Assembly (NCBI GenBank): GCA_949358305.1 | Contig: OX442322.1 | Span: 9,300,001-9,364,000 of the forward strand | Reading direction: 5' to 3' | From: Strigamia acuminata | Lineage: Eukaryota > Arthropoda > Chilopoda > Geophilomorpha > Linotaeniidae | Length of the DNA: 64,000 nt | Shown here: positions 1 to 64,000 of the stretch, piece by piece | Layout of the letters: the number at the start of each line of letters is the position of its first letter | Position numbering within the stretch: the first letter of the stretch is position 1 | The notes under the pieces: generated by a model | The model's database searches: none | The model's input: only the letters and a program-made list of their open reading frames with translations | Told to the model about the DNA's origin: nothing | Translations under genes and position numbers: made by a program

Positions 1-3000
1 CCTCATCAAAACCAAGAGCACGGAAAGAAAAAGTACCGAAGCCAAGCTCGACTTTGTGAAAGTCGCGAAGGCAAAACCATAGATGCGAAGGCAAAAAGCT
101 GTAACCTAAACATACTGGACCTCTAAAAGCGTCCCAGAACCAAGGGCGTCGAAATCGGATCGTGACCCATAAACCACCGGAGAGACTAAAGAAAAGAGAA
201 GTTGCGTTGCGGCGCACTTCCTTATCAACTACCAGTAAAGACTAAAAGAAACTTAGAACGCGAGAGAAGAAAGAGAAGGGCCGTGCCATGATGACCTAGT
301 CCAGACACCAAGGGGCTACGGCGTCGCCAATAAACACGTGGCGCACACGCAGAAAACCTTTAGAAAATCCGACTGAACGAGTTTTCTAACCAAAATGACG
401 TGAGAACTTTGCGAGAGCTTGTCAGAAAGCTCAGTCTGTCAACCCGTAGACAGACGCTTAAACTAATGGAAATTAGAAGCATGAAAACGAGAATCCTCGT
501 CAAAGAGGAAGGGGTGCTGGTCAATAACACTTGCCGGACCACACACCGAGGTTCAAAGCCTCAGTATCGAAAACTAAACGTCGTCGAAAAAAGGAAAAAC
601 TGTCACAAAAACTCTTGACCGAGCATGGCCTCGCAAGGAACATGACATACATGAAGACTAGAAAGAAAACTTGGAACGCAAAAGAGAACGGACTTGAGAC
701 ACGGCAGGCTTCACCGCCTCGTTGTCCTCGAGCCAGCGCTCAAGTGACAGCGTACCACGGAAACCTCCATCCGCACTAAAACACGAGCTGCGAACTTAAA
801 CTTATTAAACTACTAAAGACGAACCTTTTATAGAAAACAAGAAAAATGCAAACTAAGGGAATGAATGCGTTGACCCAGACCTATCGTCTGACCAACTACC
901 CAGCATTCGTACGAAGAACTAGAAAATGCCGTCAAGACCTAGGCACCACTCTTTCGCAAAGAGTGTCTAACTAACAACTTACCCAAAGCCATGACCACCT
1001 AGCTAACATGATCACGCCAGAAGGAGGAAAAAGAGAACGAGAAGGCATGAAGCTCAGGCAATGCGAACCATTCGCAGCAACTGCCACGCAAAGGCGTTGA
1101 CCGCACCCTGACTTGACATGAACCCACGAAACCGCTAAGAGCAGAGAATAAAGAAAAAAGGAAAGACTTAGTCAGATGACTGTGCAAGCCAACTGCGACC
1201 TCTTGTTCACAGTGACAATGAAACACGCGCACGCTGACCCATCGACCACAACTTTATCTAACTAACAAGAGAAGAAACGGTTCAATTATCTAAAAAAAAC
1301 GAGCACGTTCCGTGCAAATAAATACCGGCAAAAACGTCAATATTATCACTAAAGCTATTGGCCAAGTATGGCCTCACAAGGGAAACTAACAAACTGGAAC
1401 TGTGAAAACCAGCAAGAATTCCAAAACACTAAACTTCCTGCTTTTTTTCGAAGAGGGAATAAGTCCGTACCCAAATAATCAATCCATTTCCTCCCCACGA
1501 GAAAAGAAAGGAAAGGGGCCTGCTTCTTTTTGAAGATCAACAGGTGTCAAACGATACTGAAAAACGTTGGAAGCAGTACAACTGCAACCAAATGAAGCGA
1601 AGCTACACTTCCTGCACGAAAACTAATCACGTCGTTGAAAAGAAATTAAAACCGGTGGCTTTCTTTCAACCGAGCTGCGCTTTACGAATGCGCCTTGAAC
1701 AAGGAGGTACCCGATGGACTGCACGTCCGCACTCGGGCCACCGTGTAGCCTGTTGTGAGCAGACTACCACGAAGACTGAAACTTCTTTAACCGAGAGGGA
1801 AATAGAAACTAGATCTAGTTAAAACCCCATGCTCCAATAAGGAGGCTACCGTATGAACGCTTGGCCCACCCCGAGTCGGAACCAATATGATTGAACCGAG
1901 AAACGAGAGAAGAGGGAGGGTTGCTGGACGTCCCTGATTGCGAGGGGCGTCACACATAGACATGAGCACAAGGACTTGCCAGTTGCCAACCGCATTACTG
2001 GAACCGGTAAGCAACTGCAAGTCGACAATTGACTCTCTCACATACCCATTGACCACATCGTCGATCAGCAAGCCGACTTCCGGAAATCGCCACTCTACTG
2101 AAAGCACGTGTTGTCCAATGACTAAAACGTGTTGCCGAGTGCCGGCGCCAAGAAGGCCGCACACACACGTCCTTCGACCCATCCTAGAGTGGGCTCCCTG
2201 CCTAGTGCATGTCTGCCTCACTGCAGAGCTAGGGATGAAAGACTAACAACAACTACTCAGTCGTGGGAAGCAAACGTAGAAATAGGGGCCGCCAAAAGGC
2301 GCAGGGACTTTGTCTCGGACACGACATCTAACAGAGTATGGCAGTGCAAACCTGCCCTCTGTAACACATCGAATGGCAGTCCTTGCTGTGCACAGCAAAA
2401 ACGACCATCCAAAACAAGTACCTATACCCTAACGCCACGCTAGCTAGCCACAACCCAAAAATAGCAAGCAAGCTATTTCCTAAACGAATAAGCTAAAATG
2501 TCCAAATTCTAAAGTTGCCCCAAAGAACTAGAATAACTAAACTCCCTTTTTTAAACGATAAAAGGCGAGACTAATCACTAATGAAGACTCATGAAACGCT
2601 ACGGACGTTTCCACGAAGAGAAAGCGAAAATGCAGAACGTACATCACCAGCGGTAGACACTGGGTGCAGCGGTCAACAACAGAAACTGGACTTGCCCAGT
2701 GGGCGGTGCGGATCGGCTGCTCTAAACTTCCAGCACCGACAGAAGTCACACGCCTATCTAAATCCAAACCCACTTGCAAACAAGTCGTATAACAATCTAA
2801 CCGAACAGAAATTGACTGACAGATAAGAACCGACTGACCACGTGGGCCAGCGCGCTCTCTGCTAGACACGAGCAACAAAGAAACTAATCCCGTTCTAAAA
2901 ACAGGAAACACTTTACCATACACGAATACAAACGGGTGTGCCTTCTCTCGTTCCGGAGAGGCGTCCGACACCAGAACCAACGAGGAACTCGAATGACCCC

Positions 3001-4458
3001 AAGAAAATCTTACTGGACAAGACAAGAACACGCTAAATCGTAAAGATTAGGAATCGTCTACATTCCACCCGAACACACACACACCCAGCTGCGAAGAAAC
3101 TTGACCCCCGACCTACTACATCTAGAGACACTGATAAATTAAGGGCGAGAGTTAATTGGCTTAGCACCGCCAAAGAACAGGTCAAGACTACAAAGGGCAG
3201 CGAATGCAACGACATTCCCAAGCAAAACACATTAATGAATACAAAAAACGTAAAGACCAGGAACCGCCAGCATTCCACACAAGAACATGCAGAATCAGGC
3301 AATATTCCTAATCCAAAAACCTACCGGTAACTGGGGAAAGAACCCGGGAGAACTAAGAACTCAAAATCAAAGAGCTTAATGCGTAATAAATTGGCGATTC
3401 CAAATTAAAGGGGGAAACTTGGAAACAAGTAGCTCTGCTTCTCACATACTAAACCGAAAATTCTTACCAAAAACGTGAGTGAACAAAGAATAAGCGACTA
3501 ACAAGCACAGGCATAAATGCAATCAGAAAATTGGACTCCCTTATTAAATCCAGACACAGAAAGCCAATAAATTCGCATAAGCCATTCTTTGGCACTTAAA
3601 CAAGGAACTGAGGACAATAGCGACATAACCGTAAACGAGAAGTTTCGAGAAGTTTCGAGCTTAAAGGGACCTTGCTGGTCGTTGCGGACTCCAAACAAGG
3701 CGCAAATATTCTAGAAAACTAAAATACACTTGCATAATAGCGTATGCACGAGCAAGAAACCTAACTAATGCCCCAAAAACCCCCAAAACAACCACAATCT
3801 TCCCCAAAAACCTTAAAATTAACAATAAAGGCGAGAAAATCAACACGAAAATGTTCTTTCTTGACGATTCTGGACGACTAGTACATTGCGTTGTGTTTAA
3901 CAGGCCGACGCTGGGAGACTTGATCTTCCAAACTCGGTGACGCTCGTTCTGTGCGCTGACGGCACGAAACTCTCCGCTGGACCGTCCGGTACGACTGAGA
4001 GAACTCGCTCTGTTGAAGAAGAAAAGACTCGACTGGAAACTTGACTGATCCGCTTGTGGGATGGCGCACGTCTGTGTGAACACGGCTTCGTTCTATGCAA
4101 CGAGCTCGACACACGAAAACCTGGAAAACTTTGACGAAACTCTCTCGACCGACGATCTTGCTGCGGCTGCTGGTGACGATCATACCAATGGCGACTGACT
4201 TGATCAACGACGCCAAACCACGTGCTGTGTTGACGACGCCGATGAGCCGCAAGCACGGAACTCGCCTTCTCGTGTGGCGATCCTCGTCCTGTGTGATAGC
4301 CTTCTGTGTGGCTGACGTCACACAGCTCAAAAAACCTCCAATGCAGTTGGCTCTGCATTCGGCAAGTTCGCTTGGACAAATGGCGGCGATGTCCGCCATT
4401 TTCGCAGCCACGAGCGGAAGGAAATTCGTTCGAAAATCCTGAGTCAACGGTACCAAAA
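1..4458 (-). mobile_element. Z2: internal region of a non-coding LTR element, 3' end outside the window
   Basis: This stretch is the reverse complement, at high similarity, of the Z1 internal region (compare 1-3300 here with about 15450-18860). It lies directly inside the Z2 5' LTR, whose U5 end is at 4459. A primer-binding-site-like TGGTACCGTTGACTCAGG reads on the minus strand at about 4438-4455. I find no Gag, protease, RT, RNase H or integrase in any frame. The longest open frame (299 codons, 3878-4777) starts inside the LTR and matches no family I know. The region is therefore non-coding retroelement sequence. The element's 3' LTR must lie left of position 1. Confidence 0.8.
3881..3896 (-). 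promoter_or_regulatory. Conserved leader box in Z2
   Basis: Minus strand reads ACACAACGCAATGTAC. The same box occurs in the leader of Z1, Z3, L1, L2 and TKE, and in altered form in BEL-S and BEL-T. Its function is unknown. A packaging or dimerisation signal is one inference. Confidence 0.55.
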
Positions 4459-5085
4459 TGTTTCCGGCAGCCCTGGACCGTGGCAGTCTGCAAGAAACGA
4501 GGAAGAAAAGATGAAGAATAACTTCTCTCACCTGATCTTGTAGTGAATTGCCGTAATTGAATTCACTCTTGAAACTTATGGAAAATAAACGAAATTGCTG
4601 CCCTGAACAGGCGCAGCAATGAGCACACATTGAATCCAAGACTGATGTGCTAAAGCACATGAAAACTGAATTTATTCTAAAGTTAATATCTATCAAAAGT
4701 ACACAGAAAGAAAAAGGGAGAAAAAAACTACATAACTTAACCCTAGCAAGCAAGTGTTGTTGTGCAACGCACAACAATTAGATCACCGATCGTAGCAACG
4801 GTTTACAACAATTGCACAGAGAATTCAGCCCTCTAGTGCCAACTTGTAAAGTATAACAACTACTAAAAGCATAGAAATGAGCAAGAATGCATACAGAAAA
4901 TACAGTAAACCGTTAAACACGCATTTCAAAGTAAAAACAAACTTAAAACTAACAGCAAACGACACTTTAGGTGAATCTTAGCAGAGAAAGCTCTAAAGTG
5001 CCGGTCAAGAAGTACAAAATTAAGCGGAATTAATGTACAACTACCACTCCCACGTCACAAACTTCACGAATCTCACTTAACATTC
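4459..5085 (-). repeat. Z2 5' LTR, U5-side part (split by Z1)
   Basis: Minus-strand LTR that is cut at 5085 by Z1 and resumes at 19645-19758. The rejoined LTR is about 741 bp. The half near 5085 matches Z1 and Z4 LTR sequence. The half near 4459 (about 4459-4680) is strongly diverged from them, as in the U5 ends of other copies. The ATTC at 5082-5085 is the left copy of the Z1 target duplication. Confidence 0.85.
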
Positions 5086-5858
5086 TGTTGCGAGCACGTG
5101 CAACATGGATTTTTGCTATCGCAATAGCGGATTTGCTTTAATTGATCAATTATTTAAGTTTGTGTTTAGTTAATAGTGCAGCTTAAGTTTTGGCTAAATG
5201 CTAAATGAATTTCGTGTAGTTTGTGAAGTGGGAGTGGTGAATTACCTGATTTAAGCTGTCTTTCTTAAGGTAATCTTGTATCTTTTCTTGGATTCTTTGG
5301 AGTTTGACTGCTTGGATTCGTCCAAAGAGTCGCTGCTGTTAGTTCCTAAGTTAGTTCATTTATTTGAAACACTTTGTCTTAATTTATTACGGTTTTGTGC
5401 CTTTTGTAATGATTTTATACTCGAAACTGTGTATTTTCTTGTATACGCTTTATCATTTTGTCACTAGAGGGACAATTCGCCTCTTGCGAGCGATTGTTGC
5501 CACTCGTTGCTAAGAGCCGCTGCTCTAATTGTTGTAGGTTGCGCAGCAACTACACTGACTTGTTATATAGTTTTTCTAGTCCTAAGTTTGTTAATTTTCT
5601 CCTCTCTTTTCATGTAATGTTTTGATAGATTTTAACTTTACAATAAATTCGTTTTTGTGTGCTAACTTGAGCACAATAGTATTGAATTATCCCAACATGT
5701 TCAGCAGCTCACTTTACAGGTTTCACATCAAGGTTTTTCCTGTAATGGACTTTCTTCTTTGGGATTCTTCACAAGTTCTGGTAAATAGGGTTATTTATTT
5801 TAACCATTTTCTAATGTCTTCTAGAGTGCAACACGGTCTTCAAGCACTGCTAGAAACA
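5086..5858 (+). repeat. Z1 5' LTR, 773 bp
   Basis: Starts TGTTGCGAGCACGTGCAACA, a near-perfect hairpin, and ends GCTAGAAACA. A second inverted repeat, GCTATCGCAATAGC, follows about 30 bp in. It matches the 3' LTR at 18868-19640 in length and, by eye, almost base for base. Other copies are at 22793-23565 (+) and 21542-22303 (-). Confidence 0.92.
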
Positions 5859-5862
5859 AAGT

Positions 5863-5880
5863 TGGTGCCGTGACCAGGAT
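5863..5880 (+). other. Z1 primer-binding site
   Basis: TGGTGCCGTGACCAGGAT begins 5 bases after the LTR end. TGG pairs with a tRNA CCA tail. The same pattern, with small changes, follows the 5' LTRs of the BEL, TKE and L elements. I did not identify the tRNA. Confidence 0.75.
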
Positions 5881-6405
5881 GCTAGCCCAGTGTCGTCAGG
5901 TTGCCGTGAGTTCGAAAATGGGTGACATCGCCGCCATTTTCGGAAACAAGATCGGTAATTGCAGTGGAGGCTGCCAGCGCTTAGTGACGACAGACGCATC
6001 GTGTGAAGCCAGCGCATTCACAAGCGCAATGCGGGTGGCTGTCGGTCAAATCGAGAATTGCTGCTCGGGATGGCGAAATTCTTCTCAGATTCGCCCAGTA
6101 CGAGTGCGTCGTATGGCGGAATGCAGCGACCACTTCGGGATCGTCGATGGAGAGAGTTTCGGCAAGATTTTCCAGGATTTCGTGTGCCCAGTTCGTTGGA
6201 CAGTACGAGGCTGTGTCCACACAGACGTGCGCCGTCTCACAAGCGACGCGGTCAAGATTCCAGTCGAGTTGTTTCTTCAGCAGCAGAGCGAGTTCTCTCA
6301 GTTGTACCGGACAGTCCCGCCAAAAGATTCGTGCCGTCAGCGCACACAGAATGGTCACCGAGTTTGGAAGAGTCACTCTTCAAGCGTCAGTCGGCCGCCA
6401 GTTAT

Positions 6406-6420
6406 ACACAACGCAATGTA
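6406..6420 (+). promoter_or_regulatory. Conserved leader box in Z1
   Basis: ACACAACGCAATGTA, about 550 bp after the LTR. It is shared with unrelated leader sequences in L and TKE. Confidence 0.55.
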
Positions 6421-6907
6421 CTAGAGTCGGCAATGAAGATTTCGTTTTTTTGTCGATTATATTTTCTCGTTTTCATCAAATGTTAATTTTAAGGTTTTTG
6501 GGGGAAATTGTGGTTGTTTTGGGAGTTTTGGGGCGTTAGTTCTGTTTCATGCTTCTGCATACGTCGTTGTGCAAGTGTAGCTAGTTTCCACGCCTATTTG
6601 CGCCTTGTTTGGAGTCCCCTTAAACCCTAAACTTCTGTTTTTGCCCTCCTCGCTTACGGTTAGGTTGCTATTGTCCTCAGTTCATTGTTTAAGTGCCAAA
6701 GAATGATTTGTACGTATTTATTGGCTTTCTGTGTCTGGATTTAATAAGGGAGTCCAATTTTCTGATCGCATTTATGCCTGTGCTGGTTAATAGCTTTATT
6801 CTTTGTTCACTCACGTTTTTGGTAAGAATTTTTGGTTTAATATGTGAGAAGCAAAGCTACTTGTTTCCAAGTTTCTCTTTTTAAACGAGTTTGCCAATTT
6901 ATCACGT

Positions 6908-8413
6908 TGTAGCAAACAACCTTGGATCTCACAGGAAAAGACTGGCGAATTGGTCACCAAACTCTGGAAACCGCCCGAGACTGTATAGTGGATGATGAAA
7001 CAAGTTGAATTCTCAGCCCAAGTTGTAGGCCTAAATGCATCTGGAGAAATTAGGCCCAACTGCATTTAGTTGAAGTGATTAAAGCAGCTCTCTGGATACT
7101 GGGGAAAAAACCTTGTGCCTTCAGTGAGGAGGAGAGCATGCAAAACTCTCTACTCACTCATTATCATGTTTCTTGTAGCAGAAAACCAGATCAGAAATGA
7201 TTCACCCAAAGCAGAGTAAAAACACATCAACTGGCTTTATTCTTAACAACAGATAACAACTATTGCTTCTTTAGCAACCTACTCTAACAACAGTGCGCCT
7301 AGCAACTAAATCATAGCAACAACAAGCTACAATGCAATGATGCAACAATGGCGTAATTCAATCTGAACTAAAATAGCTTAAAACCTATGTACATTTGTTC
7401 TTAAAACATAAATAGAATTTAGACAAAATAAAGCAATGAAACCAAGGCAAAACTCAATCTAAAATATACTTAACAATTAACAAAGCAAAAAGAAGATTAA
7501 CAACCAATGGCAAGGCAGCCTACCTCAATACTCATCTCTGCACTTGTTTGTAAAGTTAAGTGAAATTAACAAATGTACAGTTAAAACACTTCTATAAAAT
7601 CACAAAGTATTAAAATAAATATTGCTACCCAGCTTGCTATGTTCTAGGAAAATCTCCCAGCAGTGCTCAAACACAAAGAGAACCGCTCCTTTCCAAAATG
7701 GCGGCCAGGCAGTTGCTAACTGCCGTGAATGAGAGCAGAAACGAGTCAAACAGACTTCCAGGGTCGACCAAGGCATGACAACAGCGCTGGGACTTCCAAA
7801 CTCAGTGTGGGGACGTTGCAGGGAAGCCAAACGAGGCGTTTCCTGGTCTCTCTCTCTCCCGAACACGATCCCAATGCGCTCATGTGCACTCAAATGCCAA
7901 GGACACCCAAAACCGTTTGTTTCTTGCTGTCCCACGTCTCCAATGAGCATCAAAACACTAAAACATCCAGCAAAGGTTAGCAACCGTCAAAACAATATGT
8001 AAAACCTCTTTAAAACTAATAAATACACAGTTTCCTGAATCCAGTTGACCTATGCTATGGCGATTATGCTGAGAATATACACTCAGCTCATTCACAAGTG
8101 TACTGGAACCCGAACCGAACACAAAAACGTCTCAAAAGCAAATAACAGAGGTAAACAACTAATAACAAATACTAAAACAACCACAAAACGATCAAAGACA
8201 TATCCCCTGACCAATTCCAGGTGCGATCGACAACACGACAACCGCCGAGGTCTGCTCTGCATGCGACCGTCGGTCAAAACCGGCAACTGGACATCTCAGA
8301 TATGTCCCAAACTCATGGTCAAAACTATGGACTAAAATTAAAAAGATCTTCTACCATTTTCAGAGGTGAAACGCGAGTCTTCTAATCTTTTTGTTGCGTC
8401 CTTGCTCGCAACA
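6908..8413 (-). repeat. L1 3' LTR, 1506 bp
   Basis: In element orientation it starts TGTTGCGAGC and ends GTTTGCTACA. It is identical by eye to the 5' LTR at 13941-15446. A GGCCGCCATTTTGG motif lies at 7693-7706. A 127-codon open frame (7600-7983) is identical in all four family L LTRs, but so is the surrounding DNA, and it resembles no protein I know. Confidence 0.92.
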
Positions 8414-10799
8414 TCGCTCCCGGCCGAAAAAGGAAGAGAGCAGCCGCCCTGAAGGAACCGCACCCAAGAAGAAAAGACCGAGCAGCTTGACTTTCACCTT
8501 GCCTATATCTTTTGGCAAGAATCCACAACGAATCATAGAACCCCTTTTCCCAAACGAAAATATATTGACTCTTCTGTTAACAATACATTAACACGAACAG
8601 GAGCGGGTCCCTTGAGACGAGAAGACCCTAGGCATACTGCAAAATAACAGAACTCTAACTTGCAACCCGTAATACAAAGAAACGACTAACAATCACAAAA
8701 AAAAAAGGAGCTTGTCTCTCCCATAAAGATTGACCTGCAGTCAACCTTGGGAAACTGAGACCCACAACCAAGGGGGTCAGTCAAAGACAAGACACCACTA
8801 AACCACGAATAACCTTAAAGCTAAATTAACAAACCTACTTCTCATACACTTCCTTTAAGAGGTAGTTTGAATCCTCAGACAAAATTCGCTTCTAAAGACA
8901 CCGACGCACGCAAGCACCTGAGCTCAGCCATTGATCCAATCAGGAAGCCTGCCAAAGTTGACATCAAACTGAAACGAAAATGCCGCAGAAAGCTAAAGAA
9001 AATTCCTATCTAACTAAACAAAGACAACCAATTCACCGTTGGGACACCAAGCGACCAACCTAAACAGGCGATCAACTCACGACTTGATGACAAACAATCA
9101 GCCAAGCCATCGACCGTCCAATCAGGCGGCAACTCACCGCAAAGGTAAACTCGTGCCCAATTTCCTTTAAACTAAAATATCTTCAACTAGAAAGAACTAA
9201 ACTAAACTGTGTAATGAACCAAAAAACCAATTGGAACCAATAACGCGCAATGTCAAAGAACACACCCCCAGTCTAAATACACTTGAAAAATTAAGAAAAT
9301 TGTGCTCACTTTTAAAAACAGTTACCCGTTGACATTGCAGAAAACGAAACCCCTCCCTTAGTGAAATCTCCATTCAAACCTCTCTAGAACTCTCACAACG
9401 AGAAGCGGCCACTTAAATTTAAGACAGGTAACTTCAATCGTGCCCCACCCGACTACTAGTACAAAATCTTTTCTCATTTTTTTTCTACTACAAGCAGGGC
9501 TCTGCTAAACTAACGCAAGACAAGCCAAAAATTTGAATCTAAGAGCACAACACATAATTCCCTTTTTTAACAAAAAACTAGGGGTATCCCCTGACACCGC
9601 GAATTATCCTCAATGCTTTCTCTTCAATTCGACCTTCTCTCTGGCTAATATCTCAGCTAAACCTTCCTTTCTATCATAACCCATTTTCCTCCCGACAGAA
9701 AAAGAAAGCTGCCACGGCGTTTAAACCACTAATGCCAGAGCCAAAAAAGCTTGGAAAAAACAACACCTGTGGATTTCTTTGTGAGAGAAAACCACTTTTT
9801 AAAGGTAAAAACTATGAATTAACTAACCTTTGACTAACTAAGCTTTTGTTTCAGAAGACTTCCGCGAGTATCTGACACGCCACTAACCCAAACCCCATGG
9901 ACGTGTGACCGTCAGACTCGTCGCAAAAAGCTCTGAACTCAAACACTAAAAAAAAAAAAACTAATTACTAATTTCTACTATATCGTCGCCTCTACGTCCT
10001 CCTATCGGAAGCTAGCCCAAGGGAACTCGAAATCACGACTTACTCTTTAGATCTAACCCTCGACCTTTTCTCTCAGGAACCCCAAAAAAAACAGTTGTGC
10101 ACCTGTGTTCAGCCAAAACACTTGTGCTTCTGTGCTCAAAACTTTGGGTAGGAGGGGGCGTGAAAACAAGTTGCGATCCGCTCAACCTTGATCGCACATC
10201 TCCCAATGCTTGACGCATTTGACGAATTAACTGACTCAATTTCGTGCATAGGTAAAAGAAACCCGGATCCAAAGGAGGAGAAGACTTCCTTGCACAATCT
10301 AAGTACCAAGGCAAAGCTTACTGCCTATCTCGGAGGAGCAATGGACAAGACTGAAAGTTGAACAGTGCGCAGAAGCTCAGGAGAACGTGAGCAACAGGAA
10401 TTAAAGTATGGTGAAGAAGCTCACCCTCTAAAACCGATTAGCTCCTCGTGTATTGGGTCCAATAACACGAGTGTCCACCAGAGAACCGACACGCTCAAAA
10501 AACTGTTCCGTTCCATCCCCCGCGAGACCGAAACTATGCCCCGACTGACGAGGACCCTCAAGAACTTTACCCCATGCACCCTGAGTGAGTATACGAAACT
10601 AAACCTAAAAAAGGAGCGCCTGGCTCTGCATAAAAGAGAAAAGAATATAGAATCCCTGGCCCTTTCTCACATCAAGGTTGTTGGACTCGCACCTTGTCAC
10701 TAAGGGCGAGTGTACCCTGTCCTTGAACAACCGAGAAAGTGAAAGAACTCTGCTTCTGGGCTCCTAACCTTTCACTAACCCTAATGCTTGCACAAAAGT

Positions 10800-11150
10800 G
10801 CTTGCTTAAGCCTGATAGACTGAACTATCAATTGCTTAAGAACCTCCAATTCGCTTAAGCCTGACTGACTGAACTATCATCCGCTTAAAAAACCTCTTAA
10901 TTGCTTAAGTCTGACGGACTTAACTATCATCCGCTTAAGACTCTCTAATTGCTTTTTCTATGGGTTTGTTGGGCCACCGTTAACCAACTAAAGCCTTTTT
11001 CTTTGGGTTTGTTGGGCCACCGTTAACCAACTAAACGTTTTTTTCTTTGGGTTTGTTGGGCCACCGTTAACCAACTAAACGTTTTTTTTTTCCAACTCGG
11101 GGTTCGACGGACCAACTGTTAACCGACTAAAGCCCTTTTTCTATTGTTCA
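10800..11150 (-). repeat. Two adjacent tandem-repeat blocks inside L1
   Basis: At about 10800-10950 a unit of 45-50 bp built around TTGCTTAAG and GAACTATCA recurs three to four times. At about 10950-11150 a unit of about 57 bp with GGTTTGTTGGGCCACCGTTA recurs three times, plus one diverged copy. The reverse complement is kept in L2 (53590-53945). Confidence 0.8.
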
Positions 11151-13703
11151 GTTCGACTGACTTTGGTTAGCAGTGCAAAAATGAACCTATGCAAGTGACC
11201 CTTAACTCAACACTCACATGTTAATGCTAATTCCCTATCCAACGCGACTCTTGTAACGAGATCTCTCATGCTTATCACGTTACACATTGCAACGTCACGA
11301 GGCTGCTTTGGGAATTTGAGGGTTGACTGACGAACGCCCCGCCCTATCGACGTACTTCAACAACCTCTCTTTTCTGTTTTGACAAATAAGACTTATCTCT
11401 CTTTGGCTCTTTCTAACCTTAATCCGAACCAACGGGGCTTATTGTCCTCTTTCTTCTCCTACTGCCACTCTGACTGCAAGGCAATAGGCCTTGGCCCTTT
11501 GAACCCCAGTCCCAGAATGTATCCAAGAACTGAGTGTGGGACAACACTGGAATCCATTGTGAGTGGACTACTTAACTATGCTATAACTAAATTCCCTAAG
11601 AAACAAATTCGGAAAACTATCTTAACTTAAACCGCAGGAACAACAAGTCTTCAAAAGAGAGAGAAGTGCTGAGTTTCTCTTTCCAAAAATGAAATTCTAC
11701 AACATCCTCAAACACTACCTCTCTCGCTGGCTTTGCTGACCAACCATTGTTCCATTCGTCAATGCGGCACTCTGCTCCGCCAACCGCAAATGGCCTAGTG
11801 CCAAATGGGTGCTCGAACAAGCAGGTCAACTAATCGCACAAAAAAAACCCGAATATGTAACTTTCTATTTCTTATAGAGACAACTTTCAATAAAAATAAA
11901 TTTAAAGACTGTTAACCTCTAATATCTAAATTCTACAACTGTGGAGTCTCGAAAAATGCTCTTACAACCCTGATCTGATCAATTAAGCGCCCTTATACCC
12001 CTTCCAACCACACAATGTGCAAGGTGGAGACTGCACTTACTATCATCAATTGTCTCGAATTTGAAAGACTGACTCTAATGGGCGGTCGTTTCACCCTGAA
12101 CAAGCCCCACCATACAGTGACTAACTTTCCAAAAAGGGGGTACCCACCCAACTGATCCACAAGCGCCCTCGCAAAGAGGCTTGGTGGCTGCGAACTTAAC
12201 AAGCAATTTTCTCCAAAACTCTGAAAACTAACTTATAACTAAAAGGTTTACACTAAGAAAAATAATGACGAACCCAGTAACGTATCCAAACATCTTAACC
12301 AAATTGTGGACGCACTAAAACGAGATTTGGCTTGCTTAAAGCAGTCGTTCTGCCCTAAATCCCAAAAAACAACCGAAAAAACGAGCTTACTCCAATCACA
12401 AACTAAAGGTACAACAAGCTGGCAGTGGGAACGTCTACAAATTCTTAGCAGTAACTTCTCAAAAAACCTTTTATCACAAAATGAAACTGAATGGAGGACT
12501 GATTTCTAACTTTCCGCCTTCTCTTTCCAAACAGCTAGTGTGGCTTCTCTTATCTCAACCCACGCACAGGTAATTCTAAAAACCTCACACACCAAAACTT
12601 GCTTAAAAACTGCGAAATAACGCGGAAATTCCCCAAAACAGACTCAAAACACTTCTACGGGTGGTCAGCCCACTGAAAGGTTGTCGGACAAACACGGCAG
12701 CCCTTTGAGGCGGAATCCCTCGCCTCCACTCTCCCACACAACCCAAATAGCAGGCTGAGTGTATTAAAGGAGAAGGAGCGACCACTCGCTTGCGACAACC
12801 AAAAAACCAAGCAAACGAGCGCGGGACCTCTTTCCAACAAGCCTCAAACCTGGCGGCTCCGCAGCAGTCCGAAACCCTCGCAGTTCACAATAGAACTGAC
12901 CGCACAAACTTAATCAACTCTTAAACTTAACAAAATTCTTTTACTTAAACTACTAACAAAGAACAAAAGAAAAAAGACGAATTGGCATGAAACTTTGCTG
13001 CAGTCAAGCAACCATTGTCCAGCTCCTTGAGCTTGTCTTGGCTGGTGATATGATTCGTCTTTGCTGATTGGCACTCTTTTTCTCAACATTGTGACTTGTA
13101 CTCTCGATCTTGGGCCCGAACTGTGGGCTCCCTTTCAATGACGAAACTTGACCAAACAAGCTGCTTTCTCCTCTGCTCTGATGGCAAGCGTCCACCTTCC
13201 TGTACAGCTGGGTGACTTGTCCCTTGGCCCGTCTGCGCCAACCAACAGTCAACCTACATCTTGGACAGTTCAGGCGCTGTGCAGATGTGGAATCATCGTG
13301 CTTGACGTGTGGAAACCACAGCTGCATGCATCTCCATCTCGCCTGATGAGACCAAAACCTTGCGTCGCCCTTCACTGTCGACCACTTGATGACAAAGCGC
13401 ATATTGGAAGTTCTAAGAATCAAAGACAACTGTAATGTCCCGCCCAACATGACTGACTCTTGTGTAAACTCAACAACAGGTGAGCCAACACTTAAACTAA
13501 CTTAAATCAAACAAGAAAAAACTCCCCTGCTTAAAGCAGTTATAATGGAGTCAAAACGCACTTAAAGTAAAATTACAAAGCAAAAAAAATGTACACACTA
13601 TCCTCCCCCCAAGAGGGCACAACCAATCACCCAGTAACAGCCCACCAAAAACACTAAGCATAAACAACTAAATGTTCTTCTTCTTCAGGCAGCTGTCCAA
13701 CTT

Positions 13704-13720
13704 GCACATTGCGTTGTGTT
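13704..13720 (-). promoter_or_regulatory. Conserved leader box in L1
   Basis: Minus strand reads AACACAACGCAATGTGC, about 220 bp inside the 5' LTR. It is the same box as in Z and TKE although the surrounding leader is different. Confidence 0.55.
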
Positions 13721-13910
13721 GACGACTTGGCAGACTCAGGACGTCAATGGCCGCTCTCACGTGACTCTCTGGCGTGCGCACTTGATGCAGGTCGCTCACA
13801 GAACCAGCTGCACAAACGAACCAACTGGCACGCACCAAACCACTTGAATCACTTGCTGAACGTCCAAATGACCTCTTTTCCATGCGCGCTGTACACACGC
13901 GCACGAAATC

Positions 13911-13927
13911 CTGGAATCACGGCACCA
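13911..13927 (-). other. L1 primer-binding site
   Basis: Minus strand reads TGGTGCCGTGATTCCAG, 13 bases inside the 5' LTR. It is similar to the PBS of Z1 and BEL-U. Confidence 0.65.
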
Positions 13928-13940
13928 AAAAACAGCTCCC

Positions 13941-15446
13941 TGTAGCAAACAACCTTGGATCTCACAGGAAAAGACTGGCGAATTGGTCACCAAACTCTGG
14001 AAACCGCCCGAGACTGTATAGTGGATGATGAAACAAGTTGAATTCTCAGCCCAAGTTGTAGGCCTAAATGCATCTGGAGAAATTAGGCCCAACTGCATTT
14101 AGTTGAAGTGATTAAAGCAGCTCTCTGGATACTGGGGAAAAAACCTTGTGCCTTCAGTGAGGAGGAGAGCATGCAAAACTCTCTACTCACTCATTATCAT
14201 GTTTCTTGTAGCAGAAAACCAGATCAGAAATGATTCACCCAAAGCAGAGTAAAAACACATCAACTGGCTTTATTCTTAACAACAGATAACAACTATTGCT
14301 TCTTTAGCAACCTACTCTAACAACAGTGCGCCTAGCAACTAAATCATAGCAACAACAAGCTACAATGCAATGATGCAACAATGGCGTAATTCAATCTGAA
14401 CTAAAATAGCTTAAAACCTATGTACATTTGTTCTTAAAACATAAATAGAATTTAGACAAAATAAAGCAATGAAACCAAGGCAAAACTCAATCTAAAATAT
14501 ACTTAACAATTAACAAAGCAAAAAGAAGATTAACAACCAATGGCAAGGCAGCCTACCTCAATACTCATCTCTGCACTTGTTTGTAAAGTTAAGTGAAATT
14601 AACAAATGTACAGTTAAAACACTTCTATAAAATCACAAAGTATTAAAATAAATATTGCTACCCAGCTTGCTATGTTCTAGGAAAATCTCCCAGCAGTGCT
14701 CAAACACAAAGAGAACCGCTCCTTTCCAAAATGGCGGCCAGGCAGTTGCTAACTGCCGTGAATGAGAGCAGAAACGAGTCAAACAGACTTCCAGGGTCGA
14801 CCAAGGCATGACAACAGCGCTGGGACTTCCAAACTCAGTGTGGGGACGTTGCAGGGAAGCCAAACGAGGCGTTTCCTGGTCTCTCTCTCTCCCGAACACG
14901 ATCCCAATGCGCTCATGTGCACTCAAATGCCAAGGACACCCAAAACCGTTTGTTTCTTGCTGTCCCACGTCTCCAATGAGCATCAAAACACTAAAACATC
15001 CAGCAAAGGTTAGCAACCGTCAAAACAATATGTAAAACCTCTTTAAAACTAATAAATACACAGTTTCCTGAATCCAGTTGACCTATGCTATGGCGATTAT
15101 GCTGAGAATATACACTCAGCTCATTCACAAGTGTACTGGAACCCGAACCGAACACAAAAACGTCTCAAAAGCAAATAACAGAGGTAAACAACTAATAACA
15201 AATACTAAAACAACCACAAAACGATCAAAGACATATCCCCTGACCAATTCCAGGTGCGATCGACAACACGACAACCGCCGAGGTCTGCTCTGCATGCGAC
15301 CGTCGGTCAAAACCGGCAACTGGACATCTCAGATATGTCCCAAACTCATGGTCAAAACTATGGACTAAAATTAAAAAGATCTTCTACCATTTTCAGAGGT
15401 GAAACGCGAGTCTTCTAATCTTTTTGTTGCGTCCTTGCTCGCAACA
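13941..15446 (-). repeat. L1 5' LTR, 1506 bp
   Basis: Matches the 3' LTR in length and by eye in sequence, so the insertion is young. Compared with L2, most of the LTR is nearly identical but about 14018-14278 (R/U5 side) is strongly different. Confidence 0.92.
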
Positions 15447-18400
15447 ACGTTATTAGCTCTTTGGACTTGAGTTCTTTGATCTCCCGGGGTTTTTCCCTTT
15501 TTCGTGTAGTCTTTTTAAGAAATTTTTAGGCTTAATGACAGGAGCGTCGTCACATTTGCAAATTTTTAGTGGTGTTGGCCAGTTAGTCGTCAGCTCGGGG
15601 TCGATTAACTCCCGCTTTTGGCTTTCTGCCCTACGCTAAAGTTAAATTACTAGCTATTGTGAGCCAACCAGTTCCTTTTCCTCGTCCTTCCCGCCTATCA
15701 GAGCGGCGGTCAGGGGGGTCCTTGAGTGATCTGGCTTCTTCTCGTCATGTGAGCCTGCTCTTGTGTTTGGAATGTGGACGACCTCTGGTCTTTACGTTTT
15801 GTGTCCAATGTTTTTCGTGTGCCGCACGAGTTTCCTCGTGAGCTCTGGTGTCGATCATCTCTCCGCTTCGGGAGAGGGCACACCCGTTTGTATTCGTGTG
15901 TTTGTAGAACGTTTCTTGTTTTTAGAACAAGATTCGTTCTTTTGCTGCTCATGTCTTGCTGAGCGAGCGCTGGCCCGCGAGGTCAGTCGGTTCTTACCTG
16001 TCCGTCAATCTCTGCTAGGTTAGATTGTTATACGACTTGTTTGCAAGTGGGTTTGGATTTAGATAGGCGTGTGACTTCTGTCGGTGCTGGAAGTTTAGAG
16101 CAGCCGATCCGCACCGCCCACTGGGCAAGTCCAGTTTCTGTTGTTGACCGCTGCACCCAGTGTCTACCGCTGGTGATGTACGTTCTGCATTTTCGCTTTC
16201 TCTTCGTGGAAACGTCCGTAGCGTTTCATGAGTCTTCATTAGTGATTAGTCTCGCCTTTTATCGTTTAAAAAAGGGAGTTTAGTTATTCTAGTTCTTTGG
16301 GGCAACCTTAGAATTTGGACATTTTAGCTTATTCGTTTAGGAAATAGCTTGCTTGCTATTTTTGGGTTGCGGCTAGCTAGCGTGGCGTTAGGGTATAGGT
16401 ACTTGTTTTGGATGGTCGTTTTTGCTGTGCACAGCAAGGACTGCCATTCGATGTGTTACAGAGGGCAGGTTTGCACTGCCATACTCTGTTAGATGTCGTG
16501 TCCGAGACAAAGTCCCTGCGCCTTTTGGCGGCCCCTATTTCTACGTTTGCTTCCCGCGACTGAGTAGTTGTTGTTAGTCTTTCATCCCTAGCTCTGCAGT
16601 GAGGCAGACATGCACTAGGCAGGGAGCCCACTCTAGGATGGGTCGAAGGACGTGTGTGTGCGGCCTTCTTGGCGCCGGCACTCGGCAACACGTTTTAGTC
16701 ATTGGACAACACGTGCTTTCAGTAGAGTGGCGATTTCCGGAAGTCGGCTTGCTGATCGACGATGTGGTCAATGGGTATGTGAGCGAGTCAATTGTCGACT
16801 TGCAGTTGCTTACCGGTTCCAGTAATGCGGTTGGCAACTGGCAAGTCCTTCTGCTCATGTCTATGTGTGACGCCCCTCGCAATCAGGGACGTCAAGCAAC
16901 CCCCCCTCTTCTCTCGTTTCTCGGTTCAATCATATTGGTTCCGACTCGGGGTGGGCCAAGCGTTCATACAGTAGCCTCCTTATTGGAGCATGGGGTTTTA
17001 ACTAGATCTAGTTTCTATTTCCCTCTCGGTTAAAGAAGTTTCAGTCTTCGTGGTAGTCTGCTCACAACAGGCTACACGGTGGCCCGAGTGCGGACGTGCA
17101 GTCCATCGGGTACCTCCTTGTTCAAGGCGCATTCGTAAAGCGCAGCTCGGTTGAAAGATAGCCACCGGTTTTAATTTCTTTTCAACGACGTGATTAGTTT
17201 TCGTGCAGGAAGTGTAGCTTCGCTTCATTTGGTTGCAGTTGCACTGCTTCCAACGTTTTTCAGTATCGTTTGACACCTGTTGATCTTCAAAAAGAAGCAG
17301 GCCCCTTTCCTTTCTTTTCTCGTGGGGAGGAAATGGATTGATTATTTGGGTACGGACTTATTCCCTCTTCGAAAAAAAAGCAGAAAGTTTAGTGTTTTGG
17401 AATTCTTGCTGGTTTTCACAGTTCCAGTTTGTTAGTTTCCCTTGTGAGGCCATACTTGGCCAATAGCTTTAGTGATAATATTGACGTTTTTGCCGGTATT
17501 TATTTGCACGGAACGTGCTCGTTTTTTTTAGATAATTGAACCGTTTTCTCTTATTAGTTAGATAAAGTTGTGGTCGATGGGTCAGCGTGCGCGTGTTTCA
17601 TTGTCACTGTGAACAAGAGGTCGCAGTTGGCTTGCACAGTCATCTGACCAAGTCTTTCCTTTTTTCTTTATTCTCTGCTCTTAGCGGTTTCGTGGGTTCA
17701 TGTCAAGTCAGGGTGCGGTCAACGCCTTTGCGTGGCAGTTGCTGCGAATGGTTCGCATTGCCTGAGCTTCATGCCTTCTTGTTCTCTTTTTCCTTCTTCT
17801 GGCGTGATCCTGTTAGCTAGGTGGTCATGGCTTTGGGTAAGTGGTTAGTTAGTCACTCTTTGCGAAAGAGTGGTGCCTAGGTCTTGACGGCATTTTCTAG
17901 TTCTTCGTACGAATGCTGGGTGGTTGGTCAGACGATAGGTCTGGGTCAACGCATTCATTCCCTTATTTTGCATTTTTCTTGTTTTCTAGAAAAGGGTCGT
18001 CTTTAATAGTTTAATAAGTTTGAGTTCGTGGCTCGTGTTTTCGTGCGGGCGGAGGTTTCCGTGGTACGTTGCCACTTGAGCGCTGGCTCGAGAACAACGA
18101 GGCGGTGAAGCCTGCCGTTTATCAAGTTAGTTTTCTTTCACGTTCCCAGTTTCTTCTGGTCTTCATGTATGTCGTGTTCCTTGCGAGGCCATGCTCGGTC
18201 AAGAGTTTTTGTGACAGTTTTCCTTCCTCGACGACGTTTAGTTCTCGGTTCTGAGACTTTGAACCTCGGTGTGTGGTCAGGCAAGTGTTATTGACCAGCA
18301 CCCCTTCCTCTTTGACGAGGATTCTCGTTTTCCTGCTTCTAGTTTCCATTAGTTTAAGCGTCTGTCTACGAGTTGACAGACTGAGCTTTCGGACAAGCTC

Positions 18401-18867
18401 CCGCAATGTTCTCACGTCGTTTTAGTTAGAAAACCCGTTCAGTCGGATTTTCTAAAGGTTTTCTGCGTGTGCGCCACGTGTTTATTGGCGACGCCGTAGC
18501 CCCTTAGTGTCTGGACTAGGTCATCGTGGCATGACCCTTCTCTTTCTTCTCTCGTGTTCTAAGTTTCTTTTAGTCTTTATTGGTTGTTGATAAGGAAGTG
18601 CGCCGCAACGCAACTTCTCTTTTCTTTCGTCTCTCCGGTGTTTTATGGGCCGCGATCCGACTTTGACGCCCATGACTCTAGGAAGCGCCTAGAGGTCCCG
18701 GATGTTTAGGTACCAGCTTGTTGCCTTCGTGTTTATGGTTTTGCCTTCGCGACTTTCACAAAGTCGAGTTTGGTTAGGTACTTTTTCTTCCTGTGCTCTT
18801 GGTTTTGATGGGGAATTCCTTCAACGGTTTTCTGCCTTGCCTTCCCTTCTTCTTTGGCCGGCAACGC
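15447..18867 (+). other. Z1 3' internal region, no gene seen
   Basis: The continuation of Z1 after L1, starting with the right ACGT duplication. It is non-coding; the longest frames are near 144 codons and unrecognised. It is the inverted counterpart of Z2 (1-3300). The end, 18835-18867, is pyrimidine-rich and closes with GGCCGGCAACGC just before the 3' LTR. Confidence 0.8.
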
Positions 18868-19640
18868 TGTTGCGAGCACGTGCAACATGGATTTTTGCTA
18901 TCGCAATAGCGGATTTGCTTTAATTGATCAATTATTTAAGTTTGTGTTTAGTTAATAGTGCAGCTTAAGTTTTGGCTAAATGCTAAATGAATTTCGTGTA
19001 GTTTGTGAAGTGGGAGTGGTGAATTACCTGATTTAAGCTGTCTTTCTTAAGGTAATCTTGTATCTTTTCTTGGATTCTTTGGAGTTTGACTGCTTGGATT
19101 CGTCCAAAGAGTCGCTGCTGTTAGTTCCTAAGTTAGTTCATTTATTTGAAACACTTTGTCTTAATTTATTACGGTTTTGTGCCTTTTGTAATGATTTTAT
19201 ACTCGAAACTGTGTATTTTCTTGTATACGCTTTATCATTTTGTCACTAGAGGGACAATTCGCCTCTTGCGAGCGATTGTTGCCACTCGTTGCTAAGAGCC
19301 GCTGCTCTAATTGTTGTAGGTTGCGCAGCAACTACACTGACTTGTTATATAGTTTTTCTAGTCCTAAGTTTGTTAATTTTCTCCTCTCTTTTCATGTAAT
19401 GTTTTGATAGATTTTAACTTTACAATAAATTCGTTTTTGTGTGCTAACTTGAGCACAATAGTATTGAATTATCCCAACATGTTCAGCAGCTCACTTTACA
19501 GGTTTCACATCAAGGTTTTTCCTGTAATGGACTTTCTTCTTTGGGATTCTTCACAAGTTCTGGTAAATAGGGTTATTTATTTTAACCATTTTCTAATGTC
19601 TTCTAGAGTGCAACACGGTCTTCAAGCACTGCTAGAAACA
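18868..19640 (+). repeat. Z1 3' LTR, 773 bp
   Basis: Same start, end and length as 5086-5858. It is followed by ATTC, the right target duplication. Confidence 0.93.
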
Positions 19641-19758
19641 ATTCAGACAAAACTTAAGCTGCGCTATTAACTAAACACAAACTTAAATAATTGATCAATT
19701 CAAGCAAATCCGCTATTGCGATAGCAAAAAAACCCATGTTGCGAATCTGCTCGCAACA
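19641..19758 (-). repeat. Z2 5' LTR, outer end (other half of the split LTR)
   Basis: After the ATTC duplication, the minus strand carries the first 114 bp of a family Z LTR, starting TGTTGCGAGC at 19758. It continues at 5085 across the Z1 insertion. It marks the outer boundary of Z2, which is itself inserted in Z3. Confidence 0.88.
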
Positions 19759-20872
19759 CCTTTCTAAATCCAAACCCACTTGCAAACAAGTCGTAACACA
19801 ATCTAACCGAACAGAAATTTGACGGACAGATAAGAACCGACTGACCTCACGGGCCAGCGCTCGCTCAGCTTGACATGAGCAGCAAAAGAACGAATCTCGT
19901 TCTAAAAACAAGAAACGTTCTAAAAACACACGAATACAAACGGGTGTGCCCTCTCCCGAAGCGGAGAGGTGACCGACACCAGATCTCACGAGGAAACTCG
20001 TGCAACACACGAAAGACATTGGACACAAAACGTAAAGACCAGAGGTCGTCCACATTCCAAACACAAGAGCAGGCTCACATGACGAGAAGAAGCTAGATCA
20101 CTCAAGGACCCCCCTGACCGCCGCTCTGATAGGCGGGAAGGACGAGAAGAGGGAACTGGTTGGCCCACAATAGCTAGTAATTTAACTTTAGCGTAGGGCA
20201 GAAAGCTAAAAGCGGGAGTTAATCGACCCCAAGCTGACGACTAACTGGCCAACACCACTAAAAATCTGCAAATGTGACGACGCTCCTGTCAGTAAGCCTA
20301 AAAAAACTCTCAAAGAGTTTACACGTAACAAGGGAAAAACCCTGGGAAATTACAAGAACTCAAGACCAAAGAGCTTATTGTATAATAAGTTGGCGATTTC
20401 AAATTAAAAGGGAGTGGATTAAAGAAAATTCAAATACAACTAACTACCGTATGCACGGATTGGGCCGAAAATTCTCAATAAAACGTGTGCAAGCTACTTA
20501 AAAAACCGCAGGTCTAACTGTAGACAATTAAAGACAGGAACTCCCTAATTAATTTCCGACAAAAAAGCCAATAAATTCATATAAGCTACTCTTTAGTATC
20601 TTTAACAAGAAACTCATGACATTAATACTAGAAAACGCATTCGAGGAGGACAAAAACAGAAGTTTAGAGTTTAAGGGGACTCCAAACAAGGCGCAAATAG
20701 GCGTGGAAACTAGCTACACTTGCACAACGACGTATGCAGAAGCATGAAACAGAACTAACGCCCCAAAACTCCCAAAACAACCAGAATATCCCCCAAAAAC
20801 CTTAAAATTAACATTTGATGAAAACGAGAAAATATAATCGACAAAAAAACAAAATCTTCATTGCCGACTCTA

Positions 20873-20890
20873 GTACATTGCGTTGTGTTT
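20873..20890 (-). promoter_or_regulatory. Conserved leader box in Z3
   Basis: Minus strand reads AAACACAACGCAATGTAC, inside a leader clearly diverged from Z1. Confidence 0.5.
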
Positions 20891-21541
20891 AACTGGCGGT
20901 CGACTGACGCTTGAAGAGTGACTCTTCCAAACTCGGTGACCATTCTGTGTGCGCTGACGGCACGAATCTCTTTGCTGGATCGTCCATTCTGCCTGAGAAA
21001 ACTGGCTCTGCTGAAGACGAAACAACTCGACTGGAATCTTGACCGCGTCGCTTGTGAGACGGCGCACGTCTGTGTGGACACAGCCTCGTTCTGTACAACT
21101 AGCTGGGCACACGAAAACTCGGAAAATCTTTGCAAAACTCTCTTGACCGACGATCCCGATGTGATTGCTATCGACGATCAGACCAATGGCGTCCCGCTTT
21201 ATTAACGACACCAAACCACGTGCTGTGCTGACGACGCCGATGACGCACGGAACTGCCCAGCTCAAAACGTTGAGGCATCTGCATTCCGCCATGCAACGCA
21301 CTCGCACTGGACTTACTGGATGTTCCTGAAACAAATATCGCCATTCTTTGTGGCGATTCCCGATGTGTGTGGCAGCCACACTTGCTGCGCTTGTGGCACA
21401 CGACGTGGTGGACGTAACACAGTCCACGCAACTCTTGATGCAATCGTTGATCTTGAAAATGGCGCCCGTTTCGGCCATTTTCGAACTCACGGCAACTACG
21501 CATCTGGTTTGCATCCTGGTCAAGCAAAACGGCACCAAAAA

Positions 21542-22303
21542 TGTTTCTAGCAATGCTTTGTGGCCGTGTGGCACTCTAGAAGACAACAGAAAAAGCTTAT
21601 AACAAATAAACCTACTTACTAGAACTTGTGATGAGCTCCAAAAGAGATGATGCATTGCAGGAGAAATCCTGCTTGAAATCCCTGCAAAGTGGCCTAATAA
21701 GTGTCTGGAAGAACTCACCACTAATATGCCAAATAACACATAAACAAACCGAATTTAATGTAAAGTTAATATCTATCAAAAGTACACAGAAAAGAGAGGA
21801 GAAAATTACATATCTTAACCCTAGAAAATCTACATAACAGTCACAGTGTAGTTGCTGCGCAACCTACAACAATTAGAGCAACGAGTGGCAACAATCACTC
21901 GCAAGAGGCGAATTGTCCCTCTAGTGACAAAATGATAAAGCGTATACAAGAAAATACACAGTTTCAAGTATAAAATCATTACAAAAGGCACAAAACCGTA
22001 ATACATTAAGCCAAAGTGTTTCAAATAAATGAACTAACTTAGGAACTAACAGCAGCGACTCTTTGGACGAATCCAAGCAGTAAAACTCCAAAGAATCAAA
22101 GGAAAAATACAAGATTACCTTAAGAAAGACAGCTTAAATCAGGTAAAACATAACTCCCACGTCACAAACTACACGAAATTCATTTAACATTTAGCCAAAA
22201 CTTAAGCTGCACTATTAACTAAACACAAACTTAAATAATTGATCAATTCAAGCAAATCCGCTATTGCGATAGCAAAAAATCCATGTTGCGCGTGCTCGCA
22301 ACA
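21542..22303 (-). repeat. Z3 5' LTR, 762 bp
   Basis: In element orientation it runs from TGTTGCGAGC (22303) to CTAGAAACA (21542). The outer portion matches Z1. The U5 portion at about 21542-21760 differs strongly. A PBS-like TGGTGCCG reads on the minus strand just inside (21530-21537). Confidence 0.88.
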
Positions 22304-23565
22304 TCCTTCCTCTTTGACGAGGATTCTCGTTTTCCTGTTTTTAGCTTTCATTAGTTTAATCGTCTGTCTACGGGTTGACAGACTGAGCTTTCTGAGAAGC
22401 TCCCGCAATGTTCTCACGTTGTTCCGGTTAGAAAACCCGTTCAGTCAGATTTTCTAAAAGTATTTTGTGTGTGTGCCACGTGTCTATTGGCGACGTCGTA
22501 GCCCCTCGGTGTCTGGACTAGGTCATCGTGGCACGGCCCTTCTCTTTTCTTTCGTCTCTCCGGTGTTTTTGGGCCGCGATCCGACTTCGATGCCCTTGAC
22601 CCTGGGACGCTCCTAGAGGTCTCGGATGTTTAGGTTACAGCTTTTTGCCTTCGTGTCTATGGTTTTGCCTTCGCGACTTTTACAAGGTCGAGCTTGGCTT
22701 CGATACTTTTTCTTCCCGTTCTCTTGGTTTTGATGGGGAATTCCTTCAACGGTTTTCTACCTTGCCTTTCCTTCTTCTTTGGCCGGCAACGCTGTTGCGA
22801 GCACGCGCAACATGGATTTTTGCTATCGCAATAGCGGATTTGCTTTGATTAATCATTAATTTAAGTTTGTGTTTAGTTAATAGTGCAGCTTAAGTTTTGG
22901 CTAAAGGTTAAATGAATTTCGTGTAGTTTGTGACGTGGGAGTTATGTTTTACCTGATTTAAGCTGTCTTTTTTAAGGTAATCTTGTATCTTTTCTTTGAT
23001 TCTTTGGAGTTTTACTGCTTGGATTCGTCCAAAGAGTTGCTGCTGTTAGTTCCTAAGTTAGTTCGTTTATTTGAAACACTTTGTCTTAATTTATTACGTT
23101 TTTGTGCCTTTTGTAATGATTTTATACTCGAAACTGTGTATTTTCTTGTATACGCTTTATCATTTTGTCACTAGAGGGACAATTCGCCTCTTGCGAGTGA
23201 TTGTTGCCACTCGTTGCTAAGAGCCGCTGCTCTAATTGTTGTAGGTTGCGCAGCAACTACTCTGACTTGATATATGTTTTTTCTAGTCCTAAGTAACGTT
23301 GATTTTCTCCTCTCTTATGTGTAATGTTTTGATAGATTTTAACCTTACAATAAATTCGTTTTTGTGTGCTAACTTGAGCACAATAGTATTGAATTGTCCC
23401 AACATGTTCACAGCTCACTTTACAGGTTTCACATCAAGGTTTTTTCCTGTAATGGACTTTCTTCTTTGGGATTCTTCACAAGTTCTGGTAAATAGGGTTA
23501 TTTATTTTAACCATTTTCAAATGTCTTCTAGAGTGCAACACGGTCTTCAAGCACTGCTAGAAACA
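22304..23565 (+). mobile_element. Z4: 3' end of a family Z element with its 3' LTR
   Basis: 22304-22792 matches the last 500 bp of the Z1 internal region (about 18300-18867), including the pyrimidine tract and GGCCGGCAACGC. 22793-23565 is a 773-bp LTR. The internal region is cut at 22303 by Z3, and the 5' part should be outside the window. The right flank is BEL-U leader sequence, so Z4 is inserted in BEL-U. Confidence 0.85.
22793..23565 (+). repeat. Z4 3' LTR, 773 bp
   Basis: Same ends as the Z1 LTRs, with scattered base differences. Confidence 0.9.
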
Positions 23566-25422
23566 CCGCTGATGACACTCAATTGTTCGTATTCGGCGCC
23601 AAACGAATCCCCGTTGTGACTGTTGTCACGTTGAACGATGATTGTTCTAGCAGACGACGAATCCCGAACGTATACTTCTCCCGTCGCATCAATCACGCAT
23701 AGAACCGTATCAATGACGAACCGGAAAAACTCACAGATTTCAGACGGAATCCTGGTCACGGCACCATAAATTCTTATCCTATGTAGCGGTCAATCACACA
23801 GGACAGAAAAGAACTGAGCCATGGCGTTTTGAATCTCCCGCCAATCCACTCAAACGATCGTATAGTGAGGTTAGTACGTATACCGTGTGGAAACAGATTT
23901 AATTTGTCCCGAAATGCATTGGAGAATGAAGGAATCCCTGTAGAAACTACTGTTGAATGGTATCCAAGTGTCCGCTTAACCATTGACCAGTCTGGGAAAA
24001 TGTTTGGCTACTCCCGACACATTGTAATGGCGACGAAAGTAAAAACTCCAGGAGATAACATAAAACAACTTATTTATTCGGAAGTAGAATGATAACTGAC
24101 CAAATACACGAATGTACGTTGGCTAACAAAGAAAATGCACGTGCAAAACAATGGTCACGGCACGCGCCAAGGTAAAAAACACAATTGAGAAATTCCGTTG
24201 CTATGACAACGGAGAAAAATGAAATACATTGAAGTGAGCGATTGCTCAAAAATGCATTAAAATCAAATTGCAATATGTCAAAATGACCACAAAGATGTCA
24301 GGAACATAAAAGTAAATGGTAACAATGCTCAAAAACACTTAAAACAATGAGAAAATACAGAAAGAATCGATCGGGAAGCAGACGATCGGCTCAGCCAATC
24401 AGAATACAGCAAAGTTACGTAATGCAAAGATTTGAATTTAAAACCTCACAAAATCACTGAAATGGTAAATAATATGCACTAAAATACAATGAAATGAAAT
24501 AGTAAATGCAAAACAAGTATTAATAATACAATAGAATCGATTTAATAACGAAATTAGCGAATAAATCCAACATGGCGCCCGTACAACTCAATAAGAGCGG
24601 CAAAACACGACATTTGAATTCTGACACAAGAATATAGCAAATACTAGGTAATGTTACTAATAAATACACTTAGGAAAAGTAATTTCCTTCAAAATAAAGC
24701 ACTTTTAATAAGAATACACATGAAAATTAGTCTTGAAAGAAAAGAAACGATCGCGGACGGCAACGCACATGCGAGGTCCGTCACGATCGTTCGTACAGAC
24801 AAAACGGCTGCTCCGGGAAAGAAACTAAGTGCACAGATCGACAGATCACCCCTGAATTAGTCTAAAACAATATTAGGATCAATTCTAACGACAAGAATTC
24901 AATGAAAACGAAAGGTTAGAAGTTGGAGTCAAAACCGAACTAGATTTCGAAATATGACGTCACTCCAATTACACTAGTGAACTGTTTGACGACGGATGCA
25001 CCCAATTTCACACGGAAACACACAAAATGAATAGGAATTGATAATATAAGACAAATTCTTATAAATAACACTTGAAATGAATGCAATAGACAATGAAATA
25101 TCATATTTTAATAAACAACAGTATCATAAAACACTTTAATAGTTTTAATAATGCAAAAAATCCTGTAAAATAAGATTAAAATGTTATGCAAAATAAAACA
25201 CACTAGAATAAGTCTATTTAAACACACAATACCCAAAATTCATGACAATATAAGAAAATAATGAACTAAAAGCTTTAATATGACACAAAAAACACCTGAA
25301 ATGTAAGTCAAACTATTAGAAGCAAAATTTAACAACACTTTGAATATTTAATAGGACAATAAAATGGCAAATAAAAAGCAGTATCAATTTATATTCCACT
25401 CTGTTTGCAACAGGTTGCAACA
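23566..25422 (-). mobile_element. BEL-U: 5' LTR and leader of an older BEL relative
   Basis: Minus-strand LTR of about 1641 bp (23782-25422), diverged from but alignable to the BEL-T and BEL-S LTRs. It is followed inward by a PBS (TGGTGCCGTGACCAGG on the minus strand, 23751-23766) and a leader (23566-23750) similar to BEL-T 47150-47370. The leader stops at Z4; the coding part is outside the window. The outer boundary meets BEL-T LTR sequence exactly at 25423. The LTR seems to start with two similar 10-bp words, at 25413-25422 and 25403-25412. Confidence 0.75.
24955..24962 (-). promoter_or_regulatory. CRE-like palindrome in the BEL-U LTR
   Basis: TGACGTCA. It is kept at the matching place in the BEL-S and BEL-T LTRs despite divergence, consistent with a promoter or enhancer site. 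Function is inferred. Confidence 0.45.
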
Positions 25423-26306
25423 GGCCTAACCAATCAAAGACAAGCAAAATGACATAATCATCAAGTTTGAATTCAAAGTCACACACAAAACCAAATAAGT
25501 AAAGATTTTGCATTGAAATACATTAAAACTAAATAGTACTAACACCAATTGAGATATAAAAACAAAGCGACATGAAAGATTTACAAATCATCGGCAAAAT
25601 CCAACATGGCGTCCGGTAAACTCTACATTGGCGGCAAAACACAAGGTTTGAATTTCAACACAAGAAATAACTTATGTAAACACTTTGAAATAAGTAAATA
25701 AGTTCAGGAAATGTAATTCCCGCAAACAAGACACGTTTTAATGAAAGAACACTTGAAATCAACCGCAAACCGAACGAAACGATCTTGGACGGCAACGCAC
25801 ATGCGGGGTCCGTCACGATCGCTCGTAGCAGAAAAACGGCTGTTCCGGGACGAAATTAGAGTGCACGAATCAACAGATCACCCCCAAATTAGTCTAAAAC
25901 AATGTCAAAAACAATTCTAACCATCAAAATTCCGTCCAAACGGAAGGTTAGAAGTTTGAACAAAAACCGAACTAGAACTTGAAATATGACGTCACGTCAA
26001 TAACACTAGTGAACTGTTTAACGACAAATGCACCAAATTTCACCCGAAATCACACAAATTGATAGAAAATGAATAAAGTAACACAAAATCACGCAATAAA
26101 CACTAGAAATAAATGCAATAAACAATGGAATATCACATTTCATCAAACATCAGTATCTGAAAGCACTAAAAACATTTTAATAATGCAAAAATCCTGTAAA
26201 TAAAAACTGAAATGTTATGCAAAATAAAACACACTTTGGAAACATTTATTCAGACACAAATTGGCAATAAAAGTAGTTTCTAAATTATTCCACGTTGTTT
26301 GCAACA
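25423..26306 (-). repeat. BEL-T 3' LTR, U3-side 884 bp
   Basis: Starts TGTTGCAAACAACG on the minus strand at 26306 and breaks at GGCC (25423-25426), where BEL-U begins. It carries a CRE-like TGACGTCA at 25987-25994. Confidence 0.85.
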
Positions 26307-26364
26307 ACGAATTGCCAGCGAGAAAGAGAGAGAAGAGAGATGAGAGAAGTCTGCAAAACACACA

Positions 26365-29300
26365 TCAATCAAGTTCAAGGGCTCTAATATGCCTTACAGA
26401 ACGACGCAACTCTCTTCCATCGGGAAGCACAACACTGACGATGCGAATTAGTCCATCATCACCAGGAAAAACTTGTTTTATTCTGGCAAGAGGCCAAAAG
26501 TAAGGGTTGGTTCCCATCTTTTCAAGAAGAACAATCTGATCAATTTTGGGGTTTTGAAAAGATTTATCTCCTTTAGTCTCATAAAAGTTTCTTAACTGCA
26601 TCAAGTAACTGTGTTTCCATATACTCCAAAAATCCCAAATGAACTGTCTTCTTTTCTTGTCGAGTTTTCGAAGGTCACTTTTCTTGATTGCATTCAAGGT
26701 CTTGTTGATCATGTATTTCGGCATACCTCCCGTTAAAAAGTTTTCAGGTGAAAGGATTCTGCCGCCGTCTATATTTTCGTGTACATACGACAAAGGTCGT
26801 GAATTCAACACGGAGCTGATCTCAAGAACCAAGGTTTGTAAATTTTCTAAATCCACAGTGTGTCTCAATAAAGTTTTCCGCAATTTATCCTTTACTGAAC
26901 GGACTAGTCTCTCCCAAGCTCCTCCCATCCACGGTGAGAGCGGAGGAATAAATGTCCATACAATCCTTTTCTCAGACAGAAATGTTTTTATGTCCGAACG
27001 GCCAATCAGTTTTCCCCATGACTGAATTTGTGTACTTCCTTTTTCAAAGGTTTTACTGTTGTCCGAGAAGACTTTTGCTGGACAACCGTAACGAGCACAA
27101 AATCTTCTGAATGCCAATAAGAATTTCTCAGTGGATAAATCTTCGGACACTTCGAGATGTAAACTTCGTGTAACCATACAAGTGAATAATAAAATGTATG
27201 TTTTCTTCAATCGTTTTTTGTCCTTTCCCACAAAAATAGGTCCTAAATGATCGATTCCGGTGTGTTGAAAAGGAGCTGCTGGGGTTACTCTTTCTTTCGG
27301 TAATTCTCCAGTAGACGGATTATTTCTTGCAAGTTTAGTCCTTCTGCAAACGGAACATTCTCTTATCACAGTTTGAATGGTCCTGCGTCCTCGGAGAACC
27401 CAAAATTTCTCACGAATTTGATAAAGCGTTTCACTCAAATCTCCATGCATGAGATCAAGATGAGTCTTGCGAATAATTAGTCTAGTTACCCAACTTTCGT
27501 TATGCAAAAGAATCGGGTATTTTTCGTCAAATGAAAGCAAAGACAATCTCAGTCTGCTGCGCAAACGTAAAAGTCCATCCTCATCTAAGAAATATTCGAA
27601 ATTTTTCAAAGGGGATGATCTCTCAACTTCAGTCTTGTTTTTCACAGCTTCGATCTCTTCTCGAAAATAGATTTCCTGTGAAAATTGAAGAATCCTAATT
27701 TGACTAGATTCCATTTCGCGTTGCGCGAGATCTTCGCCGCGAAAACGATGAGATTTCCAGCGCAAAATGTACGAAAATACTCTAACCAGACGATTGAAGT
27801 TGCAAAATCTTTTGAAAAATTTGCTCAAAAACGTTTCTTTAACTTGAACATTCATAACCACAATCCTTTTTTCTTCTTCGGGTAGTTTTTCTTGCACGAC
27901 CTCGACTTTTTCGATTTTAGAAACGTCCACGCCGTTCCACCAAAGTTTATTTGTCATTAATGTTTTTGCATCGTGTGGTCGTGTAAGTAGATCTGCAGGA
28001 TTGAACTCTGTCGGAATATGTGACCATTGGCTTGCGTCAGACGATGAAACAATTTCCTGAACGCGGTTAGAAACATAAGGCTTCCACTCATTTTTCTTCG
28101 AGTTGATCCAAGCCAAAGTTATGGTGGAATCAGAAAAATATTGAATGGTTTTGATTGGATAACCTGGCAGAAAGTTATTTGTCAAATACTGACACATCCG
28201 TACACCAACGACCGCAGCAGTTAATTCAAGTCTAGGCAAGGTAATCTTTTTTGCAGGGGCTAGTCTACATTTGCTGAGTAGCAAAGTTCTTTTTCCTTTG
28301 TTGTTGACGATGAAAATTGCACATCCAAAGGCTTTAGTGCTGGCATCACAGAAAACTTCAATACTCAACTCTTCATTAGAATAGGTTTCTAACCATCGAG
28401 GTACCTTATAGTCTTTTAATTTCTGGATGTCTCGACTCCATTCGTCAATCTCTTGCTTTTCTGAGTCCGAAATTCTTCCGTCCCAGTTCTTTGTACGTAA
28501 ACAAATGTCTTGAAGAAGGAGTCTCATTTTCAAAACGACTAGAGAAATGAGTCCCATCGGATCGAAAATAGAGGCTACCAAAGAGAGAACTTCACGTCTT
28601 GTGTTCGGAATAATGTCCATTTGTGGAATCCTGAACATGAGGACGTCTTCTTGCGTGTCCCATAAAATTCCAAGCATTTTTATCACTCCCTGTTCACAGA
28701 ATCCGTCACTTCTCATGTGAAATCTCTTTTCTTTGATGTCATTGAAAACCTTTTCATTGGCTGTTGCCCATTTTACAAGTGGGAGTTTCCCATCATCTAA
28801 AATCATTTTTAATTCTTCACAATGTTTTGTTGTGTCTGTCGTGTGATCACCTCCAGAAGTTAAATCATCCATGTATATCCCGGCGTCAAGTGCATCAACT
28901 TCTTTCGGATGTGTCTCTTTGTATTGATCAGCTTGTTTCCGAATTGTTGCGCACAGGAGAAAAGGAGAGGAAATAACTCCAAATGGTACGACTATCATCC
29001 TCAAAATCATAATATTATTCCACAAATTTCTCCACGAATAGGGGTTCTTGAAATATTGCCTCGAGACCCACAAAAAACGCAGAAAGTTCCTATGTGTGGG
29101 GTTTATCATTACTTGGAGGAATGCTTGTTTAATGTCAGCAATGATTGGAATGCAATACAATCTGAATCTGACCATCACCAATATCAAATCTGGATTCAAA
29201 GATGGTCCAGGAAAAAGGCAGTCATTTAATGAGCGTTTTCCTTTTTTCGCAGACGACGCATTGAATACGACTCTGAATTTCGTTGTTTCCCGGTCCTCTT

Positions 29301-30379
29301 TGATCACTGGATGATGTGGAATGTTATATATCCCTTTCTTTAGGAACCGTTCTTCAGTTGGAACTTCCTCAGCGTGGTTTTCTTCAATGTACTGCCACAT
29401 TGAGTCGTCATATCGCTTCTTATAATCGTCATTTGAGTCGATTCTCTTCAATGTGTTGGCTAATTGGTTAAGTGCGAGCTCCCAGTTTGAGTCCAAGTCA
29501 GTTTCTTGTCCATTAAAAGGCAGCATCACCTCGTATCTTCCGTCATCGAGACGTTTTGTCGTGGCTTCAAATCGATCTCTTGTGAAATCGGATTCTTTTT
29601 CACCAGCATTAATCCCAATTGCCTCTAAATTCCAAAGTTTGTCCAATTGTTCATGGATTTCTATGTTGCAAGTATTACAACATGAAGTCAAATCAGCTTC
29701 ATCTTCGAATAAATCCGTATTTCCGGCTGCTCCGATAAGCACCCATCCAAATAACGTATTTATGAGTCCAAGATCGTCGTTGATTTTCTTTTTGCCATCT
29801 TTAATGACTTTCCACCAAGCATCAACTCCCAAAAGAATGTCTATTTGAGATGTCTTGGCTGGCAGATCTTCGGCAAGTTCAAGATTCAGCTTCTTCACCT
29901 TTTCTATTACCGATGCATTCAAAATGCCCTGCACTTTCGGCAAATTTTCCACTGAAAGCATTGATAATTTGAAGTTTTGTGCGTCATTTTTGCTTTGAAG
30001 AGTAACGTTGTATACGTCGTAATCAGTGGCAGCAGGCATAGAATCGTTGAACCGTTGTGTGGTCGCAGAAATACTGCCGCACTTCTTCAGTTTTAGTCGG
30101 TTCACCAGTTCAGTTGTAATGAATGACCGATGGCTACCCGGGTCAATCATGCCTCGGATGTGGTGTGAACCTCCAGATTTGGTTTTGAGGTCAGCAACAA
30201 AAATCATAAGTTGAAGAGAAGTGGATATCGCGCACGAGACGTGTGTGGTCACTTGCGACTCCTTGGGTTTCTCTGTCGGACTTGGAGAATTGTTCACCTC
30301 AGACTTCTTACAAATGGTTGAATGATGTCTTCCGCCACAATGCTTGCAGGAAAACTTCACTTTGCAGTCACCAACGCGA
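26365..30379 (-). pseudogene. BEL-T gag 3' end and pol (protease, RT, RNase H, integrase)
   Basis: This is the downstream piece of the broken BEL-T Gag-Pol, about 1338 codons, without internal stops. It opens in the second CCHC knuckle (VGDC), then has a third knuckle, the aspartic protease motif DPGSHRSFI, the RT catalytic YMDD, an RNase H domain starting near FCDAS, and a BEL-type integrase with HHCC zinc finger and DDE residues (GIDHLG, FSDNSKTF, GGAWERL). The start of the reading frame is lost because BEL-S is inserted at codon GHR|VGD; a downstream methionine could in principle restart it. Relative to BEL-S it has a few substitutions, none in the catalytic motifs listed. I call it disrupted rather than functional. 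Confidence 0.88.
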
Positions 30380-31852
30380 TGTTGCAAACAACGTGGAATA
30401 ATTTAGAAACTACTTTTATTGCCAATTTGTGTCTGAATAAATGTTTCCAAAGTGTGTTTTATTTTGCATAACATTTCAGTTTTTATTTACAGGATTTTTG
30501 CATTATTAAAATGTTTTTAGTGCTTTCAGATACTGATGTTTGATGAAATGTGATATTCCATTGTTTATTGCATTTATTTCTAGTGTTTATTGCGTGATTT
30601 TGTGTTACTTTATTCATTTTCTATCAATTTGTGTGATTTCGGGTGAAATTTGGTGCATTTGTCGTTAAACAGTTCACTAGTGTTATCGACGTGACGTCAT
30701 ATTTCAAGTTCTAGTTCGGTTTTTGTTCAAACTTCTAACCTTCCGTTTGGACGGAATTTTGATGGTTAGAATTGTTTTTGACATTGTTTTAGACTAATTT
30801 GGGGGTGATCTGTTGATTCGTGCACTCTAATTTCGTCCCGGAACAGCCGTTTTTCTGCTACGAGCGATCGTGACGGACCCCGCATGTGCGTTGCCGTCCA
30901 AGATCGTTTCGTTCGGTTTGCGGTTGATTTCAAGTGTTCTTTCATTAAAAAGTGTCTTGTTTTGCGGGAAATTACATTCCCTGAACTTATTTACTTATTT
31001 CAAAGTGTTTACATAAGTTATTTCTTGTGTTGAAATTCAAACCTTGTGTTTTGCCGCCAATGTAGAGTTTACCGGACGCCATGTTGGATTTTGCCGATGA
31101 TTTGTAAATCTTTCATGTCGCTTTGTTTTTATATCTCAATTGGTGTTAGTACTATTTAGTTTTAATGTATTTCAATGCAAAATCTTTACTTATTTGGTTT
31201 TGTGTGTGACTTTGAATTCAAACTTGATGATTATGTCATTTTGCTTGTCTTTGATTGGTTAGGCCCAATTGTCTGCCTAGCGATCACTGTTTTCGCTGTT
31301 TTCTCAGTGTTTTGATTAACGAATTTTGTTGTTACGATAGACTTTATTATTCCTGAGTTTTTTGTGCTCATTTTGAGCTATTACACATTATTTTTAATAC
31401 ATTTCTCGTAATTTGTTGTCTTTGCTTGAAATTGCATTTCCTCCGTTTCCGTGGCAACGGAGTATTTTCTTTATTGTACTTTGACGACAATTGGCTTGTT
31501 GCGTGCCTTTTGATTGATAATGTGTAATTATTGAGTTGCCATTTTATATTTGATTAAAATAGTCGTGTTAATGTTAACTCTTGTATTTTCTGCTTTTGAC
31601 CCATTTCCAATGTGTCCTGAGTAGAGAACCATTTTTCCCAGACTGGCCAATGGATCAGCAAACACTTTGGATACCATGCAAAAGTGTTTCCAACAGTTAA
31701 ACCTTCATGTAACAGGAGATTTTGAGGCGAATCAAGTGCATTTCCACACGGTACACGTACGAATTTCACTATACGATCGTTTGAGTTTGTTGGCGGGAGT
31801 TTCGAATCGCCACATCTCAGTTCTTCTCTGTTCCTGTTGACTGACCGCAACA
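30380..31852 (+). repeat. BEL-S 5' LTR, 1473 bp
   Basis: Starts TGTTGCAAACAACG and ends CTGACCGCAACA, giving terminal TGTTGC/GCAACA. It contains a CRE-like TGACGTCA (30692-30699) and a GATCGTGACGG...CCGTCCAAGATC inverted block (30864-30906). That block is also conserved in BEL-U, suggesting the core regulatory region. Confidence 0.95.
30692..30699 (+). promoter_or_regulatory. CRE-like palindrome in the BEL-S 5' LTR
   Basis: Perfect TGACGTCA, repeated in the 3' LTR at 38386-38393 and in the BEL-T LTRs at 25987-25994 and 48534-48541. Confidence 0.45.
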
Positions 31853-31867
31853 TCGAATAAGAATTTT

Positions 31868-31881
31868 TGGTGCACGTGACC
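31868..31881 (+). other. BEL-S primer-binding site
   Basis: TGGTGCACGTGACC, 16 bases after the LTR. It differs at two or three positions from the Z and U version. Confidence 0.65.
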
Positions 31882-32762
31882 ATGGATTTCGTCTGCTTCT
31901 TGTGGGTTTTTTCCGGTTCATCATTTGATACGTTCAACCGTGCGTCTGGTGCGATTGACGGAAATTACGTCTGTGAGTCGTCGTCTGCTAGAATGGTCGT
32001 CGTTCAACGTGGCAACAGCCACAACGGGGATTTATTTGGCGTCGATCACGAACATTTCTGTGCAAGCAACGAGATTCTTCGGTCGACATCTTGGATTACA
32101 CAACGCGCTGTGCTGGAAAGCCGATTTGCCCCTGAAATAATTGCTTATTCTTGTGTTTTGCATTCAGTGCTTGTATTTCTAAGATTTTGGTTGCATGGGG
32201 GTATTGTATTGGGTATTTCAAAGCTGTTTTTGCTGTTTCCTAAGCTAGTTTTGAGGGAAAATTCACTGAAAGTGTATTTTATTGTGAATTTTTCAAGTGC
32301 TTTCTTGATTTTTGTGCATGCATCTCCATATAACTGGCTTAACCAGGGGAGATTTAGATTTTTTGGAGTTAGAAACTGTTCAGTCTCTCATTGCAAGAGC
32401 TGTCAGTTATTCTCGTGAATCTGATAGTGATTTTCTGGCTAGATTCGTTCCGTACGAACAGCAGAAATAATTCAAACTTGTGTAGGACTTTTTGAGTCAC
32501 GTTTTTAATACGTGATCAAGGTCGCTCGTTTGTTTTAGCATCCTTGATTGCTAAAACACTCGATATTCTTGTGTATTTTCAAGGTTTTTTGTCGTTTGGG
32601 CAAGAAAACTTTGAAAAATTCTGTTCTTTTAAAGTGAATGATTGTGAATTTTATTCTTTTCAAGTATAAAGTTTAAGTTATATTCTTTTTAAGTTTAAAG
32701 CGAAGTGTTTTGTTGTTCAAAATATTATCTTCTGTTTCATATTTTACAGCCGTGAATTTGAG
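31882..32762 (+). other. BEL-S leader, no gene seen
   Basis: About 0.9 kb between PBS and gag. It has a variant leader box (ACACAACGCGCTGTGC at 32098-32113). A pyrimidine-rich TATTTTACAG at 32745-32754, ten bases before the gag ATG, could be a splice acceptor. A 183-codon frame (31867-32418) is not recognised; it is present in part in BEL-T. Confidence 0.6.
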
Positions 32763-35700
32763 ATGGAGAGAGATAGAGAAACAGAAACTTCCGAACGCGA
32801 TTTACTCACTGTGGAGCAAATTGAAATACTAGAGACCAGGTGGGAAGCACAACTTTCATCTCTCAACGACTTGCTGTCTTTGTCGGAGAAGACGAGCGAT
32901 CCAGGAGAGTTAGAAGCGCTTCTGCTTACTGCAAATCTGAAAGAGACACGCGTTGTAAATGGCCTGAACGAGCTTCAAGTCTACTGTGAGCACGCGTTTT
33001 ACCTTGAGAGTGTCGAGAAACTGGAATCATCACAAACGAGAGTGGAACTTCTCCGAAGAAGGTGGGAGGTTTCAAAGCGGTCTCTTCCAACCCTTGGAGG
33101 AAGACTCAACATGTCTACAGTTTCCGGTGCAAATACATCCCTGAATACTTCGACTTCTTTCCGCAAGAATTCCAAGTTGCCCAAACTTGAATCTGTAAAG
33201 TTTGACGGGGAGATAATCAAATACAAGACGTTTAAGAGCAACTTTGAAACTTCTGTTCATAATGACCCAGATCTGAGCAGTGTTGAAAAGTTGCAATACC
33301 TTCAAACTATGTGTACAGGTGAGGCTGCGGCTTTGATTTCCACCTTTCCTTTGATCGAGGAATCCTATGACTTGGCACGGGAAGAACTTGATCGTAACTA
33401 TGGCGATGAGGATGCGCAACAGACGGCTCTCATCCAATCCATTCGAGACTTGAAGACTGTTTCAAGCATATACCCGACAAAGGTGTTGAAAGCAAATTTG
33501 ACGAAAATTTCTTCAACAATACGACTTCTAGAGCAACTGAAGATTCCTGTACGGACATCTGGTGCATTTCTGATGCCGGACATTCTTAGCAAGTTTCCTG
33601 CTCCAATGACTTTGCGTTTTTACCAAGTCCATGGACTGTCTTGCAAGAACATTTTGACTTTGCTTGACTTTTTTCAAAAGGAAGTAGCTATGGCAGAACG
33701 CACTGAAGCTGTTTCTCCATCTGAAAAAGCAAAGAAGGAAAAGTCTGAAGTTGAAAAGGCTAAAGTTAAAGGATCCATGACGACTTGCACCGCGACGCAA
33801 GACTCAAAATCGTCTTCAAGCTCCAAAGTGAAGACAGAGTCGAGACAAGAGAACAAGTCTGCGAATTCCAAGGCACTCAAGTGCATTTTTTGTCAAGAAG
33901 ACCATTTGAGCGGTTCTTGCAAAAAGGAGTTCGAAATCAATGCAAAGATTGAATTGATAAAGAAAAACAGACTTTGCTTTAATTGTTTTCGAACAGGTCA
34001 TCGCGTTGGTGACTGCAAAGTGAAGTTTTCCTGCAAGCATTGTGGCGGAAGACACCATTCAACCATTTGTAAGAAGTCTGAGGTGAACAATTCTCCAAGT
34101 CCGACAGAGAAACCCAAGGAGTCGCAAGTGACCACACACGTCTCGTGCGCGATATCCACTTCTCTTCAACTTATGATTTTTGTTGCTGACCTCAAAACCA
34201 AATCTGGAGGTTCACACCACATCAGAGGCATGATTGACCCGGGTAGCCATCGGTCATTCATTACAACTGAACTGGTGAACCGACTAAAACTGAAGAAGTG
34301 CGGCAGTATTTCTGCGACCACACAACGGTTCAACGATTCTATGCCTGCTGCCACTGATTACGACGTATACAACGTTACTCTTCAAAGCAAGAATGACGCA
34401 CAAAACTTCAAATTATCAATGCTTTCAGTGGAAAATTTGCCGAAAGTGCAGGGCATTTTGAATGCATCGGTAATAGAAAAGGTGAAGAAGCTTAATCTTG
34501 AACTTGCCGAAGATCTGCCAGCCAAGACATCTCAAATAGACATTCTTTTAGGAGTTGATGCCTGGTGGAAAGTCATTAAAGATGGCAAAAAGAAAATCAA
34601 CGACGATCTTGGACTCATAAATACGTTATTTGGATGGGTGCTTATCGGAGCAGCCGGAAATACGGATTTATTCGAAGATGAAGCTGATTTGACTTCATGT
34701 TGTAATACTTGCAACATAGAAATCCATGAACAATTGGACAAACTTTGGAATTTAGAGGCAATTGGGATTAATGCTGGTGAAAAAGAATCCGATTTCACAA
34801 GAGATCGATTTGAAGCCACGACAAAACGTCTCGATGACGGAAGATACGAGGTGATGCTGCCTTTTAATGGACAAGAAACTGACTTGGACTCAAACTGGGA
34901 GCTCGCACTTAACCAATTAGCCAACACATTGAAGAGAATCGACTCAAATGACGATTATAAGAAGCGATATGACGACTCAATGTGGCAATACATTGAAGAA
35001 AACCACGCTGAGGAAGTTCCAACTGAAGAACGGTTCCTAAAGAAAGGGACATATAACATTCCACATCATCCAGTGATCAAAGAGGACCGGGAAACAACGA
35101 AATTCAGAGTCGTATTCAATGCGTCGTCTGCGAAAAAAGGAAAACGCTCATTAAATGACTGCCTTTTTCCTGGACCATCTTTGAATCCAGATTTGATATT
35201 GGTGATGGTCAGATTCAGATTGTATTGCATTCCAATCATTGCTGACATTAAACAAGCATTCCTCCAAGTAATGATAAACCCCACACATAGGAACTTTCTG
35301 CGTTTTTTGTGGGTCTCGAGGCAATATTTCAAGAACCCCTATTCGTGGAGAAATTTGTGGAATAATATTATGATTTTGAGGATGATAGTCGTACCATTTG
35401 GAGTTATTTCCTCTCCTTTTCTCCTGTGCGCAACAATTCGGAAACAAGCTGATCAATACAAGGAGACACATCCGAAAGAAGTTGATGCACTGGACGCCGG
35501 GATATACATGGATGATTTAACTTCTGGAGGTGATCACACGACAGACACAACAAAGCATTGTGAAGAATTAAAAATGATTTTGGATGACGGGAAACTCCCA
35601 CTTGTTAAATGGGCGACACCCAATGAAAAGGTTTTCAATGACATCAAAGAAAAGGGATTTCACATGAGAAGTGACGAATTCTGTGAACAAGGAGTTATAA

Positions 35701-38015
35701 AAATGCTTGGAATCTTATGGGACACGCAAGAAGACGTCCTCATTTTCAGGATTCCACAAATGGACATTATTCCGAACACAAGACGTGAAGTTCTCTCTTT
35801 GGTAGCCTCTATTTTCGACCCGATGGGACTCATTTCTCCAGTCGTTTTGAAAATGAGACTCCTTCTTCAAGACATTTGTCTACGTACAAAGAACTGGGAC
35901 GGAAGAATTTCGGACTCAGAAAAGCAAGAGATTGACGAATGGAGTCGAGACATCCAGAAATTAAAAGACTATAAGGTACCTCGATGGTTAGAAACCTATT
36001 CTAATGAAGAGTTGAGTATTGAAGTTTTCTGTGATGCCAGCACTAAAGCCTTTGGATGTGCAATTTTCATCGTCAACAACAAAGGAAAAAGAACTTTGCT
36101 ACTCAGCAAATGTAGACTAGCCCCTGCAAAAAAGATTACCTTGCCTAGACTTGAATTAACTGCTGCGGTCGTTGGTGTACGGATGTGTCAGTATTTGACA
36201 AATAACTTTCTGCCAGGTTATCCAATCAAAACCATTCAATATTTTTCTGATTCCACCATAACTTTGGCTTGGATAAATTCGAAGAAAAATGAGTGGAAGC
36301 CTTATGTTTCTAACCGCGTTCAGGAAATTGTTTCATCGTCTGACGCAAGCCAATGGTCACATATTCCGACAGAGTTCAATCCTGCAGATCTACTTACACG
36401 ACCACACGATGCAAAAACATTAATGACAAATAAACTTTGGTGGAACGGCGTGGACGTTTCTAAAATCGAAAAAGTCGAGGTCGTGCAAGAAAAACTACCC
36501 GAAGAAGAAAAAAGAATTGTGGTTATGAATGTTCAAGTCAAAGAGACATTTATAAGCAAATTTTTCAAAAGATATCGCAACTTCAACCGTCTAGTTAGAG
36601 TATTTTCGTACATTTTGCGCTGGAAATCTCATCGTTTTCGCGGCGAAGATCTCGCGCAACGCGAAATGGAATCCAGTCAAATTAGGATTCTTCAATTTTC
36701 ACAAGAAATCTACTTTCGAGAAGAGATCGAAGCTGTGAGAAACAAGACTGAAGTTGAGAGATACTCCCCTTTGAAGAATTTCGAATATTTCTTAGATGAG
36801 GATGGACTTTTACGTTTGCGCAGCAGACTGAGATTGTCTTTGCTTTCATTTGACGAAAAATACCCGATTCTTTTGCATAACGAAAGTTGGGTAACTAGAC
36901 TAATTATTCGCAAGACTCATCTTGATCTCATGCATGGAGATTTGAGTGAAACACTTTACCGAATTCGTGAGAAATTTTGGGTTCTCCGAGGACGCAGGAC
37001 CATTCAAACTGTGATAAGAGAATGTTCCGTTTGCAGAAGGACTAAACTTGCAAGAAATAATCCGTCTACTGGAGAATTACCGAAAGAAAGAGTAACCCCA
37101 GCAGCTCCTTTTCAACACACCGGAATCGATCATTTGGGACCTATTTTTGTGGGAAAGGACAAAAAACGATTGAAGAAAACATACATTTTATTTTTCACTT
37201 GTATGGTTACACGAAGTTTACATCTCGAAGTGTCCGAAGATTTATCCACTGAGAAATTCTTATTGGCATTCAGACGATTTTGTGCTCGTTACGGTTGTCC
37301 AGCAAAAGTCTTCTCGGACAACAGTAAAACCTTTGAAAAAGGAAGTACACAAATTCAGTCATGGGGAAAACTGATTGGCCGTTCGGACATAAAAACATTT
37401 CTGTCTGAGAAAAGGATTGTATGGACATTTATTCCTCCGCTCTCACCGTGGATGGGAGGAGCTTGGGAGAGACTAGTCCGTTCAGTAAAGGATAAATTGC
37501 GGAAAACTTTATTGAGACACACTGTGGATTTAGAAAATTTACAAACCTTGGTTCTTGAGATCAGCTCCGTGTTGAATTCACGACCTTTGTCGTATGTACA
37601 CGAAAATATAGACGGCGGCAGAATCCTTTCACCTAAAAACTTTTTAACGGGAGGTATGCCGAAATACATGATCAACAAGACCTTGAATGCAATCAAGAAA
37701 AGTGACCTTCGAAAACTCGACAAGAAAAGAAGACAGTTCATTTGGGATTTTTGGAGTATATGGAAACACAGTTACTTGATGCAGTTAAGAAACTTTTACG
37801 AGGTCAAAGGAGATAAGTCTTTTCAAAACCCCAAAATTGACCAGATTGTTCTTCTTGAAAAGATGGGAACCAACCCTTACTTTTGGCCTCTTGCCAGGAT
37901 AAAACAAGTGTTTCCTGGCGATGATGGACTAATTCGCATCGTTAGTGTTGTGCTTCCCGATGGAAGAGAGTTGCGTCGTTCTGTAAGGCATATTAGAGCC
38001 CTTGAACTTGATTGA
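32763..38015 (+). CDS. BEL/Pao Gag-Pol polyprotein
   Basis: A single 1750-residue ORF. The N-terminal 110 residues look coiled-coil-like. Residues about 130-290 are the DUF1759-type gag region (KLPKLESVKFDGE). Three zinc knuckles follow at about 373-440 (CIFCQEDHLSGSC, CFNCFRTGHRVGDC, CKHCGGRHHSTIC). The aspartic protease motif DPGSHRSFI is near 493, the RT YMDD near 915, and RNase H begins near FCDAS at 1088. The integrase zinc finger (HLDLMH...CSVC) is at about 1385-1422, and the catalytic D, D, E are near 1455, 1519 and 1567. There is no gag stop or frameshift, as is usual in BEL/Pao. The start is the first ATG after the leader and is shared with BEL-T. All catalytic motifs are present, so it could be active. 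No envelope ORF follows. Confidence 0.95.
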   Translation: MERDRETETSERDLLTVEQIEILETRWEAQLSSLNDLLSLSEKTSDPGELEALLLTANLKETRVVNGLNELQVYCEHAFYLESVEKLESSQTRVELLRRRWEVSKRSLPTLGGRLNMSTVSGANTSLNTSTSFRKNSKLPKLESVKFDGEIIKYKTFKSNFETSVHNDPDLSSVEKLQYLQTMCTGEAAALISTFPLIEESYDLAREELDRNYGDEDAQQTALIQSIRDLKTVSSIYPTKVLKANLTKISSTIRLLEQLKIPVRTSGAFLMPDILSKFPAPMTLRFYQVHGLSCKNILTLLDFFQKEVAMAERTEAVSPSEKAKKEKSEVEKAKVKGSMTTCTATQDSKSSSSSKVKTESRQENKSANSKALKCIFCQEDHLSGSCKKEFEINAKIELIKKNRLCFNCFRTGHRVGDCKVKFSCKHCGGRHHSTICKKSEVNNSPSPTEKPKESQVTTHVSCAISTSLQLMIFVADLKTKSGGSHHIRGMIDPGSHRSFITTELVNRLKLKKCGSISATTQRFNDSMPAATDYDVYNVTLQSKNDAQNFKLSMLSVENLPKVQGILNASVIEKVKKLNLELAEDLPAKTSQIDILLGVDAWWKVIKDGKKKINDDLGLINTLFGWVLIGAAGNTDLFEDEADLTSCCNTCNIEIHEQLDKLWNLEAIGINAGEKESDFTRDRFEATTKRLDDGRYEVMLPFNGQETDLDSNWELALNQLANTLKRIDSNDDYKKRYDDSMWQYIEENHAEEVPTEERFLKKGTYNIPHHPVIKEDRETTKFRVVFNASSAKKGKRSLNDCLFPGPSLNPDLILVMVRFRLYCIPIIADIKQAFLQVMINPTHRNFLRFLWVSRQYFKNPYSWRNLWNNIMILRMIVVPFGVISSPFLLCATIRKQADQYKETHPKEVDALDAGIYMDDLTSGGDHTTDTTKHCEELKMILDDGKLPLVKWATPNEKVFNDIKEKGFHMRSDEFCEQGVIKMLGILWDTQEDVLIFRIPQMDIIPNTRREVLSLVASIFDPMGLISPVVLKMRLLLQDICLRTKNWDGRISDSEKQEIDEWSRDIQKLKDYKVPRWLETYSNEELSIEVFCDASTKAFGCAIFIVNNKGKRTLLLSKCRLAPAKKITLPRLELTAAVVGVRMCQYLTNNFLPGYPIKTIQYFSDSTITLAWINSKKNEWKPYVSNRVQEIVSSSDASQWSHIPTEFNPADLLTRPHDAKTLMTNKLWWNGVDVSKIEKVEVVQEKLPEEEKRIVVMNVQVKETFISKFFKRYRNFNRLVRVFSYILRWKSHRFRGEDLAQREMESSQIRILQFSQEIYFREEIEAVRNKTEVERYSPLKNFEYFLDEDGLLRLRSRLRLSLLSFDEKYPILLHNESWVTRLIIRKTHLDLMHGDLSETLYRIREKFWVLRGRRTIQTVIRECSVCRRTKLARNNPSTGELPKERVTPAAPFQHTGIDHLGPIFVGKDKKRLKKTYILFFTCMVTRSLHLEVSEDLSTEKFLLAFRRFCARYGCPAKVFSDNSKTFEKGSTQIQSWGKLIGRSDIKTFLSEKRIVWTFIPPLSPWMGGAWERLVRSVKDKLRKTLLRHTVDLENLQTLVLEISSVLNSRPLSYVHENIDGGRILSPKNFLTGGMPKYMINKTLNAIKKSDLRKLDKKRRQFIWDFWSIWKHSYLMQLRNFYEVKGDKSFQNPKIDQIVLLEKMGTNPYFWPLARIKQVFPGDDGLIRIVSVVLPDGRELRRSVRHIRALELD

Positions 38016-38073
38016 TGTGTGTTTTGCAGACTTCTCTCATCTCTCTTCTCTCTCTTTCTCGCTGGCAATTCGT
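38016..38073 (+). other. Pyrimidine tract before the BEL-S 3' LTR
   Basis: A CT-rich run (CTTCTCTCATCTCTCTTC...) ending GCTGGCAATTCGT. The usual purine-rich priming tract is not seen here on the coding strand. Similar tracts precede the 3' LTRs of L, Z and TKE. Confidence 0.6.
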
Positions 38074-39546
38074 TGTTGCAAACAACGTGGAATAATTTAG
38101 AAACTACTTTTATTGCCAATTTGTGTCTGAATAAATGTTTCCAAAGTGTGTTTTATTTTGCATAACATTTCAGTTTTTATTTACAGGATTTTTGCATTAT
38201 TAAAATGTTTTTAGTGCTTTCAGATACTGATGTTTGATGAAATGTGATATTCCATTGTTTATTGCATTTATTTCTAGTGTTTATTGCGTGATTTTGTGTT
38301 ACTTTATTCATTTTCTATCAATTTGTGTGATTTCGGGTGAAATTTGGTGCATTTGTCGTTAAACAGTTCACTAGTGTTATCGACGTGACGTCATATTTCA
38401 AGTTCTAGTTCGGTTTTTGTTCAAACTTCTAACCTTCCGTTTGGACGGAATTTTGATGGTTAGAATTGTTTTTGACATTGTTTTAGACTAATTTGGGGGT
38501 GATCTGTTGATTCGTGCACTCTAATTTCGTCCCGGAACAGCCGTTTTTCTGCTACGAGCGATCGTGACGGACCCCGCATGTGCGTTGCCGTCCAAGATCG
38601 TTTCGTTCGGTTTGCGGTTGATTTCAAGTGTTCTTTCATTAAAAAGTGTCTTGTTTTGCGGGAAATTACATTCCCTGAACTTATTTACTTATTTCAAAGT
38701 GTTTACATAAGTTATTTCTTGTGTTGAAATTCAAACCTTGTGTTTTGCCGCCAATGTAGAGTTTACCGGACGCCATGTTGGATTTTGCCGATGATTTGTA
38801 AATCTTTCATGTCGCTTTGTTTTTATATCTCAATTGGTGTTAGTACTATTTAGTTTTAATGTATTTCAATGCAAAATCTTTACTTATTTGGTTTTGTGTG
38901 TGACTTTGAATTCAAACTTGATGATTATGTCATTTTGCTTGTCTTTGATTGGTTAGGCCCAATTGTCTGCCTAGCGATCACTGTTTTCGCTGTTTTCTCA
39001 GTGTTTTGATTAACGAATTTTGTTGTTACGATAGACTTTATTATTCCTGAGTTTTTTGTGCTCATTTTGAGCTATTACACATTATTTTTAATACATTTCT
39101 CGTAATTTGTTGTCTTTGCTTGAAATTGCATTTCCTCCGTTTCCGTGGCAACGGAGTATTTTCTTTATTGTACTTTGACGACAATTGGCTTGTTGCGTGC
39201 CTTTTGATTGATAATGTGTAATTATTGAGTTGCCATTTTATATTTGATTAAAATAGTCGTGTTAATGTTAACTCTTGTATTTTCTGCTTTTGACCCATTT
39301 CCAATGTGTCCTGAGTAGAGAACCATTTTTCCCAGACTGGCCAATGGATCAGCAAACACTTTGGATACCATGCAAAAGTGTTTCCAACAGTTAAACCTTC
39401 ATGTAACAGGAGATTTTGAGGCGAATCAAGTGCATTTCCACACGGTACACGTACGAATTTCACTATACGATCGTTTGAGTTTGTTGGCGGGAGTTTCGAA
39501 TCGCCACATCTCAGTTCTTCTCTGTTCCTGTTGACTGACCGCAACA
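38074..39546 (+). repeat. BEL-S 3' LTR, 1473 bp
   Basis: Same length and, as far as I can read, the same sequence as 30380-31852. It is followed by GCGA. Confidence 0.95.
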
Positions 39547-39550
39547 GCGA

Positions 39551-40252
39551 TGACCTGTTCGAAAACAATTAAAGCAAAGTCTGTTTTTCTTTATCAATTC
39601 AATCTTTGCATTGATTTCAAACTCCTTTTTGCAAGAACCGCTCAAATGGTCTTCTTGACAAAAAATGCACTTGAGTGCCTTGGAATTCGCAGACTTGTTC
39701 TCTTGTCTCGACTCTGTCTTCACTTTGGAGCTTGAAGACGATTTTGAGTCTTGCGTCGCGGTGCAAGTCGTCATGGATCCTTTAACTTTAGCCTTTTCAA
39801 CTTCAGACTTTTCCTTCTTTGCTTTTTCAGATGGAGAAACAGCTTCAGTGCGTTCTGCCATAGCTACTTCCTTTTGAAAAAAGTCAAGCAAAGTCAAAAT
39901 GTTCTTGCAAGACAGTCCATGGACTTGGTAAAAACGCAAAGTCATTGGAGCAGGAAACTTGCTAAGAATGTCCGGCATCAGAAATGCACCAGATGTCCGT
40001 ACAGGAATCTTCAGTTGCTCTAGAAGTCGTATTGTTGAAGAAATTTTCGTCAAATTTGCTTTCAACACCTTTGTCGGGTATATGCTTGAAACAGTCTTCA
40101 AGTCTCGAATGGATTGGATGAGAGCCGTCTGTTGCGCATCCTCATCGCCATAGTTACGATCAAGTTCTTCCCGTGCCAAGTCATAGGATTCCTCGATCAA
40201 AGGAAAGGTGGAAATCAAAGCCGCAGCCTCACCTGTACACATAGTTTGAAGG
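39551..40252 (-). pseudogene. BEL-T gag, middle fragment
   Basis: About 234 codons of gag between the two insertions. It starts inside the DUF1759-like region (QTMCTGEAAAL) and ends in the second knuckle (CFNCFRTGHR) where BEL-S enters. It continues from 45940 on one side and into 30379 on the other. No stops are present. Confidence 0.9.
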
Positions 40253-40967
40253 TGTTGCAACTCGCCACTGCCGTGATGCGACGAGTTGTAACGCGGTGGG
40301 GAATTCTTGGCAAATTTCCCATAGGCCTATACTGAGAGGAGAAATGAGTTGACTTGAGTTTCTGCACTGGATCTTGTGGGGAGCTGCTCCAGGGAGTTTG
40401 GGGTTAAATTTCCCTACTCACACATGTTGGATGTTGAATAAAATAAACCTTTGTGTAGAAAAATCCAGATAATGCTTTTAATCATTTCAAAACATTAACA
40501 TGGAGGCAAATTCAACTTAACTACATCTAATTCTTCATAACAAGAGTGTAACAACTTCATAACAACAACAATTCTATAGCAACAACAAACTCATGAGGCA
40601 CCTAGTGACTAAATTCATAAATAACATAAGTTAAAGCTTGCATTGTGCCTCATAATAGAGATAAAATCAACTTAAAATTAACAGAAATCATTGGAAAACA
40701 AGACTAAAAATTCCTAAACCTTGACCTTGTCATTCTAAGAGATAAAATACCTAACAAACATTGTCTTTACTGAAAATTGGCACACAAAAAAGACATGTAA
40801 AATTCCTATTACAACAGAAAAAGATTAGATATTTGCTAAATAAATAATACAATTATAAGACCAAAATTAGTAACTCTTCTTTACATTTTCGAACACATAA
40901 AATCAAACTACTATCAAATTGACGAGCAGTTGTGGTCTCTCTTTCCTCCTTTCTGTTGCTCGAAACA
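40253..40967 (-). repeat. TKE 3' LTR, 715 bp
   Basis: In element orientation it starts TGTTTCGAGCAACAG and ends GAGTTGCAACA. The start resembles the TGTTGCGAGC of the L and Z families. Confidence 0.93.
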
Positions 40968-41041
40968 GAGATTGCCGCCGAAAAGAAAAGAAGGTGAAGA
41001 AGAACCTCTTAGCAATCTGAAAACTTCTCATCCACCTAGGA

Positions 41042-44000
41042 TCAGCTCCCTAATGACTCCTTAAGGTAAGCGCAATTTTTTTTGCGGATCAAACTGGCCA
41101 CCCATGGAGGTAATCTTCGATTCAAAATCGCTAAACTTAAATGTGCCGCTTCATTAATTAGCTTTCTCTTGACTTCTATAGAATTGATTGATTTCTGAAA
41201 ACAGGTACGACACGTTGGCTTGTATCTCTCTTCTCCTCCCACAACCTGAACTTGCGTTTCACCCGATATTCGTTTGGTGAACGACGCTTGGTTTCCACAA
41301 AAGTGGCATTTGGCATGAAGTTTGACAATAGTTTCCACTAGTGGAATGAGATTAGATACTGCCTTGAATTCCTGTCTCTTAAAATCACCATTTAAAGCGG
41401 CAATTATTACATTCTTTCCTTCGTTCGCCATTTTGTCGGAAAACGAATCGATGTCTCCGAAAAATTGCCCTTCGTCGATACCTATCGTCTTGACCGACTC
41501 CGCAATTTTCTTGATTTCCTGTAACGACGCGACCCGAACCGCTGGACGTCGTTGTCCGGTGTGGCTAACCATTTCATCTTTACTATATCTAACGTCTGTC
41601 AAATGCTTAACAAGCAGGCAAGAATTTTCTTCTTCATTTCGGATTACATTAAGTAAAGCAGTAGTTTTTCCAGAAAACATTGGGCCAATTACTAAATGTA
41701 TATTTCCCGTGGCCTTTGTGACTGCATTTGATCTTCTGTGCGAATTGGTGAGTTTCTTGCGACTCCATTTCAATATCTTCCTCCATTTACTTAAACCCTT
41801 TTCTTCATCTTTTTTGAAATTTTTCGGAAATTCTCCTTTCTTTTCCGTAGACTCCAGTGTGTCAGGACTCTGAGAAATCGCCATCTTGCCCGACCTTATC
41901 CCTTTAAACGTCCGCTTTCCATCCATTTCCAATTCGATGGGGACGTCAGGATGCCGTACCTCCAGCTCGCTAGAGCGGCTCGCGGCAAAACGAGAAGCGA
42001 TGACGCCTTTTGTTCGTACTCCACCCTTTTCGCTTTTCTCGTCGGGCATTGATGTGGAATTCGCCTGTCCAAACCCGCCTTTGTCCTTTTTTGAAGTGTT
42101 GAAAGTCATCTTCTTTCCAGAATCGATCGCCATACACGATACATCTCCCAGTGAGATATCGTCTTTGTAGATGGAAGGCTCTTTTGAGTTAATTCGTCCG
42201 TTTAAAATCCATCCAAAAACTGTTTTCATCATTCCTAATTCTGGACTAATTCTCTTCGTTCCCGCTTGAATTATTTTCCACCATGCTCCGCTTCCGATCA
42301 AGACATCTACCTCATCCGACACGGAGGGATGTGGTTCTGCCATCTCAAGATTAAACGACTTGATTTGTTGCAGCGTCTGGTGATTTACCACTCCCTTTAT
42401 ATTGGGAAGTGTGTCGATATCAAGAGCAAATACAGACACTTTCTGCTTGTCGTGACGAGACTGCAACTCGAATCTAAACACGTCATGAGTTGTAGGAACT
42501 GGTTCCTTGTTCAGCAGACACTGGGTCATGGTGTGATACGTCTCAATCTTGTTTAGGTGTAATTTCTTTGCTAACCGCTTCGTAATATATGAACGATGAC
42601 TACCCGGATCGAGTAATCCACGAACTGGGATTGTTTCGCCACTCTTTCGGACGAACAATGCTGTGAAAACCATTAGCTGGACGTCACTTGAGACCGACAA
42701 CGAGACGTTGGCGGAGACGTTCTCTTCTTTGGTATCAGTTGGCTTTTCCGCATGACCTCTGTTACAAATTGAAGAATGGTGTCGACCACCGCATGATCGG
42801 CAACAAAATTTTACAGGGCAGTTACCCACTGTATGGCTTGGTCTCAGGCAATTAAAGCATAGACGTTTTCGCTTAACGATGTCGTATTTCTCCGAAACTT
42901 CCAGATTTGCGTCGCAATTATTGTTGAAATGATCTCCTTCACAGAAGGCACAGATCAATTTCCGGACTGGACCTGATTTTGGTTTGAATGATTCTTTCGT
43001 ATTGGACCCGAATGACGTATTTTGCGCAACCGCGCAAGATGACATGGTCCCTCGTAATTCTTCTTTTTGCTCTCTAGTTGCTGGTTTCTCACTCTTCTTG
43101 GTGACTTTCTGACTGGTAAATACGCTATCGTCTGATAATTCTGCTACTCTGACTTCGCTTGCTACAAATTCGAGAAATAAATTAACGTTTTCCACGTTTC
43201 CTTTGTAAATCCTATGAAATCGTCTTCCCAATTCCGGTGGAAACTTCCGCAATAATTCCGGGATTAGAAATAATCCAGTAGTCGTAACTGGGAACTTCAA
43301 CTGTTCTAATGTTCGGAAAGCACCGGTGAGGGACGTCAATAGAGATTTTACTGGCTTGATTGGGTACAAATCTTTAACTGCTTCGGCTTCACGAATTTTC
43401 CTCGCCAGAGCGTTCTTTTGGGCTACTTCTGACCCAAAAAGTCCTTCTAAACTGCTAAGTGCCATTAAATACGAATCGTTAGTAAGTGGGTACGACTTAA
43501 TCGCCACTTCAGCTTCCCCGATACAGCTTGATTTCAGGTATTGAAGTTTTTCGACGTTCGATAACTCGGCATCGGCGTCAACTGTGGTTGAAAACATATC
43601 CATGAAGCTCTTATACTCCATCGGATTCCCGTCGAATTTCTGCAATGTCAGCTTTGGAAGCTTTGTAGTCTTCCTTGAGATTATCGATGAGTTGTTCAGA
43701 AATCCAGAATTCATTAGCGTATTTCCGCCGGGATGTGCCCCAAACTTATCCTGCATCTGTTTTGAAAATTTCGTCCTTTGCTTAAGAAGATTGACCTTAG
43801 TCCTAATGTCTTCGAGACGTCTCAAACTAAGCAGGTAATCTGAACGTTCTATCTTGTCTTTAAAGACAGCGAGCTCATCAATAAGGTCACTCAACTGCGC
43901 ATCTATTGTTGCGTGGAGAGCTTCAAGCTCACCCCCGTCGAGAACGTTTGCAGATGTCAAGAGCAGATCCTCTGCTCCTTGGGCCTTGGCTTGCCATTGT

Positions 44001-44050
44001 GTTTCTTTCTCTTCCGCTGCTTCCGTGGTCAAACCAGCCGCAGTTGCCAT
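41042..44050 (-). CDS. Gag-protease-thymidine kinase fusion protein
   Basis: 1002 residues in one frame. The N-terminus is coiled-coil-like. About 130-290 is BEL gag (KLPKLTLQKFDGNPMEYKSF). Three zinc knuckles lie at about 363-425 (CAFCEGDHFNNNC, CFNCLRPSHTVGNC, CRSCGGRHHSSIC). A retropepsin-like domain has LLDPGSHRSYI near 478 and ends about 610 (VFGWILNG). A basic linker of about 170 residues follows. Residues about 783-955 are a type II (TK1-like) thymidine kinase: P-loop GPMFSGKTT near 789, VSHTG, the DEGQFF motif with the expected catalytic Glu near 858, and zinc-binding CHFC and CRTC near 914 and 946 around the lasso region. TK1 phosphorylates thymidine with ATP in the salvage route to dTTP. 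All hallmark residues I know are present, so activity is plausible. The last 45 residues are unassigned. The usual RT, RNase H and integrase are missing. The protease could release TK; that is inference. Confidence 0.93.
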   Translation of the reverse strand: MATAAGLTTEAAEEKETQWQAKAQGAEDLLLTSANVLDGGELEALHATIDAQLSDLIDELAVFKDKIERSDYLLSLRRLEDIRTKVNLLKQRTKFSKQMQDKFGAHPGGNTLMNSGFLNNSSIISRKTTKLPKLTLQKFDGNPMEYKSFMDMFSTTVDADAELSNVEKLQYLKSSCIGEAEVAIKSYPLTNDSYLMALSSLEGLFGSEVAQKNALARKIREAEAVKDLYPIKPVKSLLTSLTGAFRTLEQLKFPVTTTGLFLIPELLRKFPPELGRRFHRIYKGNVENVNLFLEFVASEVRVAELSDDSVFTSQKVTKKSEKPATREQKEELRGTMSSCAVAQNTSFGSNTKESFKPKSGPVRKLICAFCEGDHFNNNCDANLEVSEKYDIVKRKRLCFNCLRPSHTVGNCPVKFCCRSCGGRHHSSICNRGHAEKPTDTKEENVSANVSLSVSSDVQLMVFTALFVRKSGETIPVRGLLDPGSHRSYITKRLAKKLHLNKIETYHTMTQCLLNKEPVPTTHDVFRFELQSRHDKQKVSVFALDIDTLPNIKGVVNHQTLQQIKSFNLEMAEPHPSVSDEVDVLIGSGAWWKIIQAGTKRISPELGMMKTVFGWILNGRINSKEPSIYKDDISLGDVSCMAIDSGKKMTFNTSKKDKGGFGQANSTSMPDEKSEKGGVRTKGVIASRFAASRSSELEVRHPDVPIELEMDGKRTFKGIRSGKMAISQSPDTLESTEKKGEFPKNFKKDEEKGLSKWRKILKWSRKKLTNSHRRSNAVTKATGNIHLVIGPMFSGKTTALLNVIRNEEENSCLLVKHLTDVRYSKDEMVSHTGQRRPAVRVASLQEIKKIAESVKTIGIDEGQFFGDIDSFSDKMANEGKNVIIAALNGDFKRQEFKAVSNLIPLVETIVKLHAKCHFCGNQASFTKRISGETQVQVVGGEERYKPTCRTCFQKSINSIEVKRKLINEAAHLSLAILNRRLPPWVASLIRKKNCAYLKESLGS

Positions 44051-44379
44051 TTATTCTCGAGAAAGAGAGAATGAGAATAAAAATTCTATTCAACAACTCA
44101 ATAACTGCGAATTAAATTCCCACGAATATTCTCCGAACTTCACAGACTCTTACTTATACTTGCTTAACGTTAATTCAAATGCGGTGTGCAAATGAAAAAC
44201 GACCTCGAAATAAAATGCTAAACTCAACTCCGGAATACTACAGACAAATTGACTTAACACACTATACGTAATACACTGGGACGGAATTATTGACCGCACA
44301 AATAAACTTATCCGCATAAATATCTTGATAATTCCCCCAAAATGCACTTAGTTCGAAATTAATAATTAATATCTAACCG

Positions 44380-44600
44380 CACAACCGAGATAAATAGTTA
44401 TCTTTTACAATAACACTGCACAAAGGAGATAAATAGTTATATTTTACAATAACCCCGCACAAAGAGATAAATAGTTATATTTTACAATAACCCCGCACAA
44501 AAAGAGATAATAGCTATAGTTTATAATAGCGCTGCACAAAAGAGATAATTAGCTATCATATACAATAGCTCCGCACTTAAGAGATAATAACTTGATGTTT
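44380..44600 (-). repeat. Tandem repeat in the TKE leader
   Basis: About five units of 40-48 bp with core GATAAATAGTTATATTTTAC (plus sense), each ending near CCGCAC or CTGCAC. The TAGTTAT...ATAAC parts of a unit can pair. The units drift in sequence towards 44600. Confidence 0.8.
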
Positions 44601-44778
44601 AAAATTATTGACATAAAAAACCCCTTTTAAACTCCCCAAACACAGCTCGAAATTGGCAGAAACTTCCTTGAAAAATCAGATAAAGAATTAATTTAAATAA
44701 ATATAATTCTTAAATTCTAACAGCAATTGAGTTAAAATTAATCTTGTTCTTTATCATCAGCAGATGAACTTGAAGATT

Positions 44779-44794
44779 GACATTGCGTTGTGTT
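44779..44794 (-). promoter_or_regulatory. Conserved leader box in TKE
   Basis: Minus strand reads AAACACAACGCAATGT, about 430 bp inside the 5' LTR. Confidence 0.55.
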
Positions 44795-45199
44795 TCTCAA
44801 ATTGTTGACCAGGAAATCGCTTGCTTGTCTCCTTATGTTGACCGCCACAGTAGAAAGACTCCGAACTCGTTACACTTGACATAAAATCCACTGACGAATC
44901 AACTCCCTGACGCCTGCGAAGGACGACACAGCACAAACACACTTCTGTCGCAATTGGCGACAATAATCCAGTGGAAATAAATCGAAAAACGCGTCGCCAC
45001 ACACTTCACACCACGAAAATCGGCACCCCACACTGCTTACTGCGAACTAGATGCCACACACTGCCTCACTGTGAAGTCGGGAACACACACGCAAATCACC
45101 GTGAAATTGACGTCACACACCTGGCTAAAAATGCAATGACGTGCACTGAAATCCACTGGAAGAACTGGACAAAAATCCTGGTTGGCAACAACAAAATCC

Positions 45200-45215
45200 T
45201 TGGGTCACGGTACCA
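45200..45215 (-). other. TKE primer-binding site
   Basis: Minus strand reads TGGTACCGTGACCCAA, four bases inside the 5' LTR. It is close to the Z2 and L2 version. Confidence 0.7.
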
Positions 45216-45219
45216 AAAA

Positions 45220-45934
45220 TGTTGCAACTCGCCACTGCCGTGATGCGACGAGTTGTAACGCGGTGGGGAATTCTTGGCAAATTTCCCATAGGCCTATACT
45301 GAGAGGAGAAATGAGTTGACTTGAGTTTCTGCACTGGATCTTGTGGGGAGCTGCTCCAGGGAGTTTGGGGTTAAATTTCCCTACTCACACATGTTGGATG
45401 TTGAATAAAATAAACCTTTGTGTAGAAAAATCCAGATAATGCTTTTAATCATTTCAAAACATTAACATGGAGGCAAATTCAACTTAACTACATCTAATTC
45501 TTCATAACAAGAGTGTAACAACTTCATAACAACAACAATTCTATAGCAACAACAAACTCATGAGGCACCTAGTGACTAAATTCATAAATAACATAAGTTA
45601 AAGCTTGCATTGTGCCTCATAATAGAGATAAAATCAACTTAAAATTAACAGAAATCATTGGAAAACAAGACTAAAAATTCCTAAACCTTGACCTTGTCAT
45701 TCTAAGAGATAAAATACCTAACAAACATTGTCTTTACTGAAAATTGGCACACAAAAAAGACATGTAAAATTCCTATTACAACAGAAAAAGATTAGATATT
45801 TGCTAAATAAATAATACAATTATAAGACCAAAATTAGTAACTCTTCTTTACATTTTCGAACACATAAAATCAAACTACTATCAAATTGACGAGCAGTTGT
45901 GGTCTCTCTTTCCTCCTTTCTGTTGCTCGAAACA
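45220..45934 (-). repeat. TKE 5' LTR, 715 bp
   Basis: Same length as the 3' LTR and identical by eye. Confidence 0.93.
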
Positions 45935-45939
45935 GAAGG

Positions 45940-46475
45940 TATTGCAACTTTTCAACACTGCTCAGATCTGGGTCATTATGAACAGAAGTTTCAAAGTTGC
46001 TCTTAAACGTCTTGTATTTGATTATCTCCCCGTCAAACTTTACAGATTCAAGTTTGGGCAACTTGGAATTCTTGCGGAAAGAAGTCGAAGTATTCAGGAA
46101 TGTATTTGCACCGGAAACTGTAGACATGTTGAGTCTTCCTCCAAGGGTTGGAAGAGACCGCTTTGAAACCTCCCACCTTCTTCGGAGAAGTTCCACTCTC
46201 GTTTGTGATGATTCCAGTTTCTCGACACTCTCAAGGTAAAACGCGTGCTCACAGTAGACTTGAAGCTCGTTCAGGCCATTTACAACGCGTGTCTCTTTCA
46301 GATTCGCAGTAAGCAGAAGCGCTTCTAACTCTCCTGGATCGCTCGTCTTCTCCGACAAAGACAGCAAGTCGTTGAGAGATGAAAGTTGTGCTTCCCACCT
46401 GGTCTCTAGTATTTCAATTTGCTCCACAGTGAGTAAATCGCGTTCGGAAGTTTCTGTATCTCTATCTCTCTCCAT
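45940..46475 (-). pseudogene. BEL-T gag, N-terminal fragment
   Basis: About 178 codons from the gag ATG (46475) to the TKE insertion. It is nearly identical to BEL-S residues 1-178 and includes the start of the DUF1759-like region. Translation would run about 20 codons into TKE LTR and stop. Confidence 0.9.
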
Positions 46476-47384
46476 CTCAAATTCACGGCTGTAAATTATG
46501 AAACAGAAGATAATATTTTGAACAACAAAACACTTCGCTTTAAACTTAAAAAGAATATAACTTAAACTTTATACTTGAAAAGAATAAAATTCACAATCAT
46601 TCACTTTAAAAGAACAGAATTTTTCAAAGTTTTCTTGCCCAAACGACAAAAAACCTTGAAAATACACAAGAATATCGAGTGTTTTAGCAATCAAGGATGC
46701 CAAAACAAACGAGCGACCTTGATCACGTATTAAAAACGTGACTCAAAAAGTCCTGCACAAGTTTGAATTATTTCTGCGGTTCGTACGGAACGAATCACGC
46801 CAGAAAATCACTATCAGATTCACGACAATAACTGACAGCCCTTGCAATGAGAGACTGAACAGTTTCTAACTCCAAAAAATCTAAATCTCCCCTGGTTAAG
46901 CCAGTTATATGGAGATGCATGCACAAAATCAAGAAATCACTTGAAAAATTCACAATACAATACGCTTTCAGTGAATTTTCCCTCAAAACTAGCTTAGGAA
47001 AAAGCAAAAACAGCTTTGAAATACCCAATACAATACCCTCATGCAACCAAAATCTTAGAAATACAAGCACTGAATGCAAAACACAAGAATAAGCAATTAT
47101 TTCAGGGGCAAATCGGCTTTCCAGCACAGCGCGTTGTGTAATCCAAGATGTCGACCGAAGAATCTCGTTGCTTGCACAGAAATGTTCGTGATCGACGCCA
47201 AATAAATCCCCGTTGTGGCTGTTGCCACGTTGAACGACGACCATTCTAGCAGACGACGACTCACAGACGTAATTTCCGTCAATCGCACCAGACGCACGGT
47301 TGAACGTATCAAATGATGAACCGGAAAAAACCCACAAGAAGCAGACGAAATCCATGGTCACGTGCACCAAAAATTCTTATTCGA
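46476..47384 (-). other. BEL-T leader
   Basis: Counterpart of the BEL-S leader, with the variant box at 47123-47140 and a PBS (TGGTGCACGTGACCATGG on the minus strand) at about 47352-47369. Confidence 0.75.
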
Positions 47385-48853
47385 TGTTGCGGTCAGTCAA
47401 CAGGAACAGAGAAGAACTGAGATGTGGCGATTCGAAACTCCCGCCAACAAACTCAAACGATCGTATAGTGAAATTCGTACGTGTACCGTGTGGAAATGCA
47501 CTTGATTCGTCTCAAAATCTCCTGTTACATGAAGGTTTAACTGTTGGAAACACTTTTGCATGGTATCCAAGTGCTTGCTGATCCATTGGCCAGTCTGGGA
47601 AAAATGGTTTCCTACTCAGGACACATTGGAAATGGGTCAAAAGCAGAAAATACAAGAGTTAACATTAACACGACTATTTTAATCAAATATAAAATGGCAA
47701 CTCAATAATTACACATTATCAATCAAAAGGCACGCAACAAGCCAATTGTCGGCAATTTACAATAAAGAAATACCCCGTTGCCACGGAAACGGAGGAAATG
47801 CAATTTCAAGCAAAGACAACAAATTACGAGAAATGTATTAAAAATAATGTGTAATAGCTCAAAATGAGCACAAAAAACTCAGGAATAATAAAGTCTATCG
47901 TAACAACAAAATTCGTTAATCAAAACAATGAGAAAACAGCGAAAACAGTGATTGCTAGGCAGATAATTGGGCCTAACCAATCAAAGACAAGCAAAATGAC
48001 ATAATCATCAAGTTTGAATTCAAAGTCACACACAAAACCAAATAAGTAAAGATTTTGCATTGAAATACATTAAAACTAAATAGTACTAACACCAATTGAG
48101 ATATAAAAACAAAGCAACATGAAAGATTTACAAATCATCGGCAAAATCCAACATGGCGTCCGGTAAACTCTACATTGGCGGCAAAACACAAGGTTTGAAT
48201 TTCAACACAAGAAATAACTTATGTAAACACTTTGAAATAAGTAAATAAGTTCAGGAAATGTAATTCCCGCAAACAAGACACGTTTTAATGAAAGAACACT
48301 TGAAATCAACCGCAAACCGAACGAAACGATCTTGGACGGCAACGCACATGCGGGGTCCGTCACGATCGCTCGTAGCAGAAAAACGGCTGTTCCGGGACGA
48401 AATTAGAGTGCACGAATCAACAGATCACCCCCAAATTAGTCTAAAACAATGTCAAAAACAATTCTAACCATCAAAATTCCGTCCAAACGGAAGGTTAGAA
48501 GTTTGAACAAAAACCGAACTAGAACTTGAAATATGACGTCACGTCAATAACACTAGTGAACTGTTTAACGACAAATGCACCAAATTTCACCCGAAATCAC
48601 ACAAATTGATAGAAAATGAATAAAGTAACACAAAATCACGCAATAAACACTAGAAATAAATGCAATAAACAATGGAATATCACATTTCATCAAACATCAG
48701 TATCTGAAAGCACTAAAAACATTTTAATAATGCAAAAATCCTGTAAATAAAAACTGAAATGTTATGCAAAATAAAACACACTTTGGAAACATTTATTCAG
48801 ACACAAATTGGCAATAAAAGTAGTTTCTAAATTATTCCACGTTGTTTGCAACA
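47385..48853 (-). repeat. BEL-T 5' LTR, 1469 bp
   Basis: Nearly identical to the BEL-S LTRs. The right end, GTTTGCAACA at 48853, joins satellite starting GCAC. Confidence 0.93.
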
Positions 48854-49277
48854 GCACAAACACCACAAGTCCAATGTCTCTGAATGTTCAGAAATAGTGT
48901 TTAAACCTTAGTAGAAGCCTTCAATGTAAGTTTTAGCAACATCCAAGCAATGATTTGGGAGAATAGACTTTTGATCTCATCACAGTTGACTTAGCACAAA
49001 CACCAGAAGACCAATGTCTCTGAATGTTCAGAAATAGTGTTTAAACCTTAGTAGAAGCCTTCAATGTAAGTTTTAGCAACATCCAAGCAATGATTTGGGA
49101 GAATAGACTTTTGATCTCATCACAGTTGACTTAGCACAAACACCACAAGACCAATGTCTCTGAATGTTCAGAAATAGTGTTTAAACCTTAGTAGAAGGCT
49201 CCAATGTAAGTTTTAGCAACATCCAAGCAATGATTTGGGAGAATAGACTTTTGATCTCATCACAGTTGACTTAGCAC
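48854..49277. repeat. 140-bp satellite, left block (three units)
   Basis: Units start GCACAAACACC at 48854, 48994 and 49134, an exact 140-bp period with few differences, then GCAC at 49274-49277. The array resumes at 57850 after L2. No coding is seen. Confidence 0.93.
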
Positions 49278-50798
49278 TGTTGCGAGCAAGGACGCAACAA
49301 AAAGATTAGAAGACTCGCGTTTCACCTCTGAAAATGGTAGAAGATCTTTTTAATTTTAGTCCATAGTTTTGACCATGAGTTTGGGACATATCTGAGATGT
49401 CCAGTTGCCGGTTTTGACCGACGGTCGCATGCAGAGCAGACCTCGGCGGTTGTCGTGTTGTCGATCGCACCTGGAATTGGTCAGGGGATATGTCTTTGAT
49501 CGTTTTGTGGTTGTTTTAGTATTTGTTATTAGTTGTTTACCTCTGTTATTTGCTTTTGAGACGTTTTTGTGTTCGGTTCGGGTTCCAGTACACTTGTGAA
49601 TGAGCTGAGTGTATATTCTCAGCATAATCGCCATAGCATAGGTCAACTGGATTCAGGAAACTGTGTATTTATTAGTTTTAAAGAGGTTTTACATATTGTT
49701 TTGACGGTTGCTAACCTTTGCTGGATGTTTTAGTGTTTTGATGCTCATTGGAGACGTGGGACAGCAAGAAACAAACGGTTTTGGGTGTCCTTGGCATTTG
49801 AGTGCACATGAGCGCATTGGGATCGTGTTCGGGAGAGAGAGAGACCAGGAAACGCCTCGTTTGGCTTCCCTGCAACGTCCCCACACTGAGTTTGGAAGTC
49901 CCAGCGCTGTTGTCATGCCTTGGTCGACCCTGGAAGTCTGTTTGACTCGTTTCTGCTCTCATTCACGGCAGTTAGCAACTGCCTGGCCGCCATTTTGGAA
50001 AGGAGCGGTTCTCTTTGTGTTTGAGCACTGCTGGGAGATTTTCCTAGAACATAGCAAGCTGGGTAGCAATATTTATTTTAATACTTTGTGATTTTATAGA
50101 AGTGTTTTAACTGTACATTTGTTAATTTCACTTAACTTTACAAACAAGTGCAGAGATGAGTATTGAGGTAGGCTGCCTTGCCATTGGTTGTTAATCTTCT
50201 TTTTGCTTTGTTAATTGTTAAGTATATTTTAGATTGAGTTTTGCCTTGGTTTCATTGCTTTATTTTGTCTAAATTCTATTTATGTTTTAAGAACAAATGT
50301 ACATAGGTTTTAAGCTATTTTAGTTCAGATTGAATTACGCCATTGTTGCATCATTGCATTGTAGCTTGTTGTTGCTATGATTTAGTTGCTAGGCGCACTG
50401 TTGTTAGAGTAGGTTGCTAAAGAAGCAATAGTTGTTATCAGTTGTTAAGTATTAAAGCCAGTTGATGTTTTTCCTCCTTCTTTGGATAAATTATTCCTGG
50501 GTTTATTTTACTTCAATAAACAGGATGACTTGTGAGTAGAGAGCTTTGCCTGCTCTCCTCCTCCCTGGGAGCACAGAATTTCTACCCAGCAGCTAAAGAG
50601 GTTTTGCCAATCACTTCATCTAAATGCAGTTAGGCCTAGTTTCATGCAGTCAGGCCTAATCCTTCTTCAAGTTAGGCTTGGGCTCAGAGAAAGGATTTCA
50701 GCTTGTTTCATCAACCACTATACAGTCTCGGGCGGTTTCCAGAGTTTGGTGACCAATTCGCCAGTCCTCCCCTGTGAGATCCAAGGTTGTTTGCTACA
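49278..50798 (+). repeat. L2 5' LTR, 1521 bp
   Basis: Starts TGTTGCGAGC and ends GTTTGCTACA. It has a GGCCGCCATTTTGG motif at 49985-49998 and AATAAA at about 50515. The segment 50455-50735 differs strongly from L1 while both sides are nearly the same. Confidence 0.94.
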
Positions 50799-51015
50799 GG
50801 GAGCTGTTTTTTGGTACCGTGATTCCAGGATTTCGTGCACGTGTGTACAGCGCGCATGGAAAAGAGGTCATTTGGATGTTCAGCAAGTGATTCAAGTGGG
50901 TTGGTGCGTGCCAGTTGGTTCGTTTGTACGGCTGGTTCCGTGAGCGGCCGGCATCAAGTGCGCACGCCAGAGAGTCACGTGAGAGCGGCCATTGACGTCC
51001 TGAGTCTGCCAAGTC

Positions 51016-51034
51016 AAACACAACGCAATGTGCA
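51016..51034 (+). promoter_or_regulatory. Conserved leader box in L2
   Basis: AACACAACGCAATGTGCA, about 220 bp after the 5' LTR. Confidence 0.55.
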
Positions 51035-53589
51035 AGTTGAACAGCTACAGCCTGAAAGAAGAAGAACATTTAGTTGTTTATGCTTAGTGTTTTTGGTGGG
51101 CTGTTACTGGGTGATTGGTTGTGCCCTCTTGGGGGGAGGATAGTGTGTACATTTTTTTGCTTTGTAATTTTACTTTAAGTGCGTTTTGACTCCATTATAA
51201 CTGCTTTAAGCAGGGGAGTTTTTTCTTGTTTGACTTAAGTTAGTTTAAGTGTTGGCTCACCTGTTGTTGAGTTTACACAAGAGTCAGTCATGTTGGGCGG
51301 GACATTACAGTTGTCTTTGATTCTTAGAAGTTCCAATATGCGCTTTGTCATCAAGTGGTCGACAGTGAAGGGCGACGCAAGGTTTTGGTCTCATCAGGCG
51401 AGATGGAGATGCATGCAGCTGTGGTTTCCACACGTCAAGCACGATGATTCCACATCTGCACAGCGCCTGAACTGTCCAAGATGTAGGTTGACTGTTGGTT
51501 GGCGCAGACGGGCCAAGGGACAAGTCACCCAGCTGTACAGGAAGGTGGACGCTTGCCATCAGAGCAGAGGAGAAAGCAGCTTGTTTGGTCAAGTTTCGTC
51601 ATTGAAAGGGAGCCCACAGTTCGGGCCCAAGATCGAGAGTACAAGTCACAATGTTGAGAAAAAGAGTGCCAATCAGCAAAGACGAATCATATCACCAGCC
51701 AAGACAAGCTCAAGGAGCTGGACAATGGTTGCTTGACTGCAGCAAAGTTTCAAGCCAATTCGTCTTTTTTCTTTTGTTCTTTGTTAGTAGTTTAAGTAAA
51801 AGAATTTTGTTAAGTTTAAGAGTTGATTAAGTTTGTGCGGTCAGTTCTATTGTGAACTGCGAGGGTTTCGGACTGCTGCGGAGCCGCCAGGTTTGAGGCT
51901 TGTTGGAAAGAGGTCCCGCGCTCGTTTGCTTGGTTTTTTGGTTGTCGCAAGCGAGTGGTCGCTCCTTCTCCTTTAATACACTCAGCCTGCTATTTGGGTT
52001 GTGTGGGAGAGTGGAGGCGAAGGATTCCGCCTCAAAGGGCTGCCGTGTTTGTCCGACAACCTTTCAGTGGGCTGACCACCCGTAGAAGTGTTTTGAGTCT
52101 GTTTTGGGGAATTTCCGCGTTATTTCGCAGTTTTTAAGCAAGTTTTGGTGTGTGAGGTTTTTAGAATTACCTGTGCGTGGGTTGAGATAAGAGAAGCCAC
52201 ACTAGCTGTTTGGAAAGAGAAGGCGGAAAGTTAGAAATCAGTCCTCCATTCAGTTTCATTTTGTGATAAAAGGTTTTTTGAGAAGTTACTGCTAAGAATT
52301 TGTAGACGTTCCCACTGCCAGCTTGTTGTACCTTTAGTTTGTGATTGGAGTAAGCTCGTTTTTTCGGTTGTTTTTTGGGATTTAGGGCAGAACGACTGCT
52401 TTAAGCAAGCCAAATCTCGTTTTAGTGCGTCCACAATTTGGTTAAGATGTTTGGATACGTTACTGGGTTCGTCATTATTTTTCTTAGTGTAAACCTTTTA
52501 GTTATAAGTTAGTTTTCAGAGTTTTGGAGAAAATTGCTTGTTAAGTTCGCAGCCACCAAGCCTCTTTGCGAGGGCGCTTGTGGATCAGTTGGGTGGGTAC
52601 CCCCTTTTTGGAAAGTTAGTCACTGTATGGTGGGGCTTGTTCAGGGTGAAACGACCGCCCATTAGAGTCAGTCTTTCAAATTCGAGACAATTGATGATAG
52701 TAAGTGCAGTCTCCACCTTGCACATTGTGTGGTTGGAAGGGGTATAAGGGCGCTTAATTGATCAGATCAGGGTTGTAAGAGCATTTTTCGAGACTCCACA
52801 GTTGTAGAATTTAGATATTAGAGGTTAACAGTCTTTAAATTTATTTTTATTGAAAGTTGTCTCTATAAGAAATAGAAAGTTACATATTCGGGTTTTTTTG
52901 TGCGATTAGTTGACCTGCTTGTTCGAGCACCCATTTGGCACTAGGCCATTTGCGGTTGGCGGAGCAGAGTGCCGCATTGACGAATGGAACAATGGTTGGT
53001 CAGCAAAGCCAGCGAGAGAGGTAGTGTTTGAGGATGTTGTAGAATTTCATTTTTGGAAAGAGAAACTCAGCACTTCTCTCTCTTTTGAAGACTTGTTGTT
53101 CCTGCGGTTTAAGTTAAGATAGTTTTCCGAATTTGTTTCTTAGGGAATTTAGTTATAGCATAGTTAAGTAGTCCACTCACAATGGATTCCAGTGTTGTCC
53201 CACACTCAGTTCTTGGATACATTCTGGGACTGGGGTTCAAAGGGCCAAGGCCTATTGCCTTGCAGTCAGAGTGGCAGTAGGAGAAGAAAGAGGACAATAA
53301 GCCCCGTTGGTTCGGATTAAGGTTAGAAAGAGCCAAAGAGAGATAAGTCTTATTTGTCAAAACAGAAAAGAGAGGTTGTTGAAGTACGTCGATAGGGCGG
53401 GGCGTTCGTCAGTCAACCCTCAAATTCCCAAAGCAGCCTCGTGACGTTGCAATGTGTAACGTGATAAGCATGAGAGATCTCGTTACAAGAGTCGCGTTGG
53501 ATAGGGAATTAGCATTAACATGTGAGTGTTGAGTTAAGAGTCACTTGCATAGGTTCATTTTTGCACTGCTAACCAAAGTCAGTCGAACT

Positions 53590-53945
53590 GAACAATAGAA
53601 AAAGGGCTTTAGTCGGTTAACAGTTGGTCCGTCGAACCCCGAGTTGAAAAAAAAAAACGTTTAGTTGGTTAACGGTGGCCCAACAAACCCAAAGAAAAAG
53701 GCTTTAGTTGGTTAACGGTGGCCCAACAAACCCAAAGAAAAAGGCTTTAGTTGGTTAACGGTGGCCCAACAAACCCATAGAAAAAGCAATTAGAGAGTCT
53801 TAAGCGGATGATAGTTAAGTCCGTCAGACTTAAGCAATTAAGAGGTTTTTTAAGCGGATGATAGTTCAGTCAGTCAGGCTTAAGCGAATTGGAGGTTCTT
53901 AAGCAATTGATAGTTCAGTCTATCAGGCTTAAGCAAGCACTTTTG
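53590..53945 (+). repeat. Tandem-repeat blocks inside L2
   Basis: Reverse counterpart of the L1 blocks: three near-identical units with GTTAACGGTGGCCCAACAAA plus one diverged unit, then three to four units with TGATAGTTCAGTC and GCTTAAGC. Confidence 0.8.
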
Positions 53946-56328
53946 TGCAAGCATTAGGGTTAGTGAAAGGTTAGGAGCCCAGAAGCAGAGTTCTTTCACT
54001 TTCTCGGTTGTTCAAGGACAGGGTACACTCGCCCTTAGTGACAAGGTGCGAGTCCAACAACCTTGATGTGAGAAAGGGCCAGGGATTCTATATTCTTTTC
54101 TCTTTTATGCAGAGCCAGGCGCTCCTTTTTTAGGTTTAGTTTCGTATACTCACTCAGGGTGCATGGGGTAAAGTTCTTGAGGGTCCTCGTCAGTCGGGGC
54201 ATGGTTTCGGTCTCGCGGGGGATGGAACGGAACAGTTTTTTGAGCGTGTTGGTTCTCTGGTGGACACTCGTGTTATTGGACCCAATACACGAGGAGCTAA
54301 TCGGTTTTAGAGGGTGAACTTCATCACCATACTTTAATTCCTGTTGCTCACGTTCTCCTGAGCTTCTGAGCACTGTTCAACTTTCGGTCTTGTCCATTGC
54401 TCGTCCGAGATGGGCAGTAAACTTTGCCTTGGTACTTAGATTGTGCAAGGAAGTCTTCTCCTCCTTTGGATCCGGGTTTCTTTTTGCCTATGCATGAGAT
54501 TGAGTCAGTTAATTCGTCAGATGCGTCAAGCATTGGGAGATGTGCGATCAAAGTTGAGTGGATCGCAACTTGTTTTCACGCCCCCTCCTACCCAAAGTTT
54601 TGAGCAGAGAAGCACAAGTGTTTTTGGCGGAACACAGGTGCACAAGTTTTTTTTGGGGGTTCATGAGAGAAAAGGGCAGAGGTTAGAAATGAAGAGTAAG
54701 TCGTGATTTCGAGTCCCCTTGGGCTAGCTTCCAATAGGAGAACGTAGAGGCGACGATATAGTAGAAATTAGTAATTAGCCTTTTTTGTTAGTGTTTGATT
54801 TCGGAGCTTTTTGCGACGAGTCTGACGGTCACACGACCATGGGGTTGAGGTTAGTGGCGTATCAGATACTCGCGGAAGTCTTCTGAGATAAAAGCTTAGT
54901 TAGTCAAAGGTTAGTTAATTCATAGTTTATACTTTTAAAAGGTGGGTTTCTCTCACAAAGAAATTCACAGATGTTGTTTTTTTTCGACCTTTTCTGGCTC
55001 CGGCATTAGTGGTTTAAACGCCGTGGCAGCATTCTTCTTCTGTCGGGAGGAAAATGGGTTATGATAGGAAGGAAGGTTTAGCTGAGATGTTAGCCAGAGA
55101 GAAGGTCGAATGAGGAGAAAGCATTGAGGATAATTCGCGGTGTCAGGGGATACCCCTAGTTTTTCGTTAAAAAAAAGGAATTATGTGTTGTGCGCTCTTA
55201 GATTCAAATTTTTGGCTTGTCTTGTGTTAGTTTAGCAGAGCCCTGCTTGTAGTGGAAAAAAATTGAGAAAAGATTTTGTACTACTAGTCGGGTGGGGCAC
55301 GATTGAAGTTACTTGTCTTAAATTTAAGTGGCCGCTTCTCGTTGTGAGAGTTCTAGAGAGGTTTGAATGAAGATTTCACTAAGGGAGGGGTTTCGTTTTC
55401 TGCAATGTCAACAGGTAACTGTTTTTTAAAAAGTGAGCACAGTTTTCTTGATTTTTCAGGTGTAGTTAGACTGGGGGTGTGTTCTTTGACATTGCGCGTT
55501 ATTGGTTCCAATTGGTTTTTTGGTTCATTACACAGTTTAGTTTAGTTCTTTCTAGTTGAAGATATTTTAGTTTAAAGGAAATTGGGCACGAGTTTACCTT
55601 TGCGGTGAGTTGCCGCCTGATTGGACGGTCGATGGCTTGGCTGATTGTTTGTCATCAAGTCGTGAGTTGATCGCCTGTTTAGGTTGGTCGCTTGGTGTCC
55701 CAACGGTGAATTGGTTGTCTTTGTTTAGTTAGATAGGAATTTTCTTTAGCTTTCTGCGGCATTTTCGTTTCAGTTTGATGTCAACTTTGGCAGGCTTCCT
55801 GATTGGATCAATGGCTGAGCTCAGGTGCTTGCGTGCGTCGGTGTCTTTAGAAGCGAATTTTGTCTGAGGATTCAAACTACCTCTTAAAGGAAGTGTATGA
55901 GAAGTAGGTTTGTTAATTTAGCTTTAAGGTTATTCGTGGTTTAGTGGTGTCTTGTCTTTGACTGACCCCCTTGGTTGTGGGTCTCAGTTTCCCAAGGTTG
56001 ACTGCAGGTCAATCTTTATGGGAGAGACAAGCTCCTTTTTTTTTTGTGATTGTTAGTCGTTTCTTTGTATTACGGGTTGCAAGTTAGAGTTCTGTTATTT
56101 TGCAGTATGCCTAGGGTCTTCTCGTCTCAAGGGACCCGCTCCTGTTCGTGTTAATGTATTGTTAACAGAAGAGTCAATATATTTTCGTTTGGGAAAAGGG
56201 GTTCTATGATTCGTTGTGGATTCTTGCCAAAAGATATAGGCAAGGTGAAAGTCAAGCTGCTCGGTCTTTTCTTCTTGGGTGCGGTTCCTTCAGGGCGGCT
56301 GCTCTCTTCCTTTTTCGGCCGGGAGCGA

Positions 56329-57849
56329 TGTTGCGAGCAAGGACGCAACAAAAAGATTAGAAGACTCGCGTTTCACCTCTGAAAATGGTAGAAGATCTTT
56401 TTAATTTTAGTCCATAGTTTTGACCATGAGTTTGGGACATATCTGAGATGTCCAGTTGCCGGTTTTGACCGACGGTCGCATGCAGAGCAGACCTCGGCGG
56501 TTGTCGTGTTGTCGATCGCACCTGGAATTGGTCAGGGGATATGTCTTTGATCGTTTTGTGGTTGTTTTAGTATTTGTTATTAGTTGTTTACCTCTGTTAT
56601 TTGCTTTTGAGACGTTTTTGTGTTCGGTTCGGGTTCCAGTACACTTGTGAATGAGCTGAGTGTATATTCTCAGCATAATCGCCATAGCATAGGTCAACTG
56701 GATTCAGGAAACTGTGTATTTATTAGTTTTAAAGAGGTTTTACATATTGTTTTGACGGTTGCTAACCTTTGCTGGATGTTTTAGTGTTTTGATGCTCATT
56801 GGAGACGTGGGACAGCAAGAAACAAACGGTTTTGGGTGTCCTTGGCATTTGAGTGCACATGAGCGCATTGGGATCGTGTTCGGGAGAGAGAGAGACCAGG
56901 AAACGCCTCGTTTGGCTTCCCTGCAACGTCCCCACACTGAGTTTGGAAGTCCCAGCGCTGTTGTCATGCCTTGGTCGACCCTGGAAGTCTGTTTGACTCG
57001 TTTCTGCTCTCATTCACGGCAGTTAGCAACTGCCTGGCCGCCATTTTGGAAAGGAGCGGTTCTCTTTGTGTTTGAGCACTGCTGGGAGATTTTCCTAGAA
57101 CATAGCAAGCTGGGTAGCAATATTTATTTTAATACTTTGTGATTTTATAGAAGTGTTTTAACTGTACATTTGTTAATTTCACTTAACTTTACAAACAAGT
57201 GCAGAGATGAGTATTGAGGTAGGCTGCCTTGCCATTGGTTGTTAATCTTCTTTTTGCTTTGTTAATTGTTAAGTATATTTTAGATTGAGTTTTGCCTTGG
57301 TTTCATTGCTTTATTTTGTCTAAATTCTATTTATGTTTTAAGAACAAATGTACATAGGTTTTAAGCTATTTTAGTTCAGATTGAATTACGCCATTGTTGC
57401 ATCATTGCATTGTAGCTTGTTGTTGCTATGATTTAGTTGCTAGGCGCACTGTTGTTAGAGTAGGTTGCTAAAGAAGCAATAGTTGTTATCAGTTGTTAAG
57501 TATTAAAGCCAGTTGATGTTTTTCCTCCTTCTTTGGATAAATTATTCCTGGGTTTATTTTACTTCAATAAACAGGATGACTTGTGAGTAGAGAGCTTTGC
57601 CTGCTCTCCTCCTCCCTGGGAGCACAGAATTTCTACCCAGCAGCTAAAGAGGTTTTGCCAATCACTTCATCTAAATGCAGTTAGGCCTAGTTTCATGCAG
57701 TCAGGCCTAATCCTTCTTCAAGTTAGGCTTGGGCTCAGAGAAAGGATTTCAGCTTGTTTCATCAACCACTATACAGTCTCGGGCGGTTTCCAGAGTTTGG
57801 TGACCAATTCGCCAGTCCTCCCCTGTGAGATCCAAGGTTGTTTGCTACA
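56329..57849 (+). repeat. L2 3' LTR, 1521 bp
   Basis: Same length and, by eye, same sequence as the 5' LTR. It is followed by GCAC. Confidence 0.94.
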
Positions 57850-58564
57850 GCACGAACACCAGAAGACCAATGTCTCTGAATGTTCAGAAATAGTGTTTAA
57901 ACCTTAGTAGAAGGCTCCAATGTAAGTTTTAGAAACATCCAAGCAATGATTTGGGAGAATAGACTTTTGATCTCATCACAGTTGACTTAGCACAAACACC
58001 ACAAGTCCAATGTCTCTGAATGTTCAGAAATAGTGTTTAAACCTTAGTAGAAGCCTTCAATGTAAGTTTTAGCAACATCCAAGCAATGATTTGCGAGAAT
58101 AGACTTTTGATCTCATCACAGTTGACTTAGCACAAACACCACAAGACCAATGTCTCTGAATGTTCAGAAATAGTGTTTAAACCTTAGTAGAAGGCTCCAA
58201 TGTAAGTTTTAGCAACATCCAAGCAATGATTTGGGAGAATAGACTTTTGATCTCATCACAGTTGACTTAGCACAAACACCAGAAGACCAATGTCTCTGAA
58301 TGTTCAGAAATAGTGTTTAAACCTTAGTAGAAGCCTTCAATGTAAGTTTTAGCAACATCCAAGCAATGATTTGGGAGATTAGACTTTTGATCTCATCACA
58401 GTTGACTTAGCACAAACACCACAAGACCAATGTCTCTGAATGTTCAGAAATAATGTTTAAACCTTAGTAGAAGGCTCCAATGTAAGTTTTAGCATTATCC
58501 AAGCAATGATTTGGGAGAATAGACTTTTGATCTCATCACAGTTGACTTAGCACAAACACCAGAA
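57850..58564. repeat. 140-bp satellite, right block (five units)
   Basis: Units start at 57850, 57990, 58130, 58270 and 58410, then a partial unit from 58550. Two sequence variants (AGCCTTCAATG and AGGCTCCAATG) are mixed. Confidence 0.93.
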
Positions 58565-59052
58565 TGTAGCAAACAACCTTGGATCTCACAGGGGAGGACT
58601 GGCGAATTGGTCACCAAACTCTGGAAACCGCCCGAGACTGTATAGTGGTTGATGAAACAAGCTGAAATATTTTCTCTGAGCCCAAGCCTAACTTGAAGAA
58701 GGATTAGGCCTGACTGCATGAAACTAGGCCTAACTGCATTTAGATGAAGTGATTGGCAAAACCTCTTTAGCTGCTGGGTAGAAATTCTGTGCTCCCAGGG
58801 AGGAGGAGAGCAGGCAAAGCTCTCTACTCACAAGTCATCCTGTTTATTGAAGTAAAATAAACCCAGGAATAATTTATCCAAAGAAGGAGGAAAAACATCA
58901 ACTGGCTTTAATACTTAACAACTGATAACAACTGAGTTGCTTCTTTAGCAACCTACTCTTAACAACTGGTCACCTGATTACAATAAATGTCAGTGACCAA
59001 ACAATACAGATTTGAATAATAACAATAGTGCCAACAAGGTTTCCGTATATAG
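58565..59052 (-). repeat. L3: 3' part of a family L LTR, cut by GYP
   Basis: Begins TGTAGCAAAC (plus sense) like the L1 3' LTR, but matches the L2 variant in the U5 patch. From about 58960 it diverges from both. It ends at the GYP LTR. Its left junction is satellite AGAA. Confidence 0.75.
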
Positions 59053-59545
59053 TGTTACGTGGCCAAATGGCCAATAGTGACCACGTAACTTATTACTTAT
59101 TTTAACTGTTTACTAAACTGAGTTAAGCTCAGTTACTAAGAGTGAGGTAAATGAAATAGAGCCAGAGTTTAAGATTGAAAACAATACAGTGTCTTTATTC
59201 TTCAAATCAAAACACTTAAATCATAAATACAAAATGTAAACTAAATCTAAACTTAAACCTAATAAATACTCTAAGATATGATTAACACCTTGATTCAATT
59301 TGGAGGGAAACAATCACACCACGCCATTTGCTGGCTGGTGCTAACTGTTTAGAAGCCCGGGATGGACTGAGCTCTAAGAGCCAAAGTGGCTCTTTTATAC
59401 TAGAGTCACCCCCTGAGTTAATCCAGATTGACCAGCCCGTGATGTCACCATCACGTACGCTGGCTAGTGATAGATTTTGACAACTTCTTTAATTCTATCG
59501 CTGGTTTGAGCTGGTCGGCAGACGACGCAACTCAACCGCGTGACA
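59053..59545 (-). repeat. GYP 3' LTR, 493 bp
   Basis: In element orientation it starts TGTCACGCGG and ends CCACGTAACA. A TATAAAAG box (59392-59399) and an AATAAA signal (59194-59199) lie in the expected U3-then-R order. A purine tract lies just outside its start. The 5' LTR is outside the window, so the ends rest on these signals. Confidence 0.75.
59392..59399 (-). promoter_or_regulatory. TATA box in the GYP LTR
   Basis: TATAAAAG on the minus strand, about 195 bp upstream of the AATAAA signal, fitting an LTR promoter. Confidence 0.55.
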
Positions 59546-59557
59546 GCCCCCTCTTTA
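59546..59557 (-). other. GYP polypurine tract
   Basis: Minus strand reads AAAGAGGGGGC directly before the LTR TG, a canonical plus-strand primer site. This contrasts with the BEL-type elements in the window. Confidence 0.7.
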
Positions 59558-59889
59558 AATTTTTTGGTCTCCAAAAACCACAGTACTTTAGAATTCAAGC
59601 CAATTATTTTATATGCCAATCATACCTTAAAAATAATCAAATATATGAGTCCCACCCCAGTGTTAATCATATCTTTTACAAAGTAAAACAAAATTCCACA
59701 TTTCACTAAAAAAAATTACAATGAAATTCAACACTTTACTATTCAAAATAACACTTTTTGGATTTTTCTACATTTTTATATTACTTTTTTTTCTTCGGGT
59801 TTTCTAACATTTTCTATATCAAAAAAAAATTGTGAGATTTATATCTCAATTAAAATAAAAAAAAAAACAAAGTATTTAAAATCAAAAGT
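59558..59889 (-). other. GYP 3' untranslated stretch
   Basis: A/T-rich with homopolymer runs. No gene is seen. Confidence 0.6.
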
Positions 59890-61284
59890 TCATGGAAGAG
59901 GAGCTTTTAGCTTCTCTTTTTCTTCTTCGAATGGCTCCAAAGTCTTCTGATGTAACTCGTAAAGAATCCGGTGGCGTAGATGAATCGGATGCGCATGGCG
60001 CATGTAGTCCCGGTCCACCAGATAGCGCCGTGCAAAGTACAGCACCGCTGGCCCACACGAATCTGGGTCAAGCTGCTGAACTCGCGGCGGGTCCCACTGC
60101 CTCAGTCTGTGCGGGAAATAAATCCCCGCACCTGTAAAGCAGTTGTGGATGGTCTGCCATTGAATGCTTTTAGTGTCCAATGGACCCGATGGGTCGTACA
60201 AAACAATGTCCGCTGGGAATTTGGTCCAGTCAACTATCAGAAACTGCCAGTGCTCCTCAATCGGAATTGGAAGCAGCCAAATAGGCCTCGCATTACCCGG
60301 CCGATCCTGTTTAATCAAATTTATGGCCTCAAGAAATGACTCGCGGGCCAACATCAAGGCAACAAGCTCTACAGTAAAATAACACACGTGTTTATAATAT
60401 CCTGCAAGTAATTCCAAATACGAGTTAATAACACTCGCATGAACCCAAGAGCCTTTCCCCGGCTCTAAGCTACCGAGAGCTGCCATCTCATGATTTTTAA
60501 TAATCATCGGTGGTGTCCCGTCCATAGTGACCGCTGCGTCATTGATCGGTTTCCAAGCGTAGTCACGCGCGAGTTGCAATGCCACTAGTTGTTTGTCGGC
60601 GTCCAACTGAACTTTATATGAGTACAAAACAGGCGGCAAGTCAAAATAAGGATCTCCATATGATGTCCTGTTGGCTAAGGCTTTCGCCTTTTGTATGTTC
60701 TTACGGATGACAGCTTCGTGTAACAGCAGCCTGTCTGCCGCTTGAAACCAAGCTTCATATATCACCTTGCCATCTGTCCCTTTCAAGTTCAGCTTGTCCA
60801 CTGCAATCGCCATGTTCCTTTGCTCTAGCCTAAGTTCGCGTAGACGCTTTTCATTTCGCTTGATGGTTTTGGCGTTCTGCTTCTTCATTTCCTTAATTCC
60901 CTGTTCCGAAAATTCCTGTTTCTCCTCCTTCATCTTCTGTCTCTTCACCTTCTCACTCGCCTTTCGCTTCTCAATCTTATGCTTTTCCGCTGGCGTCAAA
61001 GGGCGCTCGTGAACCTTCGGTGCCTGTCTTTGTTCCTTACCATCCGAAAATGGTCGTTCAAACTTGACAAAGTCCGTCAGTTTAGGAGTTTCCTTTGAGC
61101 ATGACGCCGTCGCTCCCTCTTCAATCTGCTCCAGGCGAGACGTACAGGTGAATAAATCAGCGAGTCGAGTTGACGCTCCCGAACATGTCGACATTACTTC
61201 ATCTTCGTCCTCCGACTCGTGGATCCTCACGTGCTTAAATTTGTTAGTCATCTCCTCCATTCGTGCTTCATAAAAAAAAAACAA
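59890..61284 (-). CDS. Ulp1/SENP-like (C48) cysteine protease encoded in GYP
   Basis: 464 residues. The start is the first ATG (61284), but a second ATG at 61260 (MEEMTNK) is equally likely. Residues about 20-165 are acidic, then very basic and charged with probable coiled coil. The C-terminal 220 residues look like a Ulp1 protease: WVHASVINSYLELL, EEHWQFLIVD with the catalytic His, LYDPSG with the Asp, and QQLDPDSCGPAVL with the oxyanion Gln and catalytic Cys. C48 enzymes cleave SUMO, NEDD8 or ubiquitin-like tags, or viral polyproteins. The substrate here is unknown. It lies downstream of integrase on the same strand and before the polypurine tract and 3' LTR, the place where env sits in other Gypsy elements. 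How it is expressed is not visible. Confidence 0.82.
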   Translation of the reverse strand: MFFFYEARMEEMTNKFKHVRIHESEDEDEVMSTCSGASTRLADLFTCTSRLEQIEEGATASCSKETPKLTDFVKFERPFSDGKEQRQAPKVHERPLTPAEKHKIEKRKASEKVKRQKMKEEKQEFSEQGIKEMKKQNAKTIKRNEKRLRELRLEQRNMAIAVDKLNLKGTDGKVIYEAWFQAADRLLLHEAVIRKNIQKAKALANRTSYGDPYFDLPPVLYSYKVQLDADKQLVALQLARDYAWKPINDAAVTMDGTPPMIIKNHEMAALGSLEPGKGSWVHASVINSYLELLAGYYKHVCYFTVELVALMLARESFLEAINLIKQDRPGNARPIWLLPIPIEEHWQFLIVDWTKFPADIVLYDPSGPLDTKSIQWQTIHNCFTGAGIYFPHRLRQWDPPRVQQLDPDSCGPAVLYFARRYLVDRDYMRHAHPIHLRHRILYELHQKTLEPFEEEKEKLKAPLP

Positions 61285-61640
61285 AATAAATTAATATACG
61301 GTTGACCAAAATCAAACATAATCCAATTTAATTCCTATCAAATTCGTCTATTGCAACTATCCTTCCAATTTACTATGTAAAATTCAAATTATTCTCTATG
61401 AACTAATTAATTATTCAATGTGAAAAATGTCCAAGTTAATAATTTCAATGCAGCTTCTTGAAAATCATTCGCATTAATTTCGTTTTCAAACTCTCCAGAT
61501 TTCCGCTCTATTTAATCTTCAATTTCAATTGTTTAATAATACGTACTGTCACACACGAGCTTTCTAAATATCACGTTGTTAAGTTCAATTGAAAATTTTC
61601 TCCGGTCACAACAATATGCTTGTGTTCCCTTTGAAGAAGT
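61285..61640 (-). other. Gap between GYP pol and the protease ORF
   Basis: 356 bp, A/T-rich, with no gene. It could hold a splice acceptor or promoter for the downstream ORF, but I see no clear signal. Confidence 0.5.
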
Positions 61641-64000
61641 TCAGTAGAATGCAGTGTAATCGCGCCGTGCCTGTTTACGTAGGCGGCGTGACCAGAAACT
61701 GCCAACCTCAGGTGGTCGCGCATGCGCGTCGTTGTCGACCGCACTTGCGACGCCTGGTGACGGTTTCGGAAGTTGATTTTCCTCATTTTTCGCCGGAAGT
61801 TCATCCTCGAATAAGCCTCGCAACGATATTTGATCGTCATCGTCAATGAAACGTTCCGTAGCTGCAGAAATAGGTTTGTTTGACGAATTTACGTTGTTTT
61901 TCGCGATAATTTCCTTTCCGCTGTCTATTTCCTTCAAATCCTCAGCAAATGTAACCTTTTTAGCTGTTAAAGGCCTCATAATATCTTCTGAAAGTTCTTC
62001 TCTCATTTTGTACGGTTTCAGTCGCTCTATGTTCACAATGTCCATCTTTTTGCCTGATGAACTTCGAATTTCGTAGTCATTCGGCGCTGTTCGTCGTACG
62101 ATCTCATATGGCCCAGAGAATTGTGGCAAGAGCTTTTCACTCAAACCAACCTTTCTATTTGGTGTTTTCAAATAAACTAGCTCTCCTGGATCGAATTCCA
62201 CATGTACTCTGTCCAAATCAAACCTTTTCTTGCTTTTCAAACCTTGTTCTTGTATTCTTTCATTGGCAATTCTCCTTGCCTCCCTGATAAATCTGGAAGT
62301 ACGCAAAGTGAATTCCTTACGAGGAAGATTTAAGTTGACATCCACGTTGAGATCTGCTTCATAACCTCGTAATAAATAATACGGAGTGTAACCTGTTGTT
62401 TCATGGACTCCAGTGTTATAAGAGAAGAGAAGAAATGGCAAAAATGCGTCCCAATCGGTATGATCTTTATTTACATAGCTCTGCAACATCTTAGCTATTG
62501 TTGCATTAAATCTTTCCGTAAGACCGTTTGTTCTTGGATGGTATCCGGAAGTAGATTTGTGAAGGGACCTAAACAATGCAGATATTTCCTTAATCATTTC
62601 ATTTCTATATTCTGTTCCCTTATCACTCAGAATCTCTCGTGGGCTTCCTTCTTTCAGCATGACTTCATAAACAAGGGCATTCGCTGCTTCAATAGCTGTG
62701 CAAGCTGGTGCTGCTCTAGCTATTGCAGTGCGTGATAAATAATCCGTAATAATGAAAACGTACTTGTTTCCTGTGTCAGATGTTGGAAAACTGCCTAACG
62801 TGTCTATGGCTACTCGTTCGAATGGTCGAGACACTGTCGACCACGGCTGCATCAATCCTTTTGGCGGTGTTGTCATGGTTTTTGCACTTGCACACTTCGG
62901 ACATGAGAGTACGTAATTCCTTACGTCCCTATAAATCCTTGGCCAGAAGAAACGTGTTCTAATTTTCTTCCAAGTTCTACTCAGGCCTAAATGAGCGCCT
63001 GTAAGACCATCATGCATTTCTACTAAAACATCTTTTCTCAAATGCTGTGGAATATACAGTAATTCTTCCGTGTTCAAGGAATTAATTTTCTTCTTAAACA
63101 AAATATCGCCTTGAAGTACGTACTGCTGTAGCGGACGTCTTCTTTTGCGCGGAAGTTGCTCTATTGTCTGCAGTGATGTGATGAGTTCCATAATCTTCTG
63201 ATCTTTACGCTGCTCTGCAGGTAAATCGAGATTTTCGAGCAATAATGAAGGAATAATTACTTCTTCTTCACTAATGTCCTCAGGAATCCTACTTAACGCA
63301 TCGGCATCTGTATGTTTCTTGCCTGACTTATGCTGTACTTCATAATCATAGTCAACCAACTGCAGACTCCATCGTGCTAACCTACCATTTGGATTTTTGA
63401 CGCTTTTCAGCCATTGAAGTGCTGAGTGGTCCGTGATGATGGTAAACTTCTTTCCATACAAATAAGGGCGAAATTTCTGTATGCCAAACAATATGGCCAG
63501 ACATTCTCTTTCTGTCGCGTTATAGTTCTGTTCGGCATTGCTCAATAACCTACTAGCATAACAAATCACATGCTCTTGGTTGTTAAGCTTTTGCTTCAAA
63601 ATGGCTCCCAAACCGTAAGCGCTTGCATCCGTCGATATGATGAAAGGCTGTGCGAAATTAGGATGAGCCAAAACTGGCACTGTTACCAAAGCTGTTCTTA
63701 GTTGTTTAAATGCTTCTTCATGAGGCGGTCCCCAGTCGAATTTCTCGTCTTTCTTCGTAAGGTTGACCAAGGGTTTGGAAATATCAGCAAATCCTAAAAT
63801 GAATTTTCTATAATATGAGCACAAACCCAAAAATCCCCTTAACTGCTTCACATTTAATGGAATTGGAAACTTTGCTACAGACTCGAGATTTCGTGGATCT
63901 GGTGAAATGCCTTCTGAATCAATCACATGTCCGAGATACCGGATGGTATCCGTCCCGAACGTGCATTTACTTAGCTTTACCTTTAAATTCGCAATTCGCA
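61641..64000 (-). CDS. pol: Gypsy pol, C-terminal part (RT end, RNase H, integrase), partial at the window edge
   Basis: The frame is open to the window end; the codons before 63926 read as RT (KLSKCTFGTDTIRYLGHV), so the start lies outside. Order: RT thumb, RNase H (FIISTDASAYGLGA, ATERECLAI, TDHSALQWL), integrase zinc finger (H...H...CPKC), and DDE core (AIDTLG, LSDKGTEYRN, and TNGLTERF with the Glu). A C-terminal GPY/F-like module follows (PQFSGPYEIVRR). The stop is at 61641. No chromodomain is evident. No frameshift or internal stop is seen, so this half looks intact. Confidence 0.93.
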   Translation of the reverse strand, partial: RIANLKVKLSKCTFGTDTIRYLGHVIDSEGISPDPRNLESVAKFPIPLNVKQLRGFLGLCSYYRKFILGFADISKPLVNLTKKDEKFDWGPPHEEAFKQLRTALVTVPVLAHPNFAQPFIISTDASAYGLGAILKQKLNNQEHVICYASRLLSNAEQNYNATERECLAILFGIQKFRPYLYGKKFTIITDHSALQWLKSVKNPNGRLARWSLQLVDYDYEVQHKSGKKHTDADALSRIPEDISEEEVIIPSLLLENLDLPAEQRKDQKIMELITSLQTIEQLPRKRRRPLQQYVLQGDILFKKKINSLNTEELLYIPQHLRKDVLVEMHDGLTGAHLGLSRTWKKIRTRFFWPRIYRDVRNYVLSCPKCASAKTMTTPPKGLMQPWSTVSRPFERVAIDTLGSFPTSDTGNKYVFIITDYLSRTAIARAAPACTAIEAANALVYEVMLKEGSPREILSDKGTEYRNEMIKEISALFRSLHKSTSGYHPRTNGLTERFNATIAKMLQSYVNKDHTDWDAFLPFLLFSYNTGVHETTGYTPYYLLRGYEADLNVDVNLNLPRKEFTLRTSRFIREARRIANERIQEQGLKSKKRFDLDRVHVEFDPGELVYLKTPNRKVGLSEKLLPQFSGPYEIVRRTAPNDYEIRSSSGKKMDIVNIERLKPYKMREELSEDIMRPLTAKKVTFAEDLKEIDSGKEIIAKNNVNSSNKPISAATERFIDDDDQISLRGLFEDELPAKNEENQLPKPSPGVASAVDNDAHARPPEVGSFWSRRLRKQARRDYTAFY

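What the first reader, a model, noticed from the sequence alone, without database searches (positions are those of the whole stretch)
41042..44050. Retroelement ORF fusing Gag and protease to a complete thymidine kinase
Seen: one uninterrupted frame goes from BEL-type gag, three zinc knuckles and DPGS protease into a TK1-like domain with P-loop, DEGQF and four zinc cysteines. Known: type II TKs make dTMP for DNA synthesis, are low in non-dividing cells, and large DNA viruses carry them. dUTPase capture by retroviruses is known, but I know of no LTR retrotransposon with TK. Inference: the element raises dTTP locally, perhaps inside the capsid, for reverse transcription in resting or germline cells. 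This is the best candidate here for an undescribed system.
Basis: partly seen in the sequence, partly recalled or inferred. Interest (0 to 1): 0.95.

Follow-up and report, generated by a model that had tools for sequence, protein, structure and literature searches.

The report
Jumping gene carrying a thymidine kinase
In an invertebrate genome, a family of virus-like jumping genes has replaced its DNA-copying enzymes with a well-preserved thymidine kinase, an enzyme that makes a DNA building block, and natural selection appears to have kept that enzyme intact.

Summary
Window 44050-41042, minus strand, is one frame of 1002 codons: BEL/Pao Gag, three zinc knuckles, protease, spacer, complete TK1-type thymidine kinase (TK). 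It lies between identical 715-bp LTRs with a CCTTC target duplication. It is not a one-off: a tail search of the host genome found 41 F1 (this family) and 51 F2 matches (sister family, TK 55% identical), mostly with full-length open frames. TK evolves under purifying selection: dN/dS 0.13, against 0.40 for the adjoining spacer and 0.07-0.09 for protease and Gag, from one diverged copy. No reverse transcriptase or integrase is present, so another element must move it; BEL elements in the window resemble it in primer site, LTR ends and pre-LTR motif. TK is not a recent copy of the host's own TK1; it falls in a clade of mobile TKs of this genome. A third family (F6, 28 tail matches) kept frame and tail but lost the kinase core in the one copy read, so TK looks dispensable there. 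That TK supplies dTTP for reverse transcription is inference. My literature searches found no TK-bearing LTR element.

The parts
45220..45934 (-). 5' LTR, 715 bp, TG...CA
   Evidence: 717-bp direct repeat, 100% identical to the other LTR; ends read
40253..40967 (-). 3' LTR, 715 bp
45935..45939 (-). target site duplication CCTTC, 5' side
   Evidence: the uninterrupted site with one CCTTC is present in related element A near 33300
40248..40252 (-). target site duplication CCTTC, 3' side
45198..45219 (-). primer binding site region TTTTTGGTACCGTGACCCAAGG directly after the 5' LTR (tRNA not identified)
   Evidence: resembles those of elements A and F2
44051..45197 (-). long leader with imperfect tandem repeats around 44374-44605
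41042..44050 (-). single ORF, 1002 aa, Gag-protease-spacer-TK-tail
42701..44050 (-). Gag (residues 1-450), with three zinc knuckles at residues 367-429 (42764-42952)
   Evidence: Pfam DUF1759; 38% identity to element A; motifs
42197..42628 (-). aspartic protease, LDPGSHRS motif (residues 475-618)
   Evidence: (below the curated cut-off)
41723..42196 (-). spacer (residues 619-776), fast-evolving, no Pfam match
41192..41722 (-). TK1-type thymidine kinase (residues 777-953)
   Evidence: Pfam E 3.4e-54; 44% to human TK1; model mean pLDDT 88.6 and top PDB match human TK1
41045..41191 (-). helical C-terminal tail (residues 954-1002) that marks this element clade
   Evidence: of 126 matches to the F6 tail, 120 are F1, F2 or F6 copies, 4 look like diverged relatives and 2 short-framed ones are unclassified; helices in model
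40971..40987 (-). motif TTCTTTTCGGCGGCAAT just before the 3' LTR, also in elements A and B and in F2
30377..39550 (+). element A: BEL element with full 1750-aa Gag-Pol, LTRs 99.87% identical; example of a possible helper type
45935..48853 (-). part of BEL element B, whose gag is interrupted by the TK element (it resumes at 40262-39542)

Best explanation
It is a recently inserted copy of a non-autonomous BEL/Pao LTR retrotransposon family that makes its own capsid protein and protease and, in place of the usual RT-RNaseH-integrase, a TK1-type thymidine kinase fused to the same polyprotein. Shown: LTRs, target duplication, primer-site-like sequence, multi-copy spread, two divergent TK-bearing families with the same layout, and purifying selection on TK. 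Inferred: the RNA is packaged in particles built from its own Gag or mixed with that of a helper BEL element, which supplies RT and integrase in trans. TK, made one-to-one with Gag and released by the protease, phosphorylates thymidine (and probably deoxyuridine) in or near the particle, raising dTTP for DNA synthesis when host TK1 is low. The kinase was taken long ago from an animal-type TK1, not from this host's present TK1 gene.
For: Identical LTRs and CCTTC duplication. No RT or integrase between the LTRs. 37 full-length open frames among 47 matches; 41 F1 and 51 F2 among 126 tail matches. In 18 of 20 F1 loci the compared LTR parts are 100% identical, with 13 different downstream flanks; both fetched F2 copies have 100% identical LTRs. 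dN/dS F1 against F1b: TK 0.126, Gag residues 250-450 0.085, protease 0.073, spacer 0.397. P-loop, DEGQFF and zinc motifs in 30 of 30 top-scoring copies. Model close to human TK1 (TM-score 0.94 by target length). Mobile TKs form one side of a branch (95/92); grouping F1/F2 with the host TK1 alone is rejected, p-AU 0.005. Pre-LTR motif shared with A and B.
Against: F6 (28 exact tail matches, 19 of them with an 892-aa open frame) belongs to the same clade, but the one copy read keeps only a P-loop remnant and the tail. No expression, enzyme or transposition data. The helper was not identified; element A is only 38% identical in Gag-protease. The selection estimate rests on one diverged F1b copy (L218), and F1 against F2 is saturated at synonymous sites. 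dTTP supply is by analogy with retroviral dUTPase.
Confidence: 0.72

Rival explanations
1. TK is a passenger: a random transduction of a host mRNA in place of pol, as in acute transforming retroviruses or maize Bs1 (both recalled), spread by hitch-hiking without use.
For: TK sits exactly where pol was; host gene capture by retroviral elements is known (nectin3 and KIT-ligand in crocodilian ERVs, passages seen); F6 has lost the kinase core in the copy read and still spread.
Against: TK dN/dS 0.126 at dS about 1 while the adjoining spacer is 0.397; the same fusion is kept in F2 at 55% TK identity with the catalytic motifs; 6 nonsynonymous against 11 synonymous variants in 30 copies where 3.46:1 is expected, p 0.0002 (copies were picked by protein score, which leans towards this result).
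Confidence: 0.1
2. TK is kept for its fold, not its chemistry: as a tetramer-forming domain fused to Gag it helps assembly or localisation, with the helical tail.
For: Type II TKs are tetramers (recalled); the F6 copy read keeps the tail and has lost the catalytic core.
Against: P-loop, DEGQFF and both zinc CxxC pairs are conserved in F1, F1b and F2 (the F2 P-loop reads GPMYAGKTT); a purely structural role would not need the catalytic residues; F6 lost the fold itself.
Confidence: 0.1
3. The TK element is not moved by an unrelated helper but is one segment of a two-part element: Gag-protease-TK on one RNA and RT-integrase on another of the same family.
For: Gag and protease are themselves under strong constraint (dN/dS 0.07-0.09), more than a pure parasite needs; copy numbers of F1 and F2 are high.
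Against: No pol-bearing partner with F1 or F2 LTRs was seen, but the genome was not searched with the LTR as query.
Confidence: 0.08

Closest known systems
BEL/Pao (Belpaoviridae-type) LTR retrotransposons
   Same: Gag with DUF1759 and three zinc knuckles, DPGS protease, LTRs, short target duplication
   Different: RT, RNase H and integrase replaced by spacer plus thymidine kinase. 'Thymidine' and 'kinase' have 0 occurrences in the main text of a survey of 7,861 BEL/Pao elements (PMC3118150: abstract and find passages seen)
TR-GAG elements of plants (non-autonomous LTR elements with a single GAG ORF)
   Same: non-autonomous, one long Gag ORF between LTRs, transposition detected in Arabidopsis (PMC8704663, passages seen)
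   Different: animal BEL type; carries protease and a host-type enzyme as well
LTR retrotransposons and retroviruses with dUTPase (bdelloid Juno/Vesta/TelKA; fungal Gypsy; retroviruses)
   Same: enzyme of thymidylate metabolism captured into the polyprotein, in bdelloids between PR and RT (PMC5408684 and PMC2864245, passages seen)
   Different: the enzyme is dUTPase, not a kinase; the bdelloid and fungal elements described have it inside Pol with RT, which this element lacks
Type II thymidine kinases (TK1) of animals and poxviruses
   Same: fold, P-loop, DEGQFF, zinc cysteines; 44% identity to human TK1
   Different: fused to Gag; no KEN motif in residues 771-1002; clade-specific helical tail

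Membership tests
BEL/Pao LTR retrotransposon | LTRs with TG..CA ends, target duplication, primer site | tested here: met
   (primer site by position and resemblance; tRNA not identified)
BEL/Pao LTR retrotransposon | BEL-type Gag and protease | tested here: met
   DUF1759 E 2.8e-15; 38% identity over 620 columns to BEL element A
BEL/Pao LTR retrotransposon | RT-RNaseH-integrase | tested here: not met
   none between the LTRs: best tblastn E 1.9 with A's RT-integrase, while the control stretch matches at E 0. So it is a non-autonomous derivative, not a complete BEL/Pao element
Type II thymidine kinase (TK1) | full TK domain above the curated cut-off | tested here: met
   183.8 bits against cut-off 20.6, model 1-176 of 176; NCBIfam's bacterial TK equivalog is matched below its cut-off (146 of 183 bits)
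Type II thymidine kinase (TK1) | catalytic P-loop, catalytic Glu in DEGQ, zinc CxxC pairs | tested here: met
   30 of 30 top-scoring copies
Type II thymidine kinase (TK1) | phosphorylates thymidine | not testable with these tools
   needs an enzyme assay
TR-GAG type non-autonomous element | LTRs plus a Gag ORF without pol | tested here: met
   but the class was described in plants and lacks an extra enzyme
TR-GAG type non-autonomous element | autonomous helper of the same family | tested here: inconclusive
   nearest relatives with frames over 1700 aa are 44-48% identical in protease (capped list); pre-LTR motif shared with A and B

The most novel reading that the evidence does not exclude
A clade of retroelements lives by carrying its own thymidylate salvage enzyme instead of a polymerase: it brings Gag, protease and TK, borrows RT and integrase from helper BEL elements, and may pay for this by feeding dTTP to reverse transcription. 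The kinase belongs to a pool of mobile TKs shared with other, unlike repeats of the same genome.
Probability: 0.4. Interest if true: 0.88.

Novelty: new variant of a known kind. Interest (0 to 1): 0.8.

Why it matters
Retroelements depend on host dNTP pools, and dUTPase capture shows that they tinker with them. A thymidine kinase under selection in an element that has given up its own polymerase would be a second, independent solution. It would make two questions testable: whether dTTP limits retrotransposition in animals, and whether a non-autonomous element can be a partner of its helper instead of a pure parasite. F1 and F2 with TK, and F6 apparently without it, in one genome form a natural comparison.

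Tried and rejected
Rejected: single-copy or assembly artefact (37 full-length copies of 47 matches). Rejected: recent capture from this host's TK1. The host gene was found on C9, split by short introns; F1 TK is 45% identical to it while it is 63% identical to human TK1. Grouping F1/F2 with host TK1 alone is rejected, p-AU 0.005, and all mobile TKs with host TK1, p-AU 0.02; F1/F2 with host plus human TK1 is not rejected, p-AU 0.16. These groups were named after a first tree had been seen, which weakens the p-values. Disfavoured: capture from the prokaryotic or IMG/VR TKs sampled; these fall outside the animal-plus-mobile group (100/99), except two IMG/VR rows (L001, L002) that fall inside it on a long branch with weak support (82/61). 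The first tree had a long-branch row, L029, inside the group; it and L009, L025, L047 and L048 were left out of the second. The second tree used 28 of the 80 viral and 14 of the 80 bacterial loci held; poxvirus TKs and animal TK1 other than human and host were not in it. Not seen: TK inside a complete Gag-Pol frame. Of 150 scored TK places (of 208 candidates) none has an open frame over 1022 aa except two on C130, of 1118 and 1999 aa; the 1999-aa one (L213) runs through 4500 withheld bases, and the other was not fetched. The 1044-aa frame L221 is a truncated Gag-RT element; L222 held a Copia-like RT (my reading). Viral contigs: the TK alone matched none; the human-window alignment found 83 relatives, of which I looked at three (L001, L002, L009) for Gag and saw none.

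Rfam and tRNA scans of the window found nothing. The pre-LTR motif count used a pattern written from these very sites, so it is descriptive only. The within-F1 variant test used 30 copies chosen by TK score, 213 codons that include part of the tail, and a uniform mutation model. YN00 gives the spacer dN 0.276, dS 0.306, a higher ratio than the 0.397 of NG86. Papers of which I saw passages without finding TK-bearing elements: PMC2427051 and PMC2774666.
Full report
What is there. Pfam finds BEL-type gag (DUF1759) and a full-length thymidine kinase (E 3.4e-54). Residues 7-618 align at 38% identity with the 1750-aa Gag-Pol of a second BEL element in the window (element A, 32763-38015), and the similarity stops at the protease-RT boundary. 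Beyond it A has RT, RNase H and integrase; this element has a 158-residue spacer without any Pfam match, the TK and a 49-residue tail.

Element borders. Two direct repeats, 100% identical, flank the frame. Read on the minus strand they run TG...CA, 45934-45220 and 40967-40253, with CCTTC on both outer sides. Element A carries the same gag site uninterrupted, with one CCTTC, so the TK element jumped into the gag of another BEL element (B). A primer-site-like TTTTTGGTACCGTGACCCAAGG follows the 5' LTR. Element A's RT-integrase finds nothing between the LTRs (best E 1.9; control stretch E 0).

Copies. Searching the whole genome in which the window lies (237.5 Mb, 157 contigs) with the full protein gave 47 matches from 46 scored candidates of 1357; 37 are full-length open frames of 995 or 1002 aa at 98-100% identity, one match has a stop inside, one is a full-length F2 copy, and the others are partial or diverged. 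With TK alone 150 of 208 candidates were scored and all matched. Fetched F2 copies L211 and L212 are LTR elements with 1358- and 1361-bp LTRs, 100% identical within each copy, and the same Gag-protease-spacer-TK-tail layout. At DNA level F1 and F2 match only in short stretches. In 20 F1 loci the part of the 5' LTR that was held is 100% identical to the 3' LTR in 18, 99.7% in one (L166) and 95.8% in one (L169); L162 and L169 run on into a tandem copy. Thirteen different sequences follow the 3' LTR; loci that share a flank (L170/171, L172/173, L174-177) may be segmental duplicates.

A sister family that lost TK. Searching the protease segment (150 of 1032 candidates scored) showed, after F1 and F2, a group at 48-50% identity with 892-aa frames. 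In the one copy read (L220) the spacer is followed by a P-loop remnant (KGPMFLGKKEK), no DEGQ and no zinc pairs, and then a tail like that of F1 and F2. Searching that 32-residue tail (126 of 126 candidates scored) returned 28 exact F6 matches (19 with 892-aa frames), one diverged one, 51 F2 (47 with 1009- or 1013-aa frames), 41 F1 (35 with 995- or 1002-aa frames) and 5 others, of which three look like F1b or diverged F2 and two, with 36- and 64-aa frames, are unclassified (my count of the rows). The tail marks one clade; the simplest reading is that TK was present in its ancestor and decayed in F6. F6's LTRs were not read. This is evidence against TK being essential.

Selection. F1 (L161) against F1b (L218), by NG86: Gag residues 250-450 0.085, protease 0.073, spacer 0.397, TK 0.126, tail 0.278, with dS 0.56-1.3; YN00 gives TK dN 0.14, dS 0.86. 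F1 against F2 is saturated at synonymous sites, with TK pN 0.29 close to Gag 0.28 and under the spacer's 0.45. Within 30 F1 copies there are 6 nonsynonymous and 11 synonymous variants against an expected 3.46:1 (p 0.0002), with the bias that copies were taken by TK score; catalytic motifs are present in 30 of 30.

Kinase. TK is 44% identical to human TK1. The model (22-sequence alignment, mean pLDDT 88.6) matches human TK1 1xbt first, rmsd 1.5 over 174 columns, TM-score 0.94 by target length. The tail is two helices. There is no KEN motif in residues 771-1002; that the KEN box times human TK1 decay in mitosis is recalled.

Origin of the kinase. A 51-residue human TK1 query found an exon of the host's own TK1 on C9; the fetched gene is split by short introns. 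It is 63% identical to human TK1 and 45% to F1. In a tree of 50 rows the six mobile TKs (F1, F1b, F2, F3, F4, F5) are one side of a branch (95/92), next to host plus human TK1 (99/94), with the sampled IMG/VR and bacterial TKs outside except two long-branch viral rows. Holding F1/F2 with the host TK1 alone is rejected (p-AU 0.005; groups named after a first tree); holding them with host plus human TK1 is not (p-AU 0.16). So the capture is old, from an animal-type TK1 or a virus that had one; animal DNA virus TKs were not in the tree. Similar cargo in unlike repeats of one genome recalls the shared ORF pool reported for bdelloid retroelements (PMC5408684, passages seen).

How it most likely works. 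The element makes capsid protein, protease and TK; RT and integrase must come from outside. A motif just before the 3' LTR, the primer-site region and the LTR end sequences resemble those of element A, B and F2, which supports mobilisation by BEL machinery; the actual helper is unknown, the nearest relatives with frames over 1700 aa being 44-48% identical in protease. TK would be made one-to-one with Gag in the single frame. Its use for dTTP supply is by analogy with dUTPase, which is assumed to allow replication in non-dividing cells (PMC2864245, passage seen).

Host. The mitochondrial COX1 piece reads AGA as Ser, ATA as Met and TGA as Trp with AAA as Lys, which fits the invertebrate mitochondrial code. 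An arthropod is my guess from the look of the protein; no name is known.

Literature. 'Retrotransposon' with 'thymidine kinase domain': 0 papers. Thymidine kinase, Pao, retrotransposons, Gag: 4 papers, none on this by title (listing only). 'Thymidine kinase gene', LTR retrotransposon, acquired, gag: 0. The BEL/Pao survey has no 'thymidine' or 'kinase' in its main text; neither has the bdelloid study; the crocodilian study has no 'thymidine' and 4 occurrences of 'kinase', which I did not read. The library holds open-licence papers only, and Repbase was not available.

Verdict. A real, multi-copy Gag-protease-TK retroelement clade with TK under purifying selection; non-autonomous; mechanism of benefit inferred. 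Closest known kinds are dUTPase-bearing LTR elements and Gag-only non-autonomous elements; the combination appears new within the searches named.

Noticed in passing
L220 (G000:C13:8670001-8671100): F6: sister family with an 892-aa Gag-protease frame whose TK is reduced to a P-loop remnant in the copy read while the C-terminal tail is kept; 28 exact tail matches.
   Followed up: partly
L214 and L215: F5: intact 190-aa TK frames inside a repeat over 5 kb long without visible LTRs; 42 of 150 rows; the neighbouring frames tested have no Pfam family over its cut-off.
   Followed up: partly
L216 and L217: F3: 221- to 239-aa TK frame in five places; the two read are 95% identical over 1561 and 90% over 652 columns; a weak Ty3-capsid-like frame lies on the other strand in L216.
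   Followed up: partly
L213 (G000:C130): F4: TK frame next to a withheld stretch that reads N; 78% identical to F5.
   Followed up: no
window 6908-15446 and 49278-57849: Two copies, in opposite directions, of an 8.5-kb element with 1.5-kb LTRs (100% identical in each copy) and no frame of 200 aa or more: a large LTR element without long frames that must also be moved in trans.
   Followed up: partly
window 59890-61284, beside Gypsy pol 61641-63926: 464-aa frame with a weak Ulp1 (C48) protease match (E 0.048, below cut-off) next to a Gypsy-type pol; possibly a captured SUMO-protease-like ORF.
   Followed up: no
window 38053-38069, 26311-26327, 40971-40987: The tract before the 3' LTR in these BEL elements is pyrimidine-rich on the coding strand (in F1 TTCTTTTCGGCGGCAAT), where a polypurine tract is expected; unexplained.
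   Followed up: partly
window 48853-49277 and 57849-58564: 140-bp tandem repeats at the borders of the LTR elements without long frames.
   Followed up: no
L219 (G000:C9:8314501-8321500): Host TK1 gene with short introns, 63% identical to human TK1.
   Followed up: yes
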